Assembly (NCBI RefSeq): GCF_900155865.1
Contig: NZ_LT707006.1
Span: forward strand, 3,574,577 to 3,638,576
Direction of reading: 5' to 3'
Source of the DNA: Bacteroides bouchesdurhonensis
Lineage (GTDB): Bacteria; Bacteroidota; Bacteroidia; Bacteroidales; Bacteroidaceae
Length of the DNA: 64,000 nt
A program made the translations under genes and the position numbers. Positions within the stretch are counted from its first letter, which is position 1, and every line of letters starts with the position of its first letter. Shown piece after piece: positions 1-64,000 of this stretch. Under the pieces are notes generated by a model. That model had not been told where the DNA came from. It made no database searches and saw only the letters and a list, made by a program, of their open reading frames with translations.

Positions 1-2
1 CT

Positions 3-50
3 GTGTTCGTTAAGATAATGGAGTTTTTTATACGGTTCACCAACAGATAA
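3..50 (+). CDS. Possible 3' tail of korA (alpha subunit), cut by window edge
   Basis: The bases before korB contain an open frame that ends at a TAA 12 bases before the korB start. In Bacteroidota the alpha subunit of 2-oxoacid:ferredoxin oxidoreductase normally lies directly upstream of the beta subunit, so this may be its last residues. Only about 15 codons are visible and they carry no diagnostic motif. The other two frames also stop within the first 20 bases, so the frame choice is an inference. Confidence 0.3.
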   Translation: MFVKIMEFFIRFTNR

Positions 51-62
51 GAAGAAGAAGTT

Positions 63-827
63 ATGACTAAAGAAGAAATAATCAAGCCCGAGAATCTGGT
101 TTATAAGAAACCGACTCTGATGAACAATAATTCCATGCACTACTGCCCGGGTTGCAGTCATGGTGTGGTACATAAACTCATTGCCGAGGTAATTGAGGAA
201 ATGGGTATGGAAGATAAGACCATCGGTATCTCACCGGTAGGATGTGCAGTCTTCATCTATAACTATCTGGATATCGACTGGCAAGAAGCAGCTCATGGAC
301 GTGCTCCCGCAGTAGCCACAGCTATCAAACGGTTATGGCCCGATCGTCTCGTATTCACTTACCAGGGTGACGGTGACTTGGCTTGTATCGGTACTGCCGA
401 AACAATTCATGCACTGAACAGAGGGGAAAATATTACTATTATCTTTATCAATAATGCCATCTACGGTATGACCGGTGGCCAGATGGCACCTACGACATTA
501 GTTGGCATGAAAAGTTCAACTTGTCCTTACGGACGTGATGTAGCGTTACATGGATACCCACTAAAAATTACAGAAATTGCAGCGCAACTGGAAGGTACAG
601 CCTACGTTACCCGTCAGTCCGTACACACAGTTCCTGCCATCCGTAAAGCGAAAAAAGCGATTCGTAAGGCTTTTGAAAATTCAATGAGTGGTAAAGGATC
701 TAACCTTGTAGAAATTGTGTCTACTTGTAACTCCGGTTGGAAGATGACTCCGGAAAAGGCGAATAAATGGATGGAAGAAAACATGTTCCCATTCTATCCT
801 CTAGGTGATTTAAAAGATAAAGAATAA
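63..827 (+). CDS. korB: 2-oxoacid:ferredoxin oxidoreductase, beta subunit (KorB-like)
   Basis: This is the thiamine-diphosphate-binding beta subunit of a cytosolic 2-oxoacid:ferredoxin oxidoreductase, probably acting on 2-oxoglutarate, which makes acyl-CoA, CO2 and reduced ferredoxin. The 254-residue protein has a CPGCSHG motif (C28, C31), a further cysteine at 61, the TPP/Mg motif QGDGD (101-105) and the downstream NNAIYGMTGGQ stretch near 129-140, all typical of short beta subunits. It lies 20 bases before the gamma subunit and is clearly in its operon. The exact substrate (2-oxoglutarate rather than another 2-oxoacid) is inferred from the length and context usual in Bacteroidota. Confidence 0.9.
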   Translation: MTKEEIIKPENLVYKKPTLMNNNSMHYCPGCSHGVVHKLIAEVIEEMGMEDKTIGISPVGCAVFIYNYLDIDWQEAAHGRAPAVATAIKRLWPDRLVFTYQGDGDLACIGTAETIHALNRGENITIIFINNAIYGMTGGQMAPTTLVGMKSSTCPYGRDVALHGYPLKITEIAAQLEGTAYVTRQSVHTVPAIRKAKKAIRKAFENSMSGKGSNLVEIVSTCNSGWKMTPEKANKWMEENMFPFYPLGDLKDKE

Positions 828-847
828 CGCTAAAAGTCAGCAGAACA

Positions 848-1390
848 ATGAAAGAAGAAATTATTATAGCAGGATTCGGTGGACAAGGCGTATTGTCTAT
901 GGGTAAGATTTTGGCTTATTCCGGACTGATGGAAGGTAAGGAAGTAAGCTGGATGCCGGCATACGGTCCTGAGCAACGTGGTGGAACAGCCAACGTAACT
1001 GTAATTGTAAGTGATGATAAGATCTCATCACCTATTTTAAGTAAATACGATGCAGCTATCATCCTGAACCAACCTTCCCTCGAGAAATTTGAGAATAAAG
1101 TAAAACCGGGTGGTATCCTTATATACGATGGTTACGGAATCATTAACCCTCCTACACGCAAAGATATTAAGGTATACCGCATTGACGCGATGGATGCAGC
1201 CAACGAAATGAATAATGCCAAAGCATTTAACATGATCGTACTTGGCGGTTTGCTGAAGCTTCTTCCTATGGTCACATTAGACAATGTCATCAAAGGTCTG
1301 AGGAAAACACTTCCGGAGCGCCATCACCACTTGATTCCAATGAATGAAGAAGCTATCAAGAAAGGCATGGAACTCATCAAGGAAGCATGA
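848..1390 (+). CDS. 2-oxoacid:acceptor oxidoreductase, gamma subunit (KorC-like)
   Basis: This is the gamma subunit of the oxidoreductase whose beta subunit is encoded just upstream; it contributes to the CoA-binding part of the complex. The 180-residue protein starts with the family nucleotide-binding loop GFGGQGVLSMGK (9-20), followed by the conserved PAYGPEQRGG segment near 38-47, and is full length for a stand-alone POR/KOR gamma chain. The 20-base gap from korB indicates co-transcription and matched stoichiometry. The gene is followed by an imperfect inverted repeat and then the next promoter, so it looks like the last gene of the operon. Confidence 0.88.
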   Translation: MKEEIIIAGFGGQGVLSMGKILAYSGLMEGKEVSWMPAYGPEQRGGTANVTVIVSDDKISSPILSKYDAAIILNQPSLEKFENKVKPGGILIYDGYGIINPPTRKDIKVYRIDAMDAANEMNNAKAFNMIVLGGLLKLLPMVTLDNVIKGLRKTLPERHHHLIPMNEEAIKKGMELIKEA

Positions 1391-1403
1391 TTAAAGAATA
1401 ACA

Positions 1404-1474
1404 GATTATGGATAATTGATAATTATTAGCTACGTAAACTGCGGATGCAACATAATTTTCAATTATCCATTATC
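1404..1474. repeat. Imperfect 23-bp inverted repeat after the KOR operon
   Basis: Arms at 1404-1426 and 1452-1474 match at 21 of 23 positions when one is reverse-complemented, with a 25-base loop. The arms are very AT-rich and lack a following T-run, so this is not a classic intrinsic terminator. It could still form a hairpin at the 3' end of the korC message, or be a dispersed intergenic repeat. Confidence 0.6.
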
Positions 1475-1494
1475 ATTAAATCAATTAAAGTAAG

Positions 1495-1502
1495 TATCTT
1501 TG
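1495..1502 (+). promoter_or_regulatory. Bacteroides -7 promoter box (TATCTTTG) for the porin gene
   Basis: TATCTTTG matches the Bacteroides sigma-ABfr -7 consensus TAnnTTTG. No clear TTG -33 element was seen at the expected distance. Transcription would begin about 6 bases downstream, leaving only a few bases of leader before the ATG at 1512. Confidence 0.55.
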
Positions 1503-1511
1503 CCTCCAATT

Positions 1512-3554
1512 ATGAGACGAATTTTACTTATATATATATTACTTTTCGTTATAGGCTTGACTACTGTTCATGCACAGTTCAATCAAGGTAACCGACAATA
1601 TGACGAAAATGGTCGTGACCAATATGGTAATCAGATTGACCCCGCCATGCTTCCCGATAAGCTGGACAGTACAAACGTAGAGGTACAAGGATTGCCACCT
1701 ACGCTCTACATGTGGCGTATCAAAAATGAATTGGGTGACCGGATCATGATTCCGGCAGATACTGCTTTCCATCATTTCCAAAACTCCAATCTCACAGAAG
1801 GACTTACAGGTCATTATAATTATTTAGCCAATATGGGTTCCCCCCGTTTATCCCGTATCTTCTTTGACCGCCGTTATCCGGAGCCAACGATTTTCATGGA
1901 ACCCTTCTCAAGCTTTTTTATTCGTCCCACAGAATTTAATTTCACGAACAGCAATGTACCCTATACTAATCTGACGTATCATAAAGCAGGTAATAAAGTT
2001 AATGGGGAAGAACGCTTTAACTCTTATTTCTCTGTAAATGTGAATAAGAAGCTAGCTTTCGGATTTAATATTGATTATTTGTATGGACGAGGATATTATA
2101 ATAACCAGGGGACTTCATACTTCAACGCTGCTTTCTTTGGCAGTTATATCAGCGACCGTTATCAGATACAAGCTATATACAGCAATAACTACTTGAAAAC
2201 GAATGAGAATGGAGGTATCACAGACGACCGTTATATTACTGCACCCGAAGATATAGCGAATGGAGTCAGGAAATATGAATCAATAAACATACCAACCGTA
2301 CTGGATGCGAGTGCAAACCGTAATCATAATTTTTATGTCTTCATGACTCAGCGTTACAACTTGGGATTCCGACGCGATATCCCTAAGGCTGAAAACGATA
2401 CGACACCTACCAAACAAGAGTTTGTACCGGTTACAAGCTTTATACATACCTTTCAGGTGGAGCGGTCAAGACATAATTTCCGTTCGAAAGACAACGTTAA
2501 AGACTATTATCAGAATACATATTTAGATCCTGAAGATCCAATCGTTAGAGATAGTACGATTTATGTAGGAGTAAAAAATACAATAGGTATTGCATTACTG
2601 GAAGGCTTTAATAAATATGCCAAGGCCGGACTGACTGCATTTGCTTCACATAAGTTAAGTAAATACTCATTGATGAACCTGGAAGGCTTAAAAGCCGACC
2701 ATTACAACGAAAACGAGATCTTTGTCGGTGGTGAGCTATCCAAGCGAGAAGGCAACATTCTCCATTATCATGCAATTGGTGAAGTGGGACTTGCAGGAAC
2801 AGCAATCGGTCAATTCAATGTAAAAGGAGATATCGATCTGAATTTTCCATTGTGGAAAGATACGGTAGGTCTGGTAGTTCGTGGAGAAGTCAGCAACCGA
2901 ATGGCACCATTTTATATGCGTCATTATCATTCTAAGCATTTCTGGTGGGATGACGATATGGCAAAAGAGTTCCATACCCGGGTGGAAGGCGAATTAAACA
3001 TTGCCCGTTGGAGAACTCGATTAAATGCCGGTGTTGAGAATATTAAAAACTTTACCTATTTCAACCAACAAGCATTGCCTGCCCAAAAGAGCGGAAGCCT
3101 GCAAGTAGTCTCAGCACGTTTCAATCAAGACTTTAAATTAGGTATCTTCCACTTGGACAATGAGGTTGTCTGGCAGAAATCCAGTGACCAGGATGTACTT
3201 CCTTTACCTGATTTCTCACTCTACCATAACTTCTATATGCAGTTCAAATTGGCAAAAAAGGTACTTAGTGTAGAATTGGGTGCTGATGTACGTTACTTTT
3301 CCAAATACTTTGCACCGGCATATATGCCCGCTACTGAACAGTTCTATCTGCAACCGGATAATGACCGTGTGAAGATTGGCGGTTATCCGATCGTGAATGT
3401 ATATGCCAACTTACACTTGAAACGTACCCGTTTCTATGTAATGATGTACCATGTAAACCAAGGAATAAGTAAACCGAATTACTTCTTAGCCCCACACTAT
3501 CCAATTAATCCACGTGTACTGAAATTCGGCCTTTCATGGAATTTCTATGATTAA
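1512..3554 (+). CDS. Putative outer-membrane porin (Porin_10-like)
   Basis: A secreted 680-residue protein that resembles the Bacteroidota putative porin family (Porin_10). It has a typical signal peptide (MRRILLIYILLFVIG, then an A-Q cleavage site near residue 21), long stretches of alternating aromatic and polar residues characteristic of beta-strands, and a C-terminal strand ending FGLSWNFYD, with terminal aromatic residues as in barrel proteins. I chose ATG at 1512; a TTG four codons upstream is in frame but overlaps the promoter box. The downstream solute-binding-like gene is 14 bases away and may be co-transcribed. The transported substrate is unknown. Confidence 0.75.
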   Translation: MRRILLIYILLFVIGLTTVHAQFNQGNRQYDENGRDQYGNQIDPAMLPDKLDSTNVEVQGLPPTLYMWRIKNELGDRIMIPADTAFHHFQNSNLTEGLTGHYNYLANMGSPRLSRIFFDRRYPEPTIFMEPFSSFFIRPTEFNFTNSNVPYTNLTYHKAGNKVNGEERFNSYFSVNVNKKLAFGFNIDYLYGRGYYNNQGTSYFNAAFFGSYISDRYQIQAIYSNNYLKTNENGGITDDRYITAPEDIANGVRKYESINIPTVLDASANRNHNFYVFMTQRYNLGFRRDIPKAENDTTPTKQEFVPVTSFIHTFQVERSRHNFRSKDNVKDYYQNTYLDPEDPIVRDSTIYVGVKNTIGIALLEGFNKYAKAGLTAFASHKLSKYSLMNLEGLKADHYNENEIFVGGELSKREGNILHYHAIGEVGLAGTAIGQFNVKGDIDLNFPLWKDTVGLVVRGEVSNRMAPFYMRHYHSKHFWWDDDMAKEFHTRVEGELNIARWRTRLNAGVENIKNFTYFNQQALPAQKSGSLQVVSARFNQDFKLGIFHLDNEVVWQKSSDQDVLPLPDFSLYHNFYMQFKLAKKVLSVELGADVRYFSKYFAPAYMPATEQFYLQPDNDRVKIGGYPIVNVYANLHLKRTRFYVMMYHVNQGISKPNYFLAPHYPINPRVLKFGLSWNFYD

Positions 3555-3568
3555 TACTTGCATAGCTT

Positions 3569-4405
3569 ATGGAATCAAAAGTGAAATCGAAAGTTTATAA
3601 ATATATATTGCCGGTTTTTACTATATCGGCAATCATTTTCGCATTCCGCTACTGTAGCAAACAAGAAATAGCTATCGAGCATCCCCGTGATTATGATGCC
3701 ATTGTAAAAGAGGGAGTTTTGCGCGTAGCAACCGAATACAATTCCATCAGTTTTTATGTAGACGGAGATACCGTTTCCGGTTTCAATTACGAACTTATAC
3801 AAGCCTTTGCACACGACAAAGGACTGAAAACAGAAATTACCCCCGAAATGAGTTTTGATGAACGCCTGAAAGGACTCAGTAAGGGACGTTATGATGTGAT
3901 AGCTTACGGAATATTGGCTACCAGTGAGTTTAAAGATTCTCTGCTGCTCACTTCTCCTATCATTCTCAATAAACAAGTACTTGTACAACGGAAAGAAGTT
4001 GGAGAAAATGATTCACTCTACATCAAAAATCAACTGGACCTGGCAGGCCGCACCCTACATGTAGTAAAAGGTTCTCCTTCCATCCTCCGTATCCGTAACC
4101 TTGGAAATGAAATCGGAGATACCATTTATATTAAAGAAATAGAGAAATACGGACCGGAACAACTCATTTTTATGGTTGCCCATGGAGATATAGATTACGT
4201 GGTCTGTGACGAAAGTATTGCCGAAGCAGTGGTCGATTCATTACCGCAGATAGATATTAATACGGATATCAGTTTTACTCAGTTTTACTCATGGGCCGTT
4301 AGTAAACAATCTCCTGTGCTGTTGGATAGTCTGAACACTTGGCTGGATAAATTCCAGAAGGGAAAAGAGTATCAAGAAATCTATCGTAAATACTACAAAC
4401 AATAA
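3569..4405 (+). CDS. Transporter substrate-binding (SBP_bac_3-like) protein, membrane-anchored
   Basis: A 278-residue protein with a hydrophobic N-terminal segment (about 12-27) followed by a type-3 periplasmic binding protein fold. The start of the domain reads GVLRVATEYNSISFY, followed by GFNYELIQAFAHDKGL and a YDVIAYGILAT segment, the usual order in SBP_bac_3 proteins and in the N-terminal half of MltF lytic transglycosylases. No transglycosylase domain follows and no ABC transporter genes are nearby, so its role is unclear: an orphan sensor or binding protein in the periplasm. A cysteine (FRYCSK) after the hydrophobic stretch could be a lipid attachment site, but the lipobox is poor. Confidence 0.75.
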   Translation: MESKVKSKVYKYILPVFTISAIIFAFRYCSKQEIAIEHPRDYDAIVKEGVLRVATEYNSISFYVDGDTVSGFNYELIQAFAHDKGLKTEITPEMSFDERLKGLSKGRYDVIAYGILATSEFKDSLLLTSPIILNKQVLVQRKEVGENDSLYIKNQLDLAGRTLHVVKGSPSILRIRNLGNEIGDTIYIKEIEKYGPEQLIFMVAHGDIDYVVCDESIAEAVVDSLPQIDINTDISFTQFYSWAVSKQSPVLLDSLNTWLDKFQKGKEYQEIYRKYYKQ

Positions 4406-4435
4406 TTCTATACAGATTAAAAGCAATCAATAAAG

Positions 4436-4466
4436 TTGTTCTTAATAAAAATTAGCCTTATCTTTG
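4436..4466 (+). promoter_or_regulatory. Bacteroides-type promoter: -33 TTG and -7 TATCTTTG
   Basis: TATCTTTG at 4459-4466 fits the TAnnTTTG -7 box, and TTG at 4436-4438 lies 20 bases upstream, the spacing expected for the -33 element. It precedes the oxidoreductase start at 4499 by 32 bases and is one of the best promoter matches in the window. Confidence 0.7.
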
Positions 4467-4498
4467 TCTTTTCTGATGTAAAAATAGAATAGGTATTT

Positions 4499-5485
4499 AT
4501 GAGCGAAAAGATTATCAAATGGGGCTTTATTGGCTGCGGAGAGGTAACGAAGACTAAAAGTGGTCCGGCTTTTCAGAAAGTAGCCCATTCAGAGGTTGTA
4601 GCCGTAATGAGCCGTGACAATGCTAAAGCCAAAGCTTATGCAAAAGAAAGAGGTATCAAAAAATGGTATGACGATGCACAGGAACTGATTGATGATCCCG
4701 AAGTCAATGCGATATATATCGCAACTCCTCCTTCTTCACACGCTACTTACGCCATCATGGCCATGAAAGCCGGTAAACCGGCCTATATTGAAAAGCCGAT
4801 GGCACAAACATACGAAGAATGTACCCGTATTAACCGCATTTCACAAGAGACAGGTGTACCTTGTTTTGTTGCTTATTATCGCCGATATCTCCCGTACTTC
4901 CAGAAAGTTAAAGAGCTGGTAGAAAACGGTTCTATCGGTAATGTCATCAATATACAAATTCGTTTTGCACAACCTCCACGTGATTTGGATTACAACCGTG
5001 ATAATCTTCCTTGGCGTGTACAGGCGGATATTGCCGGAGGCGGATATTTTTACGATCTTGCTCCCCACCAGATAGATTTATTACAAGACATGTTCGGTTG
5101 TATTCTTGAAGCAAGCGGATACAAGAGCAACCGGGGAGGACTTTATCCGGCGGAAGATACCCTAAGTGCTTGCTTCCAGTTTGATAACGGATTGGTGGGT
5201 AGTGGCTCCTGGTGTTTCGTAGCACACGATTCAGCCCGTGAAGACCGCATCGAAATTATAGGAGACAAAGGAATGATTTGTTTCTCCGTATTTACATATG
5301 ACCCAATAGCTCTGCATACCGAACGCGGACGTGAAGAATTCTGTATCGGTAATCCGGAACATGTGCAACAGCCGCTTATTCAGGCTGTAGTCGATCATCT
5401 GATTGGCAAGTCCACCTGCTCCTGCGACGGAAATAGTGCAACATTAACCAACTGGGTGATGGACAAAATTCTCGGGAAACTTTAA
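4499..5485 (+). CDS. Gfo/Idh/MocA-family NAD(P)-dependent oxidoreductase
   Basis: A cytosolic sugar or cyclitol dehydrogenase-like protein of 328 residues. The N-terminal Rossmann fold shows WGFIGCGEVT (8-17) for NAD(P) binding, then IYIATPPSSHATYA near 77-90 and the family signature KPAYIEKPMA (about 93-102), whose lysine is catalytic in this family. The C-terminal half has the substrate-domain motif GGGYFYDLAPHQIDLL, with the conserved histidine. Substrate cannot be read from sequence. It is followed 56 bases later by guanine deaminase; the pair may be co-transcribed from the strong promoter upstream. Confidence 0.85.
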   Translation: MSEKIIKWGFIGCGEVTKTKSGPAFQKVAHSEVVAVMSRDNAKAKAYAKERGIKKWYDDAQELIDDPEVNAIYIATPPSSHATYAIMAMKAGKPAYIEKPMAQTYEECTRINRISQETGVPCFVAYYRRYLPYFQKVKELVENGSIGNVINIQIRFAQPPRDLDYNRDNLPWRVQADIAGGGYFYDLAPHQIDLLQDMFGCILEASGYKSNRGGLYPAEDTLSACFQFDNGLVGSGSWCFVAHDSAREDRIEIIGDKGMICFSVFTYDPIALHTERGREEFCIGNPEHVQQPLIQAVVDHLIGKSTCSCDGNSATLTNWVMDKILGKL

Positions 5486-5541
5486 AAGTAGATTGGGAAA
5501 GTATCCTTCCTATAAAACTAACTGAAAATAGTATATCTTGT

Positions 5542-6015
5542 ATGATGACTAAAGAAGAACTTATGCGGAAAGCTATTGAGCTTTCCAAAGAGAATGTTGC
5601 TAACGGAGGAGGTCCTTTCGGTGCCGTCATAGCAACAAAAGAAGGTGAAATTATCGCTACCGGTGTCAATCGTGTAACGGCATCCTGCGATCCTACTGCG
5701 CATGCAGAAGTTAGTGCTATCCGTGCAGCAGCTGCCGAACTCGGAACCTTTAACCTTAGCGGTTATGAAATATATACTTCCTGCGAACCTTGTCCGATGT
5801 GCCTGGGTGCTATTTACTGGGCACGGCTGGATAAAATGTATTATGCTAACAATAAAACGGATGCTAAAAATATCGGCTTTGATGATTCCTTTATATATGA
5901 TGAACTAGAGCTGAAACCCGCAGACAGGAAACTTCCTTCAGAAGTGTTGCTACACAACGAGGCTATCAAGGCTTTTGAAGAATGGAGTGCAAAGGAAGAT
6001 AAGGTGGAATATTGA
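5542..6015 (+). CDS. guaD: Guanine deaminase / nucleoside deaminase
   Basis: A zinc-dependent cytidine-deaminase-fold enzyme expected to convert guanine to xanthine in purine salvage. The 157-residue protein has the zinc motifs HAEVSAI (H54, proton-shuttling E56) and PCPMC (C84, C87). The surrounding sequence (NGGGPFGAVI, DPTAHAEV, YTSCEPCPMCLGAIYWAR, GFDDSFIY) and the short C-terminal tail ending in an aromatic residue follow the Bacillus GuaD pattern more closely than tRNA adenosine deaminase TadA. ATG at 5542 is immediately followed by a second ATG codon that could also be used. Confidence 0.88.
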   Translation: MMTKEELMRKAIELSKENVANGGGPFGAVIATKEGEIIATGVNRVTASCDPTAHAEVSAIRAAAAELGTFNLSGYEIYTSCEPCPMCLGAIYWARLDKMYYANNKTDAKNIGFDDSFIYDELELKPADRKLPSEVLLHNEAIKAFEEWSAKEDKVEY

Positions 6016-6035
6016 AGATTTCCTCGTTTTTCGGT

Positions 6036-6043
6036 TATATTTG
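6036..6043 (+). promoter_or_regulatory. -7 promoter box (TATATTTG) for prmA
   Basis: TATATTTG matches TAnnTTTG and sits 26 bases before the prmA start codon, immediately after the guanine deaminase gene. No convincing -33 TTG was found at 19-21 bases upstream. Confidence 0.5.
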
Positions 6044-6069
6044 CACTTAATTTAGATTAGATAATAATT

Positions 6070-6921
6070 ATGAAATACTTTGAGTTTACATTTACCACTC
6101 TCCCTTGCACTGATACAGTGAATGATATATTGGCTGCCTTCCTAGGGGAAGCAGGTTTTGAAAGTTTTGTAGAATGTGAAGGAGGATTAACTGCTTATAT
6201 CCAACAAGCTTTATATGACGAATCAACTGTGAAGAGTGCAATTGCTGATTTTCCATTGCCGGATACAAAAATTACCTATACATATACAGAAGCAGAAGAT
6301 AAAGATTGGAACGAAGAATGGGAAAAGAATTTTTTCCAGCCAATTGTTATTGGTGACCGTTGTGTGATTCATAGTACATTCCATCAGGATGTTCCCCAAG
6401 CAGAGTATGACATTGTCATCAATCCCCAAATGGCTTTCGGTACGGGACATCATGAAACAACAAGTCTTATCATCAGCGAATTATTGGAAAGTGACCTGAA
6501 AGGAAAATCATTACTTGATATGGGATGTGGAACATCGATTCTGGCAATACTCGCACGTATGCGGGGTGCACAGCCTTGCACTGCTATCGACATCGATGAA
6601 TGGTGTGTTCGCAACTCTATCGAAAATATAGAACTGAACCAGGTAGATGATATTGCCGTTTCACAAGGAGATGCTTCTTCCTTGAACGGGCTAGGTCCTT
6701 TCGACGTTATTATCGCTAACATCAACAGAAATATTCTGTTGAACGATATGAAGCAATACGTTGCTCGTATGCAACCGGGATCGGAATTGTTAATGAGCGG
6801 ATTTTACGTTGATGACATTCCGGTTATCCGAGCAGAAGCAGAAAAGAACGGATTGAAGTTCGTTAGCCAGAAAGAAAAGAATCGCTGGGCAGCAGTTAAG
6901 TTTATTTATCCTATCGGATAA
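6070..6921 (+). CDS. prmA: Ribosomal protein L11 methyltransferase
   Basis: A SAM-dependent methyltransferase that trimethylates ribosomal protein L11. The 283-residue length is normal. The N-terminal domain is followed by a MAFGTGHHETT motif (121-131), SAM motif I LLDMGCGTSILAI (148-160), an acidic TAIDIDEWC strand end, and the post-II motif ANINRNIL, all diagnostic of PrmA. It has its own promoter box and ends at a bidirectional terminator, so it is probably transcribed alone or as the last gene from the upstream promoters. Confidence 0.93.
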   Translation: MKYFEFTFTTLPCTDTVNDILAAFLGEAGFESFVECEGGLTAYIQQALYDESTVKSAIADFPLPDTKITYTYTEAEDKDWNEEWEKNFFQPIVIGDRCVIHSTFHQDVPQAEYDIVINPQMAFGTGHHETTSLIISELLESDLKGKSLLDMGCGTSILAILARMRGAQPCTAIDIDEWCVRNSIENIELNQVDDIAVSQGDASSLNGLGPFDVIIANINRNILLNDMKQYVARMQPGSELLMSGFYVDDIPVIRAEAEKNGLKFVSQKEKNRWAAVKFIYPIG

Positions 6922-6962
6922 ATTCAGATACTGACTCTAGTGGCTCTTCAAAAAATAAAATT

Positions 6963-7014
6963 CCCTACCATTAATCGACCATTCTATATATGAATAGGAT
7001 AATTAATAGTAGGG
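6963..7014. terminator. Bidirectional hairpin between prmA and flavodoxin
   Basis: CCCTACCATTAAT (6963-6975) pairs with ATTAATAGTAGGG (7002-7014) with one mismatch, and the loop contains a further ATTC/GAAT pair. The gap separates two convergent genes, so the hairpin probably ends both transcripts. Confidence 0.7.
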
Positions 7015-7041
7015 ATAATTTATATAAAACGATACGTGATT

Positions 7042-7548
7042 TTACTTAAACTCTTCTTTGATTTGCACACACCACTCTTTTATCTTTTTTTCCGCTTGTT
7101 CAGATTGATTATCCAAGTCAATCACCAAGCCGCACCATTTACTATCGCGCAACGCACGAGAACGTTCGAAAGTATATCCTTCGGGAGAAGTGCAACCCAC
7201 AAGAATAGCTCCGTCACCTTCAAAAACTTCAGCCAACAGACCGATACCATCAGCAAAGTTCTCCGGATAACGCACTTGGTCACCTAAGCCAAAAATAGCA
7301 ACCTTCTTTCCTTTCAGGTCCATCGTGCGCAACTCCGGTATCAATTCATCCCAATAAGTCGGGAGTTCTCCGTCATACCAAGTAGATGCACCTACTATAA
7401 AATGATCGTAAGCAGCAAAGTCATTCTGCCAAGCTTGCTCAATGGGTACTACATCTATCTTGTCTTTCCCAAACTCTTTCTCAATCTTCTCCGCTACCCA
7501 AGATGTCTTTTCCGTTTTGGTAGCATAAAATAAACCTATCTTTTTCAT
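7042..7548 (-). CDS. Flavodoxin (long-chain)
   Basis: A 168-residue FMN electron carrier. The N-terminal phosphate-binding loop reads ATKTEKTSWVA (9-19), with the T-x-T-x-x-T pattern of flavodoxins; a second FMN loop contains STWYDGELPTYWDEL (about 55-69), and GLGDQVRYPENFADG near 94-108 forms the third contact region. The length and the extra loop match long-chain flavodoxins. It lies 11 bases after the E1 gene of the 2-oxoacid dehydrogenase operon, so it may be co-transcribed; a direct functional link to the complex is not shown. Confidence 0.92.
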   Translation of the reverse strand: MKKIGLFYATKTEKTSWVAEKIEKEFGKDKIDVVPIEQAWQNDFAAYDHFIVGASTWYDGELPTYWDELIPELRTMDLKGKKVAIFGLGDQVRYPENFADGIGLLAEVFEGDGAILVGCTSPEGYTFERSRALRDSKWCGLVIDLDNQSEQAEKKIKEWCVQIKEEFK

Positions 7549-7559
7549 AATTCACAGAG

Positions 7560-9593
7560 TTAATATTCTAATAACTTTTTAGCAGCTTCATATATTTTAG
7601 CCTCATCCGGCAAAATGGCTTTCTCCAGAAGTGGATTGAATCCTACAGGAGTAAAGGTAGAACCGACACGTTGAACCGGTCCATCTAAGTATTGAAACAT
7701 CTCGGAGCTAATCATTGCAGCCAGCTCAGCACCAAAACCGGCAAAGACTTTGTCTTCATGAACAACCAATGCCTTACTTGTCTTTTTCACTGATTCGAAA
7801 ATAGCTTCTTTATCCAATGGCATTAACGAACGGATGTCTATGACTTCTACTTTCCATCCACGTTCCTTTTCCAACTGTTCCGCAGCGTGTAAACAGAAAT
7901 GTGTCGTATTACCATAAGTAATAATACTCAGATCAGTTCCTTCGCGGCGAATACGAGCTTTACCAAAAGGTACTTCAAAGTCTTCGGGAACAACAGTTGC
8001 AGCCTCTACCGAATTATATAAGGCTTTGGGTTCCAGGAACAAAGTAAATCCTTTGGAACGTATACTGGTTCGAAGTAACCCTGCAGCATCATCCGCATAA
8101 CAGGGACAAACTATGCGTGCGCCCGGAAGGGTGGTTAACGCTCCTTCTATGTTCTGAGAATGGTATAATCCTCCACCAATATAACCTCCGGAAGCCAACC
8201 GCAAGGTAATATTCGGAGCAAACTTTCCATTACTGCGCCAATACTCGTGTGTACATTCCACGTATTGTTCCACAGCCGGCCAGAAATAGTCGGCAAACTC
8301 CGCTCCTTCTATAACGACATGAATCTTTGGATCAAACCGGCACATTCCGTTGGCTGTACCGACAATGTAATCTTCAGCAATCGGCGCACTGAATACACGT
8401 GCATCTCCAAATTCCTGTTGCATTCCCTTGGTTACATTAAATACACCGCCCTTATCCTTGTTAGCTACATCCTGCCCCCAGATAAATGTATTCGGATTCC
8501 TTCGGAATTCCGTTTTCAACGTTTCGTTAATGGCATTCACCATAAAGGTTTTCTCCCCTTCTTCGTTGTGAGTACCGTCTTTGTATTTTTCAGGCTGATA
8601 AGGTTCCGGGGTTACAAAGTCATAAATGCTTTTGGGGTCCGGATCGGGTGCAGCCAGTGCTTTCCGGTTAGCGGCAGAAAGTTCTTTCTTTGCTGCTGCC
8701 TCTATTTGTTGCAATTCCTCTTCTGTCAGACGTTTATAACGAAGTAACATTCTACGGAATTTTGCCAAAGGATCGGCGTCTTTGACATACTCCAACTCGT
8801 TCTCATCCCGGTAGAGAGTATGTTTATCCGAATTGGAGTGGGAACCGATACGAACACAGTTTGCTTGTACAATAACCGGATTACGGGTATTGATAGCGTG
8901 TTCACGTGCTTCGGTCATTGCATTCATAGAGTCGAAAACGTCTTTACCATTACAGTAGATGATTTTCAAGTTTTTAAAACCGGAAAAGTTTTCAGCGACT
9001 TTACGATTAGCTGTTTGCTCCGATTTCGGTACGGAAATACCATATCCGTTATCCTGAATAACAAAAATGACAGGAAGCTGTTCGAGACTGGCACCATTGA
9101 TAGCTTCATAAACAAAACCTTCGGAAGTGGCAGATTCACCATGGGAAGTGATAGCAACTCCTTTATGTCCGTAATAGACCATGGCTCTAGCTACACCTGC
9201 TGCATGAAGATCATGTGTTCCGGTAGCCGATGAAATATTTTCGATATGCCATTCCGGTTTGGCAAAATGGTTCGACATATGTCGTCCCCCACTACCCGGA
9301 TCGGTTGCTTTGGAGATTCCGTTCAGAATAATTTCTTCTGCAGTCATTCCAGCAGAAAGAACAGTCAGCATATCCCTGTAATAAGGGAACAGGAAATCTT
9401 CGCCGAGTGTGAACACCTGTCCGATAGCTAGCTGAATACCATCGTGGCCTGCATAAGGTGCATGGTAAGACCAGCCCAGAGATTGTAGCAAATAGGATGG
9501 AGCCTTTTCATCCAAGGCACGTCCTAATGTCATCAGATGATACCACTTTTTCAGGGTTTCCACATCTGTAGTCTTTATATCATACTTTTTCAT
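7560..9593 (-). CDS. 2-oxoacid dehydrogenase E1, alpha and beta subunits fused (branched-chain type)
   Basis: Thiamine-dependent decarboxylating component of a 2-oxoacid dehydrogenase complex. Residues 1 to about 330 match the alpha subunit: SGGRHMSNHF (101-110), then the TPP/Mg region GESATSEG (152-159) and QDNGYGIS (180-187). Residues about 345-677 match the transketolase-like beta subunit, with GVFNVTKGMQQEFG, GGYIGGGLYHSQ and the C-terminal VVHEDKVFAGFG segment. Such single-chain E1 proteins are known in Bacteroidota. The usual GDG of the TPP motif is GES here, so glutamate 153 would replace the metal-binding aspartate. E2, lipoate ligase and E3 lie upstream in the same operon. Confidence 0.9.
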   Translation of the reverse strand: MKKYDIKTTDVETLKKWYHLMTLGRALDEKAPSYLLQSLGWSYHAPYAGHDGIQLAIGQVFTLGEDFLFPYYRDMLTVLSAGMTAEEIILNGISKATDPGSGGRHMSNHFAKPEWHIENISSATGTHDLHAAGVARAMVYYGHKGVAITSHGESATSEGFVYEAINGASLEQLPVIFVIQDNGYGISVPKSEQTANRKVAENFSGFKNLKIIYCNGKDVFDSMNAMTEAREHAINTRNPVIVQANCVRIGSHSNSDKHTLYRDENELEYVKDADPLAKFRRMLLRYKRLTEEELQQIEAAAKKELSAANRKALAAPDPDPKSIYDFVTPEPYQPEKYKDGTHNEEGEKTFMVNAINETLKTEFRRNPNTFIWGQDVANKDKGGVFNVTKGMQQEFGDARVFSAPIAEDYIVGTANGMCRFDPKIHVVIEGAEFADYFWPAVEQYVECTHEYWRSNGKFAPNITLRLASGGYIGGGLYHSQNIEGALTTLPGARIVCPCYADDAAGLLRTSIRSKGFTLFLEPKALYNSVEAATVVPEDFEVPFGKARIRREGTDLSIITYGNTTHFCLHAAEQLEKERGWKVEVIDIRSLMPLDKEAIFESVKKTSKALVVHEDKVFAGFGAELAAMISSEMFQYLDGPVQRVGSTFTPVGFNPLLEKAILPDEAKIYEAAKKLLEY

Positions 9594-9629
9594 AGTTAAT
9601 GAATTCTTTATGAATGAAACAATCAGTTA

Positions 9630-10991
9630 TCAGCCTTTCCAATTCTCCAGATAGTCTGCTATAAAATGCAGGAAGTTACCTCCCAACATACCGTCTACTA
9701 CCCGATGATCATAAGACAACGACAAATACATCTTATGGCGAATAGCAATCGTGTCCCCTTCCGGTGTTTCAACAACAGCCGGTTTCTTTTCGATGTATCC
9801 TACTCCTAATATAGCAACCTGTGGTTGATTGATAATCGGAGTACCAAACAAGCTTCTGAACGTACCGAAGTTGGTAATGGTAAATGTACCTCCATCAATA
9901 TCTTCCGGCATTAGTTTATTATCGCGTGCCTTGATGGCCAAGGAATCAATGGCAACAGCTAATCCATTTAAATTCAAATGATCTGCATCATGTACTACAG
10001 GAACAATCAGATTTCCATCATTTAAGGAAACAGCAATGCCAATATTGATATGTTTCTTGAAAAGGATATTATATCCATCAACTGATACGTTTACTTGAGG
10101 ATAGGCTGCTAAAGCTTTAGCTACGGCTTCGGTAATTGCAGGCATATAAGTTAATTTCACTCCTTCACGACGGAAAAATGCATCTTTGTTCTTATCACGC
10201 CAACGTACCAATTTGGTAACATCTACTTCGACTACATTGGTTACATGAGGAGAAACTTTTTTAGACATAACCATATGATCGGCAATGATCCGGCGGACAC
10301 GATCCATTTCTTTCACTTCTACCCCCGGTATATTAGATGTGGTTGATGTAGTTTGTTTCGGTGCAGCAACCGAAGTAGTTGTAGCTGAAGACACTGAAGC
10401 GGAAGAGGCTGACTTAACATTTGATACACCTCGTTTCTTCTTGTCTATATAATCTTTTATATCTTTTTTACTCAACCGACCTTCATAGCCTGTTCCTTGT
10501 ATCGTATCTAATTCTTCTTTGGAAATATTAGCTTCTCTGGCTAATTGAATCACGACAGGAGAATACCAACGTTCTTCTGTCACCACAACAGGATTTAACT
10601 CCTGAGGCTGATCTTTTGGTTCAGTAGGTTGGCTTTCTGATTCTATTGACGTTTTTGTTCCATTCACAGCAGATATAGTGTTCATTGAAGGATTAGCTTC
10701 TTCTTTTCCAGTGTTTTCGCTCGCAGTAGTTTCTTCCGAGGATTCTTCTCCATCCGGATCGACAACAGCAACCACAGTTCCCACTGCTACCGTATCTCCC
10801 TCTTTGTATAAGATTTCCACAACTTTTCCAGCAACCGGAGAAGGAATCTCCGCACTTACTTTAGCGGTATTTACTTCAAACAAGATATCATCCTCCTGAA
10901 TGGTATCCCCTACTTTTACAGACCAGGAAACAATCGTTCCTTCTGTTATACTCTCGCCTAACTTAGGCATTTTTATTTCGAATCTTGACAT
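9630..10991 (-). CDS. Dihydrolipoamide acyltransferase (E2) of the 2-oxoacid dehydrogenase complex
   Basis: Core acyltransferase that moves the acyl group from E1 to CoA. The 453-residue chain has one N-terminal lipoyl domain (about 1-78) with the lipoylated lysine in NTAKVSA (K44), a flexible Ser/Thr/Pro-rich linker, a peripheral-subunit-binding domain (about 141-178, SPVVIQLAREANIS to GRLSKKDI), a second Ser/Thr/Ala-rich linker, and a C-terminal catalytic domain with the active-site motif DHRVVDG (428-434, H429 and D433). A single lipoyl domain and the VVEVDVTKLVRWRDKNK region favour branched-chain E2. It is translated just before E1 in a five-gene minus-strand operon. Confidence 0.92.
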   Translation of the reverse strand: MSRFEIKMPKLGESITEGTIVSWSVKVGDTIQEDDILFEVNTAKVSAEIPSPVAGKVVEILYKEGDTVAVGTVVAVVDPDGEESSEETTASENTGKEEANPSMNTISAVNGTKTSIESESQPTEPKDQPQELNPVVVTEERWYSPVVIQLAREANISKEELDTIQGTGYEGRLSKKDIKDYIDKKKRGVSNVKSASSASVSSATTTSVAAPKQTTSTTSNIPGVEVKEMDRVRRIIADHMVMSKKVSPHVTNVVEVDVTKLVRWRDKNKDAFFRREGVKLTYMPAITEAVAKALAAYPQVNVSVDGYNILFKKHINIGIAVSLNDGNLIVPVVHDADHLNLNGLAVAIDSLAIKARDNKLMPEDIDGGTFTITNFGTFRSLFGTPIINQPQVAILGVGYIEKKPAVVETPEGDTIAIRHKMYLSLSYDHRVVDGMLGGNFLHFIADYLENWKG

Positions 10992-11078
10992 AAACAGTAA
11001 TTTTATTATTCAACTATGATACTGTAGAACAAGCCGCTGAAAAAGAAAGTTTTAAGTTAAAGTATTTTTAACCGGATG

Positions 11079-11801
11079 TCAGCGACTGAATATCCATTCT
11101 TCTTGCATATATTTACTTTCGCAAAGCTGCCCAATCGCTTCTAATTCCTCTTTGCTGAAAATACTTTCCGCTTCTCCCCGACTGAAATATTGGAAAGCAG
11201 TCTCCTTGAAACTATCAACAGTTTCCGTAAAGTTACTATTACGTATATTGGTAACTTCACTTCTGACCGAAGGCACAGCATATTTAATTTGAGAAGTATT
11301 AGTTATATTTTCCTCCTGTGGATGCAGGACTCTATTTAAAATATCGAGGTCAGTGTCATAAAGTAACGTACAATGATACAGTACCCTATTTTTATAGACA
11401 CATTGTGCACTTCCCGATATTTTTAGTTTATTCAAATAAATTCCCAGACGTTCATCTCCTTGAGCATTTAAACCCAATGAAGCTAGAAATTCTAAAGTCT
11501 GTTGCAGATATACGGTAAAATCAGGAATACGGGAAACGGTTTCTATAAAAGTCAGATTAACATTTCCCAAATCATGATATACTGTTCCTCCACCTGAAAA
11601 ACGTCTTGCTATTTGAATCTGTTGTTGTTTTGCCCAATTACAATCAATCTCTGCACAGACTCGCTGATGTCTCCCCAATACCACAGAAGAAGTATCCTGC
11701 CAAAGCATAAACACGTCATCGGTACTTTGCTTCAACAGATATTCTTCCGCAGCCAAATGAAAGTAAATGTCTGCAAATGGACTATAAATATAACGGGACA
11801 T
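11079..11801 (-). CDS. lplA: Lipoate-protein ligase A family protein
   Basis: Attaches lipoate to the E2 lipoyl lysine. The 240-residue protein has the ligase fold motifs LGRHQRV (42-48), the lipoate-binding loop RRFSGGGTVYHD (66-77) and the conserved lysine in NKLKISGSAQ (K127). It is shorter than E. coli LplA (about 337), having little of the C-terminal accessory domain; stand-alone short forms exist. Placement between E2 and E3 strongly suggests it modifies this complex. Confidence 0.88.
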   Translation of the reverse strand: MSRYIYSPFADIYFHLAAEEYLLKQSTDDVFMLWQDTSSVVLGRHQRVCAEIDCNWAKQQQIQIARRFSGGGTVYHDLGNVNLTFIETVSRIPDFTVYLQQTLEFLASLGLNAQGDERLGIYLNKLKISGSAQCVYKNRVLYHCTLLYDTDLDILNRVLHPQEENITNTSQIKYAVPSVRSEVTNIRNSNFTETVDSFKETAFQYFSRGEAESIFSKEELEAIGQLCESKYMQEEWIFSR

Positions 11802-11846
11802 ACATACGATTATTATATTTGTATTATTGAAAGCAGAGACTAAACT

Positions 11847-13193
11847 TTATGAGAACAATACCTCATGATAAATCTCTCCTACTGTAGGATGTGGAAATAC
11901 ACTCTTCTGAAATTCCTCTACTGTATATCCTTTTTGGATAGCAATACCTGCAATTACAATTAATTCTGATGCCGGATTTCCCAACATATGACATCCGATA
12001 ATGCGCCCAAACTCATCCTGAACCAGCTTACAGATTCCTGTTCCATGCTCATTCTCTGCTACAAAACGACCGGAATATACCATTGGAAGTTTCATTACAC
12101 GATAAGGAATACCTTGTTTTATAAGTTCTTCTTCTGTTTTACCCACTCCTGCAACTTCAGGATTGGTATAGACAACTCCCGGAATGCAGTCATAATTCAT
12201 CCGGTCATCTATTCCCAAAATATGATTAATAGCTACTTCAGCTTCACGAATGGCTGTATGTGCTAAAAGAGAATATCCTGTAATATCCCCACAAGCATAT
12301 ACGCTAGGATGAGAAGTTTGTAGATGTTCATCAACTTGTACTCCATTTCTGTGAAGTTCAACAGAAAGTTTATCTAATCCAACATTAGCTATGTTTGCCT
12401 TACGTCCCACACTAAGGAGAATCTTCTCAGCTTCTATGGTAGAGGTCTTCCCTCCTTTCTCAATAACAACGCCAGTAGGTTTTACCTCCACGACTTTAGT
12501 ATTCAGATAAAAAGTAACTCCACGCTTTGCATATTCCGAGCGAAGCATAGCACTTGTCTCCTTATCCATAGCACCTAAGATCTCAGGCATCATTTCTACT
12601 ACAGAGACCTTCACTCCCATACTATTAAAGAAAGAAGCGAATTCCATCCCTATAACTCCACCACCAATAATCACCAAACTCTCTGGAAGTTCTTTAATTT
12701 CTAACGCTTCTCTGGAAGTCCAATATTTAATATCAGATAATCCCGGAATTGGAGGTATGATTGTATCAGATCCGGTACATACCAGAAGATATTTCACCTG
12801 ATAAATTTCTTCGTCACAAGAAATGCGAATCAACCCGTCTTTTTCTCCTTCTATATAAGCTTCTTTTTCCACTATCGTCACTCCATAAGAATTAACCGTC
12901 ATCTTCACCCCACCCGTCAGCATTTTCACTGTCTTATCTTTACGGTTCATTATCTTAGTTAAATCAAAAGAAGGGGACTCGGAAGAAATTCCATATTTAG
13001 GAGCACTCTTAATACTATCCAGTATCTTTGCAGAATAGAGCAAAGTCTTAGTCGGAATACATCCTTCATTGAGACAGACTCCACCTATCGCTTTTTTCTC
13101 GAAAAGAACAGCCTTCAACCCATTTGCACCAGCCCGCTCAGCAGCCGTATAGCCAGCAGGACCACCACCAATAATAGCTATATCAAAATTCAT
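11847..13193 (-). CDS. lpdA: Dihydrolipoyl dehydrogenase (E3)
   Basis: FAD-dependent disulfide oxidoreductase that reoxidises dihydrolipoamide with NAD+. The 448-residue protein has an N-terminal FAD loop IIGGGPAGY (7-15), the redox disulfide CLNEGC (C40, C45), a second dinucleotide loop VIIGGGVIGMEFA, the FAD contact VYACGDITG, and the C-terminal catalytic His-Glu pair in FPHPTVGE (H435, E440). It is the first gene of the minus-strand lpdA-lplA-E2-E1-flavodoxin block, so the promoter should lie in 13194-13267, although no clear -7 box was seen there. Confidence 0.94.
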   Translation of the reverse strand: MNFDIAIIGGGPAGYTAAERAGANGLKAVLFEKKAIGGVCLNEGCIPTKTLLYSAKILDSIKSAPKYGISSESPSFDLTKIMNRKDKTVKMLTGGVKMTVNSYGVTIVEKEAYIEGEKDGLIRISCDEEIYQVKYLLVCTGSDTIIPPIPGLSDIKYWTSREALEIKELPESLVIIGGGVIGMEFASFFNSMGVKVSVVEMMPEILGAMDKETSAMLRSEYAKRGVTFYLNTKVVEVKPTGVVIEKGGKTSTIEAEKILLSVGRKANIANVGLDKLSVELHRNGVQVDEHLQTSHPSVYACGDITGYSLLAHTAIREAEVAINHILGIDDRMNYDCIPGVVYTNPEVAGVGKTEEELIKQGIPYRVMKLPMVYSGRFVAENEHGTGICKLVQDEFGRIIGCHMLGNPASELIVIAGIAIQKGYTVEEFQKSVFPHPTVGEIYHEVLFS

Positions 13194-13267
13194 AATCGTA
13201 CTTATTTATTAATAATACGATTATAACAAATAAAAGAAGAAGTTAGTTTTGGAGAAAAGAAGTATAA

Positions 13268-14158
13268 CTATTTAATCGTCATCTTTTTAAGTTCTTCCAA
13301 CGTTCCGTTGAATACATTTAGATCTACATTCACCGGAATACCGGAGACACTTCCTACATCGGTATGTTGCCAGAAGTCCCATTTACCTTGATATTTCACA
13401 GAATCAACGTAATAATGGGCAATCCAATAAGGATAAGTATTAAAAATAGAATCGTCCAAGTATTTGGTTTTAAATTTATAAGAGGTATATAAAATAGGTT
13501 TCACTCCATAATGAGATTCCACACGGTCCAGCCAACGCTTAATACCTTTTTGCAATTCCTTTTTTTCCTTGCTTCCGCTTACTTCGACATCAAGTACCGG
13601 AGGAAGGTCACCTGACTCTAATTTTACCGTACGGATAAAAAAGTCAGCTTGTTTCAGTGCATCTGTATTGGGAATATAAAAATGATAAGCTCCACGTATA
13701 AATCCATGATCACGTGCATCAGCAAAATTGGCTTCAAAGGTATCATCACCATGATCTCCTCCTTCTGTCGCCTTCATGAAAACAAAATGCAAAGGAAAAT
13801 CCGTATCTTTATTCTGCAACAACTTGCTCCAATCTATTTTTCCTTGATAATGGGAAATGTCAATACCATGAACATCATATCCGCAGGGAATACATACTCC
13901 ATATTCTTTACGACCATGACAAGTCTGCCAACGATAAGCATAGGGACGGACAAAGAAATAATAGAAAATAGTAGAAAAACAAACAATAATAATTACTGCC
14001 AACACATTTCGAAGCCAATTTGACATTGGACGGTTATGCTTACTTTCTACCTTCCGGGAAGTACGAGAAGTTTTAGAAGAAACACTCTTTTTTTTAGTGG
14101 AAGAAACAGGCTTCTTCTTTTGAACAACAGAAATAGGATTATTATTACGTGAAGGCAT
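13268..14158 (-). CDS. GH25 muramidase (lysozyme-like), membrane anchored
   Basis: A 1,4-beta-N-acetylmuramidase of family GH25 that would cut peptidoglycan. The protein has a very basic Lys/Ser-rich N-terminal tail (1-45), a transmembrane helix (about 50-70) and a GH25 domain (about 95-296). Family motifs are GIDISHYQGKIDW (98-110), FVFMKATEGGDHGDD, GAYHFYIP and the catalytic LDVEVSG; the aspartate in DISHYQ and the DVE acidic pair are the expected active-site residues. The uncleaved N-terminal helix suggests a periplasm-facing enzyme held in the inner membrane, useful for wall remodelling rather than prey lysis. Confidence 0.88.
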   Translation of the reverse strand: MPSRNNNPISVVQKKKPVSSTKKKSVSSKTSRTSRKVESKHNRPMSNWLRNVLAVIIIVCFSTIFYYFFVRPYAYRWQTCHGRKEYGVCIPCGYDVHGIDISHYQGKIDWSKLLQNKDTDFPLHFVFMKATEGGDHGDDTFEANFADARDHGFIRGAYHFYIPNTDALKQADFFIRTVKLESGDLPPVLDVEVSGSKEKKELQKGIKRWLDRVESHYGVKPILYTSYKFKTKYLDDSIFNTYPYWIAHYYVDSVKYQGKWDFWQHTDVGSVSGIPVNVDLNVFNGTLEELKKMTIK

Positions 14159-14213
14159 TCTTTTTTTAACGGCAAATAATTTTAGAAATTAGATTAAAAG
14201 CCTTATGATATAT

Positions 14214-14289
14214 TACTTAGACGCGGATTTACGCGGATAATACGGATTCTAAAAAATCTACATTTATCTGCGTTATCCGCGTCTAAGTA
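14214..14289. repeat. REP-like inverted repeat between GH25 and pfp
   Basis: TACTTAGACGCGGAT (14214-14228) is perfectly matched by ATCCGCGTCTAAGTA (14275-14289), and similarity extends imperfectly inward for about 35 bases. Inside the left arm the unit ACGCGGAT recurs in tandem. The GC content is higher than in the surrounding spacer. It lies downstream of pfp's neighbours on the minus strand and looks like a dispersed intergenic repeat. Confidence 0.7.
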
Positions 14290-14335
14290 GTTCTTCATGG
14301 GAACTGTTTTTCACCACAGTCCCCCTGAAACAAAT

Positions 14336-15982
14336 TTATTTTCCTTGTTCCAACTGTAAAGTCTTAGTTGGCTCGTCACAAACTTCTGTCGGACCAAAAT
14401 ACTGAATCGGTCCTGGATATACATAATCAGTTTCAGTAGCCCAACGATCACGTTGTGAAGCGAATGCTTTGAAAGGAGCACCATCCAGTTTCACTAAAGC
14501 TTTCTGAATAACCGGTTTCATTTCGCCATGACGACGTTCCATGTTCATCATCATTGTAATAGGCACACCACCTGCAATCCATTCAGCAGCAGGAGCAGTT
14601 GTGTTACGTACAGATGACATGTAACCGGTTTTACCATTAGCAATCAACATGGAAGCTGTGTAACCTAAAGAGTAGCAATAGTCAGCATCGAAGTTTGACG
14701 GAGCAGCGCAACGTCCTTCATAACCGAAGAAGTGATGTTGAGCAGCAAACTTACCAACATATTTACCTTCTTCTTTCCAAGTAGCTAATTTAGTAGCTAC
14801 CATTTCAGACAACAGTTTTTCTGTTTCAATCAACGATACCTGAACGTTTCCATGTGGGTCACGATCTAAAGACAACTGGCGAGCTACACCTTCTGGCAGA
14901 CTTGCATAAATTGCAGAGTTTTCCGGAGTCAGCTTACTGATAATATAATCACGTTGGTGAGATTTCTTAATGTGAGAGAATTCTTCAGCATTAGTTGCCA
15001 AGAAGTCATTCAGCTCAGAAATCAGACGTTTCATTGCCGGAATGAATTCAACCAATCCTTCAGGAATCAAAACAGTACCGAAGTTATGTCCCTGCGCAGC
15101 ACGATCAGCTACAACTTTAGCAATGTATGTTACTACATCATCCAAAGACATATCTTTAGTTTCTACTTCTTCAGAAATGATACATACATTAGGTTGTACT
15201 TGCAAAGCACATTCCAATGCGATATGAGAAGCCGAACGACCCATCAATTTGATGAAATGCCAGTATTTACGTGCAGAGTTACAGTCACGTTGAATGTTAC
15301 CAATTACTTCTGCATAAGTTTTACAAGCTGTATCAAAGCCGAAAGATGTTTCAATCATATCATTCTTCAAGTCACCGTCAATAGTCTTAGGACAGCCGAT
15401 TACCTGTACGCCATATTTCTTAGCAGCATAATATTCAGCCAGCACACAAGCATTTGTGTTAGAGTCATCACCACCGATAATAACCAGTGCTTTGATACCC
15501 AACTTCTTGATGATTTCAAAACCTTTTTCAAACTGACTTTCTGACTCCAATTTAGTACGGCCGGAACCAATTATATCGAAACCACCTGTATTACGATATT
15601 CATCAATGATATCTGCAGTCAGTTCCATGTAATTATGATCAACCAAACCACCAGGGCCTAAAATGAAACCATACAATTTATTTTCCGGATTCAACTTCTT
15701 GATACCGTCAAACAAACCTGAAATTACATTGTGTCCACCAGGAGCCTGTCCACCTGAAAGGATAACACCTACATTCATTGCAGGAAGTTTCACAGCTTCT
15801 CCTGCTTCAAATGTAATCAACGGCATTCCATAAGTGTTAGGGAATAAAGCTTTAATAGCTTCCTGATCTGCTACAGACTGAGTAGCTGCGCCTTCTACAG
15901 CTTTTACAGCTCCAGATGCCAAGGCTTTCGGAAGTTTGGGCTGGTAAGCAGCCCTTGCGATTTGCAATGCACTTTTAGTCAT
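14336..15982 (-). CDS. pfp: Pyrophosphate-dependent 6-phosphofructokinase
   Basis: Uses PPi to phosphorylate fructose 6-phosphate reversibly in glycolysis. I place the start at ATG 15982 ([16 protein letters not shown]), giving 548 residues, the usual length of long-type PFP; an ATG 53 codons upstream adds a tail without family similarity. Motifs are [11 protein letters not shown] (75-85), the PPi-type GGDDSN (170-175, where ATP-dependent enzymes have GGDGS), PKTIDGD (198-204) and [13 protein letters not shown]. The second aspartate of GGDD marks PPi use. The gene is monocistronic by spacing. Confidence 0.93.
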
Positions 15983-16165
15983 TTTCTTTATTTTTATTAA
16001 AGGTGTTAGTAAGTTTCTTGCTAAACTTGAAAAGCGTTGCAAATTTCGCATTTTTTTCTGGAATACAAAAGAAGCAAAGAAACTTTTATATCTGTAAATT
16101 CGCGATTGACAAAACTCTGTTCTATAATTCGGGATATCCAACGAATGTTATTACACAACCTTTCA

Positions 16166-17545
16166 TCAATTATTTACTCTCCATCCTCCACCAAGAGCCT
16201 TATAAAGTTGAACAATAGCAATCAATTCATCACGGATGGCATTGCTCAAACCAATTTGAGCGTCAAAATATCCACGTTGAGCATCTAGTACATCCAGATA
16301 ATTAGTAAATCCATTGATATACTGTAACTGTGCCAAATCCATGTAACTCTTTGCCGAATGTTCCAGATTAGCCCGAAGAGCATATACCTCCTTTATCTTA
16401 TTAAAGTTTACGATCGCATTACGGGTTTCTTTAAAAGCTGTCAGTACAGCCTTCTCATAATTATGTACCTCTGCTTCATAAGCAGCTTTCTTTGCTTTCA
16501 AAGCTGCACGATTCTTTCCCCATCCGAATATAGGCGTGAGTAAAGCTCCTTCCATGACTGTATAAGGAGATTTTAAAAGATCCGAAAGAGAAGTACTTTC
16601 CGTTCCAAAACCTCCAGTCAGTGCTAAACGTGGAAACATATTTGTATAAGCTACCCCGACTTTAGCATTCGCCGCAATCAGTTTTTGCTCTGCCTGACGA
16701 ATATCCGGACGACGTTCCAATAAAGCAGAAGGTAATCCCACCGGAAGTGTTTCCGGAATATTAAATCCCTGAAGCAAATGTGAACGGACAATTCTGTTAG
16801 GATATTCACCGGCAAGAAAAGCAATATCGTTTTCTTTCAAAGAGATTTTACGTTCCAAATCCGGCACTAGAGTAGCAGTACGTGCCAACTCAACTTGTGC
16901 CTGACGATATGGAATTTCAGAAGTCAATCCACCATTATAACGGATACGAGCAAGACGTATTCCTTCTTCACGCGCTTTCAACGTTTGTTTTACGATGTCA
17001 AGTTCTGTATCTAAAGCAACCAATTCATAATACGCTTGAGCCACTTCAGCAACAATTGTCATTCGAAGAGCCTGTTGCGCCTCCACTGATTGTAAATATT
17101 CAGCTACACTCGCTGATCGTGCCCAACGTAAATTCCCCCAAAGATCAATTTCCCATGAAACCAGAAACTGAGCTTCAAATGTATCAGCTTTCTTGAAAGC
17201 ATCTCCGCCATGATTTTCCAATTCACGTTCTGCAGTCACTTTTCCTTTTATATCAGGAAGCAATGCTGCCGTAGATATTCGCTTCTGAGCTGCCATCTCC
17301 TTCACACGAGCAGCAGCAATCAACATATCTTTATTATGTTCTAATGCACGATCTATCAGATTACAGAGAGTTGTATCCGTATAAATTTCTCTCCAATCCC
17401 GTTCACCAAAACTAACGGTGTCCTGATTCTGTTCCAGACTATCGGGTAAACAAAGATCTGGACGAACATAGTTTTTCCCAACTTTACAGGAAGTCATGAT
17501 TACAGCAAATAATAGAAGGGCAATATATAGATCTTTTCGTTTCAT
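16166..17545 (-). CDS. Outer-membrane efflux lipoprotein (TolC/OprM family)
   Basis: Trimeric outer-membrane exit duct for the adjacent RND pump. The 459-residue protein has a lipoprotein signal (cysteine 20 in MTSCKVG), followed by YVRPDLCLPDS and two repeats of the OEP domain with long coiled-coil helices; conserved elements are SWEIDLWGNLRWARSA, LPVGLPSALLERRPDI and PIFGWGKNRAALK. These match the NodT/OprM subgroup. Its ATG overlaps the stop codon of the RND gene by one base (TAATG-type overlap), so translation is coupled. It is the last gene of the three-gene efflux operon. Confidence 0.92.
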   Translation of the reverse strand: MKRKDLYIALLLFAVIMTSCKVGKNYVRPDLCLPDSLEQNQDTVSFGERDWREIYTDTTLCNLIDRALEHNKDMLIAAARVKEMAAQKRISTAALLPDIKGKVTAERELENHGGDAFKKADTFEAQFLVSWEIDLWGNLRWARSASVAEYLQSVEAQQALRMTIVAEVAQAYYELVALDTELDIVKQTLKAREEGIRLARIRYNGGLTSEIPYRQAQVELARTATLVPDLERKISLKENDIAFLAGEYPNRIVRSHLLQGFNIPETLPVGLPSALLERRPDIRQAEQKLIAANAKVGVAYTNMFPRLALTGGFGTESTSLSDLLKSPYTVMEGALLTPIFGWGKNRAALKAKKAAYEAEVHNYEKAVLTAFKETRNAIVNFNKIKEVYALRANLEHSAKSYMDLAQLQYINGFTNYLDVLDAQRGYFDAQIGLSNAIRDELIAIVQLYKALGGGWRVNN

Positions 17546-20500
17546 TATTTCTTATGTTTTAAAAGTTTCGACTTTGTTTTATATACCATTACAAAGAAGA
17601 AAGGTACAAGAATAATACCAAATACAATGGCAAATATCATTCCGAAAAACACACCTGTACCAATCGCCTGTCGACTGGCAGCACCGGGTCCGCTTGCCAA
17701 TACCATCGGAAGCATTCCAAGTACGAAAGCTAATGAAGTCATCAGAATCGGACGGAAACGTAAGCGAGCTGCATAGATGGCCGACTGTATCAAATCTTCT
17801 CCTTTATCTACCTGTACTTTGGCAAACTCCACAATTAAGATCGCATTTTTAGCCGCAAGTCCAATCAACATCACTAATCCTATCTGAAAATAGACATCGT
17901 TTTCCAAACCACAGACCCAAACTCCGAGATAAGCTCCTAACGCAGCTACCGGCAAAGATAGCAGTACTGCAATAGGTACCGTCCAACTTTCGTACTGTGC
18001 AGCGAGAAACAAGAAGACAAACAGAAAGACCAATGCCATAACCATACCAGTCTGACCTCCGGCTTTTTTTTCCTGATAAGACAATCCACTCCATTCCAAA
18101 CCGACATTATCAGGAAGATGATCACGAACAATCTGCTCCATTATTTCCATCGCTTGTCCCGAACTATATCCTTGTGCAGCAGCACCTCTAATAACAGCTG
18201 TAGTAAACATATTGAAACGCTTAATACTACCAGGCCCTGTGGTATACGATGCATTTCCTAAAGAAGTCAGTGGTACCATTGCTCCATTAGATGCTTTCAC
18301 AAAAAATAGATTGATATTATCTTTATGTTCACGATAAGGGGCTTCTGCCTGAATGTAGACTTTATATATACGGTTGAACATATTAAAGTCATTCACATAT
18401 ACCGAACCGGTATAAGCCTTCATCGTAGAAAATACATCAGCTAAAGGTACTCCCAACATTTTTACTTTATCCCGATCGACATCAAAGTAAAGTTGAGGAA
18501 TTTCCGATTGTAAAGAAGAAGACAATCCCGTCAGTTCTTTACGTTTAGAGGCATAATACATCAGAGTATCGGCCGCATCCACCAAATTATCGAAAGTAGC
18601 TTCACCACGAGCCTCCAATTGCATTTCGAACCCTCCGGAACTACCTAATCCCGGAATAACAGGAGGCGTAGACAAATATACCTTGCATTCCGGATATTCT
18701 TTAAGATGTTTCTCTACCGTATCCATAATCTTTTCAATAGTAGTACTTTTTCTATCCTCCCAAGGTTTTAGAATCACAGTTAATTCGGCACGCCCCTGAT
18801 TACTTCCCACACGTGGACTACTACCTGTTACATTCTGAATATATTCGATATATGGATTCTTTTCCAGATAGGCTATTGCACGATCAGTTACAGCACGAGT
18901 ACGTTCCAATGTAGCTCCTTCGGGCAATTCTAATTCTATCTTAAAATAACCCTGATCTTCTACTGGCAAAAAACTAGTAGGAATAATCCTGTGAATAAGT
19001 AGAATAGCAATCAACACCATTCCAAAAGCACTTAATATCCGACGTGGATGTTTGATTGTACGTGTCACAGCAGACACATATTTATTACTGCCAATTCCCA
19101 ACCATTCATTGATTTTTCTGAAAATGATATTTTTTTTCTTTCCATGATCCGGCTTCAAAATCAAAGAACACATAACGGGACTCAGAGTTAAAGCTACAAC
19201 AGTAGAAATAAGTACGGATACCACAATCGTCACTGTAAATTGACGATATAATTGTCCGGTAATTCCACTCAGGAAACTAACTGGAACAAATACCGCTGCC
19301 AACACCAGTGAAGTAGCAATCAATGCACTTGATAATCCGGTCATCGCTTTTTTGGTTGCTTCATAGGGACTCAATTTTTCCGTTTCCATGATATGTTCCA
19401 CCCCTTCTACCACAACAATCGCATCATCCACCACAATACCGATAGCAAGGATCAATCCTAGCAATGTCAAAATATTCAATGAAAAACCAAATATCAGCAT
19501 AAAACCAAAGGTACCGATTAATGAAATAGGTACTGCTACAACCGGAATCAGAGTTGCACGCCAACTCTGTAAAGACAGATATACGACCAATACTACCAAT
19601 ACTAATGCTTCAAAAAGGGTCTTGTATACTTCATGAATTGATTCTGATATATATGTCGTCATATCAAACGGAATCTCGTAACTTAATCCTTCGGGGAAAT
19701 TCTTACTGATTTCATCCATCGCTTCTTTCACATTCCGCGCAACTTCCATAGCATTCGCACCCGGTAACATATAAATTCCAAGTACTGCAGCATTCTCACC
19801 ATTAATACCACTTTCCGTACTATACGAAGAAGCTTCTAATGAGACATGTGCTACGTCTTTTAATCGGATAATAGAACCATTAGCATTGGCACGTACCACA
19901 ATATCTTCAAACTGTCCTACAGTAGAAAGACGTCCCTGAGTAGTAATAGGAATAGTTATATCCAAACCTTCTACAGGTTGTTGCCCCAATACACCGGCAG
20001 CAGATTCACGATTCTGGTCCTTCAAGGCGTTTTGTAAATCTTGTACAGTTAATCCAAAGTTTGCCAACTTATCAGGTTGAGCCCAGATTTGCATCGCATA
20101 ATAACGACTACCAATATTTGAAACACGCCCTACTCCAGGAACTCGACGAATTACATCAAGCACATTAATAGTCGCAAAGTTACTCAAATAAATTTCGTCA
20201 AACTTAGGATCGGTAGAAGTCAAACACAAAGTCATTAACTGGCTAGGTGCCTGTTTCTCCACAGAAATACCATTTTGGATAACTTCTGCCGGAAGACGGG
20301 ATTCTGCCAGTTTCACACGATTCTGTATTTCCACTGCAGCTAAATCCGGATCAGCGGAAACATCAAAAGTGACTGTTGCCGAAAACCCTCCGGAATTGGA
20401 ACTGCTAGATTCCATATAAAGCATACCAGGAGTACCATTGATTTCCTGCTCAATCGGAGTTGCCACAGCCTGCGAAACAGTCAACGCACTAGCACCTGGG

Positions 20501-20649
20501 TAAGAAGCACTAATCTTTACCACCGGCGGCGTAATCTGTGGATACTGATCCACCGGAAGCATGGTCAAACCAATGATTCCGACAATCACAATAACGATGG
20601 AAATTACTGCTGAAAATACGGGTCTATCTATAAAAAATGTAACTTTCAT
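17545..20649 (-). CDS. RND multidrug efflux permease (HAE-1, AcrB-like)
   Basis: Inner-membrane proton-driven pump, 1034 residues, close to AcrB's 1049. It shows N-terminal TM1 then DQYPQITPPVVKISASYPGA, two large periplasmic loops, and the TM4 proton-relay motif GIVVDDAIVVVEGVE with both aspartates; the late LIGLAAKNAILIVEFAK segment carries the TM10 lysine. These are the HAE-1 signatures. It lies 3 bases after the adaptor gene and overlaps the OprM-like gene by one base, so the three parts form one tripartite exporter. Substrates cannot be read from sequence; likely antibiotics, bile salts or detergents. Confidence 0.94.
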   Translation of the reverse strand: MKVTFFIDRPVFSAVISIVIVIVGIIGLTMLPVDQYPQITPPVVKISASYPGASALTVSQAVATPIEQEINGTPGMLYMESSSSNSGGFSATVTFDVSADPDLAAVEIQNRVKLAESRLPAEVIQNGISVEKQAPSQLMTLCLTSTDPKFDEIYLSNFATINVLDVIRRVPGVGRVSNIGSRYYAMQIWAQPDKLANFGLTVQDLQNALKDQNRESAAGVLGQQPVEGLDITIPITTQGRLSTVGQFEDIVVRANANGSIIRLKDVAHVSLEASSYSTESGINGENAAVLGIYMLPGANAMEVARNVKEAMDEISKNFPEGLSYEIPFDMTTYISESIHEVYKTLFEALVLVVLVVYLSLQSWRATLIPVVAVPISLIGTFGFMLIFGFSLNILTLLGLILAIGIVVDDAIVVVEGVEHIMETEKLSPYEATKKAMTGLSSALIATSLVLAAVFVPVSFLSGITGQLYRQFTVTIVVSVLISTVVALTLSPVMCSLILKPDHGKKKNIIFRKINEWLGIGSNKYVSAVTRTIKHPRRILSAFGMVLIAILLIHRIIPTSFLPVEDQGYFKIELELPEGATLERTRAVTDRAIAYLEKNPYIEYIQNVTGSSPRVGSNQGRAELTVILKPWEDRKSTTIEKIMDTVEKHLKEYPECKVYLSTPPVIPGLGSSGGFEMQLEARGEATFDNLVDAADTLMYYASKRKELTGLSSSLQSEIPQLYFDVDRDKVKMLGVPLADVFSTMKAYTGSVYVNDFNMFNRIYKVYIQAEAPYREHKDNINLFFVKASNGAMVPLTSLGNASYTTGPGSIKRFNMFTTAVIRGAAAQGYSSGQAMEIMEQIVRDHLPDNVGLEWSGLSYQEKKAGGQTGMVMALVFLFVFLFLAAQYESWTVPIAVLLSLPVAALGAYLGVWVCGLENDVYFQIGLVMLIGLAAKNAILIVEFAKVQVDKGEDLIQSAIYAARLRFRPILMTSLAFVLGMLPMVLASGPGAASRQAIGTGVFFGMIFAIVFGIILVPFFFVMVYKTKSKLLKHKK

Positions 20650-20652
20650 AAA

Positions 20653-21846
20653 TCATTCTTCTTTGGCATTAATCATTATTTCCTCTTCCGACTCACCGAA
20701 TCTTACTTTCATTCCAGGAGTTAACTTATGGAAACCTTCTACTACAACTAATTCGCCTACGGCCAGTCCTCTTTCTACTACCACTCTATTTCCTACTTCA
20801 GGACCTAATTCTATAAAACGCTTCTCCACCGTATCATCTTTACGCACCGTATAAATATATGCTCCGCCTTTCTCAATCGTAATAGCTTTCATCGGTACTA
20901 CAATTGCACCTTCACGTACATCTAACAAAAGTTTTACTTTGGTAAATTGTCCAGGTAATAATACTTGTTTAGGATTGGGCATTTCCGCACGTACAGAGAA
21001 GGTACCAGTCTGAGGATCTACCTGCGGTTCAGCAAAGTCTACAAATCCTTTATATGGATATACGGTATTATCAGCCAGAGTAATAGTAATATTTGGCTGC
21101 CAGGAACGAGTTGAATCCTTTTGTCCTAAATTAATATTACGTTCCTTACTTTTCAAATAGTCTAATGCTGTCATACTAAAGTCTACTAATACCGTGTCAC
21201 TCTTAACAATGGTAGCGAGCAAAGATTTACCTCCCGGTCCTACTAATGTTCCCAAATCCACATTTCTTTCACTAATATGACCGGATAACGGAGAACGAAC
21301 TACTGTATACCCTAATTCAAGTTCGGCCTGAGCCAAATCAGCCTCACTCATGGCTACCGTTGCAACAGCACTTTCATAGGCTGCTTCTGCATTGTCCAAG
21401 TCAAGCTGACTGGCTGCATTCTGTTCAACCAATGGACGAATACGTTTCAAATCACGTTCTGCTTTCAATGCCTGCGCTTCGTCTTTCTTCAACTGGGCCC
21501 TCGCTTTATCAGCTTTTGCACGATATTGATCTTGATTGATAACAAACAATACTTGGTTCTTATTCACGTAAGTACCTTCTGCAAAAAGCATATTCTCCAA
21601 ATACCCCTCCACACGAGCACGTACTTCTACAAATTGTTGGGCACGAATACGTCCTACATACTCTCCAAAGATTTCTACATCATCTTTTACAGCTGGCTCC
21701 AATATAACGGTTGGAATCTCCGGTTCTACTTTCTGAGGGCGGGTCAGTATCCAATATGTTGCTAATACGCAAACCATACAAATAATAGCAGCAATGGTTC
21801 TACTTCTACTCAGTTTCAACTCTCGTTTCGAAAAAAACAATCTCAT
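20653..21846 (-). CDS. RND efflux periplasmic adaptor (AcrA/MFP family)
   Basis: Membrane fusion protein joining the RND pump to the outer-membrane channel. The 397-residue protein has one N-terminal hydrophobic anchor (about 17-35), a barrel-sandwich/lipoyl hybrid domain (EVRARVEGYLENMLFAEGTYV), a coiled-coil hairpin rich in Ala, Lys and Glu (about 105-175), and beta-barrel and membrane-proximal domains with LPGQFTKVKLLL. No lipobox cysteine is obvious, so it is probably held by the uncleaved helix. It is the first gene of the operon; a pair of 12-base direct repeats about 130-160 bases upstream could bind a regulator. Confidence 0.92.
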   Translation of the reverse strand: MRLFFSKRELKLSRSRTIAAIICMVCVLATYWILTRPQKVEPEIPTVILEPAVKDDVEIFGEYVGRIRAQQFVEVRARVEGYLENMLFAEGTYVNKNQVLFVINQDQYRAKADKARAQLKKDEAQALKAERDLKRIRPLVEQNAASQLDLDNAEAAYESAVATVAMSEADLAQAELELGYTVVRSPLSGHISERNVDLGTLVGPGGKSLLATIVKSDTVLVDFSMTALDYLKSKERNINLGQKDSTRSWQPNITITLADNTVYPYKGFVDFAEPQVDPQTGTFSVRAEMPNPKQVLLPGQFTKVKLLLDVREGAIVVPMKAITIEKGGAYIYTVRKDDTVEKRFIELGPEVGNRVVVERGLAVGELVVVEGFHKLTPGMKVRFGESEEEIMINAKEE

Positions 21847-21973
21847 ATCGAATCAATTATTTAAATTAACTTATGTTTGTCTACTCTGCATTTTACAAAT
21901 ATCATTCCATTTTCTTCGCAAAACATTTATTCTTTGATAATCAACACATTGCAAAAACGACATACTATACACT

Positions 21974-22004
21974 AAAATGTGGAATCGCTTTAAAAATGTA
22001 GAAT
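21974..22004. promoter_or_regulatory. Candidate operator: two AAAATGTRGAAT direct repeats
   Basis: AAAATGTGGAAT (21974-21985) and AAAATGTAGAAT (21993-22004) are 19 bases apart, close to two helical turns, and TGTGGA (21978-21983) is mirrored by TCCACA (22008-22013). They lie in the spacer between the efflux operon and the divergent patatin gene. A role in regulation is inferred only. Confidence 0.35.
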
Positions 22005-22073
22005 TAATCCACAATTACGACTTTTGGAACATTTTTTCTGATTTACATTTCAACAACTAAACAAATTATCTCC

Positions 22074-22081
22074 TACATTTG
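22074..22081 (+). promoter_or_regulatory. -7 promoter box (TACATTTG) for the patatin gene
   Basis: TACATTTG fits TAnnTTTG and lies 39 bases before the ATG at 22121. No TTG at the ideal -33 spacing was identified. Confidence 0.5.
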
Positions 22082-22120
22082 TAATGTATATGATGGTCAT
22101 TAATTTTAAACCGTGTTATA

Positions 22121-24334
22121 ATGAAAAAACAACTATTTTCCATATTGGTTTTATCAATCGGTTTATTAATTCCTTTTTCTGTTCATGCTCAGCAACAACG
22201 AAAAAAGGTGGGTGTAGTGCTAAGTGGCGGCGGGGCTAAGGGAGTAGCCCACATAAAAGCACTAAAAGTCATCGAAGAAGCAGGAATTCCTATTGATTAT
22301 ATAGTAGGTACTAGTATGGGATCTATAGTAGGCGGACTTTATGCAATCGGTTATACTCCGGAACAGTTGGACAGTATGGTAAGAAAGCAGAATTGGACCT
22401 TTCTTTTAAGTGACCGTATCAAACGTAGTTCCATGTCGCTTACAGATCGCGAACGTTCTGAGAAATATATTGTCTCTATTCCATTTACAAAGAATCCAAA
22501 AGAAATTGCCGGTGGGCTTATAAAAGGCCAAAACCTTGCCAATCTATTCTCCGATTTAACGGTGGGTTATCATGATTCCATCAATTTCAATAAATTGCCT
22601 ATTCCTTTTGCCTGTGTGTCGGCAAATGTTGTCAATGGAGACCAAGTCGTGTTCCATGAAGGAGTGCTTTCAACCGCTATGCGTGCAAGTATGGCTATTC
22701 CTGGAGTGTTTACTCCGGTACGAGTAGACAGTATGGTACTTGTAGATGGTGGCATCGTCAATAACTATCCCGCAGATGTTGCTAAGGCTATGGGTGCCGA
22801 TATAATTATCGGAGTAGATGTGCAAAACGTTCTGAAAAGTGCTAACAAGCTCAATAGCGTTCCTGAAATTCTTGGACAAATTGTTGATCTGACATGTCAA
22901 ACCAATCATGAAAAGAATGTAGACCTGACAGATACTTATATTCGTGTGAATGTAGACGGATATTCTTCAGCCAGTTTCACACCGGCAGCTATCGATTCTC
23001 TGATGCAACGCGGAGAAGAAGCAGCACGAGCACAATGGGATTCTCTGATTGCCCTAAAAAAGAAAATCGGGATTTCAGACGATTATGTACCTAAACAACA
23101 CGGTCCCTATTCCTCTCTCTCCAACTCCCGCACAATCTTCGTGACAAAAATCTCTTTCACCGGTGTAGAAGCAAAGGATAAGAAATGGCTGATGAAAAAA
23201 TGTAATCTAAAAGAAGACAGTGATATCACCACCCAACAAATAGAACAAGCCCTATTCCAATTACGGGGCAGCCAATCCTATTCCAGTGCCAGCTACAAAC
23301 TAATGCATACCTCTGAAGGATATCACCTGACTTTCATGCTGGAAGAAAAATATGAAAAAAGAATCAACCTTGGAATCCGCTTCGATTCGGAAGAGATAGC
23401 TTCTCTGTTAGTCAATGGCATCGCAGATATCAAGACTCATATACCTTCCCGGATCTCCCTTACCGGACGATTGGGTAAACGGTATGCCGCTCGGATCGAT
23501 TATACCCTCGAACCTATGCAACAACGTAACTTCAATTTTTCATATATGTTTCAGTATAATGATATCAACATATATGACAATGGCGACCGCGCCTATAACC
23601 TAACTTACAAATACCATCTGGCAGAATTTGGTTTTTCAGACGTTTGGTATAAGAATTTCCGGTTCGGACTCGGCTTCCGCTTCGAATATTATAAATACAA
23701 AGACTTTTTGTTTAAAAAGCCTGAGTTGACCGATCTAGATATTGAATCTGAACATCTCTTGAGCTACTTTGCTCAAGTCCATTACAATACATATGACAAG
23801 GGATATTTCCCTTCTAAAGGAAGTGATTTCAGTGCCTCCTATTCACTCTATACAGATAATATGGCACAGTATAATGAACATGCTCCATTCTCTGCATTAA
23901 AAGGCTCTTGGACTAGCGTTATCCCCGTTACGCACCGGTTTTCCATCATACCTTCCATCTATGGACGTATATTGATAGGGAAAGATTTTCCTTATCCGAT
24001 ACAAAATGCAATCGGCGGCGAAGTATATGGCCTGTATATTCCCCAGCAATTGCCTTTTGCAGGAATTACGAATATAGAGTTAATGGATAACTCTATTATG
24101 ATTGCCTCAATAAAGTTCCGCCAACGGATGGGAAGTATTCATTATCTCACCCTGACTGGCAATTATGGATTGACTGAAAGTAATTTCTTCGATATACTAA
24201 GAGGCAAGCAACTATATGGAATCAGTGCGGGATATGGTATGGACAGCATCTTCGGTCCGTTGGAAATCACATTTGGATATTCCAATCGGACCGACAAAGG
24301 AAGCTGTTATGTAAACCTGGGATATTATTTTTAA
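22121..24334 (+). CDS. Patatin-like phospholipase with outer-membrane barrel
   Basis: A 737-residue outer-membrane protein with a secreted lipase domain, of the PlpD/FplA kind. A signal peptide (1-23) is followed by a patatin domain (about 28-300) with oxyanion hole SGGGAKG (35-41), nucleophile GTSMG (S65) and catalytic DGG (D209). Residues about 335-410 (ISFTGVEAKDKKWLMKKCNL) resemble a POTRA domain, and the remainder is rich in aromatic beta-strands, ending in VNLGYYF as BamA-type barrels do. The catalytic pair Ser-Asp is complete, so it should be an active type V-secreted-like phospholipase. It has its own promoter and an excellent terminator shortly downstream. Confidence 0.9.
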   Translation: MKKQLFSILVLSIGLLIPFSVHAQQQRKKVGVVLSGGGAKGVAHIKALKVIEEAGIPIDYIVGTSMGSIVGGLYAIGYTPEQLDSMVRKQNWTFLLSDRIKRSSMSLTDRERSEKYIVSIPFTKNPKEIAGGLIKGQNLANLFSDLTVGYHDSINFNKLPIPFACVSANVVNGDQVVFHEGVLSTAMRASMAIPGVFTPVRVDSMVLVDGGIVNNYPADVAKAMGADIIIGVDVQNVLKSANKLNSVPEILGQIVDLTCQTNHEKNVDLTDTYIRVNVDGYSSASFTPAAIDSLMQRGEEAARAQWDSLIALKKKIGISDDYVPKQHGPYSSLSNSRTIFVTKISFTGVEAKDKKWLMKKCNLKEDSDITTQQIEQALFQLRGSQSYSSASYKLMHTSEGYHLTFMLEEKYEKRINLGIRFDSEEIASLLVNGIADIKTHIPSRISLTGRLGKRYAARIDYTLEPMQQRNFNFSYMFQYNDINIYDNGDRAYNLTYKYHLAEFGFSDVWYKNFRFGLGFRFEYYKYKDFLFKKPELTDLDIESEHLLSYFAQVHYNTYDKGYFPSKGSDFSASYSLYTDNMAQYNEHAPFSALKGSWTSVIPVTHRFSIIPSIYGRILIGKDFPYPIQNAIGGEVYGLYIPQQLPFAGITNIELMDNSIMIASIKFRQRMGSIHYLTLTGNYGLTESNFFDILRGKQLYGISAGYGMDSIFGPLEITFGYSNRTDKGSCYVNLGYYF

Positions 24335-24420
24335 CTTAGGTTTTGGAAATACGTTGCATCGAAAAAACAATAGTATATCCTCATAAGTATCTAAGGATAT
24401 TCCTAAAATAATAAAATTTA

Positions 24421-24456
24421 AGGCAACTAATTCATTGCGAGTTAGTTGCCTTTTTT
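24421..24456 (+). terminator. Rho-independent terminator
   Basis: AGGCAACTAA (24421-24430) pairs perfectly with TTAGTTGCCT (24442-24451) over an 11-base loop and is followed by six T residues. It closes the patatin transcript. Confidence 0.9.
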
Positions 24457-24525
24457 GTATCTTTAAGCATTCCCCCCCAAAAACGGTTTGACGACCAAAA
24501 TGGGGGTAATCTAAACTAAAAACAC

Positions 24526-24702
24526 ATGGTAAAGATACAAAAAATCTCCGAAATCGAACCTTGTTTAGGTTTTACTGAGTTCGATATGCTAAAAAAATAT
24601 CGTCAAAGTTTTGCAACGAGTGAATTAGGTCGCCTCCATGCTCTGTTTCCTTTCTCGGACCTGGTCCGACAAATGCATTTGAAGTCCTCTGCTTTGGGTC
24701 GT
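24526..24702 (+). pseudogene. Transposase N-terminal fragment
   Basis: The first 59 codons read like the N-terminus of a Bacteroides DDE transposase (KISEIEPCLGFTEF, YRQSFATSELGRLHALFPF, HLKSSALGR). Similarity stops abruptly at about 24702, where the sequence becomes the 3' part of a minus-strand gene. The rest of the transposase is absent, so this is a dead insertion-sequence remnant. The exact IS family is not certain. Confidence 0.6.
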
Positions 24703-25523
24703 GAATGGCTCTCTATATCTATCTCGTCATTCAATGCTGATAAAGGCAAAACACTAAAATAAATATCACCTGGAATCTTGTAAGAATATTGAACGTCTCC
24801 GAAACTGGTCAGAAAGAACTGTCCTCCAAGTACATTCGCAAACAAATGCATATCCCGAAAAATCCCTTTATAATATATAATCTCCATATTTTTATCAGAC
24901 ATCGGCAAGTAAGGCATAGAGTGCATCATTTTCATACAATATTCCCGCTTCATCTCGTCCGTCCATACCAACTCTCCCTGATAGTTGAAGAAACTTACTT
25001 TAAACTGACGTATTTCCCAATTATGTATATAATTGAACTTTTTATCTCTGAATCCCTTGTCTCTAACTACAAAATAGTTTCGGTGCACCACTTCCTCGTC
25101 TATATCGTTCGTTGCCAGCTTCACACGACGCACATCGCCTGTTCCATCCTTACTCAGGATAATAAGTTCATGCGTCTAATCGTGCACAAGATAAAAGCTA
25201 TCCCCACGCAAGCGGAACAGGGCACACTTGGTATGTGTGTCAGATACTTTGCGACGCCATTGCAGAGTAGTTCCTTTAAAGCAAGAGACGCTGAGCGGGT
25301 TGCCTCCGGCAAAATAGAATGTACCTTTGCCGTTAGTATCAAAACCGGAAAGATACAATTTATTATTCCTAGGATTATAACGGCAATCTACTGAGTCAGG
25401 CACATTTCTAAACTTGAAGTCCCAGTAACTCAAGAAGGGGTAATTCTCGTTTACACGCTGCGCTGATAACGGTGCAAACGTAAGAAACGATAAAGACAAT
25501 AGTAAAAAAGATTTCTTTTTCAT
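24703..25523 (-). pseudogene. Decayed secreted protein gene (internal stop, 3' end lost to an IS scar)
   Basis: The gene starts at 25523 with a signal peptide (MKKKSFLLLSLSFLTFAPLSA, then QRV) and continues to a TAG codon at 25176-25178. The same frame then continues as THELIILSKDGTGD and on through KFNYIHNWEIRQFKVSFF to SALNDEIDIESH, which is why I read one broken gene rather than two. At about 24703 the reading frame runs into the antisense of a transposase fragment, so the native 3' end is missing. Length and composition recall the DUF4221/beta-propeller-like secreted proteins of Bacteroides, but I do not recognise the family firmly. The function is probably lost. Confidence 0.65.
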
Positions 25524-25537
25524 AATGGCAGTTTTTG

Positions 25538-26500
25538 TTACTCTATCGGCAAGAAAGATTCAAACTCTTTGTTGTAAATATCGTTAATATAATATTCATC
25601 TTCCTGTTTCACAACATTAATAAGAATCGTATCACCTGTTACACCAACTTGAAATGCATCCGGTTTATCGGTAGGATGTACCCAAACATTATTACGATAC
25701 GGAAATTCAAAATCGTGCCGTCCTATTAATGCATCATATTCAGGATAACCATCATTTCTGCTTAATTCCTCCATTTTGTTAAAACGAAACAAAGCATTGG
25801 GAGTTAAATACTCCGCACGGATAACAGCTAATTCCTGCAACAGATTCTCGGATAGCGTGCTATGTTTCAATGTATAAAAATCATAGAAGCTCTTCACAAA
25901 ATCGAGCGGTTCATTACGGTCCACTTTAGGAAATGTATCGCCACTGTACCACAAGCTATCGCCAAACTGTTGCCCGAGCGACTCCGGTGTGATGTATCCC
26001 ACACGATATTCCCCGTCCTCCTTTACCACTCTCACAGGGATTTCTTTTGTTCCCTCGTAAGGTGTTCCTCTACTATATGCATAATGCACCATATACCAAC
26101 TATTCCCCAAAGGCTCAATTTTTAACGTTTCACACGAGTCTTCCGGAACATCCTGTGCGCGAATTACCATGCTTGCACCCGCATCCCAAGTCATTCTCCA
26201 TATCTTACTTCTCATTGCCTTCGTAAAATACTTGGCATAATCTTTTTTAAGTTCTTTCTCCTTTCTTATAATAGGTTTAAGTTCAGTTGCATAAAATTCT
26301 TTCAACATATTCACGGCTTCTGAATCTATATTCTCAACCGTATCTTTCAATGATTGCTGAAACAAATCCTCTTGGTTTTCAACAACCACAGAAATATTTT
26401 TCTTTACACCTATATCAGCCTTATCTACTTTATTATGCTTACCACAAGATACACATATCAATAAAAGCTGAATACATATAAAAACTTCAAACTTATACAT
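25538..26500 (-). CDS. Hypothetical lipoprotein
   Basis: A 320-residue protein with a lipoprotein signal (CIQLLLICVSC, cysteine 19). Two similar halves can be seen: one begins near DTVENIDSEAVNMLKEFYATELKP and the other near VKSFYDFYTLKHSTLSENLLQELA. Each starts with a helix and is followed by a YWMVHYAY-like or FQVGVTGDTILINV strand region ending in a short EDGEYRVGYI/EDEYYINDIY motif. This is reminiscent of a duplicated DUF3828-like fold, but that is a resemblance only. It sits 14 bases upstream of the decayed gene and probably formed an operon with it. Function unknown. Confidence 0.6.
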   Translation of the reverse strand: MYKFEVFICIQLLLICVSCGKHNKVDKADIGVKKNISVVVENQEDLFQQSLKDTVENIDSEAVNMLKEFYATELKPIIRKEKELKKDYAKYFTKAMRSKIWRMTWDAGASMVIRAQDVPEDSCETLKIEPLGNSWYMVHYAYSRGTPYEGTKEIPVRVVKEDGEYRVGYITPESLGQQFGDSLWYSGDTFPKVDRNEPLDFVKSFYDFYTLKHSTLSENLLQELAVIRAEYLTPNALFRFNKMEELSRNDGYPEYDALIGRHDFEFPYRNNVWVHPTDKPDAFQVGVTGDTILINVVKQEDEYYINDIYNKEFESFLPIE

Positions 26501-26527
26501 ATTAATTTAAGAAACTGTTTTGATTTT

Positions 26528-27718
26528 CTACATTGTTTTTACTCTAGAACTGCTAGGATTTTCATTCCTATTTTGAGCGACTTTCCGGTGCTGTTTCCCG
26601 ATTTTCTTCGTCAGATAGACCGTTATCTTCCTCATCAAACAAACCGCCTGTTGCTCACGGTTGGCATTGATAAAATGGGAATAAGAGGAAAGGCGGTGCT
26701 CCCAATCATACAGCGTTTCGTTAGGCAATTCCTTCCACTCAGCTATGCGGTCGCACAGATAATCCTGATACAACGCAATACATTGCTGGACAGTCATGTC
26801 CGGAAGTTCCTGCTTGATACCTCCCAGACGCTTGTTGTTCTGCGGAAAGAGTTCCACAATCCGACGGTAGTAATCAGGATAACGGTCGAGCAATGTCTTG
26901 CCAAGCAGTTCGCAGGCGCGCTGGTTGCGTTTGTGTCCGCCCAGCAGATGCAGGAACTTGACATCCTCGAAACGGTAGAAATCGCAAAAACGGTGATAAT
27001 CGTAACCATTGTCCGGCACTACATATCCCAGCACACTTGCCACCTCTTTTCCACGCTCTTCGGCAAGGGCTGCAAACAGTGTCTGTTCGAAAAGCAGGTT
27101 GTTGTTCACACCCAGATTCCGACTATGATAATCGAGTAAACCGTTATCCTCGATAAACCGAAAAGCAATCCGGCAATACTCCTGTATAAATTCAAGGTCG
27201 TTTCCACCCAAGAAACCGGCATTGTACGAAGGAATGAGATCACGCTCCAACACCTTGTGCAGAAATTCCGGCATCCGGTAATTTCTTCGCAACAGGTCGT
27301 TCATCATGTTTTTGTAATATTGAGTTCCCATTTCCACATTTTGGGCTATCAATCCACCGGACTCGATAGAAGCATCCAAACGATGGGGAAGATACACGTC
27401 TCCGTCCACATGGATAAACGGTTCCGCCTGCAACGAATAAGTAAGCATTTTGGGATAAGCCCAATGGATGTCCGGACACCGCAAGTCGTCATATTGCACC
27501 ACCACTTCCGTATAAGGAAGTTTCAGCAACTCGATAAAGACCTTATACCCATTGCTATCCGTATAAAGCACTACATTGTCATAGCTTTTACGAAGACTCA
27601 AGCAACTTAATGCCCATGACATCAGATGATACTGCAGATGAGGCCATCCGAATCCATTCTCCAACAGCGATTTGTTCGCTGTCCAGAACGTTTGTGTTAT
27701 TTTCAGATTTGCTCTCAT
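26528..27718 (-). CDS. Glycosyltransferase-like protein (DUF6734-like)
   Basis: A 396-residue protein without signal peptide or membrane segment. It contains NVVLYTDSNGY (about 46-56), the metal-binding-like motif HVDGDVYLPH (about 103-112) and YNAGFLGGNDLEFI, which fit a GT-A type fold with a DxD-like motif. Similar Bacteroides proteins are annotated as DUF6734 and are often near peptide- or polysaccharide-processing genes; that family assignment is from memory and tentative. The C-terminal 60 residues are basic and probably disordered. It is separated by 27 bases from the lipoprotein gene and follows the seven-gene transport operon on the same strand. Confidence 0.55.
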   Translation of the reverse strand: MRANLKITQTFWTANKSLLENGFGWPHLQYHLMSWALSCLSLRKSYDNVVLYTDSNGYKVFIELLKLPYTEVVVQYDDLRCPDIHWAYPKMLTYSLQAEPFIHVDGDVYLPHRLDASIESGGLIAQNVEMGTQYYKNMMNDLLRRNYRMPEFLHKVLERDLIPSYNAGFLGGNDLEFIQEYCRIAFRFIEDNGLLDYHSRNLGVNNNLLFEQTLFAALAEERGKEVASVLGYVVPDNGYDYHRFCDFYRFEDVKFLHLLGGHKRNQRACELLGKTLLDRYPDYYRRIVELFPQNNKRLGGIKQELPDMTVQQCIALYQDYLCDRIAEWKELPNETLYDWEHRLSSYSHFINANREQQAVCLMRKITVYLTKKIGKQHRKVAQNRNENPSSSRVKTM

Positions 27719-27745
27719 GAGTGTTTTTGTCTTTAGATTCGCTTA

Positions 27746-28459
27746 CTACACAAATTTTTCCCTTTTCTGTAAATTCAGCAACCCAATCATCGCCCAGATT
27801 ACACTAGCAGAAAAAAGGAATATACGATTTTTGATGAGGACACTTTCCCATATCATCGGATGAAAACCTTCAGGCATACTAAAAGGATTCAACATGACAT
27901 TCCAGAAAGAACGATCCATGTCATTCATTCTACTAACAAAAATTAAAACAATACCTATGATAATCATTAGTACGGCTGTCCCATTTCCACTGCGTGTAAT
28001 AGTAGAAAGCATAAAAGCCATATTTCCGAAGAAAAGCACCGGAAACATCAACTGTAAAGACATCTCAAGCGGATTGACCGGATACAATAAAATAATAGCC
28101 ACATATGAAAAGACAATTAAAATGACAAAAATAGCTACATATATCATAAGTAACCGCACCCCCCATACTTTATATTTATAATCCGGAATACCAAAAAGGA
28201 TTTCCAATATCCGACTATCTTCGTCATTTTGAATACCGAACACAGCCGGATAGAAAATAAGCAATATACATGGAAATAGAAGGATACCATAGATAAGTCC
28301 TTCATTAATTTCCTCTCGTTTCCATGCATTCTGGAACATAAAAAAGGCAAAAAAGCTAAATGCCGCCAAAAGAAACCAGATAAACTTCCCGGCAAATATA
28401 ATCTTCAGGTTATATTTGACAACTTTGGGCAACAACTGTATAATTTGATTCAATGTCAT
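27746..28459 (-). CDS. ABC-2-type transporter permease (small)
   Basis: A 237-residue integral membrane protein with six apparent transmembrane segments (roughly 25-45, 60-80, 105-135, 140-160, 165-190, 215-235), the layout of ABC-2 permeases such as those serving bacteriocin or copper (NosY-like) ABC systems. The motif NDEDSRILEILFGIP resembles the coupling region. I take ATG 28459, which has an AGAAGAGAAGG purine tract just upstream; an in-frame TTG at 28498 would overlap the preceding gene. It directly follows the RND-ABC fusion gene and is the natural membrane partner of the fused ATPase. The fifteen-base gap implies a shared transcript. Confidence 0.75.
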   Translation of the reverse strand: MTLNQIIQLLPKVVKYNLKIIFAGKFIWFLLAAFSFFAFFMFQNAWKREEINEGLIYGILLFPCILLIFYPAVFGIQNDEDSRILEILFGIPDYKYKVWGVRLLMIYVAIFVILIVFSYVAIILLYPVNPLEMSLQLMFPVLFFGNMAFMLSTITRSGNGTAVLMIIIGIVLIFVSRMNDMDRSFWNVMLNPFSMPEGFHPMIWESVLIKNRIFLFSASVIWAMIGLLNLQKREKFV

Positions 28460-28473
28460 ATCCTTCTCTTCTT

Positions 28474-31400
28474 TTAATTCATATTCTTCAATAGACAAAG
28501 ATAAGCGTCTTCCAAATTAGCTTCTACTTCCACAGCTCCCTCATAAGGTTGATCTATAGAAAGATAACGTACCAAAATAGAGTCATCTTGTTGAATATGA
28601 TGTATTACCAATGATTTATCCAGCACCTTTTCAAATTCTGTCTTATCAATACTAAACTGCCATACTTTGCCATTAGCCATTTCCACCATGTCCGAAGGAT
28701 TACCAAAGTACTTCAGTTCACCTTTATTGATCACCACCACCTGATTACAAGAACTGGATATATCTTCAATGATATGAGTAGAGAAAATAACCACACGGTC
28801 TTTACTCAACTCGACCAATAGATTACGGAAACGTATACGCTCACGCGGGTCCAACCCTGCCGTAGGCTCATCTACAACCAGAATACGTGGTAAATGGAGT
28901 AAGATAAGCGCAATACCGATACGTTGCTTCATACCGCCTGAGAATGAACCGATTTTTTCATCTTTCCGTTCATACATATGCACTGCTTTCAGAACATAAT
29001 CCAAACGTTCCTTACGTAACTTTCCATCAACAATGCCTTTCAATATAGCCTGATAATCAAGAAATTCCCACGATGTCATATTTTCGTAAGTACCAAATTC
29101 CTGGGGCAGAAATCCTATCAAGCTCTGCAATTCTTCCCTATAGATACGAGTATCAAGACCATTGATCCATATGCTTCCATAACTTTGTTCAAATATTCCA
29201 CAGATCACGCGCATCAGAGTTGACTTTCCGGCTCCATTAGGTCCCAACAAGCCGAACATACCTGTTTGAATCTCAAACGACACGCCACGCAATGCTTTGA
29301 AAGGTTTGCGCCGCTTTCCAATCAATGGAACACTTTTTACCATACGGAAATAGGAACGGCGAAGTCCTGCATAACGTCCGGACACGCGCTCAATATTTAT
29401 ATTATGATCATATAAATACTGAGAAGTAACATAAATGGCAATACCTACAAACCACAACAATCCGATCATGATCACCAGACCGTTATTTTCCATCTTCCTG
29501 AATAACTCAAACAATATTATAGGAGGAAGACTCCAGAATATCGCACGATTGAACATCTTCACCCATTTACTATTCTCGTAACGATAATACAAATAAGAAC
29601 GCACTTTCCTCCACAAATACAGAACAGATGCATAAATTGCAAAGGAGAATAAGAATATCCAGAGTCTGTTTTGAATAAAGAAATAAGTGAAATAAATGCC
29701 GAATACCAGAATGCCAAATTGCCACAATACATTCACAAAATCTTTCAATGAATGATATTCATTACTCAATCCCAAATGCTTACGTATTTGCAATCCACTA
29801 TGCCATTGACGGCTAAAACGCCCCGGCCAATCATATATTTTAACCAAATTCCTGACAGAGATATGTATCTCCTCACTCGGATCTATTACCTTCGATTTTG
29901 CTCGTCTAAGACTAGTCTGTGCAAAATAGGTCATGCCCGGTATACCTGCAATTAATGCTACCAGATAGATTGTTTGCCAGAGCATTCCATCGGCATACAA
30001 CCAAATACTAATTATACCGACTACAAAAAGAATAAGATGAGTGATCCATATCTTAAGGGATAATGAACGATACCACTGAAGCACATTCTCCAACCCCATA
30101 CAGACAGTAGGAATTAAAATCAACGTCAATAAAGCAGAGAAAAGAAGTCCGCCGATTACTGTAATCGCAAATGGAGCACCAATAGCTCCTGCATACTCTG
30201 TATCTCCCATAGCCAACGGAAGCATAGCAGCAATCGTTGTGATGGAGGTAATCAAAATCGGACGAATACGGGACATACCGGCAGTCATCAACGCTCTGTT
30301 ACGGCGATATCCCCTTGAGCGCAAAATATTAGCGTAATCGATCAATATAATTCCGTTATTAACAACCACTCCCAACAATATCAAAAACCCTGTCAATGTA
30401 TTCGCATTCATTAAGCTATTACCAGTAAGGAGCAGTGCCAATAAAGAACCGATAGCAGCCAATGGTATAGTAAAAAGCAATACAAAAGGCGTCACGACAG
30501 ACTCAAAAACAGAAGCAAGAATCATAAAGATCAGGATAAATGCTGCCAATATGAGAAACTTGAAATCCCCGAACTCATCCTCTTCATGAAATACTTGCAC
30601 AGCCACTCCGGCGGGAAGGTTATAGTTAGCAATCAACTGATCAATATCAGAACGGTATCCTTCCAGCAAATCCTTTGAAGACTGAACATCTCTTGGGAAA
30701 TTATAATATACCTCAATCTGCTTATCCTGATTGACACGTATAATCCGAGAACGTCCACGACCATAGTTAATGGTTGATATATCTTCCAAGTTATGTATAC
30801 CGCCATTGGCATTCTCTATTTGAACAGCCCGTAAATCATCTACTGTTTTTTCCTTTTGAGCTTTTTCTTTTGCCTCCTCTTCAGTTTCTTCTTCCGGTAT
30901 TTCGTCACGAATGATAATATCATACGTATCATCTCCTACCTTAAAAGTAGCTTCTGAAGAAAACTCACGATTGAGCGATGTCAATCCCGAAGTTATATTG
31001 TTGCGGTTAATATCATAAGTAGTCAGTAAAATCGGATCAAAATTCAGATTTATTTCCGGTTGCCGGGGAGTAAAAGATACGTGAGTACCTTGCACAAAAT
31101 CCTGTCCATCCAATAAATAACGTATCTCCTCAGCTACCATTTGCATCATCTCAAAATCAGCCCCTCGGATAACAACCCGTTCTCGATTATTTCCTATACC
31201 CAATAAACGCATAAAACCACCGAGACTACTCAGAGCAGAATTATCTCCCCCCCCTCCCATGGGATCAGAAACATATATCTCAGCTCCGTTTATGTTTGAG
31301 ACTTTACCCTGTACATCCGATTTGATATCCGCTATTTTCCGTTTAGCTATTTTCTGATAATCTTCTTGCAAAACAAGGGTGAGAGTTGCCTCTTTTTCCC

Positions 31401-33183
31401 GAACACGACAAATCAAATCTTTCTTTTCGGGTACATCAGCCAAACGTTCTTCCAATAATCGAACGATCTTATCTGTATTTTCAAGAGTACTTCCGGTATT
31501 CATCATTACACTAATATCGAACCGGTCAGATTCTACTTCTTTCATCTGCTGCACATTCAATGTCAGCGATAGTATGAGAGTTGTAAAAAGCAAAACTACA
31601 GATCCGAAAATAGTGACCCCGGGATTGCGCATGCAAGTCTTTAATAAAACCAGATAAATCTGTATCGGACGTTGCACGATCGATACCTTTTCATAAATGA
31701 TACTATTACCGTTTTTCTTTTTCAAGATCAGATAAGTAACCATGGGAATGAAAAGCAAAGCAACAAATAAAGAAACAGTCAAGGTAGAGATAATAGAAAC
31801 TCCGATATGATGGCCGATTAGCTTGATCAAGAAATTATCGGAAAAGACAAACGGCAAAAATACAGTAATTGTGGTCAGCGTAGCTGCCACAATAGAACGC
31901 CATACCTCTTTGGTTCCTTGAGTAACCGAACGTTCGGGTGTACAACCACTCCCTGACAAACGATAAATATTTTCAAGCACCACAACACTGTTATCCAACA
32001 ACATTCCGATCGCCAGTGCCATTCCTACCAATGTAAGACTATTGATAGTAATTCCTGAAGCATAAAAGAAGTTGAAAGCCGTATAAACAGAGATAGGAAT
32101 AGAAAGTGCAATAAAAAATACCAACCGTATATTTTTCAAGAAAAGCCAAAGGATAAACACAGCTAACAAACCACCCACTAACGCCAAGTTAATGATTTGA
32201 TTGATATTATCCTCCATAGTTTCCGCTTTATTCTCCTGCACTACTATTTCCAGATCAAGTGGAGTCAACTTCTCATTCAGCGTATCCACCACATCGGAAA
32301 CACGATGTGAAAGTTCAATCAGGTTAGCTTGCGAATCATTAATCAAGGCAACCGAAACAGCTTCCTTCCCATTAACACGACTATAAGTAGTTTCTTCCTT
32401 CAAATCAAAAAATACCGTAGCCACATCTTTCAGTAAAATAGGTCCCGGTGCCACAACAATATTCTCCAAATCAGCCACTTCCGTATACATAGCATTGACA
32501 TGGACGAAATTCTTACTATCCGGTTCATTAGCAAAACCTACAAATGTTTTTTCCTGTGTGTTTTGCGAAAGAAGACCGCTTATTTTGGATGGCGTGAGGT
32601 TCAAGGCCTTACATGTTTCCGGATTGAGACGCACCTCAATAGCCTTTTGCCGTCCTCCATATACATTGACAGAAGCTACCCCATCTATATTCTCCAGGTC
32701 AGGACGAATATGATCATCCACTAAATTTCTGACGCGGTCGGTTCCACCGGAACCGCGCACCTGAAGTACCATAAAGTTATTACTCATTTGAGCAATATCA
32801 ACTTTCTGTACCTGCACGGTAAAGCCACTAGGAAACGAAGCGGCAATCTCGTTCACCTTCTCCTGTAGTTTAAGAGAAGTCATCTTAAAGTTGATATTCT
32901 TCTTAAAATCAATTTGTATGCTCGACTGTCTCCTGTCAATCCTAGATTGCAGCTTGTCTACTCCCCCTATCGCACTGACGGCCCCTTCGAGTGGAATGAC
33001 GATTTCCGACTCTACATACGAAGGATCCATATCTTGCTGTGACGAAACTTGAATAAACAATACCGGAAGTTCCGCATTAGGCAGCAACTCCACCGGAAGC
33101 TGTTTATACGACACATAACCTAAAAGGCTAAGTGCAATAAACAGCATACAAATCGTAATTCTCCTATTTAGTAAAAAGTTCAT
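28474..33183 (-). CDS. RND efflux permease fused to an ABC ATPase domain
   Basis: A single 1569-residue frame. Residues 1 to about 1030 are an RND permease: N-terminal TM1, PNAELPVLFIQVSS, TM4 motif GMLLDNSVVVLENIY (one acidic residue instead of the usual two) and GVVVNNGIILIDYANI near the TM10 region. Residues about 1040-1260 contain several extra hydrophobic segments. Residues about 1285-1569 are a complete ABC ATPase with Walker A GPNGAGKS (1314-1321), signature SFSGGMKQR, Walker B ILVVDEPTAGLD and a switch histidine in STHII. The ATPase closely resembles the stand-alone ATPase encoded at the start of the operon. No frameshift or stop divides the parts. The gene starts 2 bases after the other RND gene ends. 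Confidence 0.9.
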   Translation of the reverse strand: MNFLLNRRITICMLFIALSLLGYVSYKQLPVELLPNAELPVLFIQVSSQQDMDPSYVESEIVIPLEGAVSAIGGVDKLQSRIDRRQSSIQIDFKKNINFKMTSLKLQEKVNEIAASFPSGFTVQVQKVDIAQMSNNFMVLQVRGSGGTDRVRNLVDDHIRPDLENIDGVASVNVYGGRQKAIEVRLNPETCKALNLTPSKISGLLSQNTQEKTFVGFANEPDSKNFVHVNAMYTEVADLENIVVAPGPILLKDVATVFFDLKEETTYSRVNGKEAVSVALINDSQANLIELSHRVSDVVDTLNEKLTPLDLEIVVQENKAETMEDNINQIINLALVGGLLAVFILWLFLKNIRLVFFIALSIPISVYTAFNFFYASGITINSLTLVGMALAIGMLLDNSVVVLENIYRLSGSGCTPERSVTQGTKEVWRSIVAATLTTITVFLPFVFSDNFLIKLIGHHIGVSIISTLTVSLFVALLFIPMVTYLILKKKNGNSIIYEKVSIVQRPIQIYLVLLKTCMRNPGVTIFGSVVLLFTTLILSLTLNVQQMKEVESDRFDISVMMNTGSTLENTDKIVRLLEERLADVPEKKDLICRVREKEATLTLVLQEDYQKIAKRKIADIKSDVQGKVSNINGAEIYVSDPMGGGGDNSALSSLGGFMRLLGIGNNRERVVIRGADFEMMQMVAEEIRYLLDGQDFVQGTHVSFTPRQPEINLNFDPILLTTYDINRNNITSGLTSLNREFSSEATFKVGDDTYDIIIRDEIPEEETEEEAKEKAQKEKTVDDLRAVQIENANGGIHNLEDISTINYGRGRSRIIRVNQDKQIEVYYNFPRDVQSSKDLLEGYRSDIDQLIANYNLPAGVAVQVFHEEDEFGDFKFLILAAFILIFMILASVFESVVTPFVLLFTIPLAAIGSLLALLLTGNSLMNANTLTGFLILLGVVVNNGIILIDYANILRSRGYRRNRALMTAGMSRIRPILITSITTIAAMLPLAMGDTEYAGAIGAPFAITVIGGLLFSALLTLILIPTVCMGLENVLQWYRSLSLKIWITHLILFVVGIISIWLYADGMLWQTIYLVALIAGIPGMTYFAQTSLRRAKSKVIDPSEEIHISVRNLVKIYDWPGRFSRQWHSGLQIRKHLGLSNEYHSLKDFVNVLWQFGILVFGIYFTYFFIQNRLWIFLFSFAIYASVLYLWRKVRSYLYYRYENSKWVKMFNRAIFWSLPPIILFELFRKMENNGLVIMIGLLWFVGIAIYVTSQYLYDHNINIERVSGRYAGLRRSYFRMVKSVPLIGKRRKPFKALRGVSFEIQTGMFGLLGPNGAGKSTLMRVICGIFEQSYGSIWINGLDTRIYREELQSLIGFLPQEFGTYENMTSWEFLDYQAILKGIVDGKLRKERLDYVLKAVHMYERKDEKIGSFSGGMKQRIGIALILLHLPRILVVDEPTAGLDPRERIRFRNLLVELSKDRVVIFSTHIIEDISSSCNQVVVINKGELKYFGNPSDMVEMANGKVWQFSIDKTEFEKVLDKSLVIHHIQQDDSILVRYLSIDQPYEGAVEVEANLEDAYLCLLKNMN

Positions 33184-33185
33184 CT

Positions 33186-36100
33186 TTAGCTGTTTTTAGT
33201 TCGGTGATTTATACGCCTTTTGAGTTTTTCCAAGACATAATATACACAAGGGATAACCATCAAGCTCATCAAAGTAGAAGTAACCAAACCTCCAATTACA
33301 GCAATAGCCATCGGCGAACGCAGAGAAGCACCTTCACCAAAATCAAATGTCATCGGAAGCATCGCCAAAACAGTAGTCAGCGTAGTCATAATAATAGGTC
33401 TGATACGTTGTTGTCCCGCTTCCACAATCGCATCGGTCAATTCCATTCCCGCCTGGCTAAGCTGATTGATACGGTCTACTAAAATGATAGAGTTATTGAC
33501 AGCAATACCTCCCAACATCACAATACCGATGACCCCCATCATGTTAATGGTTGTTCCTGTAATGAAGAAAAGTAAAATAGCACCTACTACAGCTAATGGA
33601 ATAGTCAACAGAATCGTGAAAGGATGCAATAATGATTCGAACTGAGAAGCCATCACCATATAGACAAGCACTACAGAGAGTATCAGAGCAAACAATAGGC
33701 TATTCATAGACTCCTGTCTCTTCTCCTCTTCTCCGGTTACCGTAATAGTATAATTTGCAGGCAGGTCAATTTCCTTAACCGTTTGACGTACCTCCTCTGC
33801 TACTTTATCCAGTGACTTACTGGCATCCATATTCGCCATTACTTTACCAATGCGGCTCTGATTGCGGCGCAATATCTCTTTAGGAGCCTGCCCATGAGTA
33901 ATTGTGGCAACTTCCTGTAATAAAAACTCTTGTGTACCACTTTTGATTACGAGCGACCCAAGCGAACTCAAAGGTATGTCCGGAACTTTAATTACGATAT
34001 CACGCATCTCCCCGCGATATTCCATTTTTCCAACCTCCTTGCCACTTAATTGCTGCTTTAACTGTTCAATAACTGTAGCCACACTTAAGTTGTTAATGCC
34101 AGCTATGGTACGGTTAATGGAAATGACAACTTCTGGTGCGCCATCTTCTATAGAAGTACTTACATCATATAGCCCGTTTACTCCCAACATTTTATCTTTT
34201 ACCTCTTCAGTGATTTCTGCGATCTCATCCAGTTCCTCACCTTTAACCTCCACAATGATAGGAGCTCCTTCACTACCTAAAAGCGAGCTCAAAGAGTTCT
34301 CATCCTGCCGGATCGTTACTTCCAACCCATCAGGATTCTTCGCAGACTCAACGAATTGAGCAATTACCTTTTCTGATGAAAGAGCACATTCCGGCGAAAG
34401 AATCACTTTCATCATTGCCGTATTTTCTCCCTCAAAGATCGCATTTTCAGACCCGCTTCCTTCTCCGACGTGACTATATACCGTACACAATGAATCACCT
34501 CCGACAATAGTATATAACAAATCTTCTAAATTGCCTACCGCCGCAGAAGTACGTTCCATCTGTGTACCTTCCGGCATTTTAACGACAGCTGTAAAAGCTT
34601 TGCTCTCAGTTCGAGGCATAAATTCAGTTCCAATATACGGAGTCAGCAAACCTGTTACGATAAGTAATAATATTGCAGTGCCAATCACCCACCAACGATG
34701 ATGAACCAAATTACGAAGTATTTTGCTATATCCCGTCATCCGGATTGATTTCACCTCCTCCATCTTCACTTTCTTACCGGAAAGCTGGATATAGAGCATC
34801 GGTATCACCAAAATAGCTACGAATAAAGAAGACAAAAGTGAAAAAGTAACCGTCCACGCTTGATCCTTGAACAATTCACCTGAAGCTCCGTGAAGATAAA
34901 CGATCGGAAGAAATACGACAATAGTCGTCAAAGTAGAAGCTATTACCGCATTGGCAACCTCAGCAGTTCCCGTAATAGCAGCCTCCTTGGCACTCAGCCC
35001 TTTCTCCTGATTTCGGAAAATACTTTCTATCACTACAATGGCATTATCCACCAACATACCTGCACCAAGAGCAAGTCCTCCCAACGTCATAATATTCAAT
35101 GTAAGTCCATTGAAGAACATCAGATTGAAAGTAGCCACAATCGAAATTGGAATAGCAAGACTGACAATTAATGTCGTCCCCATTCGACGAAGGAATATGA
35201 ACAATACAACAATAGCAAGAACTACCCCCAATAAAGCACTACTTTTTACCTCCCCAATCGCACTTTTTATAAACGTACCTTGATTAGAGATCACTTGAAA
35301 ATGATAACCGGGGAGTGCACTCTCTATTACAGCCAACTTACGGGTTACCTCATCCACCACTTTCACCGTATTAAAACGCATCTCTTTATAAATAGACAAA
35401 CCGATGCTACGCTGACCATTGATACGAACGATATTCTCCGGACGAGCATTCATAAACTGCACAGTTGCTATTTCTTTCAAAAAGATAGGTGCTTTATTTG
35501 CATCAGCAGCTTCGGAAGAGTTGTTTCCAGAAGTGCTTTGTTGCTGCACCGGCTTGTAACCCACAATCAGATTCTCAAAATCAGCCTCCGTTGTGAACAA
35601 ACTTGAACTCTTTACTAAATATTGCAGCCCTAGTTCACTAACCTGCCCCCCGGATATACTCTGGTTGTTTGATTCGATACGGGAAGCGACATCCTCTATC
35701 TTTAGCTGGAATGCGTTTAGTTTATAAGGATCTGTTTGAATAGTCAACGTACTCACTTCCTCTCCCGAAAGAGTAACTTCGGCAACCCCCTCCAAGCGGA
35801 TCAATTCATTCCGGATATAACTTTCGGCTATTTTCCGCAGTTCCGCCATATCTGTAATACTCTGATGCGACATACCTACCAGCACTACGGGTGACAGATT
35901 GGCATCATGCTGAGTAATTTTCAACTCAGTGATATCCTTGTTTTGAGCGAATGGATTCATCGCTTTCTGTAAATCGAGGAAAGCTTCATCCATATCTTTT
36001 GTCCAAGTATACTCAACAGTGATTCGAGCAGTTCCCGCCTTGATCACGGAAGAAACCTGCGTAACATCACTCTGCCGGATAGCCATAGACTCCATATTCT

Positions 36101-36296
36101 TCACAAATTGTTTTTCGATTTCCTCAGGAGGACGTTCGCCAGCCTTCAGCTCGATAAACAAGCGTGGATTGTTCAGATCGGGCAATAAGTCTACACTCAA
36201 TTGATCGTATGATACTTTTCCCAACAACAAAAGGGCAAATACAATCATACAAATCGTAACCGGATTGCCTACTGCAAATTTGATTATATTCTTCAT
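33186..36296 (-). CDS. RND efflux permease
   Basis: A 1036-residue inner-membrane pump with the standard RND plan: TM1, two periplasmic domains, and twelve TM helices in two sets. TM4 reads GMLVDNAIVVIESIF, again with a single aspartate; the late GGIAVNNSIILVDRINQL segment corresponds to TM10, where the lysine of AcrB is replaced by asparagine. Two different RND chains in one operon suggest a mixed trimer, as in MdtBC. It lies 48 bases after the adaptor gene and 2 bases before the RND-ABC fusion, so translation with the latter is probably coupled. It belongs to a different subgroup from the HAE-1 pump at 17.5-20.6 kb. Confidence 0.92.
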   Translation of the reverse strand: MKNIIKFAVGNPVTICMIVFALLLLGKVSYDQLSVDLLPDLNNPRLFIELKAGERPPEEIEKQFVKNMESMAIRQSDVTQVSSVIKAGTARITVEYTWTKDMDEAFLDLQKAMNPFAQNKDITELKITQHDANLSPVVLVGMSHQSITDMAELRKIAESYIRNELIRLEGVAEVTLSGEEVSTLTIQTDPYKLNAFQLKIEDVASRIESNNQSISGGQVSELGLQYLVKSSSLFTTEADFENLIVGYKPVQQQSTSGNNSSEAADANKAPIFLKEIATVQFMNARPENIVRINGQRSIGLSIYKEMRFNTVKVVDEVTRKLAVIESALPGYHFQVISNQGTFIKSAIGEVKSSALLGVVLAIVVLFIFLRRMGTTLIVSLAIPISIVATFNLMFFNGLTLNIMTLGGLALGAGMLVDNAIVVIESIFRNQEKGLSAKEAAITGTAEVANAVIASTLTTIVVFLPIVYLHGASGELFKDQAWTVTFSLLSSLFVAILVIPMLYIQLSGKKVKMEEVKSIRMTGYSKILRNLVHHRWWVIGTAILLLIVTGLLTPYIGTEFMPRTESKAFTAVVKMPEGTQMERTSAAVGNLEDLLYTIVGGDSLCTVYSHVGEGSGSENAIFEGENTAMMKVILSPECALSSEKVIAQFVESAKNPDGLEVTIRQDENSLSSLLGSEGAPIIVEVKGEELDEIAEITEEVKDKMLGVNGLYDVSTSIEDGAPEVVISINRTIAGINNLSVATVIEQLKQQLSGKEVGKMEYRGEMRDIVIKVPDIPLSSLGSLVIKSGTQEFLLQEVATITHGQAPKEILRRNQSRIGKVMANMDASKSLDKVAEEVRQTVKEIDLPANYTITVTGEEEKRQESMNSLLFALILSVVLVYMVMASQFESLLHPFTILLTIPLAVVGAILLFFITGTTINMMGVIGIVMLGGIAVNNSIILVDRINQLSQAGMELTDAIVEAGQQRIRPIIMTTLTTVLAMLPMTFDFGEGASLRSPMAIAVIGGLVTSTLMSLMVIPCVYYVLEKLKRRINHRTKNS

Positions 36297-36344
36297 ACGT
36301 GTTTCCTATTTTTGAGAGGTGTGTTTGTTCATCAGACTAACAAA

Positions 36345-37406
36345 TTACTTTTGGATTTTCACTTTTGCGTCTTCTTTCAATGTCTCAAAACCTCTCACTA
36401 CCAGATTATCGTTCACATTAAGACCGGACAAAACTTCAATGTTATATTCATCCTCCAAACCGGTTTCCAGATTACGTATCTTTGCAGTATTCTTTTCAAC
36501 TACATATACATATTTACGACGACGATTAGACAAAATGACGTCTTTGGAAATAATAATAGAACTATCAGCTCTATCCACCACAATGTCTGCTTTGGCAAAC
36601 ATCCCCGGTCGCAGTTTCAGCTGATCATTATCAATCAGGACTTTTCCCTTAAAAGTACGCGTCTCTGTACTGATTGCCGGGGATAATTCGCTGATTTTCC
36701 CTCTCAATGTGTCACCAGGTATAGTGTAATGAGTGATATACACCGGTTGTGATTCCTTGACATAACGAATACTGCTTTCCGGCAAATTAATATCCATGTA
36801 CATCTTGTCATAAGCCATCAGACTTACCATTGGTTTACCTTGCTCGACTTTACTGTCGGATGTATAATGAGGTAAATCAACAATAACTCCATCAAATGGA
36901 GCTATTACTTTCATCTTTTCCAGATTAAGCTGAGCATTATCATAATCATAGCGAGCACTGGTCACTTTTACTTCTGAATTCCGCATTTCCCCCACAGTTA
37001 CTCCCCCCTTTTCATAAAGAGCCTTCTGCTTGGTTTGCTCTTGCTCTGCAATCTCAAGACTTAACTTTTTAGCATCAATAGCAATTCCATTTTCATACTC
37101 TCTATCTTCCAATTTAATAATCAGTTGTCCTTTACTTACCCGGTCTCCCATTTTAAAGGGTTTTCCAGTTCTCGGATTGTTCTGAAGTTTATAACTCCCA
37201 CTCATTTCTGAGTTCAAAGACACCCCATAAGTAGGCTGTACAGTCCCAGTTGTATTTATTAATTTACTGATCGATCCTTTTTTAAGTTCGATTACAGATA
37301 CAGGAGTAGCAATGTCATTAGGTGCATTTTGCGGTCTTTGGCCACAGCTCATTAATGATATAGTTACTAATAAAGTAGATGCAATTAAAATGTGATACTG
37401 TTTCAT
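36345..37406 (-). CDS. Efflux RND periplasmic adaptor lipoprotein (MFP)
   Basis: A 353-residue adaptor with a clear lipobox (SLMSCGQ, cysteine 21), so it is anchored in the inner membrane facing the periplasm. It has the half-lipoyl motif FKMGDRVSKGQLIIKLED, a coiled-coil hairpin rich in Lys and Glu (about 100-155), the second half-lipoyl region VIAPFDGVIVDLPHYT and the beta-barrel motif LRPGMFAKADIVVD. It is the only adaptor in the operon, so it must serve both RND chains. It lies 7 bases after the TolC-like gene. Confidence 0.9.
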   Translation of the reverse strand: MKQYHILIASTLLVTISLMSCGQRPQNAPNDIATPVSVIELKKGSISKLINTTGTVQPTYGVSLNSEMSGSYKLQNNPRTGKPFKMGDRVSKGQLIIKLEDREYENGIAIDAKKLSLEIAEQEQTKQKALYEKGGVTVGEMRNSEVKVTSARYDYDNAQLNLEKMKVIAPFDGVIVDLPHYTSDSKVEQGKPMVSLMAYDKMYMDINLPESSIRYVKESQPVYITHYTIPGDTLRGKISELSPAISTETRTFKGKVLIDNDQLKLRPGMFAKADIVVDRADSSIIISKDVILSNRRRKYVYVVEKNTAKIRNLETGLEDEYNIEVLSGLNVNDNLVVRGFETLKEDAKVKIQK

Positions 37407-37413
37407 GGCATGC

Positions 37414-38910
37414 TTATTTTTTATCGATCATATCTTTCATTGGAACAATAGGACTATTTGTATCAAAGTCATATAATGAAAGAATTTTGAGGTTAAGTAA
37501 TTCTATTCTGTAATTAATCAATGATTGCGTATAAGCGATTTTTTGATTTGAAAGCTGAGTTTGGAATTGACTCATTTCCATACCGGTAATATCGCCCTCC
37601 CGATAACGAGTTTGATTCAAATCATATGTCAATTGAGCGTTCTTCACATTCTGCTCAGCAATCTTAATCTGTGTCCTTAGATTCTCAAGACTACGCCATA
37701 CTTGACGGATATTCAGTTCAATATCCACTTTCTCTTCATGAAATTCAAGCTCATTTATCTGCTGTGCTATTTGTTGCGCTTTGATTCTAGCTCTTTTTTC
37801 CCCCCAATCAAAGATAGGAACAGAAAAACTGACTGAGATACGTGGATTTTGTGTCGGATTATCAAACATCTTATTCAAATTCTTATTATCACCGGTCAAT
37901 CCGAAAGATAAAGACACATCTCCTTTAAATTCATTCATGGCCTTTGTCTTAATCATATCAAATTCCAGTTCCTTAGTTTTAATTTCACGCTGACGAAGTT
38001 CAAGACGTGACCCAAGTCCATGCGTAATAGCTTGCTCTAAATCCACTTGGATCGGTTTAATATCGACTTCAGCAAACACAAGGATATCTTCATCCAGATT
38101 CATTCCCAGTGTCTGTTTGAGCCTGTCTTTTGCATTCTCCAGATTAACCATTCTTTCGTCTACAGACGAACGTGCTGTGGCGAGATTCAATTCAGCTTGA
38201 TAGAGTTCATCTTTGGCAGCTAAGTCAGCTTCTACTTTATTTTTCTTTATTTCATAACTCTGCTGGACATTGACCAATTCTTCACGACTAATTTCCAGAT
38301 TACTTTGCGCCATATAAACAGCATAAAACTGATCAGTAATACTTTTCTCCGTATTCAGACGTTGCAAAGCATAACTGATATTGGCATTTTCATAATCATA
38401 CTCTATTTGCTTCAATTCCATTTTTCGTTTGTTGTAAGTGAAAATAGGTTGGGTTAATTGAAGACGAAGATTATTATTGAATACTTGGCTGTTTCTCTCA
38501 TCATCACCCGAGATTGAGTTATTTTTCTGCCACCCAAAGGTATTAATTAAAGAAACGGTACCGTCGGTCCATAAAATAGGTTGCTCCACCCGGAAGGTTC
38601 CACTTGTATTAAATGTTTCTCCGGTATACCAACTAGAATTAAAAGAGTCAAAGGATCTGTCCTTACTATAATCCATCGGATTCAAATCCAATGAAAACCG
38701 TGATTTTAAAGAAGCCTTCTGTGCCAACAAATTCTGTTTATATCTCTCCAAATTCATGTAAGAACTACGTAGAGAAGGACTATTCTCTTGCGCAATATCC
38801 ATTGCCTTATCAATCGTTAATGGTATTTGTCCTTGCGAAGACAAGGTAAGTCCCATAAAGGCTACGACTGTCAATAGCATCCTTTTTAATAGTTGTAAGT
38901 CACTTTGCAT
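37414..38910 (-). CDS. TolC-family outer-membrane channel protein
   Basis: A 498-residue outer-membrane efflux duct. It has a signal peptide (about 1-27, ending in SQG-Q) without a lipobox, then two OEP repeats with long coiled-coil helices (for example EISREELVNVQQSYEIKKNKVEADLAAKDEL) and FSVPIFDWGEKRARIKAQQ in the second repeat. It differs from the OprM-like lipoprotein at 16-17.5 kb by lacking the lipid anchor. Its position between the permease/M1-like gene and the adaptor marks it as the outer-membrane exit for this operon's transport machine. Confidence 0.9.
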   Translation of the reverse strand: MQSDLQLLKRMLLTVVAFMGLTLSSQGQIPLTIDKAMDIAQENSPSLRSSYMNLERYKQNLLAQKASLKSRFSLDLNPMDYSKDRSFDSFNSSWYTGETFNTSGTFRVEQPILWTDGTVSLINTFGWQKNNSISGDDERNSQVFNNNLRLQLTQPIFTYNKRKMELKQIEYDYENANISYALQRLNTEKSITDQFYAVYMAQSNLEISREELVNVQQSYEIKKNKVEADLAAKDELYQAELNLATARSSVDERMVNLENAKDRLKQTLGMNLDEDILVFAEVDIKPIQVDLEQAITHGLGSRLELRQREIKTKELEFDMIKTKAMNEFKGDVSLSFGLTGDNKNLNKMFDNPTQNPRISVSFSVPIFDWGEKRARIKAQQIAQQINELEFHEEKVDIELNIRQVWRSLENLRTQIKIAEQNVKNAQLTYDLNQTRYREGDITGMEMSQFQTQLSNQKIAYTQSLINYRIELLNLKILSLYDFDTNSPIVPMKDMIDKK

Positions 38911-38932
38911 ATAGTTTGCTGTTTTTTAATGA

Positions 38933-41900
38933 TTATCGTTTCACTATTTTAACCGCATCGGCTGTAACAGATCTCAATTTACATTCATCTGTCAGCACGA
39001 CACGAATCGTATCGGAATTAAAGAAGTAAGTCCCGACTTGCTCCCATCCTTCATTAGCTTTTCTCATGTTAATATAAGCATCTTCCACATCATCGTCGTA
39101 CATCACTTTAAAGTGATATTCCCCTCGTGCACGATTGTTCCATCGCAATTCATTATCTTTATATACATGGTAAAACAAATCATACTGGCCAGATTCCGGT
39201 ACAGGAACTTTCCATGTAGCAGTCTGACTACCATCCCCACTCTTAATCACATATGCTGATCGAATATATTTTCCATAATATCCTGCATTGGTAGTAGCCG
39301 TCCATTGCAAAGGCGGACGCCACGGAGGCACACCGGCATATTTAAAGGAAGTATCCTCCACTTCATCTAACCATTTTGGTAAAAGTCCTACAACCGCAGG
39401 AGTGGAAAGAACGAAAAGTGTAGAATCCTCATTATCCACAATGACTTCTCCCGGCAAATCAAATGAAGATTCCGGTAATACATAGATACTATCTTTAACT
39501 AATTTATTTTTTTCCTGTTTGAAATTACCAATAGACTGTTCAATTACATTTGGAAGATTTCCAGAGACCATCGTATTGATTTCAACATTACGGATTTGTT
39601 CTTCCCAAACCGACACAAACTCTTTGCTCGTATGAGCAGGCATCCTTACTTTCGTACTAGCTCTGGGATCGTCTAAAGCCTGGTTCCACCAATTATTTTG
39701 ACGAATCTCGATATGAATAATTCCGTCATAATCAGAGTTATTACTAATCATCATTCTTAATACAAATTTATCCTCTCCACCCCTATCCACAACTTTAGTC
39801 AATTCCGGAGTTCCAATAGAGTAAAAAGGAAGAGGGGTAGTTTCTTCCCATTCTTTCAAAGATGAACGAATATCCGTTTTGCTTATACTTCCCAATGTAT
39901 CAAGCATATTTTCAAATTTTATATTCAGAAAAGTATTACGTTTCAACAACGAATACAGTGAATCTCTGAAAGCCTCTACACCTATATTTATTTCAGGCAC
40001 GGCAAAAAGACGACTTGCCTCAAGACCAACAATATTATTTTGCAAATCGCGTAGCTCCACATCAGCTAACAGCTCTTTGAATGTATGCTTCTCCAACAAT
40101 AAAATGGCCTTTTCATTATTACTAATGCCATTAATCTCGCGTTCCCATCCTCTATTCTCCGATTTTTTTTGCAAATATAATTCGATCACGCGATTAGCCA
40201 CCGGCCACTCCGATGAGAATATATTATAACGAAAATTGTAAATCTGCGGAAAAAGGAAATAAGGATTTGCCTCAGCTGAAAAATTGGTTCGTCCTCTACT
40301 ACCTAATGAAAAGTTGTAATTGCCTTCTGTTCGCATAAAAGTCCAGGCAAAATTATTAAATGTACGCATCTGTGCCTCTACCACAGTAATTTCACGGTCT
40401 CCATGTTTTGACCAACGAATTTGATCTTTTACTTCCCTCTTAACATCCAAATTTAATAAGGATCCTTTTTCAGGAAATAATATCATTTCCGGTTGCACAG
40501 TTTCCTGCGCTTGCGACCACGCACGTTCATAACTGTCAAATTGTACTGGTACTTCTATAATAGAGAATCGTTTGAAAGGATATTCCAATTTATAATCTCG
40601 TTCTAACTGTTCTTTTACATTACGTATAAGCCAAGGAATAGTATCTTGGATGGAATCAAAAACTGCTGTGAAATAATCATGATCTTCTAAATGCCAAATG
40701 CTACATAAGATACTATCCGAATAGACACTTTTCTGCTGGTAGTTTCCTATAATCAATGAAATCGTTTGAGAAGGAAAGTCTCCCTTAAATGTATAAACTC
40801 CCTGTTCATCACTCTTTCCTTCACCCTGAGATAGAGGGACCAATCCTGGAAGTGGTTTAACTTTTAAATTATAATTGCTAAAATAAGTTTGTTGCCAATC
40901 GGGAGTTTTATCACTATAACTCGTTCCTGCACGAGGATACCAATATGTTTCAGGTGTCAGTAACAAATAATTATTTGTCTGAAAACAGTATTGCTTATCT
41001 ATATTAAACAAAAACCTCTTTCTAGGGGCCTGCAACATTTCTGGTGGAATATCCAAATAGCAAAACGATTTGTCTATTTGTCCGTCATATTCGAATGTCA
41101 CAGAAACTGTATCTCCTTTTGCTACATTGGTTCCGAAATCCACTAATACAATTTGCTTGTCACGTTTGAATTTAAGCGGGTGTTCTCCGGAATGAACCGA
41201 ATGAATGTTTAAACCGGGATTCAAACAAAACGTAAATACGTTTGAAGATTCCAAGGCAGTTCCTATCATTGTAACCTCCGAAGAGAAGTTATCTGGGTGT
41301 TGTTCTACCGAAAGATCGTATTGATATATAGCCATTTTTGGAGTAGCCACATACTGATTATTGATATTGGTATACACCGCCCGTATATCACTTTGATATA
41401 AAATGGAATGTATATGCCAATAACCCGATGTAAAACTTAACAAAATTACACCGAAAGCAAGAAACATCCATGAAATATTACTCCGGGAAGAGTTTGGCAA
41501 ACGGCGGAATAGACATATTGTAAAAAAGACAAATGCCAATCCGGCAAATAAATAGATAGCCCGATGATTCAAAATTACTCCCAAATTGGAAAATCCTACA
41601 ATAGTAGATTTCACCAAAGGAAGACTATAAGCCATATAATCAAAAAGGTAATAGAACTTATCTTCAATATAGAAAACAGTCAATCCGATATACCCTAATA
41701 ATATTACGAACGTTAGTGCCTGGTTTTTCAAAACCAACATTAGAAAAATAGACAATCCAATAATAAAAATAAGAGTAGGAACACTGATTAGCAGAAAATA
41801 AATGATGTAAGACATCCAATCCACCTCTCCTGATGTCAGATTAAATGCTGCCGTAATACCAATAACAATCAAGTTCAGGATCAGAAACACACGTAGGTTT

Positions 41901-42241
41901 CCCCAAATCTTACCAATAACATACTCAGCATTACTTAACGGACGGACATAAAAAACTTCCGATGTATCCAACTTTTTGTCCCTTTTCAAAAAATCAGAAG
42001 CCAAAAAGATAGCTATGACAGCCTGTCCTGTATTTAATAACAATAAGATTAAATATGGAATATTTGACGGAATAGACGTAGCAATCCATACCCTTCCCAT
42101 ATCTTCCGACACGAATAACCCGAAATTTAAAAAAGCAACGATACTTACAGCAAGCACTGTAAACACCCTAAAGAACCAACTTCTTATTAATAATTTGCTT
42201 TCATATTTTGCTACTGATTGTATATTAGAGATAAAAGTCAT
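38933..42241 (-). CDS. ABC permease fused to a peptidase-M1-like and golvesin-like periplasmic region
   Basis: A 1102-residue protein. The first 270 residues have about seven transmembrane helices and an ABC-2 permease arrangement, including SDFLKRDKKLDTSEVFYVRPLSNAEYVIGK near 82-110. The large periplasmic part (about 290-830) resembles the non-catalytic and gluzincin regions of M1 peptidases (ETYWYPRAG, TISLIIGNYQQ, YPFKRFSIIEVP), but I find no HExxH zinc motif, so it is probably not a peptidase. The C-terminal 130 residues (YAGVPPWRP onward) resemble a golvesin/xanthan-lyase accessory domain with strand pattern GSQTATWKVPVPESGQYDLFYHVY. It is 15 bases after the stand-alone ATPase and is that ATPase's obvious membrane partner. 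Confidence 0.8.
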   Translation of the reverse strand: MTFISNIQSVAKYESKLLIRSWFFRVFTVLAVSIVAFLNFGLFVSEDMGRVWIATSIPSNIPYLILLLLNTGQAVIAIFLASDFLKRDKKLDTSEVFYVRPLSNAEYVIGKIWGNLRVFLILNLIVIGITAAFNLTSGEVDWMSYIIYFLLISVPTLIFIIGLSIFLMLVLKNQALTFVILLGYIGLTVFYIEDKFYYLFDYMAYSLPLVKSTIVGFSNLGVILNHRAIYLFAGLAFVFFTICLFRRLPNSSRSNISWMFLAFGVILLSFTSGYWHIHSILYQSDIRAVYTNINNQYVATPKMAIYQYDLSVEQHPDNFSSEVTMIGTALESSNVFTFCLNPGLNIHSVHSGEHPLKFKRDKQIVLVDFGTNVAKGDTVSVTFEYDGQIDKSFCYLDIPPEMLQAPRKRFLFNIDKQYCFQTNNYLLLTPETYWYPRAGTSYSDKTPDWQQTYFSNYNLKVKPLPGLVPLSQGEGKSDEQGVYTFKGDFPSQTISLIIGNYQQKSVYSDSILCSIWHLEDHDYFTAVFDSIQDTIPWLIRNVKEQLERDYKLEYPFKRFSIIEVPVQFDSYERAWSQAQETVQPEMILFPEKGSLLNLDVKREVKDQIRWSKHGDREITVVEAQMRTFNNFAWTFMRTEGNYNFSLGSRGRTNFSAEANPYFLFPQIYNFRYNIFSSEWPVANRVIELYLQKKSENRGWEREINGISNNEKAILLLEKHTFKELLADVELRDLQNNIVGLEASRLFAVPEINIGVEAFRDSLYSLLKRNTFLNIKFENMLDTLGSISKTDIRSSLKEWEETTPLPFYSIGTPELTKVVDRGGEDKFVLRMMISNNSDYDGIIHIEIRQNNWWNQALDDPRASTKVRMPAHTSKEFVSVWEEQIRNVEINTMVSGNLPNVIEQSIGNFKQEKNKLVKDSIYVLPESSFDLPGEVIVDNEDSTLFVLSTPAVVGLLPKWLDEVEDTSFKYAGVPPWRPPLQWTATTNAGYYGKYIRSAYVIKSGDGSQTATWKVPVPESGQYDLFYHVYKDNELRWNNRARGEYHFKVMYDDDVEDAYINMRKANEGWEQVGTYFFNSDTIRVVLTDECKLRSVTADAVKIVKR

Positions 42242-42256
42242 AACAGCATATCATGT

Positions 42257-43150
42257 TTAGTCGTTTGTCCAAAGGTTTAATTTATTCTCCATATAATACA
42301 CATAAGCATGTTCCAAATTTGGAGGAAACGGCTCCACTTCATATCCTTCTACTTTATCAGCAACTACCTGTACCTCCCATCCCGTGCCCGATGGAATAGT
42401 AGAAATTACCGGATATTTTTTATCAATCTCATGCAACTGGTCCCCCTTAGCTTTAATCCTCCATACCTTACCCTCTGCTATCTTCAGCATTTCTTGCGGA
42501 GAACCATTAAAAGAAACTTGTCCACGATTCATCAACGCCATATTATTACAAGTACTTGAAATATCCCCTACAATATGGGTTGATAAGATAATAGTCACAT
42601 CATTCTCACTGACTTCAGAAAGAAGGTTACGGAAACGGATACGTTCTTCCGGGTCAAGTCCGGTCGTAGGCTCATCAACGATGATAACTTTAGGATGATG
42701 TATCAATGCTTGTGCAATTCCCAGGCGTCGTTTCATACCTCCCGATAGTTTATTGGCATATCGTTCGCGGACATCGAACAATCCTACATTCTCAAGCATT
42801 TCATCCACAGCCTGTTTTCTCTGTCTGCTATGGGTCATTCCGGACAGGCGTGCCGCATAATCCAGAAATTCATACGTCTTATATTTAGCAAAAAAACGAA
42901 AATCCTGAGGAAGATACCCTAAAATACCACGGATCTCTTTCCTGTCTTTCATTAAATCATATCCACAAATTTCAACTTGTCCGGAAGTAGGTTCCATGAG
43001 AGCTACAAGGATACGCATTAAAGTCGATTTGCCGGCACCGTTAGGTCCTAATAATCCGAACATCCCTGAAGGGATTTCCAAATTCACATCTTTCAATGCA
43101 TGGTTTCCGTTAGGATATATTTTATTGAGGTTTTTAATAGTAATACTCAT
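42257..43150 (-). CDS. ABC transporter ATP-binding protein
   Basis: A 297-residue cytosolic ATPase that would drive the adjacent ABC-2 permease. Walker A is GPNGAGKST near 36-44, the Q-loop lies in LPQDFRFF, the signature is KLSGGMKRR, Walker B is VIIVDEPTTGLD and the switch histidine is in STHIVGD. The C-terminal 80 residues form an extension (GKVWRIKAKGDQLHEI) like those of DrrA/CcmA-type exporters. The closest relative in this window is the ATPase at the end of the RND-ABC fusion, down to the same tail (GKVWQFSIDK). It is the first gene of the seven-gene operon and probably carries the promoter just upstream. Confidence 0.92.
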   Translation of the reverse strand: MSITIKNLNKIYPNGNHALKDVNLEIPSGMFGLLGPNGAGKSTLMRILVALMEPTSGQVEICGYDLMKDRKEIRGILGYLPQDFRFFAKYKTYEFLDYAARLSGMTHSRQRKQAVDEMLENVGLFDVRERYANKLSGGMKRRLGIAQALIHHPKVIIVDEPTTGLDPEERIRFRNLLSEVSENDVTIILSTHIVGDISSTCNNMALMNRGQVSFNGSPQEMLKIAEGKVWRIKAKGDQLHEIDKKYPVISTIPSGTGWEVQVVADKVEGYEVEPFPPNLEHAYVYYMENKLNLWTND

Positions 43151-43183
43151 GACGTGTTTTTTGTCCTATGTTGTAATGACCGC

Positions 43184-43191
43184 TAAAGATA
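43184..43191 (-). promoter_or_regulatory. Candidate -7 box (TATCTTTA, minus strand) for the seven-gene operon
   Basis: Reading leftward, TATCTTTA differs from TAnnTTTG by the last base and lies 33 bases before the ATPase start. A TTG-rich stretch occurs about 22 bases further upstream. The match is imperfect. Confidence 0.4.
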
Positions 43192-43385
43192 GACTTTATT
43201 TACATAATACAGGCAACAAACACGATGATTAACATACATTAATAATACAATAACCTTTCAAGTTCTTTGGTTTTGCACTCAATTTCATATTCACAAACAC
43301 TAATGTCCGAAATAGAATTCCGAAACGTTTTTGATTTTTTTTAATCTTTGTGCAAAGATTCGGTTTACCAATCACCCGTTCGTAA

Positions 43386-43661
43386 TTAGAAGGCGACGGA
43401 CACAACCACTGATAGAATGGCGAACAAATTGCCCACCAGCGAGATTTCCGAAAGATACAGCGACTGCCGGGCATTCCGGGCAAACTGCACGACCCGCATC
43501 CAGTCTGCAACAGTTTCAGTTGTCGACGAATATATTAATTGCTTATGCAGCCATTCGTCTCCGGACGCGCTCCCATTCAGATAGAACACCATGTTGTGTA
43601 AGTTCTGTATCACACTCCCATCAGCACCTTGCCGGTGTAACCATTCGTAAAACAACTGCAT
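43386..43661 (-). pseudogene. Unrecognised protein fragment with a hydrophobic C-terminus
   Basis: Ninety-one codons read as a plausible protein (QNLHNMVFYLNGSASGDEW, ARQSLYLSEISLVGNLFA) ending in a hydrophobic stretch and a stop. It begins abruptly in the debris next to the alcohol-dehydrogenase fragment, which uses another frame. I do not recognise it; it may be the C-terminal remnant of a larger protein brought in or left behind by a rearrangement. It could also be chance. Confidence 0.35.
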
Positions 43662-43662
43662 A

Positions 43663-43782
43663 ATAGCCGTTGTCGCGTGTGGACTTGCCGTTGGAAATGA
43701 CGATCAATGCCCGCTTGCCCGGCATGGGTTGCACATGAAGGTTGTTCAACTGTCCTGTCCCGAAAAGAATGCGGGTAGGAAT
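43663..43782 (-). pseudogene. Iron-containing alcohol dehydrogenase, N-terminal fragment
   Basis: The minus strand encodes IPTRILFGTGQLNNL, VQPMPGKRALIVIS and NGKSTRDNGY in one frame, the N-terminal NAD-binding start of an iron-dependent alcohol dehydrogenase. A TAG codon lies four codons upstream of the match and there is no ATG, so both the start and everything after about residue 45 are missing. It overlaps, antisense, the 5' edge of the AraC remnant, which suggests a deletion joined two divergent neighbours. Confidence 0.6.
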
Positions 43783-44411
43783 CGTGCCGCAACCGGCCTA
43801 CCACCGGATGACGCTGGGATTTTATGCGCTGTTTCTCAAGAAGATGAAGCAATACTCGTTTTTCTCCTACGCATCCAACGAGGCATTGCATCTTTCGACG
43901 GAGGAACGAATCATCCTCCAAGATTACATGGAGAAGATTGTCCGTGAGTTACAGCATCCCATCGACAAATTTTCCAAGTCGCTGATTGTTTCCAACATCG
44001 AGGTGCTGCTCAACTATTGCATGCGTTTCTACGAGAGGCAGTTCATCACGCGTGAGGACATGAATCACGATGCGTTGGCACGTTTCGAGCGGCTGTTGGA
44101 TGATTATCTCTATTCAGGGACGGCAACAAGGGAAGGAATCCCGACCGTAAAGTATTTTGCTGACAAGATTTGTCTTTCGCCCAATTATTTCGGAGATTTG
44201 GTGAAGCAGGAAACGGGGAAGACAGCACAAGAATATATACAACTTAAAATGATAGAGATAGCCAAAGATGCTATTCTTGACCCGAACCTGAATACAAAAC
44301 AAATTTCTGATATGTTAGGCTTTCAATATCCGCAGCATTTTCTGCGTTTCTTCAAGAAGCAAGTAGGATACACCTAAAGAGTATCGGGCACAAAATATTG
44401 GAATTTCGTAA
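43742..44411 (+). pseudogene. AraC-family regulator, N-terminally truncated and frameshifted
   Basis: The C-terminal DNA-binding part of an AraC regulator is readable from about LFLKKMKQYSFFSYASNEAL through two helix-turn-helix motifs (VKYFADKICLSPNYFGDLVKQ and TKQISDMLGFQYPQHFLRFF). The frame stops at 44375-44377 after VGYT. A two-base shift at 44373 restores the typical AraC ending PKEYRAQNIGIS with a TAA at 44409-44411, as if one AC unit of a short repeat were lost. The N-terminal sensing domain is absent and replaced by antisense alcohol-dehydrogenase sequence. The gene is very probably dead, though the DNA-binding domain might still be made. Confidence 0.75.
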
Positions 44412-44581
44412 TAAAAGTATCTCTAAAAACACAAAGGAGGCAGGGTAAACGCATTATATTTATGTATATTATAGTATAATATTATAAACTAATTACATAT
44501 ATTAGTTATTTCATTATTAGTCATATATTATTTTTATCATTCATTATTTATTTGTATATTTACATATAAATAAACCCTAAA

Positions 44582-44731
44582 ATGAATTTCATTAGCCTTT
44601 GTAAACAAATGGAAGATCCCCGTATTGACCGAAATAAAGAACACTCATTGGAGGTAATCGTTTATATAGCTTTATGCGCTGTTATTTGTGGCAGTGAAGG
44701 CTGGAATGAAACACACATCTGTTCCGCATAA
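44582..44731 (+). pseudogene. ISAs1-family transposase, N-terminal fragment
   Basis: The frame MNFISLCKQMEDPRIDRNKE followed by HSLEVIVYIALCAVICG and SEGWNE matches the start of ISAs1-family (H-repeat-associated) transposases. After residue 43 the similarity ends and a TAA follows six codons later. No further transposase sequence or terminal inverted repeats were found, so this is a short relic. Confidence 0.7.
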
Positions 44732-44877
44732 AATTCATAGAAATTCTTACTCTCCACAGAAAACTATCGTATAACGTCAGATTATTTCTCGGAATAGATT
44801 TAATCATATGGATATTCCTACGGATGAAGAAGGTATGAATCCAATCGTTAAAGCACCCACCCACAGCATAGATTATC

Positions 44878-44885
44878 TACTTTTG
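44878..44885 (+). promoter_or_regulatory. -7 promoter box (TACTTTTG) before the HU-like gene
   Basis: TACTTTTG fits TAnnTTTG. A transcript starting about six bases downstream would contain the whole tandem repeat array in its leader before the HU-like start at 45024. Confidence 0.45.
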
Positions 44886-44898
44886 TAACGAAAGCCGA

Positions 44899-44995
44899 TT
44901 CGTTCCACCTAGGTAGAACGAAAGGAATACCCAGGTAGAACGAAACGGACACCCAGGTGGAACGAAACGATAACCTAGGTAGAACGAACCAATAT
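44899..44995. repeat. Four 22-bp tandem repeats with palindromic CCYAGG core
   Basis: Units start at 44908, 44930, 44952 and 44974 and share CCYAGGTRGAACGAAM followed by six variable bases. The first unit with its left flank forms a 24-base palindrome (44899-44922) with one mismatch pair. The array sits between a promoter-like box and the HU-like gene, as an operator or nucleoid-protein binding array would. Confidence 0.85.
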
Positions 44996-45023
44996 TAACA
45001 ATCAAATCCCTTAATATTAGAAT

Positions 45024-45455
45024 ATGAGTGCTTTATATGATTTATTCGAGAATCCCCCTATTGAAAATGGAGAAAAACAATCGCTACACGCCCGCATTGT
45101 CTCCAAAGGAACCGTAGACAAAGAAGAGTTTCTGGACCGTGTACACAAATTCACCGGTATCAGCCGCAGTCTATTAACAGGTGCTATGGAAGCCTTTTCC
45201 AACGAAGCACGCGACTTACTAGCCGAAGGCTGGACAGTAGAGATGGGTAACTTCGGTTTTCTAACCACCTCATTGCAATGTCCTCCCGTCAATGACAAGA
45301 AAGAAGTCCGGTCCACTTCCGTCAAGATGAAAAACATTCATCTTCGTGCAAGTCACTCATTCAAGAAAGAAGTGAGCGATAAAATGAGACTGCAACGCGG
45401 AGAATCCCCTATCCGACCGAAAAAAAACAGCATCCCATGCAGACAATTCATCTAA
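45024..45455 (+). CDS. HU-related DNA-binding protein (Bacteroidota type), C-terminally shortened
   Basis: A 143-residue histone-like protein. It starts with MSALYDLFENPP, the conserved opening of the Bacteroidota HU-like family, then an IHF/HU fold from about residue 30 to 115 (DKEEFLDRVHKFTGISRSLL, GWTVEMGNFGFLTT). The usual C-terminal winged-helix-like tail is missing from this frame, but it appears just downstream in the same frame after two stop codons. The truncated protein could still bind DNA. The 22-bp repeat array upstream may be its binding site. Confidence 0.75.
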   Translation: MSALYDLFENPPIENGEKQSLHARIVSKGTVDKEEFLDRVHKFTGISRSLLTGAMEAFSNEARDLLAEGWTVEMGNFGFLTTSLQCPPVNDKKEVRSTSVKMKNIHLRASHSFKKEVSDKMRLQRGESPIRPKKNSIPCRQFI

Positions 45456-45467
45456 ATATAGTTTAGG

Positions 45468-45593
45468 ATGACACAAATTACGGCATACCGGCATATCAAA
45501 AGACTGATTGCAGAAAAGAAGCTCCAAAATTTAGGTACTACCCCCCCATTTACACACCGGTACCAAGTAATTACAGAGTGTCCGCAGCCATAA
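45468..45593 (+). pseudogene. Detached C-terminal tail of the HU-like protein
   Basis: In the same frame as the HU-like gene, after TAA at 45453 and TAG at 45459, lies TQITAYRHIKRLIAEKKLQNL, which resembles the C-terminal helix-turn-helix tail of longer family members. It ends at a TAA (45591-45593). The two in-frame stops separate it from its parent gene. Confidence 0.5.
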
Positions 45594-45602
45594 AATACAG
45601 AT

Positions 45603-45663
45603 GAAGGGATAACCCTTCACCCGCTCTCTACCTATATATAAAGGATACAGGAAGAAGGTGAAG
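45603..45663. repeat. REP-like hairpin element
   Basis: GAAGGG/CCCTTC (45603-45608 and 45613-45618) form a small hairpin, and CTTCACC (45615-45621) pairs with GGTGAAG (45657-45663). Alternative pairings share the central CCCTTC. The element fills most of the gap between the HU-like remnant and the next gene. Confidence 0.5.
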
Positions 45664-45771
45664 AGTTGAATGGCATTTTGAACATTTTGCTTTATTTATT
45701 CGTCAGAATCAAAGAAAGTCTCTATCTTTACACAAATTATTTTCTATTATTCACTACTAAATGTAAATATT

Positions 45772-46041
45772 ATGGCAAGTAGAAGAGAGCTCAAGAAAAA
45801 CGTAAATTATATCGCTGGAGAATTATTCACTGAGTGTCTGGTCAACAGTATGTTTATCCCTGGTACTGATAAAGCTAAGGCCGACGAGGTGATGGCAGAT
45901 ATTCTGAAAATGCAGGATGAATTTATCAGCCGCATCAGTCATACCGAACCGGGAAATGTGAAAGGTTTTTACAAGAAATTCAGAGCAGACTTTAATGCAA
46001 AAATAGACGAGATTATTGACGCTATCGGAAAATTGAACTAA
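45772..46041 (+). CDS. Conserved small helical protein, unknown function
   Basis: An 89-residue soluble protein with no signal or membrane segment and no catalytic motif. The sequence is charged and predicted helical throughout (SRRELKKNVNYIAGELFTEC, GFYKKFRADFNAKIDEIIDA). It is 8 bases before the acyltransferase gene, so the two are probably co-transcribed. A TATCTTTA box at 45723-45730 could serve as the promoter. I do not recognise a family. Confidence 0.7.
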   Translation: MASRRELKKNVNYIAGELFTECLVNSMFIPGTDKAKADEVMADILKMQDEFISRISHTEPGNVKGFYKKFRADFNAKIDEIIDAIGKLN

Positions 46042-46049
46042 AAGACAGA

Positions 46050-46604
46050 ATGAAGAAAGCCATTTATAGCTTTATCTATTACCGCCTTTTAGGCTGGAAG
46101 ACAAACGTTACGGTACCTAATTATGATAAATGTGTAATCTGCGCCGCCCCACACACAACGAACTTGGATTTATTTATTGGAAAACTGTTTTATGGAGCTC
46201 TTGGCCGTAAAACTAGTTTTATGATGAAAAAAGAATGGTTCTTTTTCCCGTTAGGGCTTCTTTTTAAGGCAGTAGGCGGGATTCCTGTAGACCGGGGACG
46301 AAAGACTTCATTGGTAGACCAAATGGCAAAACGTTTTGCCGAAAGCAAAAAGTTTCATTTGGCTATTACCCCCGAAGGGACTCGTAAGGCAAATCCGAAT
46401 TGGAAAAAAGGATTTTATTATATCGCTCTCAAAGCACAAGTTCCTATCGTACTGATTGGCATTGATTATGAGACGAAGACGATTTCAGCAACAAAAGCAA
46501 TTATGCCTTCAGGTGATATTAATAAAGATATGCGGGAAATTAAACTCTATTTCAAAGATTTCAAAGGGAAACATCCTGAGAATTTTGCACTTGGAGAGAT
46601 ATAA
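46050..46604 (+). CDS. 1-acyl-glycerol-phosphate acyltransferase-like protein (PlsC family)
   Basis: A 184-residue PlsC-type acyltransferase, probably membrane-associated. The catalytic HxxxxD motif appears as HTTNLD (H35, D40), and the acceptor-binding motif is TPEGTR near 105-110; GGIPVDRGRK corresponds to the third block. It is shorter than typical PlsC (about 240 residues), lacking the N-terminal membrane helix, which fits the small Bacteroidota subgroup. The acyl donor and acceptor are unknown. It lies in an apparent operon with the small helical protein upstream. Confidence 0.85.
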   Translation: MKKAIYSFIYYRLLGWKTNVTVPNYDKCVICAAPHTTNLDLFIGKLFYGALGRKTSFMMKKEWFFFPLGLLFKAVGGIPVDRGRKTSLVDQMAKRFAESKKFHLAITPEGTRKANPNWKKGFYYIALKAQVPIVLIGIDYETKTISATKAIMPSGDINKDMREIKLYFKDFKGKHPENFALGEI

Positions 46605-46651
46605 TTTCGCCATGGAAGATTTTGAAGGGAAATTACTAATAAACCAATGGC

Positions 46652-47428
46652 ATGGATTCCATTCGAATTTCTATCATACAAACCACTATCGTTTGGGAAA
46701 ATAAAGAGGAAAATCTCCGTTTGCTCCACGAGAAACTGCAAAGTCTCTGTGGAACAACGGAGATTGTTGTTTTACCGGAGATGTTTTCCACAGGATTCAG
46801 CATGCAAAGCGAGCTTCTGGCTGAGCCTATTACCGGTACTACTATAATTAGCCTCAAACAATGGGCCTCTCTATATCAGGTAGCTATCTGCGGCAGTTAT
46901 ATAGCAGAAGACAAAGGACACTTTTACAACCGGGCTTTTTTTCTTACTCCCGAAGGAGAAGAATATTATTATGATAAGCACCATTTATTCCGTATGGGAC
47001 AAGAGAGTGAGCATTTTTCCGCCGGAAATAAACGACTTATAATTCCTTATTTAGGATGGAATATCTGTCTGCTTGTATGTTATGACTTACGTTTCCCGGT
47101 ATGGAGCCGGAATGTGAACAACGAATACGATTTACTGATATATGTAGCAAACTGGCCGATCCCCCGTCGTCTGGCTTGGGATGTATTGCTGCGTGCGCGG
47201 GCATTGGAAAATCAATGTTATGTATGCGGTGTCAATAGAATAGGTACAGACGGATATCATCTTCATTATAATGGAGGCAGTGTCGTTTATTCAGCTCTTG
47301 GTGAAGAAATTACTTCGCTTCCTGACGGACAGGACGACAGCACTACCGTTACCATCAATCTAACAACTCTTCAGAGATTCAGAGAAAAATTTCCAGTCTG
47401 GAAAGATGCAGACTTGTTCCAACTATGA
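46652..47428 (+). CDS. Nitrilase-family omega-amidase (YafV-like)
   Basis: A 258-residue C-N hydrolase. The catalytic triad is complete: E43 in LPEMFSTGF, K109 in YDKHHLF and C143 in LVCYDLRFP. The order and the ANWP and RALENQCYVCGVNRIG blocks match omega-amidases that deaminate 2-oxoglutaramate or 2-oxosuccinamate made by glutamine transaminase reactions (metabolite repair). It follows the acyltransferase by 47 bases and may be in the same operon. The start at 46652 gives the usual N-terminal strand IRISIIQT. Confidence 0.88.
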   Translation: MDSIRISIIQTTIVWENKEENLRLLHEKLQSLCGTTEIVVLPEMFSTGFSMQSELLAEPITGTTIISLKQWASLYQVAICGSYIAEDKGHFYNRAFFLTPEGEEYYYDKHHLFRMGQESEHFSAGNKRLIIPYLGWNICLLVCYDLRFPVWSRNVNNEYDLLIYVANWPIPRRLAWDVLLRARALENQCYVCGVNRIGTDGYHLHYNGGSVVYSALGEEITSLPDGQDDSTTVTINLTTLQRFREKFPVWKDADLFQL

Positions 47429-47511
47429 ATCTTAATAAAACAAATGTTAAAAACGAATTATTACAGCAACAATACCTAAAAGTTGGTAGTTAATTATATA
47501 GACTTCTTTTG

Positions 47512-47519
47512 TATCTTTG
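47512..47519 (+). promoter_or_regulatory. -7 promoter box (TATCTTTG) for the NagB-like fusion gene
   Basis: TATCTTTG exactly matches TAnnTTTG and lies 58 bases before the start codon. A TTG occurs at 47483, somewhat further than the ideal -33 distance. Confidence 0.55.
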
Positions 47520-47577
47520 TCGTTAGAAAAATACACTCGTAAGGACTTTAATCTTACATAACTTAATTAACAACTTT

Positions 47578-49569
47578 ATGAAAACAAATCTTAGTTCTCA
47601 AATCACTCTCCATCGGGTCTCCCCCAGATACTACAGACCGGAGAATGCATTTGAAAAATCAGTATTGACAAGACTCGAGAAAATCCCCACAGATATTTAT
47701 GAATCTGTAGAGGAAGGTGCCAACTACATTGCTTGTGAAATTGCACAAACTATCCGCGAAAAACAAAAAGCCGGACGCTTCTGCGTTTTGGCACTCCCCG
47801 GAGGTAATTCCCCCAGCCACGTTTATTCGGAACTTATCCGTATGCACAAAGAAGAAGGTCTTAGCTTCCGCAATGTTATTGTGTTTAATATGTACGAATA
47901 TTATCCATTAACTACTGATGCGATCAATAGCAACCTTAACGCTTTGAAGGAAATGCTGCTGGATCATGTGGATATCGATAAACAGAATATATTCTCCCCA
48001 GACGGCACTATTGCCAAAGACACTATCTTTGAATATTGCCGCTTGTACGAACAACGAATCGAAAGTTTCGGAGGCATTGATATTGCATTATTAGGTATCG
48101 GTCGTGTTGGTAACATCGCATTCAACGAACCGGGTTCACGTCTGAACTCCAATACTCGTTTGATCTTGTTGGATAATGCGTCACGCAACGAAGCATCCAA
48201 AATTTTCGGAACGATGGAAAATACCCCAATCAGTTCCATCACGATGGGTGTATCAACCATTCTCGGTGCAAAGAAAATATTCCTGTTGGCATGGGGTGAA
48301 GATAAAGCCGCAATGATAAAAGAATGCGTGGAAGGCACTATCACCGATACCATTCCGGCATCTTATCTTCAGACTCACAACAATGCACATGTAGCTATCG
48401 ACCTTTCGGCCGCCATGAACCTGACACGTATCCAACGTCCATGGTTAGTGACTTCTTGCGAATGGAATGATAAACTTATTCGTAGTGCGATTGTATGGTT
48501 ATGCCAACTGACAGGAAAGCCGATTCTAAAACTGACTAACAAAGATTACAATGAAAACGGTCTGAGTGAACTTCTGGCTCTCTTCGGTTCTGCCTACAAT
48601 GTAAATATCAAGATATTCAACGATCTGCAACATACTATCACTGGGTGGCCGGGTGGTAAGCCGAATGCTGACGACACCTATCGTCCGGAACGTGCAAAAC
48701 CATTTCCAAAGCGCGTTGTTGTTTTCTCTCCGCACCCTGATGACGACGTTATCTCCATGGGAGGAACCATACGCCGTTTGGTTGAACAAAAACATGAGGT
48801 ACATATTGCTTATGAAACTTCGGGTAACATTGCAGTAGGCGACGAAGAAGTTGTTCGTTTCCTTCACTTCATCAATGGATTCAACCAGATTTTCAATAAT
48901 AGCGAAGATCAGGTTATTAATGAAAAATATATAGAAATCCGCAAATTCTTGAAAGAGAAAAAAGACGGGGATATAGACAGCCGGGATATCTTGACTATCA
49001 AAGGGCTGATTCGTCGTGGCGAAGCACGTACCGCTTGTTCTTACAATAATATCCCGTTGGATCGTTGCCACTTCCTGGATTTGCCATTTTACGAAACCGG
49101 TAAGATTCAAAAGAATCCGATTAGTGAGGCAGACGTAGAAATTGTACGCAATCTGTTGCGTGAGGTAAAGCCTCATCAGATCTTCGTAGCAGGCGACTTA
49201 GCCGATCCGCATGGAACTCATCGTGTGTGTACGGACGCTGTACTTGCAGCTATCGATCTTGAAAAAGAAGAGAATGCCAAATGGTTGAAAGACTGTCGTA
49301 TCTGGATGTATCGTGGTGCTTGGGCTGAATGGGAAATTGAAAACATTGAAATGGCTGTGCCTATCAGTCCGGAAGAACTTCGCGCAAAACGTAATTCTAT
49401 CCTGAAACACCAGTCGCAAATGGAAAGTGCTCCATTCCTTGGTAATGACGAACGTCTGTTCTGGCAACGTAGTGAAGACCGTAACCGTGGTACAGCTACT
49501 TTGTATGACCGTTTAGGATTGGCTTCCTACGAAGCTATGGAAGCATTTGTTGAATACATTCCACTATAA
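47578..49569 (+). CDS. NagB-like (degenerate) domain fused to a PIG-L/LmbE deacetylase
   Basis: A 663-residue cytosolic fusion usually annotated as glucosamine-6-phosphate deaminase. Residues about 20-300 have the NagB fold, but compared with E. coli NagB the catalytic Asp72 is Y106 (NMYEYYPL), Asp141 is V177 and His143 is N179 (GIGRVGNIAFNEP); only the Glu148 equivalent (E184) remains. Residues about 375-640 form a PIG-L domain with the metal motif PHPDDD (385-390) and DPHGTHR, both intact. The protein is therefore likely a zinc-dependent N-deacetylase with a sugar-phosphate-binding, non-catalytic NagB half. It has its own promoter and terminator. Confidence 0.85.
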   Translation: MKTNLSSQITLHRVSPRYYRPENAFEKSVLTRLEKIPTDIYESVEEGANYIACEIAQTIREKQKAGRFCVLALPGGNSPSHVYSELIRMHKEEGLSFRNVIVFNMYEYYPLTTDAINSNLNALKEMLLDHVDIDKQNIFSPDGTIAKDTIFEYCRLYEQRIESFGGIDIALLGIGRVGNIAFNEPGSRLNSNTRLILLDNASRNEASKIFGTMENTPISSITMGVSTILGAKKIFLLAWGEDKAAMIKECVEGTITDTIPASYLQTHNNAHVAIDLSAAMNLTRIQRPWLVTSCEWNDKLIRSAIVWLCQLTGKPILKLTNKDYNENGLSELLALFGSAYNVNIKIFNDLQHTITGWPGGKPNADDTYRPERAKPFPKRVVVFSPHPDDDVISMGGTIRRLVEQKHEVHIAYETSGNIAVGDEEVVRFLHFINGFNQIFNNSEDQVINEKYIEIRKFLKEKKDGDIDSRDILTIKGLIRRGEARTACSYNNIPLDRCHFLDLPFYETGKIQKNPISEADVEIVRNLLREVKPHQIFVAGDLADPHGTHRVCTDAVLAAIDLEKEENAKWLKDCRIWMYRGAWAEWEIENIEMAVPISPEELRAKRNSILKHQSQMESAPFLGNDERLFWQRSEDRNRGTATLYDRLGLASYEAMEAFVEYIPL

Positions 49570-49590
49570 TAAGATGTATTAAAAAAATAG

Positions 49591-49627
49591 AAGAGTGAGG
49601 AGTTCCATACTTCTCACTCTTTTTTTG
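49591..49627 (+). terminator. Rho-independent terminator
   Basis: AAGAGTGAG (49591-49599) pairs with CTCACTCTT (49613-49621), with two further pairs inside, and is followed by a run of T residues. It closes the NagB-like fusion gene. Confidence 0.9.
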
Positions 49628-49743
49628 TTTATTTTTGCAGAGAAGTTCACTATGGATTAGCACTGATTAAACTATTCAGTGTAAATCCAAGAAATGGATT
49701 CAGAGTCTAATGAAGATAGCTATAGTGAGAACCTAAAAATTGA

Positions 49744-52653
49744 ATGATGAAAAAAATAATAGTACTTGTCTTATGCCTGACAATGGGTGTAAATTTCCTT
49801 TTTGCGCAGGACATTGAAAGAAATGTAAAAGAGCGGCTTACAAATTATTTCAATACATACACCACTACAACGAAAATCAGTACTCCCCAACTGAATAGTT
49901 TTGATATCGACTACGATCACAAGACAATGAATATCTATGTTTCAGAAAGTTTTGCCTATCAACCATTTACACCTGAAGCCGTAGAATTAATATATAATCA
50001 GGTGATAGCACTTCTGCCCGGTCCCGTACATTATTATAAAATCACAATTTATGCCGATGGTAAGCCGATTGAAGAGTTAGTTCCTAATCTTTACCGTAAG
50101 AAGAAAGATAAAGGGCGGATGTCTCTGGACATTGAATACAAAGGCGCTCCCTGGGTGAAAAACGACTCACGTCCTTACGAGATCTCCCGCGGACTGCAAG
50201 ACCGGCATATTGGATTATGGCAAAGTCATGGAAGTTATTTCAAAAACGACAAAGGTGAATGGGGGTGGCAACGCCCCCGATTGTTCTGCACGACGGAGGA
50301 CCAATTCACACAGTCTTTCATTCTTCCTTATGTCATCCCGATGTTAGAAAATGCCGGAGCCATTGTTTATACTCCCCGCGAACGGGATACACAAAAGAAT
50401 GAGATCATTGTAGATAATGATACCCCCAACGCTTCTCTCTATCTGGAAGTTGGAAGTAAAAAAGCTCGCTGGACACCTGCACCTGTTAATGGCTTTGCAC
50501 AAAAGAAAGCTATTTATCAAGATGGGGAGAACCCTTTTGTCACAGGGACATGCCGAATGATCGAAACAGAAAAGAAGAAAAAGAAAAATAAAGACCAAGC
50601 ATTTGCCGAATGGGTTCCTACCCTACCGGAAACAGGGAAATATGCAGTGTATGTCTCATACCAGACATTACCCAACAGTGTGAGTGATGCCAAATATCTT
50701 GTATTTCATAATGGAGGAGTCACAGAATTTAAAGTGAATCAAAAGATAGGTGGTGGTACTTGGGTATATCTTGGTACTTTCGATTTTGATAAAGGCAACA
50801 ACGACTATGGTATGGTCATACTCAGCAATGAGAGTAACGAACATGGCGTAGTTTGTGCCGATGCAGTCCGTTTCGGAGGGGGAATGGGGAATATCTCTCG
50901 TGGAGGAAGTATTAGCGGTCTTCCCCGTTATCTGGAAGGAGCACGATATTCAGCGCAGTGGGCAGGAATGCCTTATGATGTTTATGCCGGATACAAAGGA
51001 AAGAATGATTATTCGGATGACATCAACGTACGTTCTAATACAATCAACTATCTTTCAGGAGGTTCTGTCTACAATCCAAGTCAGCAGGGGCTGGGTGTTC
51101 CTTTGGAAATGACAATGGCACTACATAGCGATGCCGGATGCAGTAAAACAGATGAAATTATTGGCTCTCTCGGTATTTATACAACTGATTTTAATAATGG
51201 GAAGCTAAATAATGGTGTGGATAGATATGCTTCACGTGACTTAGCAGATATCTTGCTGACTCAGATTCAAAAAGATATTCATGCCAATTACAATCTTCCA
51301 TGGACACGCCGTAGTATGTGGAACCGTAACTACAGTGAAACACGACTTCCTGCCAATCCGTCTACTATTATCGAACTGCTCTCCCATCAAAACTTTGCAG
51401 ATCTACAATTAGGACATGATCCGAATTTCAAGTTCACAGTGGGACGTGCCATTTATAAAGGTGTACTACAATTCCTGAGCAGCCAACATGGCAACGAATA
51501 CGTAGTGCAACCCCTACCTGTAAGTAACTTTGCAGTCCGTTTTGGAAAAAAGAAAAACACATTGGAACTCTCTTGGAAAGGAGAATACGATCCTCAGGAA
51601 CCAACAGCTCGTCCTAAAGATTATATCGTTTACACACGTATCGGATACGGAGGTTTTGACAACGGAACGTTAGTCAGCAAGCCGTCCTACACAATGAAAA
51701 TAGAACCGGGACTCGTATATTCGTTCAAGGTAACAGCTGTAAATAAAGGCGGCGAGAGTTTTCCTTCTGAGATCTTATCAGCTTACAAAGCTAAACGTGA
51801 ACGTGAAAGAATATTGATTGTCAATGGATTCGACAGAATCAGCGGTCCGGCTATTGTCAATACTCCCGATGAAGCGGGCTTTGATTTAAACCAAGATCCG
51901 GGTGTTCCTTACCTCTATAATATCTCTTTCTGTGGAGCACAGATCGGATTCGATCGCAAACAAGCAGGCAAAGAAGGTCCCGGTAGTCTGGGGCACAGCG
52001 GCAATGAGTTGGAAGGGATGAAAATAGCTGGAAATACGTTTGATTATCCTTTTATTCATGGAAAGGCTATTCAAGCAGCAGGAAAGTATAGCTTTGTTTC
52101 CTGCAGTGATGAAGCAGTTGAGAATGGTATCATATCTTTAGAAGATTATCCGATTGTAGATTATATTCTGGGACTTGAAAAAGAGTCTCCGACAGATAAA
52201 GCCTATTATAAAACATTCTCTTCTCCGATGCAACGAGCTATTACAAGCTACTGTCAATCAGGAGGTAATCTGTTTGTCAGTGGTGCTTATGTAGGAAGTG
52301 ATATGAGCGGAACACAGGGGAATCGGGAATTTACAGAGAAAATACTAAAATATGGCTTTCAAGGGAGTCTGACAGACCAAACATCCGGGCAAATTAATGG
52401 GCTGAGCCGCACCATCACCATTCCCCGACAACCTAATGAGAAGAGTTATGCCGTATCTTCGCCCGATTGTATAGTACCGTTGTCTCCTGCATTTCCGGTT
52501 TTTGTATATGCTCCCGGAAATCAGAGCGCAGGTATTGCTTACAAAGGAGATTACCGGACTTTCGTGTTAGGTTTTCCATTTGAAAGTATCCAATCGGAGA
52601 CTGACCGTGCGAGTATTATGATGGGAATATTAAACTTTTTCACTCAGAAATAA
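49744..52653 (+). CDS. Secreted amidase-like protein with golvesin-like and Fn3 domains
   Basis: A 969-residue secreted protein often labelled xanthan lyase. A signal peptide (about 1-22, FLFAQ) is followed by segments of an N-acetylmuramoyl-L-alanine amidase (Amidase_3) fold: GLWQSHGSYF near 160, ALHSDAG near 457 and a final ELLSHQNFADLQLGHDP stretch. Inserted between the first and second of these, at about 230-380, is a golvesin-like domain (EWVPTLPETGKYAVYVSYQT). A fibronectin type III domain lies at about 595-670, and the last 270 residues have an alpha/beta fold with CQSGGNLFVSGAYVG. It may act on peptidoglycan; substrate not certain. It ends 28 bases from the convergent glycosidase gene. 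Confidence 0.75.
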   Translation: MMKKIIVLVLCLTMGVNFLFAQDIERNVKERLTNYFNTYTTTTKISTPQLNSFDIDYDHKTMNIYVSESFAYQPFTPEAVELIYNQVIALLPGPVHYYKITIYADGKPIEELVPNLYRKKKDKGRMSLDIEYKGAPWVKNDSRPYEISRGLQDRHIGLWQSHGSYFKNDKGEWGWQRPRLFCTTEDQFTQSFILPYVIPMLENAGAIVYTPRERDTQKNEIIVDNDTPNASLYLEVGSKKARWTPAPVNGFAQKKAIYQDGENPFVTGTCRMIETEKKKKKNKDQAFAEWVPTLPETGKYAVYVSYQTLPNSVSDAKYLVFHNGGVTEFKVNQKIGGGTWVYLGTFDFDKGNNDYGMVILSNESNEHGVVCADAVRFGGGMGNISRGGSISGLPRYLEGARYSAQWAGMPYDVYAGYKGKNDYSDDINVRSNTINYLSGGSVYNPSQQGLGVPLEMTMALHSDAGCSKTDEIIGSLGIYTTDFNNGKLNNGVDRYASRDLADILLTQIQKDIHANYNLPWTRRSMWNRNYSETRLPANPSTIIELLSHQNFADLQLGHDPNFKFTVGRAIYKGVLQFLSSQHGNEYVVQPLPVSNFAVRFGKKKNTLELSWKGEYDPQEPTARPKDYIVYTRIGYGGFDNGTLVSKPSYTMKIEPGLVYSFKVTAVNKGGESFPSEILSAYKAKRERERILIVNGFDRISGPAIVNTPDEAGFDLNQDPGVPYLYNISFCGAQIGFDRKQAGKEGPGSLGHSGNELEGMKIAGNTFDYPFIHGKAIQAAGKYSFVSCSDEAVENGIISLEDYPIVDYILGLEKESPTDKAYYKTFSSPMQRAITSYCQSGGNLFVSGAYVGSDMSGTQGNREFTEKILKYGFQGSLTDQTSGQINGLSRTITIPRQPNEKSYAVSSPDCIVPLSPAFPVFVYAPGNQSAGIAYKGDYRTFVLGFPFESIQSETDRASIMMGILNFFTQK

Positions 52654-52681
52654 AAGCATACATCGAGACCACTTTTACAAA

Positions 52682-54361
52682 TCACTTCTTTATTTCTATT
52701 TCATACAATGCCACTCCATGTATAGGAATAGAGAAAGTGAGTAATCCCTTTCCGTTCTCTACAGGAAGGATAAAGGAAGGAGATTGTTTCAGTGTAGCAC
52801 ATTGAGTATAGAAAGTCTCTCGACTTTTGAAATAATCTATATATTTTCGGCTTTTTAGCGTTGGAATAGTAGTTACATAACTACTTTTTGACCATCCAAA
52901 ATCATTATCCGTCATCCCCTGTTCTTTTTGATCACGTTCCCATTCGTCGAAAAAGTTAGAGTCATCATTGATCAGCGTACAAGTTACTTCTACTTGGCGA
53001 ATATTTTGAGGAAGGTCGTTTATCCGGCAACTGATAGTACGGTCACCTTGTTCAAACACGGAATTGGAGTAAGCATAGAAGAGCAGAAAGAGTTTACATC
53101 CCCGTTTGTCAATGGCAGCAACACATCCGGTATTAGAAGCCTCTGTCTGTTGCGGCATTAGCTGAGAAGTTATATTTTCTGTACGAAGACGCTTGTTCCC
53201 ACTGATAGTGTAGAATAAATTGGCCGTATGAAGCGACACGGAAGGTACACCACCCCATATACCTTCGGAGGTGAACTTCCATTGACTGAAATAATCTATG
53301 TCGTAATCGATCATGGTTTCAAACATCCGGGCGTCATAAGCTGCCTGCCACGTGTTGCCAATAGCACGGGGGTCTAGATCTTTCCTATCCGTACCTTGCA
53401 AGATACGTCCTTCATCTATTCCATAAATCAGGTTTTTCAGTCCTTCTTTTTCGGCGTGCTTCCTCAAATGATCGATACATTCGGGCAGTGTTTTCTCTGC
53501 CGTTTTACCAGGAATGGGATCATAATAAGAAGAGGCGAGATAACAAAGACGTGTTCCCTTCTTTCCGGTACAGTAGTTTTTTCCCCGAGCACAATGCGTG
53601 ATAAAGTCACGTTCATCCCACAAACCATCCGATACAGTCATGCTATGTCCACCTACACATATATTTTTGCCAACGGACTTTTGCAACGCATCCACTGTAT
53701 AGTCATACAGTTTAAAATATGCCGTCCGAGTGGCTAGCGGATCATCTCCTACAGAAAACCAGTCTTTGTTTTCGTATTCAGTGAGAACGCCGAAACGCCA
53801 GTTCTGTACCTTACTCTTCCCGAATTCACGGACTAAAGCATTTCCTAATTCATACACATATCTATGCCACGTTGCATAGGAATCCGGGGGAAGGAGATTT
53901 ACACCGAATGATTGACTGATTTTGGGTTCAGTGCAATATTTAAGCGGAACATTTCCTATTTTCAGATGAGGAATCAATCCCTGGGCAACTACATTTCTAC
54001 ACGCTTCGATTAACGGAGTGAAATCGTAATCGTCTGTCACACTTCTGTCTAGTGGTTTCTTAAACAGATCCCGTTCCTCATTCCCTCCTGCTGCCATCAT
54101 GAACTGGACATACTTTACGAAAGGCAGTTTTTCCCGAAAATAACCTGCATATTCTTTGTCTCTCGGTCCCATCCATTCTTGACGATAGTTCCAGACATTG
54201 ATGTTATCAGCCATATTGGGAATCATTTTCCCTTTATCAGCCGCATAAACAGTAAACTCCACAGTTTGTGCACCCAGACGAGATGGCTGTGCCTTTAGAG
54301 AAATAGTTACGATTAACAGAAATAAAATGAGTTGAATCAATGATTTGATTTTCGGCAACAT
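52682..54361 (-). CDS. Secreted glycoside hydrolase, clan GH-A (GH39-like)
   Basis: A 559-residue secreted or periplasmic glycosidase with a signal peptide (about 1-24). It has a (beta/alpha)8 barrel from about residue 45 to 400: NINVWNYRQEW near 53-63, an acid/base glutamate region GVLTEYEN (E195 or E197) and a nucleophile region YGIDEGR (E317), spacing that suits GH39/GH-A enzymes. The remaining 150 residues form a beta-sandwich domain ending in GVALYEIEIKK. The natural substrate is unknown. It is transcribed leftward from a strong promoter shared with the divergent small genes and converges with the amidase-like gene. Confidence 0.7.
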   Translation of the reverse strand: MLPKIKSLIQLILFLLIVTISLKAQPSRLGAQTVEFTVYAADKGKMIPNMADNINVWNYRQEWMGPRDKEYAGYFREKLPFVKYVQFMMAAGGNEERDLFKKPLDRSVTDDYDFTPLIEACRNVVAQGLIPHLKIGNVPLKYCTEPKISQSFGVNLLPPDSYATWHRYVYELGNALVREFGKSKVQNWRFGVLTEYENKDWFSVGDDPLATRTAYFKLYDYTVDALQKSVGKNICVGGHSMTVSDGLWDERDFITHCARGKNYCTGKKGTRLCYLASSYYDPIPGKTAEKTLPECIDHLRKHAEKEGLKNLIYGIDEGRILQGTDRKDLDPRAIGNTWQAAYDARMFETMIDYDIDYFSQWKFTSEGIWGGVPSVSLHTANLFYTISGNKRLRTENITSQLMPQQTEASNTGCVAAIDKRGCKLFLLFYAYSNSVFEQGDRTISCRINDLPQNIRQVEVTCTLINDDSNFFDEWERDQKEQGMTDNDFGWSKSSYVTTIPTLKSRKYIDYFKSRETFYTQCATLKQSPSFILPVENGKGLLTFSIPIHGVALYEIEIKK

Positions 54362-54387
54362 AGCAATGTGTTTTTAAATCGTTTATA

Positions 54388-54420
54388 CAAAGATAATGAA
54401 TTCAAAAGGTCCGGATCAAA
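54388..54420 (-). promoter_or_regulatory. Minus-strand promoter for the glycosidase
   Basis: Reading leftward, TATCTTTG (54388-54395 on the plus strand as CAAAGATA) is the -7 box, and TTTG (54417-54420) is the -33 element with 21 bases between. It is 27 bases before the glycosidase start. Confidence 0.7.
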
Positions 54421-54460
54421 AAAATACATGCTTTTTTAATCCCTTTTTCATTTTAAATTC

Positions 54461-54468
54461 TATCTTTG
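54461..54468 (+). promoter_or_regulatory. -7 promoter box (TATCTTTG) for the small divergent operon
   Basis: An exact TAnnTTTG box 32 bases before the 105-residue gene, back to back with the glycosidase promoter. Confidence 0.6.
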
Positions 54469-54500
54469 CTCCTAGTAATAACCTTTAAAACTAGAAAACA

Positions 54501-54818
54501 ATGTATACTATACAAGCAAACCCCAGTGGAACACGCAGCATAGAAGTATCTAATGAAAATCTGAGAACTATCGAAAAGTATGCTTTGTTCCGCCATCTTA
54601 TCGACAGTAATGGCATTGTAGATGAAGACGTATTGGATAAACTAAAACTTAATATCCGTTCCCTGATAGCCAGTCAAGAAGAAGACAGTAGAGATCTGCT
54701 AGACCTTTGTATCGATGTGATTTATCATAATAACATGAAAGCATTCGGCCTGCAACAGTTGATTAAGCTCTACCTCACTTGGCTTACTTCTCAGGATACG
54801 GAAGAAGAGGAGGAATAA
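54501..54818 (+). CDS. Small helical protein, unknown function, coupled to a TusA-like gene
   Basis: A 105-residue soluble, mostly helical protein with an acidic tail of six glutamates interrupted by threonine and aspartate (SQDTEEEEE). I recognise no family. Its TAA stop overlaps the ATG of the next gene (TAATG), so the two are translationally coupled and probably act together. Its promoter is shared in a divergent region with the glycosidase. Confidence 0.7.
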   Translation: MYTIQANPSGTRSIEVSNENLRTIEKYALFRHLIDSNGIVDEDVLDKLKLNIRSLIASQEEDSRDLLDLCIDVIYHNNMKAFGLQQLIKLYLTWLTSQDTEEEEE

Positions 54819-55033
54819 TGATTACAGTAGACACTTGCGGAACAACGGCGTATAGTCCATTGATTCCGGCAATCAAAGCGATTTGTGACGCTTCTCCCGG
54901 AGATAGCTTAGAAGTTGTTATGAATAATGCCGAAGCTTTCGGAGACTTAAAGGAGTATTTATCCGAACTAGGCATCGGTTTTCGTGAAATCTATGATGGA
55001 GAATATATGACTATTCAGTTTGTCATCACATAA
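54818..55033 (+). CDS. TusA/SirA-like sulfur-carrier fold protein lacking the canonical cysteine
   Basis: A 71-residue protein beginning MITVDTCGTTAYSPLIPAI. The length, the initial strand, the PLIPAIKAI helix and the later GDSLEVVMNNAEAFGDLKEYL region match the TusA/SirA fold. In TusA the conserved CPxP motif carries the sulfur on its cysteine; here the equivalent is YSPL, so the persulfide-bearing residue is missing, although another cysteine (C7) sits four residues earlier. I chose ATG 54818, which overlaps the preceding stop codon, rather than a start 13 codons upstream inside the previous gene. It may be a structural or regulatory partner rather than a sulfur carrier. Confidence 0.7.
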   Translation: MITVDTCGTTAYSPLIPAIKAICDASPGDSLEVVMNNAEAFGDLKEYLSELGIGFREIYDGEYMTIQFVIT

Positions 55034-55075
55034 TTTCCTTCATAAACACGTTTCAGCAAGAACTAATGACTAATT

Positions 55076-55119
55076 AAAAATAGCCGGATATATTATCACC
55101 AATATTTTCGGTTATTTTT
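55076..55119 (+). terminator. Hairpin terminator after the TusA-like gene
   Basis: AAAAATAGCCG (55076-55086) pairs with CGGTTATTTTT (55109-55119), one G-T pair, with a T-rich right side followed by more T and C. It probably ends the two-gene operon. Confidence 0.6.
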
Positions 55120-55233
55120 CTTCTTTCTTAATCCATTGACAGCATTAATTAATCCTACAATTCGAAGTTCAATCTAGTTTATACCTGTAATTTTTATAAT
55201 TAACAAATATCAAATCGAGTTAATCTTATAATT

Positions 55234-56304
55234 ATGATGAACAGAAAACACTTATATCTATATGTACTGCTACTCTTTTATACATTTTCATTAATGGCAC
55301 AAGAGCAACACCAATGGCACCCAATCCAGATAGAAAAATTAGGTCTAAAGGCATCCTTTTATAAAGCTCCTACAGCTACCACTGAACAAAAAGGAAAAGA
55401 AACTAATTATCGGTTCGAAAGCATTATCAAAGAAGAAAAACATCCGAATAAATCATATCTAATCAGTATATGGGAAACCTCGGATTCTACTGATATAGAT
55501 TATGCAAAAAATAAAGAAGAGGAATTAACAACTCAAAAACTCCATAATAGTTCATTACAATTATTTTCCAAAAGCACCATCATAAGAGGAGGACATATCT
55601 TAAATTACTACCAACTAAAAAACAACAAAGGAGAGTTTGTACATTACTGCATAGGTCATGTTAGAGGGAAGGTATACTCAGCCAAAGTAGAATGTAAAAA
55701 AGATGAATCATTCAATACTGTATTATTAGAGTTCATGCAAAACTTCACCATATATAATCCTAGTCCAATTAACAAACCTTATGCAATAAATATAAAGGAA
55801 CTGAGTTATACCATTCACTTTCCTTACACTCCTAATATATATCGAATCAATACACCGGAACCACATATTTCATATCAAACGGTAGCTATAGTTAAAGCCC
55901 CGGAAAAAGAAATAGAGACAACCTTATGGATTGACAATAAAGAAGAAAAAGTAAAAATGGTTCAATGTGTGGATTCAATAAGGCATTACCAAATATCAGA
56001 AACTGTTTTTACTGATGAAATTCCATTAGAAAAGTTACAAGAAAACTCTGACGCTCTTTTTCAGGAAACGATTCATTTACTCATCACACTATCAAACGGT
56101 AAACTCATTGAAAGTCATAAGATCAAAAAAGAAAGCTTAAATGGAATAGCTGTAACGATTGAAACAATTGAAGATCGTGTACAACATTATCAAATATTTC
56201 TTATCAATCGAACTTTATACACAATAGAAATAGAATTAACATATAGAGTCGGGAATCTTTGTGAATCCGCCATCCAATTCTTTGATTCCTTCCAGCATAA
56301 ATAA
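55234..56304 (+). CDS. Secreted protein of unknown function
   Basis: A 356-residue secreted protein with a signal peptide (about 1-22, SLMAQ). Two similar domains seem to be present: one around ASFYKAPTATTEQKGKETNY to NFTIYN, the other around YTIHFPYTPNIYRINTPEP to AIQFFDSFQ, each with strands that recall small PsbP-like or DUF1795-like secreted folds. No catalytic motif is visible. It is very AT-rich (about one-third GC), typical of native Bacteroides accessory genes, and ends just where the GC-rich conjugative-element DNA begins. Confidence 0.6.
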   Translation: MMNRKHLYLYVLLLFYTFSLMAQEQHQWHPIQIEKLGLKASFYKAPTATTEQKGKETNYRFESIIKEEKHPNKSYLISIWETSDSTDIDYAKNKEEELTTQKLHNSSLQLFSKSTIIRGGHILNYYQLKNNKGEFVHYCIGHVRGKVYSAKVECKKDESFNTVLLEFMQNFTIYNPSPINKPYAINIKELSYTIHFPYTPNIYRINTPEPHISYQTVAIVKAPEKEIETTLWIDNKEEKVKMVQCVDSIRHYQISETVFTDEIPLEKLQENSDALFQETIHLLITLSNGKLIESHKIKKESLNGIAVTIETIEDRVQHYQIFLINRTLYTIEIELTYRVGNLCESAIQFFDSFQHK

Positions 56305-56354
56305 AGGTTCGTCACAAATTAAAGTCCGCTTTTTTATTTCAGCCTGCAAAGGTA

Positions 56355-56468
56355 GTCCCGTGCCCGCCTGGATTGAGCAAGGCCAAGCCCTTACGGGTTT
56401 CCGCAAAAATCTTCCGCGCTCCGCTTGCGGTATTTTTCCGGAAAGCCTTGCACAATCCGGCACGGGAC
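56355..56468. repeat. Large nested inverted repeat at the left of the conjugative-element DNA
   Basis: GTCCCGTGCC (56355-56364) pairs with GGCACGGGAC (56459-56468), and GGATTGAGCAAGG (56370-56382) pairs with CCTTGCACAATCC (56446-56458) with one mismatch. Further in, CCGCAAAAAT and ATTTTTCCGG, and CCGC and GCGG, form an inner stem. The whole unit could form a long hairpin or cruciform. Confidence 0.8.
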
Positions 56469-56535
56469 AGTGATGCAGGCAAGAAATAAAATATCGGCTC
56501 ACGAGCCGGTGAATGTTTAACTGAATAAAAGAAAT

Positions 56536-57078
56536 ATGGCTATGGGCAGAACAAGAGTGGTCAATATCCGCAAGGAAACCTGTGACGTGTACATTGGCAG
56601 GGCTGGATATGGCAAGGACGGTTATTTCGGGAATCCGTTCAGACTGGAAGCAACGATGGCAAAAGGCAGTACGCTTGGCCGATACAGGAAATACTTTTAT
56701 CATCGCCTGAGTACGGATAAAGAGTTCCGCAAGCGGATCGGGAATTTGCAGGGCAAGACATTGGGATGTTTCTGCAAACCGGATCCTTGTCATGGGGACA
56801 TCATTAAAGAATACCTGGACTGGATGGCTGAAAATGCGAATGAAGCAATCGTCATCGGGCAAATCCATTGGAAAGGATGTGTCTATCCCGTCAGGGAAAT
56901 AGATGCCGGCAACCATATATTCAGGGTGTCAGTGGAGAGCCTGCGGAATGAACTGGCAAACGATATGCGTAACGGTATATATGAGGCAATGGAAGCCAGC
57001 GAAGAGATTGACGGTTACTGTACGGATGAAGAGTTGTGTACGCTGTCAGATACCGATTTGTATAAAATGTATTGTTGA
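56536..57078 (+). CDS. DUF4326-domain protein of the conjugative element
   Basis: A 180-residue protein. Residues about 5-95 match the DUF4326 domain: VYIGRAGYGKDGYFGNPFR (18-36) and the cysteine/histidine block LGCFCKPDPCHGD near 76-88, which could bind metal. The remaining 80 residues (IVIGQIHWKGCVYPVREID to a C-terminal cysteine) are an extension frequently seen in element-encoded versions. The role of DUF4326 is not established; nucleotide-related functions have been suggested. It heads a set of closely spaced accessory genes and follows the large inverted repeat. Confidence 0.75.
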   Translation: MAMGRTRVVNIRKETCDVYIGRAGYGKDGYFGNPFRLEATMAKGSTLGRYRKYFYHRLSTDKEFRKRIGNLQGKTLGCFCKPDPCHGDIIKEYLDWMAENANEAIVIGQIHWKGCVYPVREIDAGNHIFRVSVESLRNELANDMRNGIYEAMEASEEIDGYCTDEELCTLSDTDLYKMYC

Positions 57079-57102
57079 ACGAATTATAATGACAAATGAA
57101 TT

Positions 57103-57369
57103 ATGGGGAAAAGAAGCAATTTCACACCGATGAATAGATTCCATGAGATTATCGACCATTACGGTCTGAAACTGATGGAAGTAGGTGTCAATCACCTGAG
57201 AATATTCTCCGAAGGACGGAAACTTTTTGATTATTATCCGCTCCGGATGAAACTCTTCGACTACCGGCAATGGCAACAATTGACTTACCCGTCTCTCCTT
57301 GACGGTACGGACAAATGGGAAACGGAACTTGACGGCATCATCCAAAGACTGCTGGTATCACCGCAATAA
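57103..57369 (+). CDS. Small accessory protein, unknown function
   Basis: An 88-residue soluble protein (MNRFHEIIDHYGLKLMEVGV, KLFDYYPLRMKLFDYRQWQQ). No signal peptide, membrane helix or known motif is visible. The start at 57103 was chosen for the first ATG after the previous stop; ATG 57130 is an alternative. It lies 10 bases before the next accessory gene and belongs to the element's accessory cluster. Confidence 0.6.
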   Translation: MGKRSNFTPMNRFHEIIDHYGLKLMEVGVNHLRIFSEGRKLFDYYPLRMKLFDYRQWQQLTYPSLLDGTDKWETELDGIIQRLLVSPQ

Positions 57370-57379
57370 ACTTGAAAGT

Positions 57380-57634
57380 ATGAAGGAAAACAATAATACG
57401 CCGCTCGTTTGGAACAACATTCCCGAATGGGCGATTTTTGCATTGGAGTACGGCATTGAAGAAGAATTGTTCCTTACCGATGAAGACAAGGATCTGATAA
57501 CCCGATTCATCGGTGAAAATTTTCCGAACGGATATACCATGTCGGTGGATTGGGAAGCATACAGAGAGTTTGATGCTTACCCGGCCTTTGGGAAACCATG
57601 TAAAACGTATGAAGTGACTTTTATAACAGCATAA
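57380..57634 (+). CDS. Small accessory protein, unknown function
   Basis: An 84-residue acidic protein (WNNIPEWAIFALEYGIEEEL, DEDKDLITRFIGENFPNG). The start ATG at 57380 is 10 bases after the previous gene and preceded by a GAAAG tract; longer frames extend back into the preceding gene. No family is recognised. The following gene starts 11 bases after its stop, so the three are likely one transcript. Confidence 0.6.
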   Translation: MKENNNTPLVWNNIPEWAIFALEYGIEEELFLTDEDKDLITRFIGENFPNGYTMSVDWEAYREFDAYPAFGKPCKTYEVTFITA

Positions 57635-57645
57635 ACCGATTTGAA

Positions 57646-58143
57646 ATGAAAAAGATAATATTGAGTGAATACAATGCCATCCCGGAAAATTACCGTGGAA
57701 TCTGGATTGTAGAACGTTGGGACTTGCCGGATTGGGCGGAAATACGAGAAAAACATATCGGCAAGCGCACCATGATGGTCAATGACAATGGCACGTGCCT
57801 GTTGGTTGAAGGAATAGGCTTTGAAATCGTGGATGACAGTACATGGAAAAAGCCCGATGAAGTCAGACTGGAAATAGGAGGTCTTTATCTGAAGTTCTAC
57901 AGTGAGCAAGGATGTGAACCTCATTATGCGGACTGTGTCATCAGATGGTGTGACACACTGGAAACAGTAGAAGTAAGGATCGCTTTGGCTATGGATTCCG
58001 ACACGGAAAAGGATGATGAGATATTCTTCTACTGCAATAGTCTGGAAGACTTGAAATCATTGACGGACAAAGGTGGGGAGGATTTTACTGTTGCCGGATG
58101 CCTCGATTTCGGAATATACGAAGAATTGCTACAAACAACTTAA
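57646..58143 (+). CDS. Accessory protein, unknown function
   Basis: A 165-residue soluble acidic protein (YRGIWIVERWDLPDWAEIRE, GKRTMMVNDNGTCLLVEGIG, CVIRWCDTLETVEVRIALA). Two cysteines near 95-101 and aromatic-rich strands give no recognised motif. Its organisation with the two smaller genes upstream and DUF4120 downstream, all on one strand with short gaps, is typical of conjugative-element accessory cassettes, which often include anti-restriction or host-adaptation factors; no such function can be assigned here. Confidence 0.6.
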   Translation: MKKIILSEYNAIPENYRGIWIVERWDLPDWAEIREKHIGKRTMMVNDNGTCLLVEGIGFEIVDDSTWKKPDEVRLEIGGLYLKFYSEQGCEPHYADCVIRWCDTLETVEVRIALAMDSDTEKDDEIFFYCNSLEDLKSLTDKGGEDFTVAGCLDFGIYEELLQTT

Positions 58144-58154
58144 AATTACCGGAT

Positions 58155-58445
58155 ATGAAAATCAAATGTCAGGAACACTACGACAAGGTGGCGGAATACG
58201 CCAAAAGTATTGGTGACACAACCTTTCAGAATTGCATTGAACGCCTCAAACAATGGGAGAAGAACTCTGGCGGCAGGTATGAAATTGAACTGTATTACGA
58301 TTTCGCTCCGTATTCATTCGGATTTGCGGAAAGGACACCGGATGGAAGAAACGGCATTGTGGGTGGATTGCTCTATCACGGCAGACCGGATGAGTCTTTT
58401 GCCGTAATGATGGAACCATTTCACGGCTGGAGCATACATACATAA
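58155..58445 (+). CDS. DUF4120-family protein
   Basis: A 96-residue protein beginning MKIKCQEHYDKVAEYAKSIG and ending in the strongly conserved-looking block GIVGGLLYHGRPDESFAVMM followed by EPFHGWSIHT, which I associate with DUF4120 of Bacteroides mobile elements. I chose ATG 58155; the frame remains open 19 codons further upstream, overlapping the previous gene. A strong hairpin follows about 80 bases downstream, so this is the last gene of the accessory transcript. Confidence 0.7.
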   Translation: MKIKCQEHYDKVAEYAKSIGDTTFQNCIERLKQWEKNSGGRYEIELYYDFAPYSFGFAERTPDGRNGIVGGLLYHGRPDESFAVMMEPFHGWSIHT

Positions 58446-58522
58446 AATTTTTATACCACAAGTTAATCTGCAATTGCGTGAAAAACGGTGCAGGTAAAGT
58501 CAAAACTCCCTTTCTGATAAAA

Positions 58523-58556
58523 CCACCCCTGTTACAGCTATTTGTAGCAGGGGTGG
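58523..58556. terminator. Strong hairpin terminator at the end of the accessory genes
   Basis: CCACCCCTGTTACA (58523-58536) pairs with TGTAGCAGGGGTGG (58543-58556) with one G-T-type mismatch over a 6-base loop, followed by an ATTTATATTTT stretch. It is one of the most stable hairpins in the window. Confidence 0.85.
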
Positions 58557-58631
58557 ATTTATATTTTGGGTGCATTATGCACATTGCCCTTACTATTTTT
58601 ACACACTATTATGCTACATATTATGGTGGAT

Positions 58632-59888
58632 TCATAATAGATTTCCTTCTGTATCTTTAAGGAAATCTATTATATTAATGATTGATATGCCATCTGTATT
58701 CACATGAGAAGGGGTCAAACCTCCCACAATGACTATTTTAGGGAATCCATCTTTGATATGACGAAGGGAATTGGTTTCCTGGTCAATTTTTTCTTGAGTG
58801 GGCATATCAAGTGCTGATTGTATGTACACACGTTTATCCCCACTATTGCAAATGAAATCAACTTCCAGTAGTTTTCGCATTTTCTTTCCATCATCATTTG
58901 TTATTCTCACTTCCACTTGCCCTACATCAATCGAATACCCTCTGATACGCAGTTCGTTATATATGATATTTTCCATAAGATGACCCCCATCAATTTGACG
59001 GTAATTCAGACGGGCATTACGTAGTCCGACATCTTCAAAATAATATTTTGAAGGCGTGTTGATGTAATGCTTTCCTTTGATGTCATATCGAATGGCTTTT
59101 TCCAACATAAAGGCATCTTGTAACATTCCAAGATAACTCTGTATGGTTGTATCTGAAATACTATGACCTTTTACGGACTTGAATGTATTTTCAAGGTTTG
59201 TCGGATTGGTCAGGCAGCCTATGTTGGAAGCAATAATATCTATAAGTTCACTCAAATCATCATCGTTTCTAATATTGTAACGCTCTTTTATATCGCGTAT
59301 ATAAGTTCCTTGAAACAAGGATTTTAGATAATTTTCTTTTTCTGTTTTCTTTGAAAAAGATACGACTTGTGGCATTCCTCCATAAATCATATAATCCTGT
59401 AGGGCAGAAAGTTCATTTGTGTACTGTCCTGCCTTGAGAAATTCCGAAAAACTCAGTGGATGGACTCTGATTTCATACCCTCGACCACGAAATTCTGTTT
59501 TTACATCACTGGACAACATTCGGCTATTGCTTCCTGTCACATATACGTCTGTATTTTTAATTTTCAGATAGCTGTTGAGTACATCTTCAAACTCAGGAAC
59601 AAGTTGTATTTCATCCAATAGTATGTAATACATATCGTTATCTGTGATATGTCCATCGATGTGATCCAATAATCTGTCCGGCTCTCTGAGGTGTTTATTA
59701 CGTCGGTCTTCCAAATCAACTTGAATAATGTGCTCTTCATTCACACCGTTTTCAAGTAATGATTGTTTGAATAATTCAAATAGAAGATAAGATTTTCCAC
59801 AACGGCGTACACCGGTAATAATCTTAATCATTCCGTTGTGCATTACACTTCTTAGCTCTTGCAAATATTTATCCCTTGGTATAATCAT
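58632..59888 (-). CDS. AAA ATPase with C-terminal DUF4143 domain
   Basis: A 418-residue ATPase of the AAA_14/DUF4143 kind. Walker A is GVRRCGKS (26-33), Walker B is ILLDEIQL (D93, E94), with a sensor region VTGSNSRMLSSDV near 117-129 and the DUF4143 region from about 200 on (YYFEDVGLRNARLNYRQ, MENIIYNELRIRG, a D in LEVDFICN). Such proteins are common in Bacteroides genomes and their biological role is poorly understood. It faces opposite to the element genes, is more AT-rich than its neighbours, and lies between a hairpin on one side and a perfect inverted repeat on the other, as a cargo gene would. Confidence 0.85.
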   Translation of the reverse strand: MIIPRDKYLQELRSVMHNGMIKIITGVRRCGKSYLLFELFKQSLLENGVNEEHIIQVDLEDRRNKHLREPDRLLDHIDGHITDNDMYYILLDEIQLVPEFEDVLNSYLKIKNTDVYVTGSNSRMLSSDVKTEFRGRGYEIRVHPLSFSEFLKAGQYTNELSALQDYMIYGGMPQVVSFSKKTEKENYLKSLFQGTYIRDIKERYNIRNDDDLSELIDIIASNIGCLTNPTNLENTFKSVKGHSISDTTIQSYLGMLQDAFMLEKAIRYDIKGKHYINTPSKYYFEDVGLRNARLNYRQIDGGHLMENIIYNELRIRGYSIDVGQVEVRITNDDGKKMRKLLEVDFICNSGDKRVYIQSALDMPTQEKIDQETNSLRHIKDGFPKIVIVGGLTPSHVNTDGISIINIIDFLKDTEGNLL

Positions 59889-59892
59889 GTTG

Positions 59893-59900
59893 CAAAAGTA
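59893..59900 (-). promoter_or_regulatory. -7 box (TACTTTTG, minus strand) for the DUF4143 ATPase
   Basis: The minus-strand TACTTTTG fits TAnnTTTG and ends only 4 bases before the ATG. Transcription from it would give an almost leaderless message. Confidence 0.45.
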
Positions 59901-59925
59901 GTGAAAATTATCAGTATTACGGTTA

Positions 59926-59971
59926 TTCTATTGGAGAAAAATGGGTAAAAGACCAATTTTCTCCAATAGAA
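59926..59971. repeat. Perfect 15-bp inverted repeat
   Basis: TTCTATTGGAGAAAA (59926-59940) and TTTTCTCCAATAGAA (59957-59971) are exact reverse complements with a 16-base spacer. It lies just upstream of the ATPase promoter box, so an operator role is possible; it could also be the edge of an inserted segment. Confidence 0.8.
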
Positions 59972-60189
59972 GGCGGATATAAGCGAATCCATGTTCATTA
60001 TTTGCTCGCATTCATTAAAAATGAACATCCATAGATGAGTGAACAAAAACATTTTTTCATGTATTATCGTTCTGCAAGAGTAATCATTTTCTGATTACTT
60101 CTGCGAAATGATTGCAATTTTCTTGGGCTAAAGGTACATTTTTCCATATTCCTCTATAAAAATCCATCATAAGCCACGCTTCACTTGTC

Positions 60190-60335
60190 AAGTCCCTTTA
60201 AGAAGATAACTCGGAGGGACGATACCTTCTACGTTCAGGCCTGCGGTTTTCGGGCAAAAAATTCCCTTCGGTAATTTTTCACCCGAAAAAACGTTCCGGT
60301 ATCGCCGTCCGAGTTGGAGAAACGTTCCGGGACTT
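60190..60335. repeat. Large nested inverted repeat
   Basis: AAGTCCC (60190-60196) pairs with GGGACTT (60329-60335); AACTCGGAGGGACGATACC (60208-60226) pairs with GGTATCGCCGTCCGAGTT (60298-60315) with one mismatch and one bulge; TTTTCGGG (60247-60254) pairs with CCCGAAAA (60282-60289), continued by AAAAATT and AATTTTT. Three nested stems give a long branched hairpin. Confidence 0.85.
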
Positions 60336-60787
60336 AGCAAGCGAAGCGACCTACGACGCATAGGACAAAACCAAGATACAATCCGGCGGCGGTATTTTGC
60401 CGACCCCTGATGTCCTAATGGATTATGCTGTCAACATCAACCGCACGTAAATTCTCATCCAGTCCTATGGAGTAACAGAAGGAAGCGGGGACTAAAGACA
60501 GCTCGCTCTCCACTCTGCATAATACAGTTTCTCTTTATCGGCTTCGTGTCGTTTGCGGCTTTTCCACCCTTTCCCATTTTCCCGTTCCGCCTTTTTTGTT
60601 TTTGGCTTTCCCTTCGCGTATTTCTCTCTCTTCTTTTATCGGACCCGGTACGTTTCTCACACTTTTATCCTTGATTCTTCCGTTTTTCCGCCTTGCGTTT
60701 TCTCCCTCTGCGGTGAAACGTGATGACATCCGATGAAACAGATAGTACAACGCATTGAGACATAGTGATTTATCAAATTTGTGACTA

Positions 60788-60795
60788 TATATTTG
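60788..60795 (+). promoter_or_regulatory. -7 promoter box (TATATTTG) for the DUF3945 operon
   Basis: TATATTTG fits TAnnTTTG and lies 39 bases before the start codon at 60835. Confidence 0.55.
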
Positions 60796-60834
60796 CGGTG
60801 ACAACAACAGTTATAAACCCTAAAAATTACAGTT

Positions 60835-62595
60835 ATGGCAAAGAAAAATGTAAGGGACGAACCCCCAAAAACGCAAGTCACCGAGAACGCCCAGCTGAGC
60901 GACATCGTGTTTATCCTCGACAAGATGGAACTGCTTCTACAGGCAATATCCGACATCGACAAGAACGGCAGGTACAAGACGGTTCCGGCAGACAAAAAAC
61001 ACCGGAACTCTTTCCTGAAAATTGACCGATATGCCAGCATGTTCGAGAATTTTCTGAAGAACTTTTGGAGCCAGTTGAAAGACCCGACTCGTTTCGGCAT
61101 CCTTTCCGTCAAGGAGAATGCGCTGGACAACCCGGAAGTCAGACAGGCAATTGAGGATCTTGCCGCAGGCAGAAAATCAGACGCGGTGGAGGAATTTCTA
61201 AAGAAATACGAGATTGTTCCCCGCTCCAAAGAAAACCAAAGTATAAACCATCAAAATCAAGAAGAAATGGCAAAAAAAACTGAGACACAGCAACAGGCCG
61301 CTCCGGAAACCGCGCAGCAGCCGAAATACCGCTACAATGAATCCATGATCAACTGGGAGGAACTGAAGAAATACGGGCTGTCCCGCGAGTATCTTCAGGA
61401 ACGCGGACTCCTTGACCAGATGCTCAGGGGCTACAAGACCAACCAGGTCGTGCCCATCAGTATGAATTTCGGTTCTGCCGTATTGCGTACCGACGCACGG
61501 CTGTCACTCCAGCAGTCCGTGGGAGGTCCCATCGTGCTGGGCATCCACGGTATCCGGCAGAAACCCGAACTCGACCGCCCGTACTTCGGGCATATCTTCT
61601 CCGAGGAGGACAAGAAGAACCTGCTTGAAACAGGCAATATGGGACGTGTCGTGGAACTGAAAGGACGGGGCGGTGAATACATCCCCTCTTTTGTCAGCAT
61701 TGACAAGCTCACCAATGAGGTGGTCGCCATGCGTGCGGAAAATGTCTTCATCCCGAAGGAGATTAAAGGCGTAAAGCTTACCGAGCAGGAGCAGAACGAC
61801 CTGCGCGAAGGCAAGAAGGTGTTCATCGAGGGTATGATTTCCAACAACGGAAAGGAGTTCGACGCCCACATCCAGATCAACGCCGAGCGCAGGGGCATCG
61901 AATATATCTTCGATAACGACAAGCTCTTCAACCGCCAGTCATTGGGTGGCGTGGAACTGACCAAACAGCAGGTTGAAGACCTGAATGCCGGAAAGGCCAT
62001 TTTCGTGGAGGGAATGGAGCGTAAGGACGGGGAGAGATTCTCCTCCTATGTCAAGCTGGACGAGGTGACGGGCAGGCCCGCCTATACCCGCTACAATCCC
62101 GACTCCCCGGAGGGCGCACGGGAAATCTATATCCCTAACGAGATCAATGGCGTGAAAATCACCGCCGAGGAGCAGCAACAACTACGGGAGGGCAGGACCA
62201 TCTTCCTCAATGACATGGTGAACCGCAAGGGCGAGGAGTTCTCCTCGTTCATCAAGGCGGACCTGGAAACCGGACGGCTCAGTTATTCACGCACTCCGGA
62301 CGGTTTCGAGCAGCGTGCGGAATTCAAGATTCCGGATAAGGTGTGGGATGTGGAGCTTACCCGCAAGCAGCGTTCCGACCTGCAGAGTGGCAAGGCTGTT
62401 TTGGTGGAGGGTATCAAGGGATATGACGGCAAGACCATCTCCCAGTATGTCAAGGCGAACTTCAACCAGGGCAGGCTGGACTTCTACAACGAGAACCCCG
62501 ACCGCAAGCGTGACGCCTCGCAACGAAATGTCGTGGCTGAAACACAGAGGCAGGAACAGGGCAGCCGGAAATCCAAAGGCGCAAGTATAGCATGA
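60835..62595 (+). CDS. Conjugative-element protein with DUF4099 and repeated DUF3945 domains
   Basis: A 586-residue soluble protein. The first 150 residues are helical; a Gln/Ala-rich linker with an MAKKTETQQQAAPETAQQ stretch follows. Residues about 165-245 (INWEELKKYGLSREYLQERG) match DUF4099. From about 270 to 555 there are about five repeats of a 55-60-residue unit with the core IPxEIxGVxLTxxQxxDLxxGKxVFVEGM, the DUF3945 pattern. It precedes a small DUF4099 protein and topoisomerase III, the standard arrangement in Bacteroides conjugative elements. Its role in transfer is unknown; binding of DNA or the topoisomerase is a guess from conserved neighbourhood. GC content is clearly above the chromosomal genes. 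Confidence 0.8.
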   Translation: MAKKNVRDEPPKTQVTENAQLSDIVFILDKMELLLQAISDIDKNGRYKTVPADKKHRNSFLKIDRYASMFENFLKNFWSQLKDPTRFGILSVKENALDNPEVRQAIEDLAAGRKSDAVEEFLKKYEIVPRSKENQSINHQNQEEMAKKTETQQQAAPETAQQPKYRYNESMINWEELKKYGLSREYLQERGLLDQMLRGYKTNQVVPISMNFGSAVLRTDARLSLQQSVGGPIVLGIHGIRQKPELDRPYFGHIFSEEDKKNLLETGNMGRVVELKGRGGEYIPSFVSIDKLTNEVVAMRAENVFIPKEIKGVKLTEQEQNDLREGKKVFIEGMISNNGKEFDAHIQINAERRGIEYIFDNDKLFNRQSLGGVELTKQQVEDLNAGKAIFVEGMERKDGERFSSYVKLDEVTGRPAYTRYNPDSPEGAREIYIPNEINGVKITAEEQQQLREGRTIFLNDMVNRKGEEFSSFIKADLETGRLSYSRTPDGFEQRAEFKIPDKVWDVELTRKQRSDLQSGKAVLVEGIKGYDGKTISQYVKANFNQGRLDFYNENPDRKRDASQRNVVAETQRQEQGSRKSKGASIA

Positions 62596-62637
62596 TGCAT
62601 GAATCAAATGAATGTGGAATCCTAAAAGAAAAGAAAT

Positions 62638-62904
62638 ATGGAAATGAACAAGGAAAACAACACGCCTTTCAAGGTAGAGGACGTAAACTGGGAGGAACTG
62701 GCAGGTATCGGCATATTGAAAGACGAGCTGGAAATGTCGGGAGAACTCGACACGTTGCTCAAGGGGGAGAAAACGAATGTGATACGGCTCAGCCTGGTGC
62801 TGCTTGGTGTGGACGTGGTGATGGACGCCACGCTACAGCTGGTGCGCAAGGACGGCGGACCGCTGCTCGAAATCCTCGGCATCAAACCCATCGGACAACA
62901 GTAG
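62638..62904 (+). CDS. DUF4099-like small protein
   Basis: An 88-residue protein with VEDVNWEELAGIGILKDELE and a following VIRLSLVLLGVDVVMDATLQL, resembling the DUF4099 part of the larger protein just upstream (INWEELKKYGLSREYL). It appears to be a single-domain version. It begins 42 bases after that gene and precedes topoisomerase III by 98 bases, so all three are probably one operon. Confidence 0.7.
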   Translation: MEMNKENNTPFKVEDVNWEELAGIGILKDELEMSGELDTLLKGEKTNVIRLSLVLLGVDVVMDATLQLVRKDGGPLLEILGIKPIGQQ

Positions 62905-63002
62905 CCCCTCCTTATATATAATATGTAAACTGAATGTATAACCGCCGTTTTCCGTTCCACCACACACCGGCAAGCGGGAAACGGCTTGACTTTATCCGAA
63001 TC

Positions 63003-64000
63003 ATGATAGCAATCATAGCAGAAAAACCGAGTGTCGGTCAGGACATAGCCCGTGTGGTCGGGGCTACAGAAAAAAAGGACGGCTACATAGTGGGAAACGG
63101 TTACATGGTGACATGGGCACTGGGACATCTGGTGTCACTGGCCTTACCGGATGCATACGGCTACACGAGAACCGCCGCCGAAGACCTTCCGATGATTCCC
63201 GATCCGTTCCGTCTTGTCGTGCGGCAGGTACGCACTGACAGGGGGATGGTGACGGACATCGCAGCCGGCAGGCAGCTCAAGGTCATCAGCGAAGTGCTCA
63301 CCGGATGCGAGAGCATCATCGTGGCGACCGATGCCGGACGTGAGGGGGAACTCATCTTCCGGTGGATATATTCTTATTTGGGCTGTACCAAGCCGTTCAA
63401 ACGGTTGTGGATCTCCTCGCTTACCGACGAGGCCATCCGTGAGGGAATGGCAAGCCTCAAGGAAGGAACCGGATATGACAGCCTGTATGCAGCCGCGGAC
63501 AGCAGGGCGAAGGCGGATTGGCTGGTGGGCGTGAATGCCAGCCGCGCATTGGCGGCAGCCTCCGGTTCGGTGAACAACTCCATCGGACGGGTACAGACAC
63601 CGACCCTTGCCATGATATGCGCACGCTTCAAGGAGAACCGTAACTTCGTCTCCACACCATACTGGCAGTTGCATATAGTGCTGAAAAGGGACAACGGGCA
63701 CCGGCAGTTCATCCACACGAAGGAGTTCAAGGACAAGAATATGGCGGAAGCGGCATACAAGAGTATTACCCCCGGATCGGTGGTAACAATCACTAAAGTG
63801 AAGCGAGGGAAGGCATTCCAGCAGGCTCCGCTCCTGTACGATTTGACAGCCCTCCAGAAGGACTGTAATATTCATTACGATCTTCCGGTGGACAAGACCC
63901 TTGCCATCACACAGTCCCTGTACGAGAAAAAACTGGTTTCATATCCGAGGACAGGCAGCAGGTATATTCCGCAGGATGTCATGGCGCACATTCCGGTATT
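63003..64000 (+). CDS. topB: DNA topoisomerase III (type IA), cut by window end
   Basis: The N-terminal 332 residues of a type IA topoisomerase. The Toprim domain has IIAEKPSVGQDIA (4-16) and the metal-binding DAGREGELIF near 107-116; later blocks are GRVQTPTLAMI near 198 and the active-site motif SYPRTGSRYIP with tyrosine 314 as the nucleophile. Elements of this kind carry their own topoisomerase III close to DUF3945/DUF4099 genes, presumably to resolve topological problems during transfer or excision. The gene runs past the window end, so its C-terminal half was not seen. Confidence 0.93.
   Translation, partial: MIAIIAEKPSVGQDIARVVGATEKKDGYIVGNGYMVTWALGHLVSLALPDAYGYTRTAAEDLPMIPDPFRLVVRQVRTDRGMVTDIAAGRQLKVISEVLTGCESIIVATDAGREGELIFRWIYSYLGCTKPFKRLWISSLTDEAIREGMASLKEGTGYDSLYAAADSRAKADWLVGVNASRALAAASGSVNNSIGRVQTPTLAMICARFKENRNFVSTPYWQLHIVLKRDNGHRQFIHTKEFKDKNMAEAAYKSITPGSVVTITKVKRGKAFQQAPLLYDLTALQKDCNIHYDLPVDKTLAITQSLYEKKLVSYPRTGSRYIPQDVMAHIPV

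Follow-up and report, generated by a model that had tools for sequence, protein, structure and literature searches.

A conserved RND permease–ABC ATPase fusion, with a probably split ATPase fold, in a seven-gene export operon of Bacteroidota

In the 64,000-nucleotide stretch of Bacteroides bouchesdurhonensis DNA analysed here (the window), seven genes lie in the order stand-alone ATPase, large permease, TolC, adaptor, RND, RND–ABC and small permease (Table 1). RND pumps are driven by ions, normally protons, and ABC pumps by ATP. The initial annotation had described one uninterrupted polypeptide of 1569 residues uniting an RND pump with an ABC ATPase, and this holds: the frame, on the minus strand (a detail omitted at the time), contains no internal stop, the plus strand of the same stretch contains many, and Pfam places ACR_tran on residues 2-1027 (profile 3-1016; 524 bits, E 8.5e-157) and ABC_tran on residues 1298-1442 (E 8.9e-26). 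Also present are the RND motif GMLLDNSVVVLENIY (residues 393-407) and the hydrophobic segments said to join the two halves, which the AF2 model predicts as helices. With an RND profile covering two thirds of its length, such a protein is easily filed as a plain RND pump.

Table 1. Genes of the operon and parts of the fused gene, in window coordinates
Feature	Position	Strand	Basis
RND–ABC fusion gene, 1569 aa	28474..33183	minus	one open frame; single frame kept in 55/58 loci
RND permease part, residues 1-1027	30103..33183	minus	Pfam ACR_tran 2-1027; sister to second RND of unfused tandem pairs
Two extra membrane helices after RND part, residues 1043-1096	29896..30057	minus	AF2 model helices 19-39, 43-72; two hydrophobic peaks in 53/55 sequences
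ATPase first strand and A-loop, residues 1105-1118 (EIHISVRNLVKIYD)	29830..29871	minus	invariant residues; sliding-peptide test 55/55; model strand 1108-1117
Membrane insert within ATPase, residues 1146-1259, four predicted helices	29407..29748	minus	AF2 model helices 122-145, 149-177, 182-206, 210-235
Remaining ATPase, residues 1296-1569, all nucleotide-binding motifs	28477..29298	minus	Pfam ABC_tran; invariant motifs
Small ABC-2-type permease, from likely ATG	27746..28459	minus	AF2 model; matches to NosY, ABCG, PmtCD; same strand 56/58; junction sequence
First RND permease of tandem pair, 1036 aa	33186..36296	minus	Pfam ACR_tran; relay D-N-N-R 50/50
Periplasmic adaptor (HlyD/CusB type)	36345..37406	minus	Pfam
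TolC-type outer-membrane channel	37414..38910	minus	Pfam OEP
Large permease: weak N-terminal ABC-2 match, golvesin C-terminal domain	38933..42241	minus	Pfam
Stand-alone ABC ATPase, first gene of operon	42257..43150	minus	Pfam ABC_tran; own clade

The Walker A, signature, Walker B and switch histidine noticed earlier near the C-terminus are all there: GPNGAGKST (1314-1322), Q1361, SGGMKQR (1415-1421), the Walker B E1439 and H1470 are invariant in a 41-row alignment. Judged by its sequence, the fused ATPase carries every motif needed for hydrolysis. Its fold is very probably split, the first strand and A-loop preceding a membrane insert, usually of four helices, and the rest, Walker A included, resuming at about residue 1296. 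The A-loop would be set apart from the remainder by some 175 residues that include about four membrane helices, leaving the nucleotide-binding domain non-contiguous. Several observations point to this arrangement. V1114, K1115 and Y1117 are invariant, and a sliding-peptide test with a profile built from 27 stand-alone ATPases selects residues 1105-1118 as the first strand in all 55 fused sequences, gaining 11.9-17.3 bits against 3.1-11.8 bits for the runner-up. The AF2 model, a monomer of moderate quality (pLDDT 78.4, pTM 0.58), places a strand at 1108-1117, and all 50 structural alignments listed begin at model residue 79-84, usually at the very start of a stand-alone ATPase. NINIERVSGRY, a region directly preceding the Walker A half, was rejected as an alternative first strand, being weaker in the same test in 55 of 55 sequences (at most 11.8 bits) and non-strand in the model. 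Two loci (L096, L097) retain the first strand with a shorter insert (105 aa vs 161-221 aa elsewhere). By hydropathy, 39 of the 55 sequences display a pattern of 2+4 helices, the window protein itself only 2+3. The NCBIfam cut-offs for GldA and DrrA ATPases lie well above the scores of the fused protein (178.2 of 402.6 and 166 of 312.45 bits, respectively). The division of the ATPase by membrane helices had been missed in the initial annotation.

The fusion is real, and it is old and conserved. A frame of at least 1480 aa is found in 55 of 58 loci, which represent 57 distinct places as L100 and L024 are one contig; the other three are a fragment beginning at a contig end (L046) and two assemblies broken into several frames (L047, L048). 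The supposition that every homologue might be split into separate genes is thereby contradicted, although the RND half does have unfused relatives. A linker profile detected the fusion in 6 of 395 genomes of the phylum and in 40 of 295 genomes of the order, 32 of the latter in frames of 1515-1640 aa and eight truncated by contig ends. Across both sets the profile is confined to fusion genes, apart from a chance-like match of 50 residues with stops (G128, among the phylum genomes), and no naturally split linker or split fused ATPase was seen in them. The linker had no match in plasmids. A scan of 84,980 species genomes returned 54 loci, 44 with the fusion, one with the RND part only and nine with the ATPase part only; all 44 fusion loci are titled as Bacteroidota, and since exact short peptides were matched, distant fusions may escape. 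Prolixibacter bellariivorans and Maribellus maritimus are among the carriers it named. A sequencing or assembly artefact, for which the broken frames of L047 and L048 might speak, is ruled out by these homologues and its probability is negligible, the frame being intact in independent genomes of many families, named isolates among them. Neither an RND–ABC fusion nor a membrane insert inside an ABC ATPase was found described among the open-licence papers listed by the searches.

The neighbouring genes are conserved as well, and many Bacteroidota carry this seven-gene export operon with the RND–ABC fusion. Of the 58 loci, 56 have the small permease and 55 the first RND near the fused gene and on its strand; all seven genes are seen in 27. 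Counted by strict adjacency, the figures are 47 of 55 for the small permease and 47 of 52 for the first RND, some of the misses being frame overlaps larger than allowed. The small permease is missing in L055, where all six partners of the fused gene are lacking from the 10 kb upstream and the 6.5 kb downstream of it, and L041 stops at a contig end. The order of the operon, tandem RND genes with one adaptor, corresponds to a two-permease arrangement like that of MdtBC. In its middle part, the large permease is probably M1-like but degenerate.

No Pfam family matches the small permease at E 0.01; the earlier assignment of this protein to the ABC-2 type is borne out by the predicted fold (AF2; pLDDT 79, pTM 0.76). 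All 50 structural alignments listed for it are with ABC-2-type transporters or ABCA/ABCG/ABCH relatives (Z 12.4-15.0), NosY having the top Z of 15.0, and Foldseek E-values are poor (best 0.03). Its mechanical frame, 27746-28498, opens with a TTG within the fused gene. The ABC-2 fold and the same-strand position near the fused gene make a pairing plausible, and we consider the small permease a probable partner of the fused ATPase; the stand-alone ATPase of the operon could serve it too.

The initial annotation had further proposed that the fused ATPase arose as a copy of the operon's stand-alone one, to be checked by a tree of both. Built here, the tree places them in separate clades, fused, operon stand-alone and M1-permease ATPases forming three (two rows labelled NBD1, from L047 and L048, are pieces of broken fused genes and were read as fused). 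Copying is not supported: the branching order of the clades is left undecided by the AU test (alternatives p 0.525 and 0.565), which the data do not separate. Identity of the fused domain is 44% with the operon ATPase and 46% and 44% with stand-alone ATPases of other systems, which score against it as well as or better than the operon ATPase does. The matching GKVW-like tails, cited as a sign of copying, do not mark it: among the 12 other stand-alone ATPases nearest to the fused domain, five also contain GKVW or GKIW. Copying from the operon's own ATPase is thus neither shown nor excluded.

The best solved relatives of the RND part are MdtB and MdtF, and the relay positions were assigned through the window's ordinary RND, viewed against these two. 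Both RND proteins of the operon retain Asp407 and Arg971. At the position of AcrB Asp408, asparagine stands in 50 of 50 first RND proteins, and asparagine (43) or threonine (12) in the 55 fused ones; at that of Lys940, all 50 first and all 55 fused proteins have asparagine. The first RND is accordingly D-N-N-R in all 50 rows, and of the set Asp407/Asp408/Lys940 the fused RND keeps only Asp407. Among 30 RND proteins from 19 operon-free genomes, 27 have Asp-Asp with Lys or Arg and two have D-N-N-R. The fused protein falls short of the NCBIfam cut-offs for RND_permease_1 (444.6/1250 bits), RND_permease_2 (313.2/1250) and CzcA (260/701).

Unfused relatives provide a natural control for the fusion event. 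Other Bacteroidota carry RND tandem pairs (for example L192, L220-L226, L228 and L229) whose second member groups with the fused RND as its sister (97/92). Their frames stop right after the last RND helix, and near them there is no ATPase, no linker and no small permease. All 20 RND proteins of ten such pairs have the D-N-N-R set, so that the relay change predates the fusion. These are minimum counts whose independence is incomplete, at most two candidates having been scored per genome with a profile that included one unfused row (L192); L227 was left out because its pair was masked by an overlap filter. Relay loss was rejected as proof of ATP drive, the same residues occurring in these 20 proteins.

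Judged by sequence, the components are a tandem RND pair, an adaptor and a TolC channel, the second RND being joined covalently, through two extra helices, to the ABC ATPase. In our view the best explanation, to which we give about even chances, is a hybrid trans-envelope exporter, encoded by the operon and combining an ABC module with the tandem RND. How the parts would work together is, taken as a whole, a more tentative proposal: an ATP-driven ABC module may load the RND exporter. Two fused subunits would supply two ATPase domains, dimerising beneath two paired copies of the small permease. Hydrolysis of ATP there would move a substrate, perhaps lipid-like or peptide-like, out of the cytoplasm or the inner leaflet; the tethered RND pair would receive it in its periplasmic porter and send it onward through the adaptor and TolC. 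MdtBC is described as functioning as a B2C heterotrimer (PMC7015380). A comparable trimer of two fused subunits and one plain RND would contain exactly two ATPase domains, the number required for an ABC dimer. A second ABC module within this system may consist of the large permease and the stand-alone ATPase.

The ATPase dimer might instead, via the membrane insert, power or gate the RND cycle itself, replacing or adding to the proton relay. Asp408 and Lys940 are missing from both RND proteins, D408N and K940A are reported to abolish proton transport and efflux in AcrB (PMC4359379; PMC5546932), and most RND proteins of operon-free genomes keep the Asp-Asp pair with Lys or Arg; yet D-N-N-R recurs in unfused pairs without an ATPase nearby and in two other RND proteins, and the retained Asp407 leaves proton or other ion coupling possible. 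We consider this rather unlikely. Also unlikely is its more specific form, a chimeric primary-active RND of two RND–ABC chains and a plain RND in which the ABC dimer drives the cycle through the insert and the small permease; its ATP drive is argued from the disappearance of the Asp408-Lys940 relay.

The two halves could otherwise merely share a chain, the fusion setting stoichiometry or location and each half having its own substrate. Unfused tandem RND pumps without an ATPase imply that the RND half is able to work alone, and the fused ATPase is a member of an ordinary ATPase family. A mere tether would, however, oddly leave no naturally split linker or ATPase in the genomes searched, and the operon stays together; we accord this possibility a low probability. 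The ATPase and small permease could also act as a switch rather than a pump, as proposed for FtsEX, ATP binding shifting the insert and governing whether the RND complex assembles or opens. One chain holds the ATPase, the RND and the extra membrane helices, and signalling by an ABC pair of the FtsEX type is known (PMC11627006), but the best matches listed for the small permease have the ABC-2 transporter fold, not that of FtsX/MacB, and we find a switch improbable.

A conserved protein uniting RND and ABC parts would allow direct study of cooperation between the two engines and of possible coupling of an RND cycle to ATP. A membrane domain between A-loop and Walker A would be a new geometry linking ATP to membrane movement.

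Among known systems, HAE-type RND permeases (AcrB, MdtB/MdtC) share the full-length ACR_tran profile and, as in MdtABC, a tandem pair with an adaptor, whereas here an ATPase is fused, Asp408 and Lys940 are replaced and scores remain far under the NCBIfam subfamily cut-offs. The unfused tandem systems of Bacteroidota have the sister second RND and the same relay residues but none of the ABC-related additions. The ABC-2/peptidase M1 permease systems of Bacteroidota (L106-L109), with large permeases of about 1200 aa bearing M1 and weak ABC-2 matches, provide one of the two ATPase clades nearest the fused ATPase; they differ as two-gene systems without RND, their ATPase contiguous and stand-alone. 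The ABC-2 exporters NosFY, PmtCD and ABCG resemble the small permease in its predicted fold; their identity to it is mostly 7-17%, and here the candidate partner ATPase sits on an RND protein. MacB and VarDEF likewise place an ABC transporter within a tripartite pump with MFP and TolC, MacB being described as having, from the N-terminus, an ATPase, four helices and the MacB periplasmic domain (PMC5595328). The fused protein does not follow that layout: MacB has its own periplasmic domain and no RND permease, whereas here the permease is an RND protein and a split ATPase lies at its C-terminus.

The RND-ABC fusion lies in an operon between a first RND gene and a small permease gene. Pfam assigns residues 2-1027 of the fused protein to ACR_tran and residues 1298-1442 to ABC_tran; MdtB and MdtF are the nearest solved structures to the RND part by sequence, and every ATPase motif is invariant in a 41-row alignment. 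The divergent AraC-type gene is a possible local regulator of the operon. A separate 969-aa protein shares its golvesin C-terminal domain with the C-terminal end of the large permease. Elsewhere in the same genome (locus L110, contig C1 1160001-1180000), an RND pump cluster adjoins repeated copies and fragments of ABC ATPase genes, and an interrupting frame separates similar ATPase copies.

Features of the window; the operon runs 5' to 3' from the stand-alone ATPase to the small permease, in the order listed
Feature	Position	Strand	Remarks
Stand-alone ATPase	43150-42257	minus	first in operon
Large permease	42241-38933	minus	1102 aa; weak ABC-2 match, golvesin C-terminal domain
TolC-type channel	38910-37414	minus	
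Adaptor	37406-36345	minus	
First RND	36296-33186	minus	
RND-ABC fusion	33183-28474	minus	one open frame, 1569 codons
Small permease	28459-27746	minus	start if ATG used
AraC-type regulator	43742-44377	plus	upstream of operon, divergent
Golvesin-domain protein	49744-52653	plus	969 aa; weak fn3 match
Ordinary RND tripartite set	16166-21846	minus	TolC, RND with Asp-Asp-Lys-Arg relay, adaptor

The ATPase of the fusion is predicted to be split by a membrane insert. Ordinary ABC ATPases start with an N-terminal strand and an aromatic A-loop residue, and the stand-alone ATPases here have starting patterns like SITIKNLNKIYPNG. No such pattern directly precedes the Walker A half of the fused protein; EIHISVRNLVKIYD instead occupies residues 1105-1118 of the linker, where V1114, K1115 and Y1117 are invariant, the remainder of the linker being poorly conserved. 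In a sliding test, each 16-residue linker piece was joined to the front of the ATPase core, and the product was scored with a profile built exclusively from 27 stand-alone ATPases. The top-scoring piece ended exactly at the A-loop tyrosine in all 55 sequences, which are mutually related and not 55 independent trials, and gained 11.9-17.3 bits against 3.1-11.8 for the runner-up (minimum margin 3.2).

An AlphaFold2 model of residues 1025-1569 (pLDDT 78.4, pTM 0.58) places a strand at 1108-1117, no further strand before 1301, and four long helices at 1146-1259, followed by the remainder of the ATPase. Among the 50 structural matches listed, of which the best reaches Z 23.7 over 266 residues, all alignments begin at model residue 79-84, most often pairing these positions with the N-terminal residues of a stand-alone ATPase. 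Counted from the A-loop tyrosine up to the edge of the ATPase core, the insert spans 161-221 residues in 53 of the 55 sequences; in L096:5337-9944 and L097:5535-10079 it is 105 residues long, the first strand being kept and about two helices lost. Since hydropathy predicts two helices before the strand and four after it in 39 of the 55 sequences and other counts in 16 (two and three in the window protein), the precise number of helices is taken from the model. The fused proteins of L098 and L099 contain additional low-complexity stretches in the loop that links the A-loop to the insert's first helix, a loop that thus tolerates insertions.

A careful ATPase tree, using 56 of 115 rows, places the fused ATPases (100/99), the stand-alone ATPases of the operon (99/96) and those of two-gene M1-type permease systems (100/99) in three separate clades. 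The best tree pairs fused and M1-type ATPases, not firmly (86/83), and pairing fused with operon ATPases (p 0.525) or operon with M1-type ATPases (p 0.565) fits equally well. Copying of the fused ATPase from the stand-alone one, as proposed in the initial annotation, is therefore possible and unsupported.

A scan of 84,980 species, with one genome per species, found both halves at 44 loci, all titled Bacteroidota and 47-98% identical in the best segment. Genome searches added 14, giving 58 loci (L100 duplicates L024). A single frame of at least 1480 aa is present in 55 of them, including L041, which continues past the end of its contig; L046 is a fragment at a contig end, and L047 and L048 are broken, the former in most operon genes as well. 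The small permease lies near the fused gene on the same strand at 56 of the 58 loci, the first RND at 55 and the full seven-gene set at 27, a count limited by the short length of many contigs or retrieved stretches. At L055:9977-14689 the fused gene lacks every one of the six partners over 10 kb upstream and 6.5 kb downstream, which may reflect relocation or a chimeric contig. Under even sampling, the linker occurs in 6 of 395 phylum genomes and 40 of 295 order genomes (its frames measure 1515-1640 aa in 32 of the 40 and are shorter, meeting contig ends, in the other eight), and the fusion is rare in its own genus (2 of 37 genomes); the hybrid system is therefore old and patchy. A seventh phylum match, in genome G128, covers 50 residues in a frame with stops.

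Proton-relay residues, in the order of AcrB Asp407, Asp408, Lys940 and Arg971, were mapped on the window's ordinary RND as Asp-Asp-Lys-Arg; some 6 kb separate its tripartite set from the end of the hybrid operon. The first RND reads D-N-N-R in all 50 rows, and the fused RND D-(N or T)-N-R in 55 rows (N in 43, T in 12). PMC4359379 describes the AcrB variants D408N and K940A as devoid of both proton-transport and efflux activity. Among 30 RND proteins from 19 operon-free genomes, 24 read DDKR, three DDRR, two DNNR and one DDNR; in a subset of five other RND frames from the own genome, four combine Asp-Asp with either Lys or Arg and one combines D-G with Leu. A 1444-aa RND frame there with D-G and Leu (L006, C1 4739323-4742436) is probably another fusion.

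An RND-half profile of 20 rows, one of them unfused (L192), was run on 385 phylum genomes and at 748 bits or more recovered the fused gene in six genomes and, in 39, an unfused gene of 1009-1088 aa; below these, the scores drop to 660 bits. Ten of the 11 unfused loci opened hold a tandem RND pair, that of L227 being masked by an overlap filter; nine of these ten have an adaptor match, and none has an ATPase match among the frames listed. All 20 RND proteins of these pairs read D-N-N-R, their second RND is sister to the fused RND (bootstrap 97, SH-aLRT 92), and grouping their first RND with that of the operon is not rejected (AU p 0.344). The probable ancestor was therefore a tandem RND pump whose relay was already altered, the ATPase having been joined to its second RND once.

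The small permease matches no Pfam family; its model (pLDDT 79, pTM 0.76) resembles the ABC-2-type transporters NosY, ABCG, ABCA and PmtCD, with Z 12.4-15.0 in the 50 structural matches listed and weak Foldseek E-values (best 0.03). In the best-supported mechanism, an ABC-2 module formed by the fused ATPases and the small permease would load the tandem RND exporter, both using one common adaptor and channel; the ABC-2 partnership, a two-plus-one trimer and substrate hand-over are putative. The gene content, the fusion and the motifs are established, and the split fold is supported by prediction. ATP may instead drive the RND cycle itself, a reading weakened by the same relay residues in the unfused relatives. 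No published description of the hybrid system was found in open-licence literature: both parts belong to known superfamilies, but the way of joining and cutting them was not found described there.
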